From NCBI GenBank assembly GCA_947564495.1, contig CANOCD010000004.1:1-14595 (forward strand): DNA of 14,595 nt, given 5' to 3'. Position 1 is the first letter of the stretch, and every line of letters starts with the position of its first letter. Positions 1 through 14,595 of this stretch are shown here, piece after piece. A program made the translations under genes and the position numbers. The notes below the pieces were generated by a model. It was not told the origin of the DNA. It did no database searches and saw nothing but the letters and a program-made list of their open reading frames with translations. Source of the stretch: an uncultured Angelakisella sp. Its GTDB lineage: Bacteria > Bacillota > Clostridia > Oscillospirales > Ruminococcaceae.

Positions 1-116
1 CCCCGCCTGCGGGCGGGGATGAGCCCTTCGGGCAAGCGGCCTGCGGGCCGGGGGAAGGAACGGCTTCGGTGCCTCCGGCGGAGCCCTTCGGGCTATGGCC
101 TGCGGGCCGGGGTTGG
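1..116. repeat. GC-rich composite hairpin repeat, left copy
   Basis: This is a run of small palindromes: CCCCGCC/GGCGGGG (1-18), GCCC-TTC-GGGC (23-33), CGGCC/GGCCG (37-50), CTCC-GGC-GGAG (73-83), GCCC-TTC-GGGC again (83-93) and GGCC/GGCC (97-108). Three stretches recur in inverted orientation at the right end of the window. Bases 1-35 match 14589-14555 exactly, 57-82 match 14532-14507 with one mismatch, and 97-116 match 14499-14480 exactly. No protein-like frame is evident. It lies downstream of the leftward operon, so its hairpins could end or stabilise that transcript. It is most likely a dispersed noncoding repeat of this genome. Confidence 0.8.
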
Positions 117-157
117 ATGATGCCCGCCATATCCTTTTGCTACCGGTGTTGGAGGCT

Positions 158-1039
158 TTACTTCGTGCTTCCCCCGGCCTTCTTCGCCCCGTCTATGGCA
201 ATGAGCAGAATGCTGGCCAGCACCAACATCCCCCCGATCACCACCCCCGCCGTGACCGGATCGTGGAACCAGATCGTCCCGAATACCACGCTGACGATGG
301 GCTCCAGCATCGAAACAAAGGCCGCCATGGACGCTCCCATCCGCCCGATGCCGTACATCATCAGGAAGTACCCCCCCACCGTGCAGAGCCCCGACCCCAG
401 GACGTACATCCACCCGACGCCGCCGCCTGCGGGAACCGCCAGGGTTTGTGTCACCGGCGCCAAGATCCAGAACAGCACCGTCCCCGGCAGGGAAACGTAG
501 AACAGCTTGGTCTCGATGGGCAGTTCGTTGGCCGGGCCCTTTTCGTTGGCGATGAGATACCCCCCGTAGGTAAAGGCTGAGGCCAAGGCCAGCAGCAGCC
601 CCGTAGGATGCAGGTCCCCGCCCTTCCCCGCCAGGAACACCATCCCGGCGATGGAAGAGGCGATGGCCGCCCCCTGGAGCCTCGTGAACCCCTGGCGGAA
701 CACCGTCCCCATCACCACGCAGACCACCGTGGGGTAGAGGAAGTTGAGCATGATGGCCACCCCCACCGGCAGGTAGAGGTAGGCGTTGTTTAAGAGCAGG
801 GCGGTGACCAGCATCCCCACCGTGCCCATGAGCACCGCCTGGATGAACTGGACAGACCGGGCCCTCAGGCTCCGCTTTTTGGCCAGGGCCATCCCCAGGC
901 TGACCAGGGTGATGATGAGGTTGGTGTAGGCCATCAGGCTGTTCATGGGCAGGCCGTCCACCAGCACCTGCTTTTGCAGGCTGGGCATGATCCCCAGCAG
1001 GGTGGCCGCTCCGGCCACGGCGAAGATACCGACAAGCAT
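158..1039 (-). CDS. DMT/EamA-family transporter
   Basis: A 293-residue, very hydrophobic protein with about ten predicted membrane segments in two similar halves, the usual size and layout of drug/metabolite transporter (EamA) proteins. These are inner-membrane carriers, often exporters of amino acids or metabolites; the substrate cannot be read from sequence. The frame stays open upstream, but the ATG at 1039 is the likely start. It follows an AGAGAGGA ribosome site and begins directly with a membrane segment, while the upstream extension is Arg/Pro/Ser-rich and overlaps the ferredoxin gene. It is the last gene of the leftward cluster, 73 nt after the ferredoxin gene with a hairpin between. 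It may export a product of the upstream pathway, which is inference from position only. Confidence 0.85.
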   Translation of the reverse strand: MLVGIFAVAGAATLLGIMPSLQKQVLVDGLPMNSLMAYTNLIITLVSLGMALAKKRSLRARSVQFIQAVLMGTVGMLVTALLLNNAYLYLPVGVAIMLNFLYPTVVCVVMGTVFRQGFTRLQGAAIASSIAGMVFLAGKGGDLHPTGLLLALASAFTYGGYLIANEKGPANELPIETKLFYVSLPGTVLFWILAPVTQTLAVPAGGGVGWMYVLGSGLCTVGGYFLMMYGIGRMGASMAAFVSMLEPIVSVVFGTIWFHDPVTAGVVIGGMLVLASILLIAIDGAKKAGGSTK

Positions 1040-1066
1040 GGCAAAAGTTCCTCTCTTTCTTGGAAA

Positions 1067-1091
1067 GGGCCGGAGTGTTTTCCTCCGGCCC
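1067..1091 (-). terminator. stem-loop between ferredoxin and DMT genes
   Basis: A perfect 9-bp stem, GGGCCGGAG (1067-1075) with CTCCGGCCC (1083-1091), encloses a 7-nt loop. Read on the minus strand it is followed only by TTTCC, so it would be a weak intrinsic terminator or an attenuator or processing site. The 27 bases left before the DMT start are too few for a separate promoter, so the transporter probably depends on readthrough. Confidence 0.5.
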
Positions 1092-1112
1092 CTTGGTTTG
1101 TTTTGGATCGGT

Positions 1113-1625
1113 CTACTGCTCCAGCTGGGCCTCGGCCATCTGGCGGGCCTTCTTCTGCCGCTGGGCGGCCTGGCGCTCCCGGAGCTCCTCCTCGGTGAGG
1201 AGGGCAAGGGCCCCGGTGGGGCAGACCTTGACGCAGGCGGGAGTGAGCCCCGCCTTCTGCCTTTCGATGCAGGCGTCGCACTTCTGCATCTTGCCGTCCT
1301 CCCCGAAGCCCGGCACCCCGTAGGGGCAGGCCATGGCGCAGGAGTGGCAGCCGATGCAGTTCTGGGTGTCGTAGAGGGTGAAGCCGGTCTCCGGGTCCTT
1401 CACCAGGCACCCGCAGGGGCAGCCGATGACGCAGGGGGCGTCGATGCAGTGCATACAGGACACCGAGTAGAATCCCAGGGCCCCGGTCTTGTCCTCCAGG
1501 GTGAAGGTATGGCGGAAGGGCTGCTGGCCCTTCTGCACCGCCACGTCGTTCTGGTCGATGCAGGCCAGGGCGCAGGCGCCGCAGGCGGAGCACTTCTCCG
1601 GGTCGAAAAACAGGGTCTTTTTCAT
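1113..1625 (-). CDS. Four-cluster [4Fe-4S] ferredoxin, electron-transfer subunit of molybdoenzyme (DmsB/HycB-like)
   Basis: A 170-residue protein with sixteen cysteines arranged for four [4Fe-4S] clusters: C12/C15/C18/C22, C57/C60/C65/C69, C90/C93/C96/C100 and C116/C119/C131/C135. This is the layout of the small electron-transfer subunit of DMSO-reductase-family enzymes, which carries electrons to or from the Mo subunit. The tail after about residue 140 is charged and Gln/Arg-rich, probably helical, with no membrane anchor. The start at 1625 has a strong AGGAGG site located in the 3' end of the Mo gene, and the gap is only 3 nt, so the two are almost certainly co-translated. No Tat or Sec signal is seen, so the complex should be cytosolic. 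The family is clear; the partner assignment rests on adjacency. Confidence 0.93.
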   Translation of the reverse strand: MKKTLFFDPEKCSACGACALACIDQNDVAVQKGQQPFRHTFTLEDKTGALGFYSVSCMHCIDAPCVIGCPCGCLVKDPETGFTLYDTQNCIGCHSCAMACPYGVPGFGEDGKMQKCDACIERQKAGLTPACVKVCPTGALALLTEEELRERQAAQRQKKARQMAEAQLEQ

Positions 1626-1628
1626 GGT

Positions 1629-3770
1629 TCAGCCCTCCTTTCCCGCTTTGGTCACGGCGCACCGGGTGGACCGGTAGGCCGGGAAGCCGGAGTAGGGGTC
1701 CAGATGGTCCCCGTCCAGCAGGCTGTTGACGTCGGCCTCGGGGTAGCCGTGGTAGAGGTTCACCAGCCCCGGGGGCACGCTGCCGGTGGGATGGACCAGG
1801 ACGGTGACCCTCCCCCGAAGGGTGGAGATGACGATCCGGTCCCCCTCCTCCAGGCCCAGGCGGAGGCAGTCCTCCCGGTTCATGTCGGCGGCGGGCTTGG
1901 GACGGAGGCTCCGGTTGGCCGGCACCCCGTGGAGGCGGGAGTGGATGGCGTTGGGGATGCGGCTCCCCGAGGTGAGGGTGAAGGGGTACGCCTCCGGGTC
2001 GGCCCCGTCCAAGGGTTCCTTATAGGTGGGCAGGGCGTCCAGGCCCCACTCCGGGTGGTTTTCCATGATGGCGCTTTTCAGCTCGAACTTGCCGGTGGGG
2101 GTGGAAAGGCCCTTCTCCAGCTCCTGGTAGTCGGCGTGCTCCTCCTTGGGGGCGATGGGGATGGGGAGCTCCGCCTTTTTCAGCTGGTCGATGGTGACCC
2201 CCAGGTCGTCCAGGATGTAGGTCTGGACAAAGTGGTCGTACCCCTTTAGGAGCGTCTCGTCAGGGAGGTCCATATACCGGGCCAGCTCGGTGAGGATGTC
2301 GGTGTCGCTCTTGGCCTGGCCCAGGGGCGGGATGACCGGGGTGGTGTACCAGGCCGTTCCGTTGTGGTAGGGCTTGAACTCCCCCCGCTCAAAGCTGGTG
2401 CAGGCGGGGAGGACGATGTCGGCGTATTTGGCGGTGTCGGTGAGGAACAGGTCGGTGTCCACGAAGAAGTCCAGCGTCTCCAGGGCCCGGAACAGCTTGC
2501 CCGAGTCGGGGAACATCCGGCCGTTGAGGCCCAGGGCGAACACCGCCCGGAGGGGATAGGGGGTCCCTTCCAGGATCTGCCGGCTCATGTCCATGGCCTG
2601 CATCTCCCCCTCCAGGTAGTTCCACAGGGGGAACCGGGGGGCCCCCACCGGCTCCTTGGCGTCCTTGGGCCGGTTCTCGTAGAGGTATTCCTCCTCCCGG
2701 CTCTTAAAGCCGCAGGAGACGTGCATATAGCTGTGGGGGGTGAGGAGCTGTCCCCCGGCCCGGTCGAAGTTGCCGGTGATGGCCAGCAGGGACATCACCG
2801 CCCGGTAATTTTGCAGGCCGTTCCGGTGGTGGCAGAGGGGGGCGGAGGACTCGTTGCAGCTCACCCGGGGGTTCTGGTGGATGAGCCGGGCGGCGGCCTC
2901 CACCTGGGGGTAGGGGACGCCGGTGATGGCCTCGATGTTCGTTTCGTTGAAGCCCGCGGCGTAGGCGGCGTACTCGTCAAAGCCGTAGACGTACTTTTCG
3001 ATGTAGGGGCGGTCGATCCATCCCCGCTGGATGAGGACGTTGGCGATGGCCAGGGCCAGGGCCCCGTCGGTGCCGGTGCGGGGCTGGAGGAACAGGTCGG
3101 CCAGCTTTTCGCTGGCGGGGGTGCGCCGGGTATCCACGATGAGGAACTTGAGGCCCCGCTCCTTCAGCTCCATGGCCCGCTTGGCCCCCATGTAGGAGGA
3201 GTAGAAGGGGTTGAAGGCCCAGCCCAGGAACAGGTCGCTATGGTCCATGTCCGGGCTGCCCTGTTCCCCCGCCGCTACCTTCCAGGCCATGAAGGCCGCG
3301 GTGTAGCAGGCGCTGGATTCGCAGCCGTAGTTGGGGCTGCCGAAGGCGTAGGCGAACCGCCGGAGCATCTGGCGATACCACTTGGAATAGCCGGAGTAGA
3401 AGGCCACGCTCTCGGGGCCGTACTGCTCCTTGGCCTTATTGAGGCCCTGGGCGATGGCCTCATAGGCCTCCTCCCAGGTGATGGGCTCGAATTTCCCCTC
3501 CCCCCGCTTTCCCACACGACGCAGGGGGGTCCTCAGCCGATCCTCCCGGTAGAGGTACTGGCGGTTGGAAAGGCCCTTGGTGCAGAGTTTCCCGTCGTTG
3601 GAGGGGTGGCCGTCCAGCCCCTCGATCTTGATGACCTCCCCGTTCTTGACGTAGGCGGCGATGCCGCAGTGCATCCCCGGGGAGCAGATGTCGCAGAGGG
3701 TGCGGCGGACCTCGATGCCGGTGTCGGGACCGGGGATCTTGGCTTTCAGCTTGCGTTCCAGTTCTGTCAT
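1629..3770 (-). CDS. Molybdopterin-dependent oxidoreductase, DMSO-reductase family catalytic subunit
   Basis: A 713-residue protein with the usual order: an N-terminal [4Fe-4S] domain (about 22-75), the molybdopterin domain (about 78-500) and a C-terminal molydopterin-binding domain (about 590-705) ending in the family's SGFPAYRS-type motif. The cluster ligands are C26, C29, C35 and C63. The C-x2-C-x5-C spacing is wider than the common C-x2-C-x3-C. GSPN (144-147) is followed by C155, which aligns by eye with the Mo-ligating Cys of polysulfide-reductase-type enzymes (GSPN...TC), with C150 nearby as an alternative. There is no Tat twin-arginine leader, so it is cytosolic. The start overlaps the FAD gene by 4 nt (ATGA) and has a GGAGGGG site. 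The substrate is unknown: the fold fits reductases of S- or N-oxides, polysulfide or thiosulfate, formate dehydrogenases and acetylene-hydratase-like proteins. Confidence 0.93.
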   Translation of the reverse strand: MTELERKLKAKIPGPDTGIEVRRTLCDICSPGMHCGIAAYVKNGEVIKIEGLDGHPSNDGKLCTKGLSNRQYLYREDRLRTPLRRVGKRGEGKFEPITWEEAYEAIAQGLNKAKEQYGPESVAFYSGYSKWYRQMLRRFAYAFGSPNYGCESSACYTAAFMAWKVAAGEQGSPDMDHSDLFLGWAFNPFYSSYMGAKRAMELKERGLKFLIVDTRRTPASEKLADLFLQPRTGTDGALALAIANVLIQRGWIDRPYIEKYVYGFDEYAAYAAGFNETNIEAITGVPYPQVEAAARLIHQNPRVSCNESSAPLCHHRNGLQNYRAVMSLLAITGNFDRAGGQLLTPHSYMHVSCGFKSREEEYLYENRPKDAKEPVGAPRFPLWNYLEGEMQAMDMSRQILEGTPYPLRAVFALGLNGRMFPDSGKLFRALETLDFFVDTDLFLTDTAKYADIVLPACTSFERGEFKPYHNGTAWYTTPVIPPLGQAKSDTDILTELARYMDLPDETLLKGYDHFVQTYILDDLGVTIDQLKKAELPIPIAPKEEHADYQELEKGLSTPTGKFELKSAIMENHPEWGLDALPTYKEPLDGADPEAYPFTLTSGSRIPNAIHSRLHGVPANRSLRPKPAADMNREDCLRLGLEEGDRIVISTLRGRVTVLVHPTGSVPPGLVNLYHGYPEADVNSLLDGDHLDPYSGFPAYRSTRCAVTKAGKEG

Positions 3771-5047
3771 TTCTTCCCCTCCAGTGCTTCGATAAAGGCC
3801 GGTTCCAGGCCGCAGCGGATGAGCTGTCCCCGCTGTTCCGGGGAGAAGGGACCGGCCTGCCCCCGGAGCAGCTTGATGAGATGGGCCTTGAGGATGCCGG
3901 ACACCCTGTAGTTATCCAGGATGTTGAAGCCCGCCGCCCTGCCGTCCCGGAGCACCGCCTGGATGTAAAAGCCCTTGTCCGGGGACTGGTAGGTCCGGAC
4001 CTCCCCGGTGAGGCGGTTGTCCCCCAGGCCGATGAAATCCATGTCCAAAAAGTGGGTGATGTTGTGTAGGATGTTGCCGTCGGTCTCGGCGGAGCCCCCG
4101 GCCATGTTCCGCCCGGCCACCCGGCCCTGGGTGGCGGCGTTGGCCCAAAGGCCGATGATCATCTGGCCGCCGGACTGCATCTCCCGGCCCTGGCAGCAGT
4201 CCCCGGCGGCGTAGACCCCCGGGGCGGAGGTCTCCATCCTTTCGTTCACCAGGATGCCCCGGTCGGTCTGGACCTCCTTGGGGTCCAGGATCCCGGTGGC
4301 GGCCCGGGTGCCGATGTTCAGGACCAGCAATTCGGTTTTCAGCTCCCTGCCGTCGGCAAGGCGGACGGTGGTCTCCTTCACCTGGCCGTTCTCGTCCAGG
4401 GTCTCCTCCGCCCCGGTGATGGCCTGGCCGAAGGCCAGTTCGATGCCCAGCTTTCTAAGCCGGGCCTCGATCATCTCCGAGACCTCGGGGTAGGCGGCCA
4501 GGGCGAAGATGTGGGGGGCCATATCCGCCAGGGTGACCTGGCAGCCCCGCTTGTGGAGCAGCTCCGCCACCTTGATCCCCACCATGGAGGCCCCCACGAT
4601 GACGGCGTTTTGGTATTCCCGCTTTTCCAGGGCGTCGTGGAGGGCCACGGCGTCCTCCACCGTCCTCATGCAGAAGGCCCCCCGGAGGTGGGCGAAGCTC
4701 CCCGGGACAAAGGCGGTGGCGCCGGTGGCCACGAGGAGCTTGTCGTACTCCCGCCGGGTCCCGTCCGCGGTGGTCACCGCCCGGGCCTTGGCGTCCACCT
4801 TGGCCACCCGGGTCCCGGTGAGGAGCTCGGCCTCGTACTCCCGGGCGATCTCCGGCAGGGTCCCGAAGGGGAACAACCCCTCGTAGGGGAGGCGCCCGGC
4901 GGTGTAGTAGGTGGTGAGCATGGGGTTGTAGGGGGGCAGGGCGGTCTCGCTGTAAACATCCACCCGGGCGGAGCAGCCCGCCTCCCGGATGGCCCGGAGG
5001 CCGTGGTATCCGGCACAGCCGAAGCCGATGATGGCAAATCGTTCCAT
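3767..5047 (-). CDS. FAD-dependent NAD(P)H oxidoreductase (pyridine nucleotide-disulfide reductase fold)
   Basis: A 426-residue two-dinucleotide-fold flavoprotein. The FAD site is G8-x-G10-x-x-G13 near the N-terminus, ATGA lies at 107-110, the NAD(P) fold motif VGASMVG at 151-157, and the second FAD motif GVYAAGDCC at 277-285. It lacks the CxxC or CxxxxC redox pair of true disulfide reductases; the overall form is closer to rubredoxin- or nitrite-reductase-type NAD(P)H:acceptor oxidoreductases. A C-terminal region from about 310 resembles the small dimerisation-type domain. An AAAGGA site sits 8 nt before the ATG. It overlaps the Mo-subunit gene by 4 nt, so translation is probably coupled. 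Inferred role: pass NAD(P)H electrons through the ferredoxin subunit to the Mo enzyme, or the reverse. Confidence 0.88.
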   Translation of the reverse strand: MERFAIIGFGCAGYHGLRAIREAGCSARVDVYSETALPPYNPMLTTYYTAGRLPYEGLFPFGTLPEIAREYEAELLTGTRVAKVDAKARAVTTADGTRREYDKLLVATGATAFVPGSFAHLRGAFCMRTVEDAVALHDALEKREYQNAVIVGASMVGIKVAELLHKRGCQVTLADMAPHIFALAAYPEVSEMIEARLRKLGIELAFGQAITGAEETLDENGQVKETTVRLADGRELKTELLVLNIGTRAATGILDPKEVQTDRGILVNERMETSAPGVYAAGDCCQGREMQSGGQMIIGLWANAATQGRVAGRNMAGGSAETDGNILHNITHFLDMDFIGLGDNRLTGEVRTYQSPDKGFYIQAVLRDGRAAGFNILDNYRVSGILKAHLIKLLRGQAGPFSPEQRGQLIRCGLEPAFIEALEGKK

Positions 5048-5082
5048 CCCTTCCGTCCTTTCTTTGGTCGTGCTGAATGTGG

Positions 5083-5121
5083 GGAGCGCCGCCCACCGCT
5101 TGACCGGGTGAGCGGCGCTCC
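5083..5121 (-). terminator. strong stem-loop between permease and FAD genes
   Basis: A perfect 10-bp stem, GGAGCGCCGC (5083-5092) with GCGGCGCTCC (5112-5121), extends after one mismatch by CACC/GGTG. No T-tract follows on either strand, so it is not a canonical intrinsic terminator. It may separate or tune expression of the permease and redox genes, or act as an mRNA processing or stability element. Confidence 0.45.
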
Positions 5122-5145
5122 ATAGGCTGAAAAATGAGGGTAGGC

Positions 5146-6483
5146 TTACTTGCTCTCGACCTTGGCCCGCTTCTCCTGGACATACTTGGCCCGGAACTGG
5201 GTGTAGACGAACAGCACAGCGATGAAGATGACGCAGGCGATGGCGGCGGGAACGGTGAGGTCGGAGAGGTTGACGTAGGAGGTGAAAAGCATCAGGGCGC
5301 CGATGACCAGCAGGACAGCGTGGAGGGTGCTTTTCTTCATGTAGAAGTTGGACTTCTTGAACTCCTCGGGGAGGACGTCAGGGAGCTTCCAGCAGGCCAG
5401 GAGCACCATAAACTCGGAGAGCATATCGGTGCCCACGCCCATGTTGGAGATGAGGGTCAGGTCCATGCCGGTGACGATGGGCAGGGCGCCCATGACGAAG
5501 AACACCATGAGGAGGATGACGGGGGTGCCCGCCTTGTTCTCCTCGGCCAGCTTCTCGGGGAGCCAGCCGTCCCGGGCCGCCGCCTGGAGGCCCCGGTGGA
5601 CCCAGCTGAGGGTGCCGTTGAGGGTGGTGAGGAGGGCGAACATGGCGCCGCCGAACACGAAGAACAGGTAGAGCCAGGTGGGGAAGATGGTCCGGGCCAC
5701 CAGGGTCAGGTTCTCAAAGGCCACCTGCTCCACAGGGAGGACGCCGGCGGCCACGATGCCGATGAGGGCGTAGAACACGGCCACGATGGAGGTGGAAAGG
5801 ACGATGACCTTGGGGATGGTGGTGGCGGGCTTTTCGATGTCGTCGGCGTTTTCGGCGATGAACTTAGCGCCGCCGCAGGCGAAGGAGAGAAGGGCGATGC
5901 CGGTGAAGAAGTTCATGGGGCCGTTGGGCATGATGTTGTCGGCGGCCAGGCGCAGGGTGGACCAATCCACCTGGGGCAGGCCGAAGCCGATGAACAGGAA
6001 CAGGCTGATGAGCAGGAAGGCCACCATGCAGTTCTGGACCAGGGCGGTGGACTTGAGGCCCACGATGTTGATGCCGGTGCAGAGGATGAGGGCCACCAGG
6101 GCCACCACCGTCTCGCTGAAGCCGGGGAAGATGGCCACGAAGTAGCTGGCGAAGCCCTTGGCGAAGGTGGCGATGAGGACCTGGCTCAGGACGAACATCC
6201 CGATGTACATAAAGCTGGCCTTATCCCCCATGAGGCGCTTGATGTAGGTGTAGCCGGCGCCGGAGGCGGGGATGGACGAGGTGAGAATGATGTAGGGGAC
6301 GACGGTGACGATGGCCAGCAGGGCGCCGAAGATGAAGGCGTAGGGGGTGCCGTGGCCGGTGAGGCCGATGACGATGCCGGTGAGCACCATGATGCCGGAG
6401 CCGATGATCTGGCCGGTGGCCATGCCCATGCAGTCCATAAAGTTGAGTTTCTTACGCTGGGTGGTCTCGGGTTTTGTACTCAT
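5146..6483 (-). CDS. APC-superfamily amino-acid permease
   Basis: A 445-residue protein with about twelve membrane segments. The first carries GQIIGSGIM (about residues 24-32), the GSG-type substrate-binding break of TM1 in APC transporters. A later segment has FACGGAKFIAENADDIEKP, matching the conserved TM6 and following loop of amino-acid/polyamine permeases. It probably imports an amino acid or derivative; the exact substrate cannot be told. An ATG lies 33 nt upstream in frame, but the ATG at 6483 has an ideal AGGAGG site 6 nt ahead and gives the usual soluble N-terminal segment. It sits between the PLP-enzyme gene (78 nt away) and the FAD gene (98 nt away), all on the same strand, suggesting it feeds substrate to one or both. 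Confidence 0.92.
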   Translation of the reverse strand: MSTKPETTQRKKLNFMDCMGMATGQIIGSGIMVLTGIVIGLTGHGTPYAFIFGALLAIVTVVPYIILTSSIPASGAGYTYIKRLMGDKASFMYIGMFVLSQVLIATFAKGFASYFVAIFPGFSETVVALVALILCTGINIVGLKSTALVQNCMVAFLLISLFLFIGFGLPQVDWSTLRLAADNIMPNGPMNFFTGIALLSFACGGAKFIAENADDIEKPATTIPKVIVLSTSIVAVFYALIGIVAAGVLPVEQVAFENLTLVARTIFPTWLYLFFVFGGAMFALLTTLNGTLSWVHRGLQAAARDGWLPEKLAEENKAGTPVILLMVFFVMGALPIVTGMDLTLISNMGVGTDMLSEFMVLLACWKLPDVLPEEFKKSNFYMKKSTLHAVLLVIGALMLFTSYVNLSDLTVPAAIACVIFIAVLFVYTQFRAKYVQEKRAKVESK

Positions 6484-6515
6484 TATGATCCTCCTCAAAA
6501 ACTTTGTCAATATCA

Positions 6516-6537
6516 CAGGGCCTTTCCTGGGGCCCTG
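6516..6537 (-). other. stem-loop between PLP-enzyme and permease genes
   Basis: CAGGGCC (6516-6522) pairs with GGCCCTG (6531-6537) around an 8-nt loop, between the PLP-enzyme stop and the permease ribosome site. There is no T-tract after it on the minus strand. It could attenuate or stabilise the transcript; chance formation in GC-rich DNA cannot be excluded. Confidence 0.35.
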
Positions 6538-6561
6538 CCGCTTCCGTTTGCAGGGGGCCGC

Positions 6562-7731
6562 TTATTTCATATAGTCGGCGTAGAACTTAGCCAGCTGCTC
6601 CAGGCCCTTCCGGAGGGTCTCCCGGGCGCAGCCGATGTTCAGCCGCATGAAGCCCTCGGCCTGCTCCCCGTAGTGGCGGCCATCCCCCAGGGCGATGCCG
6701 TACTCCTTGGCCAGGATCTGGGTGATCTCCCCGCTGGTCTTGCCGAAGCAGGTCATATCCAGCCACATGAGGAAGGTCCCCTCGTGGGTGGTCACCTGGA
6801 CCTTGGGCATCCTCTCGGCGATGAACTCGGCCACCAGCTTGGCGTTCCCCGCCAGGTACTCGCACTGTTCGTCCATCCACTTGTCGCCGTTGTTGTAGGC
6901 GGCCTCCATAGCGGTGAAGGCCAGGTCGGAGGGGCCAAACATCCAGCGGCTGTCGTAGGCGTCCTGGATCCTCTGCTTCAGCTCCGGATTGGGGACGATC
7001 ATGCAGGAGGAGCCAAGGCCGGCCATGTTGAAGCTCTTGCTGATGGCGGTGTAGACCACCAGCTTCTGGTAGGTCTCGGGGAACTTGCCGGCGGTGGTGT
7101 AGGGGCGGGTAAGGCCGAAGTCGGCGTGGATCTCGTCGCTGAGGAGGTAGACGTCATACTTGACGCAGAGCTCCGCCAGCCGCCTCATCTCCTCGGCGGT
7201 CCAGACCCGGCCGATGGGGTTGTGGGGGTTGCAGAACACGATGGCCCGTACGCCGTCGGCCAGCTGCTTTTCCAGCAGCTCCCAGTTGATGGTGTAGTAG
7301 TTGTCCTTGTGGTCCAGGGGGCAGTCCACCATCTGGTGGCCGCTGTTGTTGACGGCGGCGAAGAAGGGGTCGTAGACGGGGGTAAAGACCAGGACCTTCT
7401 CCCCCTTGGGGACCACCACGTCCAGGGTGAAGAAGATGGCGGTGACCACGCCGTAGCTCAGGAGCATCCAGTCGGTCTGGGGCTTCCAGCCGTGGCGGCG
7501 GTCCCACCAGCCCTGGATGGCCTGGTAGACCGAGGGCAGGGGGTCGGAGTAGCCGATGATAGGGTGGTCGCACCGCTTCTGGAGAGCCTCCGTGATCTCC
7601 GGCACCGTGGCGAAATCGGTGTCGGCGATCCAGAAGGGCAGCAGGCCGCTCTGCTGGCCAAAGCTGTTCTGGAAGTTCCACTTGATGCTGGAGGTGCCCC
7701 GGCGGTCTACCACCTTGTCGAAATCATACAT
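6562..7731 (-). CDS. MalY/PatB-family PLP-dependent aminotransferase / C-S beta-lyase
   Basis: A 389-residue fold-type I PLP enzyme of normal family length. Visible motifs are WIADTDF (34-40, the W[IV]AD.DF motif of MalY/PatB), YGV (93-95), NPHNPIG (168-174), DEIH (199-202) and SKSFNMAGL (231-239), with K232 as the Schiff-base lysine. Family members cleave cystathionine, cysteine or S-conjugates to thiol or sulfide, pyruvate and ammonia, and some also transaminate. A cytosolic C-S lyase is the best guess, but transamination is possible. The ATG at 7731 has an AAAGGA site about 10 nt upstream. It is the first gene of the leftward run, preceded by a good promoter, with the amino-acid permease next. 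The physiological substrate is unknown. Confidence 0.9.
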   Translation of the reverse strand: MYDFDKVVDRRGTSSIKWNFQNSFGQQSGLLPFWIADTDFATVPEITEALQKRCDHPIIGYSDPLPSVYQAIQGWWDRRHGWKPQTDWMLLSYGVVTAIFFTLDVVVPKGEKVLVFTPVYDPFFAAVNNSGHQMVDCPLDHKDNYYTINWELLEKQLADGVRAIVFCNPHNPIGRVWTAEEMRRLAELCVKYDVYLLSDEIHADFGLTRPYTTAGKFPETYQKLVVYTAISKSFNMAGLGSSCMIVPNPELKQRIQDAYDSRWMFGPSDLAFTAMEAAYNNGDKWMDEQCEYLAGNAKLVAEFIAERMPKVQVTTHEGTFLMWLDMTCFGKTSGEITQILAKEYGIALGDGRHYGEQAEGFMRLNIGCARETLRKGLEQLAKFYADYMK

Positions 7732-8015
7732 GGCGAACTTTTCCTTTCTTGCTTGATCTCAGCCGCTGGAGGGGGCCGGCAAGGCGCCTGTTATGGTTTT
7801 TGCCGCCGCCCTTCTCTATCCTGTAATGAATTATAGCATGATATAATATGTTCCGCAATAGTCTATTCATAATTTCCGTGTTACTCGCTAAAATTTATCA
7901 TATTATACAAAGAACTATGTAGGTATTTGTGCATACAGACAAGATTTTCACAAGTCCTATCCTTTATACACGGCAAAACCATAACAGAACAGGGCAGGAA
8001 AGGGAGGCCCCGGGC
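7732..8015. other. AT-rich intergenic region without a gene
   Basis: This gap separates two same-strand genes. Besides the promoter, it contains a 9-bp inverted repeat, TATAATATG (7842-7850) and CATATTATA (7899-7907), 48 bases apart and flanking the promoter's upstream side. The leader has an 8-bp palindrome AGGCGCCT (7782-7789). The stretch from about 7820 to 7980 is far more AT-rich than its surroundings. I see no T-box, tRNA or riboswitch signature and no convincing small gene. Confidence 0.6.
7830..7858 (-). promoter_or_regulatory. Promoter for the leftward operon
   Basis: On the minus strand, TGCTATAAT is an extended -10 (TATAAT at 7830-7835), with TTGCGG (7853-7858) 17 bp upstream as a weak -35. 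Transcription would start near 7823 and leave about 92 nt of leader before the PLP-enzyme start. A second TATAAT on the same strand at 7902-7907 lacks a recognisable -35. Confidence 0.6.
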
Positions 8016-8046
8016 AAAAAAAGACCCCGCCGGGGCGGGCGGGGCC
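8016..8046 (-). terminator. Intrinsic terminator of the DUF554 gene
   Basis: On the minus strand the stem GGCCCCGCC (8038-8046) pairs with GGCGGGGTC (8023-8031, one G-T pair) around a 6-nt loop and runs straight into seven T's (8016-8022). It begins 18 nt after the DUF554 stop codon and is a textbook rho-independent terminator. Confidence 0.92.
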
Positions 8047-8063
8047 TTTGGGGCGGGGAAAAG

Positions 8064-8750
8064 TCAGATGCCGAAGAGGGAGAGAAGGGCGATGGCCGCC
8101 GGGGGGATCAGGAGGGCGGGGAGGAGGTTGAGGGTCTTGATCTCCTTGATGCCCAGGATGCCCAGGCCGGAGGCCAGGATGAGGATGCCCCCCACCAGGC
8201 TGATCTCGGTCATCAGGGCGTCGGTGATAAAGGGCTGGATAAGCCCGGCCAGGAGGTAGATGGTCCCCTGCCAGCAGAACAGCACCCCCGCGGCGGCGGC
8301 GATGCCCAAGCCGAAGGTGGAGGACAGGACCACCGAGGTGATGCCGTCCAGGATGGCGTTGGTAAAGAGGTAGGTGTGGTCCCCCATGAGGGCGCTCTGC
8401 ATGGGCCCCAGGATGGAGAGGGTCCCGGCGCAGAAAAGGAGGATGGCGGTGGAGAGCCCCCGGGCCAGATCGGACCCCTTGGAGAACCGGGCCACCACTC
8501 GGTCAAAGAGGGTGTCCAGGGAGAGCCGGGTGCCGATGAGCCCGCCCAGGGCCAGGCTGACGATGAAAAGGACGTGGTACCGGGAATCGGGCATGGCCCC
8601 CACGATGGAGTTGACCCCCAGGGCGGTGGCGGCCAGGCCCATGGAGTCCATCATCACGGTCTTGTATTTTTCCCCGATGCCCTTTTTCAGCGTGCTGCCC
8701 AGGATGCTGCCGGCCAGAATGGCGCCGGCGTTGGCGATAGTCCCGATCAT
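8064..8750 (-). CDS. DUF554-family integral membrane protein (YdfK/YqgA-like)
   Basis: A 228-residue hydrophobic protein beginning with the family's typical MIGTIANAGAILAGSILG glycine-rich first helix and having about six or seven membrane segments. Length and N-terminus fit DUF554 proteins, which are widespread in Firmicutes and enterobacteria; a transport role has been suggested but no function is settled. An AAGGAG ribosome site precedes the ATG at 8750 by about 9 nt. It appears to be a single-gene transcript, with its own promoter at 8801-8830 and a strong terminator right after the stop. It is divergent from the carboxypeptidase gene and does not seem to belong to either operon. Confidence 0.9.
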   Translation of the reverse strand: MIGTIANAGAILAGSILGSTLKKGIGEKYKTVMMDSMGLAATALGVNSIVGAMPDSRYHVLFIVSLALGGLIGTRLSLDTLFDRVVARFSKGSDLARGLSTAILLFCAGTLSILGPMQSALMGDHTYLFTNAILDGITSVVLSSTFGLGIAAAAGVLFCWQGTIYLLAGLIQPFITDALMTEISLVGGILILASGLGILGIKEIKTLNLLPALLIPPAAIALLSLFGI

Positions 8751-8800
8751 GTGTGGTCGCTCCTTCTTTTTTTGTTGGGGGTGATCCCTTATCTTATCCT

Positions 8801-8830
8801 ATCATATAACAAGTTGCGGGAAAAAGTCAA
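8801..8830 (-). promoter_or_regulatory. Promoter for the DUF554 gene
   Basis: On the minus strand, TTGACT (8825-8830) and TATGAT (8801-8806) are separated by 18 bp, a good vegetative sigma-A-type match with five of six bases in each hexamer. The leader would be about 45 nt. Confidence 0.65.
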
Positions 8831-8889
8831 GGGGGAGACGGCGTTTTCCCCGGGGGCGTTCCCCAGGGATTCCCACCCCCCTCCCGCCA

Positions 8890-8895
8890 TATAAT
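8890..8895 (+). promoter_or_regulatory. Possible -10 element for the carboxypeptidase gene
   Basis: TATAAT lies in an AT-rich patch 38 nt before the ATG, but the sequence 16-18 bp upstream has no recognisable TTGACA-like -35. It could be a weak vegetative promoter or one for an alternative sigma factor. It divergently faces the DUF554 promoter. Confidence 0.4.
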
Positions 8896-8932
8896 AAAAA
8901 CAAGACACCAAACCAGAAAAGAGGCGGAACCT

Positions 8933-10090
8933 ATGAAACTCCCCCGGCGGCAGCTCACCCTTGCCCTCCTGGCGATCCCCCTTTTCCTGGCCCTGGGCCT
9001 TGCCCCCGCCCAGGCCCAGTGCCTGGTCACCGGCGAAGACTATACCGTGGGGGCCAAGGCCGCCGTGGTCATGGAGGCCCAGACCGGGGAGCTCCTCTTC
9101 GCCCAGGAGCCCCGCAAAAGGCTCCCCATGGCAAGCACCACCAAGATCATGACCGCCCTTCTTGCCCTGGAACAGCCCGGCCTGGACGAGGAGTTTATCG
9201 TGGACCCCGACGCCATCCGGGTGGAGGGTTCCTCCATGGGCCTCCGGGAGGGGGACACCGTCACCCTCCGGGCCCTGGCCGGGGGGATGCTTGCCGCCAG
9301 CGGCAACGACGCCGCCGGGGCCGCCGCCGTCCGCATCGCCGGGAGCAAGGATGCCTTTGTGGAGAGGATGAACCAGCGGGCCGCCGATCTGGGCCTTGCC
9401 GATACTCACTTTGTCACCCCCTCCGGCCTGGACGCCGAGGGCCACTACTCCACCGCCTACGACATGGCCCTCCTGGGCCGGGCCGCCCTGCAAAACCCGG
9501 AGTTCGCCCGGATGGCGGGGGAAAAACGCCTCTCCCTTGCCTTCGGCAGTCCCCCCTATCAGCGGAGCCTCCTGAACCACAACCGCCTCCTCTCCCTCTA
9601 CCCCGACACCATCGGCATCAAGACCGGCTTCACCAAGACCGCCGGGCGGTGCCTGGTCTCCGCCGCCCGGCGGGACGGGGTGACCCTCATCGTCGTCACC
9701 CTGGGGTGCGGGGACGACTGGAACACCCACATCGCCCTTTATGAGCGGTACTTCCCCAAGGTCAGCCTCCGGGAGGCCCGCCCCCAGGGGGAGATCCTCC
9801 TCCCTGTCACCGGTGGGGACCGGGCCTCGGTGCCCCTTGTCCCCACCGAATTTCCCGGCCTGCCCCAGGTGGAGGGACGGGAGCTTTTGGTATCCCAGAA
9901 AATTTTTGCCCCGAATTTTGCCTACGCCCCCCTAAAAGGTGGTGACATTGTCGGCAAGATAGTATATTATAGGGATGGAGAGCCGGTGGCCCAAAGCCCC
10001 CTGGCTGTGGGGGAGCCGGTAGACGCCCTCCCCCCGGAAGTTCCAAAGACGATCTGGGAGAAGATCAGAGACATCCTGGGCGGCCCCTGA
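8933..10090 (+). CDS. D-alanyl-D-alanine carboxypeptidase (PBP5/DacA-DacF family)
   Basis: A 385-residue exported protein. The N-terminus has KLPRR followed by a hydrophobic stretch and APAQAQ, a signal peptide probably cut near residue 29. The serine peptidase (S11) motifs are all present: S68-T-T-K71 with nucleophile S68, S123-G-N125 and K230-T-G232. The rest (about 270-370) fits the C-terminal beta-rich PBP5 domain. A final segment with WEKI is amphipathic and could anchor weakly at the membrane. It trims the terminal D-Ala from peptidoglycan stem peptides outside the membrane. The start has a GAGGCGGA site. It heads the plus-strand gene set and is 42 nt from the RluB-like gene. In Bacillus, dacB lies close to rluB with spmA and spmB between, so a sporulation role is possible. 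Confidence 0.92.
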   Translation: MKLPRRQLTLALLAIPLFLALGLAPAQAQCLVTGEDYTVGAKAAVVMEAQTGELLFAQEPRKRLPMASTTKIMTALLALEQPGLDEEFIVDPDAIRVEGSSMGLREGDTVTLRALAGGMLAASGNDAAGAAAVRIAGSKDAFVERMNQRAADLGLADTHFVTPSGLDAEGHYSTAYDMALLGRAALQNPEFARMAGEKRLSLAFGSPPYQRSLLNHNRLLSLYPDTIGIKTGFTKTAGRCLVSAARRDGVTLIVVTLGCGDDWNTHIALYERYFPKVSLREARPQGEILLPVTGGDRASVPLVPTEFPGLPQVEGRELLVSQKIFAPNFAYAPLKGGDIVGKIVYYRDGEPVAQSPLAVGEPVDALPPEVPKTIWEKIRDILGGP

Positions 10091-10132
10091 TTCCAGGCGG
10101 CGCTCCGGGGGAAGAATAGAAAGGACAGGACC

Positions 10133-11128
10133 ATGCCAAAACCCATCCGCATCCAAAAGCTGCTCAGCGACAGCGGCATCCTTTCCCGGCGCAAGACCGA
10201 GGAGTACATCGCCGCCGGGCGGATCACCGTCAACGGACGAAAGGCCGAGCCCGGCCACCCGACCTACCCCACCGACGTCATCGCCATCGACGGGGTCCGG
10301 GTCCGGCTGGAAAAGAACAAGGAGAACCTTTACATCATGCTCAACAAGCCCCGGGGCTACGTCACCACCACCAGCGACGAGCGGGGCCGCCGGTGCGTCA
10401 CCCAGCTGGTGGAGGACCTGGACGCCCGGGTCTACCCCGTGGGGCGGCTGGACCGGGACAGCGAGGGACTGCTGCTGCTGACCAACGACGGGCAGTTCGC
10501 CAACCTCATCATGCACCCCAGCCACCACATCGGCAAGACCTACCGGGTCACCGTCCGCCCCGGCATCACCGAGGAACAGTGCGTGGCCCTTTCCACCGGG
10601 GTGGACATCGGCAAGGACGGGGAGGTGGAGATGACCGCCCCCGCCACCGTCCTGGTGCTGGAAAAGTACCCCGACCGGGCGGTGGTCCAGATCACCATCG
10701 CCCAGGGGAAGAACCGCCAGGTCCGCCGGATGTGCGAGGCCCTGGGATTGACAGTCGCCCGGCTCAAGCGCACCGCCATCGGGCCCCTGCGCCTGGGGAT
10801 GCTCCCCCCGGGGGAGTGGCGGGAGCTGAAGAAAAGCGAGCTCATCGCCCTGCGGAACTCCGGGGGCGGGGCCGCCGCCCAGGCCGCCCCGGAGCCCCCC
10901 CAGGCCCCGGGGAAGAAGAAGCCCTCCCGGAGCCAGGCCGCCCCCAAGGTCAAGCCCGGGCCCCGTCCCGCCAAGGGCAAGGCCCCCGCCGGAAAGCCCT
11001 CCGCCCCCAAAAAGCCGGGTCCCAAGCGGGCCCGGGAGGACGGCATGAGCCGGGACCGCTCCGGCGGCCTGCGGTTCCAGTCCCCGGACAAGCCCCGCCG
11101 GGGCGGGAAGGGAGGGGGCCGCCGGTGA
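10133..11128 (+). CDS. 23S rRNA pseudouridine synthase, RluB/RsuA family, with basic C-terminal tail
   Basis: A 331-residue RNA-modifying enzyme. An S4 RNA-binding domain (about 5-60) is followed by the RsuA/RluB catalytic domain. It contains LNKPRGYVTT (70-79), the active-site motif GRLDRDSEG (104-112) with catalytic D107, and GKNRQVRRM (192-200). It should isomerise uridine to pseudouridine in 23S rRNA; the exact site is inferred from the family. Residues 243-331 form a low-complexity tail rich in Lys, Pro, Ala, Gly and Arg, about 90 residues beyond the core, likely disordered and RNA-binding. An AAAGGA site precedes the ATG. The stop overlaps the next gene's GTG by 4 nt, implying coupled translation. 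Confidence 0.92.
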   Translation: MPKPIRIQKLLSDSGILSRRKTEEYIAAGRITVNGRKAEPGHPTYPTDVIAIDGVRVRLEKNKENLYIMLNKPRGYVTTTSDERGRRCVTQLVEDLDARVYPVGRLDRDSEGLLLLTNDGQFANLIMHPSHHIGKTYRVTVRPGITEEQCVALSTGVDIGKDGEVEMTAPATVLVLEKYPDRAVVQITIAQGKNRQVRRMCEALGLTVARLKRTAIGPLRLGMLPPGEWRELKKSELIALRNSGGGAAAQAAPEPPQAPGKKKPSRSQAAPKVKPGPRPAKGKAPAGKPSAPKKPGPKRAREDGMSRDRSGGLRFQSPDKPRRGGKGGGRR

Positions 11129-11484
11129 TCCAGATCCTGCCCATGGGGAAGGACCGGCTGGCCGCCCTCTGCCAAGAAAAGAACATCCGCCCGGGGGAGG
11201 CCCCCCTCCGGGGCTGCGTCGCCGCCGCCAGGGAGGAGACCCTGGGCTGGTGCCTGGCGGCGGAGGGGGAGCCCTGCCTTGTCCTGGGGCTGGAGGCGGA
11301 GGACCCCCATGTGGGGGACGGCCTTCTCCGGGCGGTGCTCTTTCCCCTTTACCAGGCGGGCCGGAAGGGCTACCGCTTCGCCTGTACCCCCGGGGGACCC
11401 CTCCCGGCGGGGTACGCCCTCCAGGGGGAGGGCTCTTTAGATGAACTATTCACCCCTTGTTCCGAAAGGAGAAAAGATCCATGA
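11125..11484 (+). CDS. Small unknown protein, possibly a minimal GNAT-like domain
   Basis: A 119-residue protein that I do not recognise with confidence. The frame overlaps the RluB stop (GTGA) and the PlsY start (ATGA) by 4 nt each, and a GGGAGGGGG ribosome site sits about 6 nt before GTG 11125, so it is very likely translated. An ATG at 11143 is an alternative start. Near residues 63-85 the pattern GDGLLRAVLFPLYQAGRKGYRF resembles the acetyl-CoA-binding strand-helix part of GNAT acetyltransferases, and a preceding LGWCLAA/CLVLGLE strand pair fits, but the protein is short for the fold. Neighbours act in RNA modification and phospholipid synthesis and do not fix a role. Confidence 0.7.
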   Translation: MIQILPMGKDRLAALCQEKNIRPGEAPLRGCVAAAREETLGWCLAAEGEPCLVLGLEAEDPHVGDGLLRAVLFPLYQAGRKGYRFACTPGGPLPAGYALQGEGSLDELFTPCSERRKDP

Positions 11485-12089
11485 ACCAGACCACGGGAAC
11501 CGCCCTGGCCATCCTGCTGGGGTATCTTCTGGGGAGCGTCAGCTTCTCCATCATCCTGAGCCGGTTAAAGTACCGGGACGACATCCGCCGCCACGGCAGC
11601 GGCAACGCCGGGATGACCAACACCCTGCGGACCTACGGCAAGCTCTCCGCCGTCATCGTCCTGGCGGGGGATTTCGGCAAGGGCTTTCTGGCGGCCTGGC
11701 TGGGCTGGCGGCTGGGGGGGACCCCCATGGCGGCCTACCTGGCGGGCCTGTTCGCCGTCATCGGCCATATGTTCCCCCTCTACTTCGGATTTCGGGGGGG
11801 CAAGGGGGTGGCCACCGCCGCCGGGGTCATCCTGGGGACCTGCGTCCCGGTGTTCCTCCTCCTGGCGGGCTGCTTTGTGGCCATCATCTTCTTCAGCCGG
11901 TACGTCTCCCTGGGCTCCATCTCGGTGGCGGCCATCTACCCCGTGGCCCTGGTCCTTCTGGGGGGCGGGCTCCAGCCTCCGCTCCTCTGCGCCCTGGGGA
12001 TGGCCGCCCTGGTCATCTGGGCCCACCGGAGCAACATCGGCCGCCTGCTGGCCGGCACCGAGAATAAACTTGGGCAGAAGAAAGCCTGA
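11481..12089 (+). CDS. plsY: Glycerol-3-phosphate acyltransferase PlsY
   Basis: A 202-residue integral membrane enzyme that transfers the acyl group of acyl-phosphate to glycerol-3-phosphate, making lysophosphatidic acid in the first step of phospholipid synthesis. The three PlsY motifs are present: GSGNAGMTN (39-47), GGKGVAT (106-112) and HRSNIGRLLAGTE (182-194). About five membrane segments match the family. The frame is open to a TTG 24 nt upstream, but ATG 11481 has an AAGGAG site 7 nt ahead and overlaps the preceding stop by 4 nt, so it is the better start. It is translationally coupled to the small upstream gene. The sugar kinase gene follows after 24 nt. Confidence 0.96.
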   Translation: MNQTTGTALAILLGYLLGSVSFSIILSRLKYRDDIRRHGSGNAGMTNTLRTYGKLSAVIVLAGDFGKGFLAAWLGWRLGGTPMAAYLAGLFAVIGHMFPLYFGFRGGKGVATAAGVILGTCVPVFLLLAGCFVAIIFFSRYVSLGSISVAAIYPVALVLLGGGLQPPLLCALGMAALVIWAHRSNIGRLLAGTENKLGQKKA

Positions 12090-12113
12090 CCCCGTCGAAA
12101 GGACGTGACCCCT

Positions 12114-13037
12114 ATGGCCGAAAAAAAGAAGGTCCTGCTCCTGGGCGGGCTGCTCATGGACCGCTACCTCCTTGCCGACCGCTACCCGGGCCGGGGGGAG
12201 GACGCCCTGGTCCGGGAGGAGCGCCGCCAGGCGGGGGGCTGTCCCCTCAACGCCGCCCGGGTCCTGGCCTCCTTAGGGGCGGAACCGGTCCTCTACTCCG
12301 CCCTGGGGGAGGACGAGATGGCCCGGGAACTCAGCGATACAGCGGACAGGCTCTCCCTCAGCCGGGAAGCCCTCTACCCCCTTCCCGGGGGAAAGACCGG
12401 CGCCTGCACCATCGTCCTGGACCGGGAGGGGGAGCGGACTTTCTTCACCTACCGGGGCTGCGAGGGCCACTTTGACCGGGCCCGCCTCTCCCCCGCTTTG
12501 GTGGAGGAGATCGCCGCCGTCTTTGTCACCGGCATCTACCTGGTCTACCCCGGCTGGTCGGAGGGAGCGGTGGACTTCCTGGAGGAGCTTTCCGCCAGGG
12601 GGGTCCCGATCCTCTTTGACCCCGGCTCCCTCGTCGGGGAGATGGACCCCGGCCTTCTCCGCCGTGTGGCGGAGGCTGCAACTATCCTCACCCCCAACGG
12701 CTGGGAACGCCGGGAGCTGGAGCGTATCCTCTCCATCCCCGACCTCCCCGCCTGGGCGGCGGAGCGGGGGGCCGCCTGCCTGGAGACCCGGGGGGCGGAG
12801 GGCTCGGTCCTTGCCACCTGGGAGGGGGAGCGGGCCATCCCCGCCTATCCCGCCAAGGTGGTGGACACCACCGGCGCCGGGGACAGCTTCGCCGGGGGCC
12901 TCCTGGCCGCCCTCCTGGCCGGGCAAAGCCTGGAGGAGGCCGCCAAGACCGCCAGCGCCTGCGGCTCCCTGGCGTCGGAGGTCCCGGGCATCCCCGGGGA
13001 CCTTGCCTGGGAGGCCGTCCGGGCCCGGATGGGGTGA
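12114..13037 (+). CDS. PfkB/ribokinase-family carbohydrate kinase
   Basis: A 307-residue cytosolic kinase of the PfkB family. It opens with a VLLLGGLLMDRY strand (7-18), has the AGGCPLNAARVLASLGA substrate-side motif (40-56) and ends with DTTGAGDSFAGGLLAALLAG (251-270), where D257 is the expected catalytic base and the GAG forms the anion hole. It should phosphorylate a sugar or nucleoside-like alcohol with ATP; the family has diverse substrates (ribose, fructose-1-phosphate, adenosine, 2-keto-3-deoxygluconate), and the sequence does not settle which. Of two possible starts, ATG 12114 is preferred because AAAGGA (12098-12103) is 10 nt ahead; the GTG at 12105 would be only 1 nt from it. It is probably in the same transcript as plsY. 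Confidence 0.9.
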   Translation: MAEKKKVLLLGGLLMDRYLLADRYPGRGEDALVREERRQAGGCPLNAARVLASLGAEPVLYSALGEDEMARELSDTADRLSLSREALYPLPGGKTGACTIVLDREGERTFFTYRGCEGHFDRARLSPALVEEIAAVFVTGIYLVYPGWSEGAVDFLEELSARGVPILFDPGSLVGEMDPGLLRRVAEAATILTPNGWERRELERILSIPDLPAWAAERGAACLETRGAEGSVLATWEGERAIPAYPAKVVDTTGAGDSFAGGLLAALLAGQSLEEAAKTASACGSLASEVPGIPGDLAWEAVRARMG

Positions 13038-13071
13038 AGCCGCCGCCCCGGATAAATCGTTATATGGCAAG

Positions 13072-13094
13072 AAAAACCGCCCTGTCCCGGGCGG
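13072..13094 (-). terminator. Minus-oriented terminator-like hairpin before the SEDS gene
   Basis: CCGCCC (13077-13082) pairs with GGGCGG (13089-13094) around a 6-nt loop. The T-run (five T's, 13072-13076) follows only when read on the minus strand; on the plus strand the hairpin is followed by GC and seven A's. It would therefore stop leftward, antisense transcription rather than the sense operon. Confidence 0.4.
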
Positions 13095-13122
13095 GCTAAA
13101 AAAAGAGAAAGGGGGCTGACCT

Positions 13123-14253
13123 GTGGGGAAATGGCTTTCCTCCTTTTGGGGGCGGTTCCGCCACCGGGCGGACCGGCTCACCCTTGTCCTGGCCTTGGGG
13201 CTTTCGGCCCTCAGCGTCCTGTGCATCTACGCCATCTATGTGGCGGGGTACTGCCAGAAGCGGCCCTGGCAGATCCAGGGGTTGGCCGCCGCCCTGGGCT
13301 TCTGCGCCGTGGTGGTGATGGTGGGCCTCTTTGACTACGAGAGCCTGGCGGGGCTGTGGCGGTTCTACTACCCTCTCACCGCCGCCGTGATGATCTGGAC
13401 CGCCTTTTTTGGCGAGACCCGCCCCGGCTCCAACAACCGCAGCTGGCTGAACCTGAAGGTGACTTCCATCCAGCCCAGCGAGATCTGGAAGCTGGTCTTT
13501 ATCCTCGCCTTCGCCTGGCAGCTGGCCAAATACCGGGAGGACCTGAACCATCCCCGGGCCCTGATCCCGGTGCTCCTCAACGCCGGTCTGGGGGTTGGGG
13601 TGGTGCTGCTCCAGAAGGACACCGGGGTGGCCCTGGTCCTGGCGGCCATCATCGTGGCCATGCTCTTTGTGGCGGGCCTCTCCCGGAAGTTCATCCTGGG
13701 GGCCATAGGCGTCGGCCTGGTCTCGGTCCCGGTGGTGTGGTTCCGCCTCCTCTCCGACTTCCAGAAGGAGCGCATCCTCAGCCTTTTCGACCCCCAGCAG
13801 TTCGTGGAGACCACCGCCATGCAGCAGCTGGAGGGTCTGGACTCCCTGGGCTCCGGCCAGGTGTTCGGCATCGGCCTTTTTGCCGAGAACCACAACTACG
13901 TCCCGGAGATGTACAACGATTTCATCTTCACCTTCATCGGGGAGTCCTTCGGCTTTGTGGGCTGCGTCGCCGTGGTGGCGGCCCTCTCCATCATCTGCGG
14001 CCGGATGCTCTGGACCGGGGCGGTAAGCCGCAGCTACGTGGGCAAATACATCTGCACCGGTATTTTTGCCATGCTGGCCTTCCAGATCATCGTCAACATC
14101 GGGATGTGTCTCATGGTGCTGCCGGTCATCGGGATCACCCTGCCGTTCCTTTCCTACGGGGGGACGTCGGTGCTGTCGGCCTACCTCAGCCTGGGTCTGG
14201 TGATGCTGGTTTACGGGGGCAACAAAAAGACGATGTTCGAGGCGGCGGGTTAG
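13123..14253 (+). CDS. FtsW/RodA/SpoVE-family SEDS peptidoglycan glycosyltransferase
   Basis: A 376-residue membrane protein with about ten segments. SEDS landmarks are present: RSWLNL with QPSE (106-120), QKDTG (164-168, in place of the common QPDLG), LGSGQVFGIGLF (242-253) and VPEMYNDFIFTFIGE (260-274) with D266, the conserved catalytic-type aspartate. LPFLSYGG is found near the C-terminus. These enzymes polymerise lipid II into glycan strands with a partner class B PBP. The start is GTG 13123, with AAAGGGGG about 7 nt upstream; an 85-nt gap follows the kinase gene. The RodA, FtsW or SpoVE role cannot be chosen: no PBP2, MreB, MinCD or ftsZ neighbour is present. It is the last gene of the cluster. 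Confidence 0.93.
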   Translation: MGKWLSSFWGRFRHRADRLTLVLALGLSALSVLCIYAIYVAGYCQKRPWQIQGLAAALGFCAVVVMVGLFDYESLAGLWRFYYPLTAAVMIWTAFFGETRPGSNNRSWLNLKVTSIQPSEIWKLVFILAFAWQLAKYREDLNHPRALIPVLLNAGLGVGVVLLQKDTGVALVLAAIIVAMLFVAGLSRKFILGAIGVGLVSVPVVWFRLLSDFQKERILSLFDPQQFVETTAMQQLEGLDSLGSGQVFGIGLFAENHNYVPEMYNDFIFTFIGESFGFVGCVAVVAALSIICGRMLWTGAVSRSYVGKYICTGIFAMLAFQIIVNIGMCLMVLPVIGITLPFLSYGGTSVLSAYLSLGLVMLVYGGNKKTMFEAAG

Positions 14254-14285
14254 CACCCGCTGGCACACCCTGCGATACGCTGTGC
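14245..14285 (+). other. Two small stem-loops at the SEDS gene end
   Basis: GCGGGT (14245-14250) pairs with ACCCGC (14255-14260) around a TAGC loop that holds the stop codon. GCACA (14263-14267) pairs with TGTGC (14281-14285). Neither has a T-tract, so their value as terminators is doubtful. Confidence 0.3.
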
Positions 14286-14287
14286 TA

Positions 14288-14340
14288 AGAGCCTATTCAA
14301 AATCTCCCCGCGCACCGCCTGGAGGTCTTGAATAGGCTCT
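14288..14340. repeat. 53-bp hairpin with CTAAG flanking repeats (MITE-like)
   Basis: AGAGCCTATTCAA (14288-14300) is the exact reverse complement of TTGAATAGGCTCT (14328-14340). After one mismatch the stem continues for six pairs (ATCTCC with GGAGGT, one of them G-T), closing on a 13-nt loop. A 5-bp direct repeat CTAAG borders the inner palindrome at 14285-14289 and 14339-14343. Such structure fits a tiny nonautonomous insertion with a target duplication, or a mobile hairpin repeat. It encodes nothing and lies just after the SEDS gene. Confidence 0.6.
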
Positions 14341-14479
14341 AAGACTTACCTTGTGCCTGGAGTCGAAAGTGGCAAAAGGCAGAAGGCTGCAACTCACCCA
14401 CCGGGGCCTCGAAAGGCGATTCCCACACCGACGAAAGCCCCGAAAGGCGCTCCCCGCACGAACCGGGCCTGGAGAAACC
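14341..14479. repeat. Noncoding tail with a 31-bp imperfect tandem repeat
   Basis: CGAAAGGCG occurs at 14410-14418 and 14441-14449, and the match continues with three mismatches over about 19 bases, giving two units 31 bp apart. GCCT-CGAA-AGGC (14406-14417) forms a short stem-loop. I see no gene, tRNA or clear promoter in this stretch. Confidence 0.4.
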
Positions 14480-14589
14480 CCAACCCCGGCCCGCAGGCCG
14501 CTTGATTCCGCCGGAGGCACCAAAGCCGTTCCAAACCCCGCCGCCGCAGCGGCTTTGCCCGAAGGGCTCATCCCCGCCCGCAGGCGGGG
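14480..14589. repeat. GC-rich composite hairpin repeat, right copy (inverted)
   Basis: This is the inverted counterpart of the repeat at the left end. 14555-14589 matches 35-1 exactly, 14507-14532 matches 82-57 with one mismatch, and 14480-14499 matches 116-97 exactly. The modules are the same short palindromes (CCCCGCC/GGCGGGG, GCCC/GGGC, GGCC/GGCC), but the order and spacing between the matching blocks differ: the right copy lacks the second GCCC-TTC-GGGC hairpin and has a diverged third module. Confidence 0.8.
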
Positions 14590-14595
14590 ATTCCC

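Follow-up and report, generated by a model that had tools for sequence, protein, structure and literature searches.

A conserved clostridial gene cluster linking a PatB-type C-S lyase to a predicted soluble, NAD(P)H-linked molybdoenzyme

Introduction

Several described enzyme systems resemble parts of the locus studied here. The catechol dehydroxylases and urolithin-forming Mo enzymes of gut anaerobes are, by their descriptions, members of the DMSO-reductase superfamily acting on organic substrates, like the class of the Mo subunit reported below, but the available parts of these papers mention no C-S lyase partner for them (PMC12771579, PMC11574389). Formate dehydrogenases (FdhF, 7bkb, 9t1s) share the overall length and domain order of the Mo subunit. 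PhsA/PsrA (2vpw) share its superfamily, its fold, an aligned Cys ligand and a four-cluster partner. Acetylene hydratase Ahy (2e7z) has a Cys ligand and an active-site Asp and works without an external redox partner, and known S-oxide reductases carry Ser rather than Cys as the Mo ligand. The aldehyde oxidoreductase complex 8c0z and PadH-type FAD subunits are homologous to the FAD and ferredoxin subunits of the cluster. Finally, the PatB/MalY beta-lyases (PatB 6qp3, 9k71 'cysteine-S-conjugate beta-lyase' and cystalysin 1c7n) are like its lyase in TIGR04350 score, in the context of the catalytic Lys and in a near full-length match. A gene set of PatB, APC permease, FAD protein, Mo subunit and ferredoxin was not found described among the best-ranked papers of the open-access literature, to which the search was confined.

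Results

The window, by which we mean the whole stretch of 14,595 nucleotides that was analysed, carries five colinear minus-strand genes in 1113-7731, from patB through the APC permease, the FAD reductase and the Mo subunit to the four-cluster ferredoxin. The features are:

8064..8750, minus strand: DUF554 membrane protein, a conserved neighbour (PF04474, 7.4e-66)
6562..7731, minus strand: PatB/MalY-type PLP C-S lyase (TIGR04350), first gene of the operon
5146..6483, minus strand: APC-superfamily amino-acid permease, likely an importer (PF13520, 1.1e-40)
3767..5047, minus strand: FAD/NAD(P)H oxidoreductase of the ferredoxin-reductase type (PF07992, 2.2e-49)
1629..3770, minus strand: Mo-bis-PGD catalytic subunit with an N-terminal 4Fe-4S, predicted to be cytosolic (PF04879, PF00384, PF01568)
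3306..3308, minus strand: codon of Cys155, the predicted Mo ligand (alignment with FdhF, 2e7z and 2vpw)
1113..1625, minus strand: four-cluster ferredoxin (DmsB-like), electron-transfer subunit (PF13247)
158..1051, minus strand: EamA (DMT) transporter that may export a product (PF00892, 9.6e-28)

All genes named in the earlier note were recovered on the minus strand by profile matches. The tight packing that it described was borne out, with a 4-nt overlap between the FAD and Mo genes and a 3-nt gap between the Mo and ferredoxin genes, and the gaps at 5048-5145 and 6484-6561 were as given there. Its cluster of six genes exists, but the interval 1113-7731 covers five of them and the sixth (EamA, 158-1051) lies outside. 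Of the 10 NCBIfam models listed for the APC permease, not one was matched above its cut-off.

The Mo subunit belongs to the Mo/W-bis-PGD (DMSO reductase) superfamily, with PF04879, PF00384 and PF01568 all above the gathering score, and its fold matches fell throughout in this superfamily. No NCBIfam family among those listed reached its cut-off; the best score, 267.7 bits for TIGR01591, was below the 666.25 required. Cys155 aligned with Sec140 of E. coli FdhF and with one Cys each of 2e7z and 2vpw, and Cys was present at this position in 65/65 non-E. coli rows, window included. The active site of FdhF, which we take to be the Sec/Cys-His pair plus Arg333, was not reproduced: the His141 position is Tyr156 in the window and is variable across the family, and the segment with Arg333 was missing from the Mo subunit in the alignment. 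Formate dehydrogenase identity was rejected because both His141 and Arg333 are lacking. Compared to PhsA/PsrA, which are exported and anchored, the Mo subunit scored 245.6 bits against the NF012032 (PhsA) cut-off of 694, has no twin-arginine motif and is accompanied by a FAD partner of the NAD(P)H type. The cut-offs for DMSO, TMAO and biotin sulfoxide reductases were also missed (TIGR02166, 209 versus 777.7 bits; TIGR00509, 133.3 versus 1017.55 bits).

Acetylene hydratase was the top single-sequence and fold match of the Mo subunit. In contrast to Ahy, however, the Mo subunit is accompanied by FAD and ferredoxin subunits, and a redox reaction is therefore expected of it. Acetylene hydratase, formate dehydrogenases and arsenate/nitrate reductases all ranked at or above 2vpw in the fold comparison, so the fold gives no argument for sulfur chemistry, and absence of a family from the fold-match list does not exclude that family.

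The FAD protein, which has the motifs GFGCAG and VGASMVG...VTLAD, reached no NCBIfam cut-off among the best 25 of 47 families. Its Cys residues are found only at positions 11, 25, 126, 169, 284, 285 and 412. CoA-disulfide reductase has its active-site Cys near residue 43, and a CoA-disulfide/persulfide reductase was rejected for this protein because it has no Cys between 25 and 126 and scored 133.9 versus 578.8 bits. The ferredoxin contains 18 Cys, among them four 4Fe-4S motifs, and scored 117.3 bits against TIGR02951 (DmsB type; cut-off 214.1). The twin-arginine motif was looked for in the Mo subunit and not found, and no 19-residue segment over the hydropathy limit applied was present in the Mo, FAD or ferredoxin proteins, in line with the earlier note, which saw no Tat signal or membrane anchor. 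Nor was a membrane anchor recognised by eye among the loci of the closest Mo clade, which comprises 11 loci. The sequences thus support the predicted soluble electron chain from FAD through 4x[4Fe-4S] to Mo.

The same subunits raise the question of direction. Electrons could flow in reverse, the Mo subunit oxidizing a product such as a thiol, a sulfite-like anion or an aldehyde and NAD+ being reduced via the ferredoxin and the FAD protein. This would agree with the match of the FAD and ferredoxin proteins to subunits of the solved 8c0z complex and with the best named model for the FAD protein, PadH of the NADH-dependent phenylglyoxylate dehydrogenase, which scored below its cut-off. However, the catalytic subunit differs from that of the aldehyde oxidoreductase and is of the DMSO-reductase superfamily, with 8c0z absent among the best 60 of 69 Mo-subunit matches. 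Both formate-oxidation residues tested were absent, and fermenters living on a pyruvate source would want an electron sink rather than extra NADH. We consider reverse flow quite improbable.

The window PatB scored 398.8 bits against the TIGR04350 cut-off of 340, which was also exceeded by the PatB proteins of loci L027, L028, L038, L043, L048 and L051. Its best solved relative was 6qp3 (PatB), and the PLP Lys, K231 in 'ISKSFNMAG', lies opposite the SK motif in alignments with solved lyases. Beta-elimination of cysteine S-conjugates is the predicted reaction of this family member. Compared to the described beta-lyases, the window PatB differs in having Thr38, Tyr354 and Gly367 and a molybdoenzyme encoded alongside. 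The cluster PatB proteins read ADTDF (Thr38) in 11/11 cases, whereas 25/25 background PatB proteins read ADMDF, and Met was also found in the five solved relatives with alignments listed. By this comparison, the Met-to-Thr change is specific to the clade in a motif that is otherwise invariant. Position 354 is Phe in 22/25 background proteins; position 367 is Ala in 22/25, and the L048 PatB also has Gly there.

PatB adjoins the Mo gene in 11/11 loci of the closest Mo clade, which spans three families. The co-occurrence across genomes that the earlier note proposed as a check was thus found for the PatB-Mo pair, with conserved order. The exact six-gene set was present in four of the 11 (window, L026, L119 and L120) and an in-cluster APC permease in seven. 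EamA was found 3' of the ferredoxin gene also in L025 (two pieces), L026, L119 and L120. L017 has lost the APC permease, and the FAD gene save for a C-terminal remnant, and retains PatB-Mo-ferredoxin; the FAD frame of L026 is intact. The transporter and the FAD protein are thus less fixed in the clade than PatB, Mo and ferredoxin. An apparent FAD-Mo fusion in L025 was rejected and taken as a deletion or an assembly chimera, because its frame contains neither the C-terminus of the FAD protein nor the N-terminus of the Mo subunit. Linkage across genera indicates that the cluster is a conserved operon.

Outside the clade, 38/41 sampled Mo relatives had no PatB within 4.5 kb, a count in which rows with a contig end close by were scored as PatB absent. 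The Mo/FAD/ferredoxin trio is therefore seen as a general module, with PatB marking one branch. Some of these relatives adjoin MmgE/PrpD-, octopine dehydrogenase- or corrinoid-type genes (mostly named by eye), and given these neighbours and the 38/41 count, sulfur cannot be called a theme common to the Mo family. The earlier note had named routine occurrence of the trio without the permease and PLP genes as a finding that would speak against its reading; for PatB this was half borne out, absence being common outside the clade and seen in 0/11 loci inside it. The Mo tree was computed by a quick method with SH-aLRT support only. It was built without L067, for which only a short match was available, L022 and L023 (27-29%), short loci repeating longer ones, and L068-L103 except L071, L082, L087 and L102.

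PatB was also found beside three more distant Mo relatives. The pairing was tight in L051, with a separate PatB lineage, and tight in L048, whose PatB lies at an ambiguous fork in the PatB tree and which has no FAD gene near. L043, also with a separate PatB lineage, is a weaker case: its PatB is part of a PatB/gamma-lyase pair, and since a gamma-lyase is near PatB at 6/25 other PatB loci, it is weak as independent proof. The PatB tree gave three forced changes, with the window PatB entering once, and by this tree PatB and the Mo family came together repeatedly, with PatB proteins of different lineages. RidA was near PatB at 2/25 other loci and so is not special to the cluster. Mo, FAD, ferredoxin and APC genes were found at 0/25 other PatB loci within flanks of about 1.5 kb, a width that also misses the window's own FAD and Mo genes.

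The region upstream of patB contains three further features:

7830..7858, minus strand: promoter candidate TTGCGG-17-TATAAT, about 100 bp 5' of patB (upstream-region alignment)
7904..7933, no strand assigned: palindromic operator candidate TGCACAAA-N14-TTTGTGCA, with 2 mismatches in the window
8026..8039, minus strand: terminator-like hairpin with a T-run, between DUF554 and patB

The palindrome occurs at the same position relative to patB, one match per locus, in the window, L017, L119 and L120, against a chance expectation from shuffles of 0.01-0.12 for a pattern derived from the same four loci in which it was scored. It was absent from L026 at 3 mismatches. In the alignment, the promoter candidate reads TATAAT in the window, L017, L119, L120 and L026 and TATAAA in L024; it was not seen in L028 and L029, and was missing among the sites listed by a consensus scan of the window. 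DUF554 also lies upstream of patB in L017, L026 and L120 and is probably its own transcript.

These data bear on whether the genes belong together at all. The C-S lyase family is common, being found in 19/60 class genomes at E to 1e-90, and a neighbourhood of unrelated genes might arise by chance. The 11/11 count and the conserved order, together with the palindrome and the promoter candidate that the closest loci share, make this extremely improbable. Chance adjacency is very unlikely for the PatB-Mo pair, whereas DUF554 and the L043 pairing could still reflect it.

PatB might also be a helper, releasing sulfide or clearing cysteine for Moco/Fe-S supply or detoxification, with the trio acting on an unrelated substrate. 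Moco genes adjoin the cluster in G171 and G1003, a Moco riboswitch is present in L025, and most trio relatives outside the clade show no PatB nearby. However, cysteine desulfurases are the normal source of Moco sulfur, patB stands first behind the promoter candidate, the Mo pairing occurs in more than one lineage, and a clade-specific substitution lies in an otherwise invariant motif. We regard a helper role as distinctly improbable. The functional tie of PatB to the Mo chain, as the earlier note had it, is supported by the linkage across genera, the leading position of patB behind the conserved promoter candidate and palindrome in the closest loci, and the repeated pairing.

Discussion

Gene content and linkage are observed directly, as are the upstream signals that the closest loci have in common. 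The explanation that we favour, with a probability of about 0.43, is a conserved catabolic operon of Clostridia for taking up and cleaving a cysteine S-conjugate, with a cytosolic Mo reductase, supplied with electrons by NADH, for which oxidized sulfur in the substrate or in the product serves as the electron sink. We infer both the substrate and the direction of electrons toward sulfur. The conjugate would be imported by the APC permease, or by another transporter in some relatives. From family knowledge, PatB would then carry out PLP-dependent beta-elimination, giving 2-aminoacrylate (then pyruvate and ammonia) and a sulfur leaving group. Electrons from NADH would enter at the FAD protein and reach the soluble Mo subunit by way of the four-cluster ferredoxin. 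There they might reduce oxidized sulfur either in the intact conjugate, such as an S-oxide, or in the leaving group once the lyase has acted, such as a persulfide-type S-S bond; EamA could export the product. Since oxidation of pyruvate to acetate yields two electrons and sulfur reduction consumes two, a single compound could provide carbon and nitrogen and also accept the electrons. Redox potentials make thiosulfate reduction with NADH unfavourable, and for that reason we rank S-sulfocysteine as a candidate below dietary S-alk(en)yl-cysteine sulfoxides and cystine-type disulfides.

Several observations weigh against this explanation: the 38/41 outside relatives without a nearby PatB, a Cys rather than Ser ligand, the fold ranking, L017 keeping PatB-Mo-ferredoxin without FAD and APC, and L048 with no FAD gene near. 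MoCF_biosynth genes, found in 7/7 genomes tested, were present even in G029 and G140, which gave no Mo match.

Alternatively, the Mo enzyme may act on the carbon moiety of the conjugate. PatB, or in L121 a tryptophanase-type lyase, would free an aromatic or alkyl thiol or a phenol, whose hydroxyl the Mo subunit would then eliminate or shift reductively, as in gut catechol dehydroxylases. Gut molybdoenzymes of the same superfamily are described as dehydroxylating phenols (PMC12771579, PMC11574389). In L121 the trio adjoins a tryptophanase/tyrosine phenol-lyase-type enzyme and a UbiD-type decarboxylase, and the top match, acetylene hydratase, performs C-O chemistry. On the other side, no aromatic-pathway gene was recognised by eye among the neighbours listed for the 11-locus clade, and the Mo tree includes no tested dehydroxylase. 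Such dehydroxylases are reported to be known only from Eggerthella and Gordonibacter (PMC11574389). We consider action on the carbon moiety unlikely.

Two topics usually studied apart meet here, the bacterial C-S lyase acting on cysteine conjugates and Mo-dependent organic electron acceptors. If sulfur is indeed the acceptor, the system would be new: a cytosolic NADH-fed molybdoenzyme for oxidized cysteine S-conjugates (S-oxides, S-S adducts) with a dedicated C-S lyase, in which one imported molecule would be the source of pyruvate and ammonia as well as its own electron acceptor. This would amount to a Stickland-like fermentation of one molecule, with release of thiols or sulfide in the gut. 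In this full form the proposal is doubtful. If the favoured explanation is right, it would identify genes for gut-bacterial conversion of cysteine conjugates to thiols or sulfide, with electrons disposed of without a membrane chain, and PatB with ADTDF adjoining a Mo gene would be a marker for the route. Even with a wrong substrate guess, the conserved operon opens an uncharacterised Mo/FAD/ferredoxin family to functional tests, because a partner enzyme of known chemistry narrows the substrate class.

The carriers are anaerobic Clostridia, by their names probably mostly from guts. A link to corrinoid methyltransferases, suggested by L034 (C. difficile), was dropped, as it was not found in the near relative L122 and resembles the published mlp clusters (PMC10418091). 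SoeA-type sulfite oxidation was considered because many 32-33% relatives belong to purple bacteria or to other sulfur oxidizers; it was likewise dropped, with no obvious Soe-type subunits seen by eye beside the three examined, L071, L087 and L091.

Gene content of the window

The gene cluster lies on the minus strand, and the genes on the opposite strand are ordinary. The features, the middle two from an alignment of eight upstream regions, are as follows.

8750 to 158, minus strand: seven genes, namely DUF554, patB (6562-7731), APC permease (5146-6483), FAD reductase (3767-5047), Mo subunit (1629-3770), four-cluster ferredoxin (1113-1625) and EamA (158-1051)
7858-7830, minus strand: promoter candidate TTGCGG-17-TATAAT
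7904-7933, above the promoter candidate: palindrome TGCACAAA-N14-TTTGTGCA
8933-14253, plus strand: D-Ala-D-Ala carboxypeptidase, pseudouridine synthase with an S4 domain, PlsY, PfkB-family kinase and RodA/FtsW-family protein

All six genes that the earlier note placed in a cluster at 1113-7731 were found, but only five lie within that interval, as its "DMT transporter" is the gene at 158-1051. PatB, a PLP-type C-S lyase, scored 398.8 bits, above the curated family cut-off of 340. None of the NCBIfam families listed reached its cut-off for the Mo subunit (best 25 of 26 families listed), the FAD protein (best 25 of 47) or the ferredoxin (best 25 of 31), and all three can thus be placed in known superfamilies but not in a named family. 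The Mo subunit was excluded as a formate dehydrogenase, since the active-site His141 and Arg333 of FdhF are missing. Neither a twin-arginine motif in the Mo chain nor a transmembrane-like segment in the Mo, FAD or ferredoxin chains was present, which predicts a cytosolic complex, in agreement with the earlier proposal of a soluble complex without a Tat signal or membrane anchor.

The -10 box of the promoter candidate was kept in the related loci L017, L119, L120 and L026 (Oscillospiraceae bacterium CE91-St43) and nearly so in L024, and was not seen in the aligned regions of L028 and L029. The palindrome had one match apiece at the same position in the four closest loci and none in L026. A terminator-like hairpin follows DUF554. 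Together, these three signals indicate that the operon most likely begins with patB. A Crp/Fnr-family gene immediately upstream in L119 encodes a candidate regulator; elsewhere the regulator genes were of the GntR (L024, L025, L028), LysR (L027, L038) or YheO type (L029).

PatB is linked to one clade of Mo clusters

Searches with the Mo subunit gave, own genome included, 8 genomes with a match at 1e-60 among 197 of the family, 11 at 1e-150 among 394 of the order and 4 at 1e-150 among 391 of the class; named genome contigs gave at least 558 confirmed stretches, and the best 80 loci were kept. Probing of loci with the window's proteins and a 67-row Mo tree defined a single clade of 11 loci (window, L017, L024-L029, L038, L119 and L120; SH-aLRT 96), whose tree labels name Oscillospiraceae, Lachnospiraceae and Clostridiaceae. 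Names of several relatives, such as merdavium and excrementipullorum, suggest that the hosts are gut bacteria.

The co-occurrence check across genomes proposed earlier bore out the linkage in all three host families: PatB was upstream, adjacent and colinear with the Mo cluster in 11/11 loci. Ferredoxin was present in ten (in L029 the contig ends inside Mo) and FAD in ten, the L025 copy being damaged. An in-cluster APC permease was found in 7/11, split into two pieces in L027, EamA in five, and the exact six-gene set in four. Between PatB and Mo, L017 retains a C-terminal FAD remnant of 29 residues, so its shorter cluster derives from the longer one. In L025 (8708-12052), one long frame joins an FAD cut at its C-terminus to a Mo cut at its N-terminus, probably through a deletion or an assembly chimera. 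A search at E to 1e-120 found cluster-type PatB in three of 377 genomes from the same family as the window, each time beside the Mo cluster.

The 11 cluster PatBs also formed one clade (UFBoot 100, SH-aLRT 99) in a 39-row PatB tree, from which a duplicate window row was left out. The ADMDF motif reads ADTDF in all 11, whereas 25/25 background PatBs have Met, as do the five solved relatives with alignments listed. Position 354 is Tyr in 11/11 versus Phe in 22/25, and position 367 is Gly in 11/11 versus Ala in 22/25. From these substitutions we infer that the substrate pocket has changed.

Pairing with lyases beyond the clade

Across 52 Mo family rows, FAD was within 3 kb in 38, ferredoxin within 3 kb in 47 and PatB within 4.5 kb in 14. 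Outside the clade, PatB was near in three of 41 rows (L043, L048 and L051), all above the family cut-off and all retaining the Met of ADMDF. L043 and L048 are sisters in the Mo tree (SH-aLRT 88) and L051 is distant; the PatB label needs three changes there. Three changes were likewise forced in the PatB tree, where L043 and L051 branch with firm support outside the cluster clade and the fork that holds L048 is unresolved. L051 is a tight run of PatB-APC-FAD-Mo-ferredoxin, and L048 one of amino-acid ABC genes, PatB, Mo and ferredoxin, with 1 nt between the called PatB and Mo frames. L043 is the weaker case because a gamma-lyase adjoins PatB at 6/25 other PatB loci.

At E to 1e-90, PatB was found at 26 loci in 19/60 genomes of the class; we therefore estimate that the probability of having one within a few kb by chance should be well under 1% per locus. 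A second lyase type stands beside the same trio in L121 (4423-14181, genome G842), where RidA, a tryptophanase/tyrosine phenol-lyase-type beta-eliminating enzyme, FAD-Mo-ferredoxin, a Na+/H+ antiporter-family transporter and a UbiD-type decarboxylase lie in a row. We read these loci together as one Mo family repeatedly paired with beta-eliminating lyases.

The window's own genome has a second PatB of another lineage (L016, 2611-3783; ~33% identical), and the 4.9 kb contig that carries it yielded no Mo gene. In a gammaproteobacterial MAG (L079, 1759-7206), a PatB-like gene and a 32% Mo homologue are divergently oriented and ~2.2 kb apart, which may be chance.

Molybdenum cofactor supply

MoCF_biosynth genes occurred in 7/7 genomes examined, even in two without a Mo match in the family search, so only adjacency to the cluster is telling. 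Such genes lie within ~10 kb of the cluster in two relatives (genomes G171 and G1003). In L025, a Moco riboswitch (RF01055, 64.5 bits) precedes cofactor genes that were named by eye, and we read the solute-binding protein of L017 as molybdate-binding. The window's genome has six MoCF_biosynth matches, and its contig stops short of any such cluster-adjacent region.

Proposed mechanism

In the most likely scheme, a cysteine S-conjugate would be imported and PatB would eliminate its sulfur group to give aminoacrylate, which would decay to pyruvate and ammonia spontaneously or with RidA. NADH electrons would pass from FAD through ferredoxin to Mo, where an oxidised sulfur of the conjugate or of the leaving group would be reduced, and pyruvate oxidation to acetate would supply two electrons. 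The analysis itself establishes the genes, their linkage and common upstream signals, the proximity to cofactor genes in relatives and the exclusion of formate dehydrogenase. The beta-elimination and the electron path are suggested by family knowledge; we infer the electron direction, sulfur as the reduced atom and the substrate's identity.

Several observations speak against this scheme. Outside the clade, 38/41 Mo family rows lack a nearby PatB, and RidA is also near 2/25 other PatBs. The predicted Cys ligand of the Mo subunit differs from that of known S-oxide reductases, which are not known to use Cys. Related trios have quite different neighbours, assigned by family in L043 (octopine dehydrogenase, MmgE/PrpD and arylmalonate decarboxylase) and by eye in others.

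No description of this gene set was found among the best-ranked papers in searches of the open-access literature, including the sections consulted in PMC12771579, PMC11574389 and PMC10418091.

Other branches of the trio

Six loci (L030, L031, L039, L040, L126 and L127) form a separate trio branch, with neighbours that by reading of their sequences resemble MmgE/PrpD, octopine dehydrogenase, ornithine cyclodeaminase and Asp/Glu racemase; this is probably the same module with a different substrate. The sister of the PatB clade (L018, L020, L032-L037, L041, L054 and L057; ten rows in the Mo tree, all but L034) has Mo, mostly with FAD and ferredoxin, followed at some loci by a small membrane protein, and PatB was not found near these loci. 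In L034 (12770-22109, a C. difficile strain), a Mo-ferredoxin pair precedes ABC transporter and corrinoid methyltransferase-type genes. By eye, this group resembles a type 1 mlp cluster of the kind described in PMC10418091; the near relative L122 did not show it.
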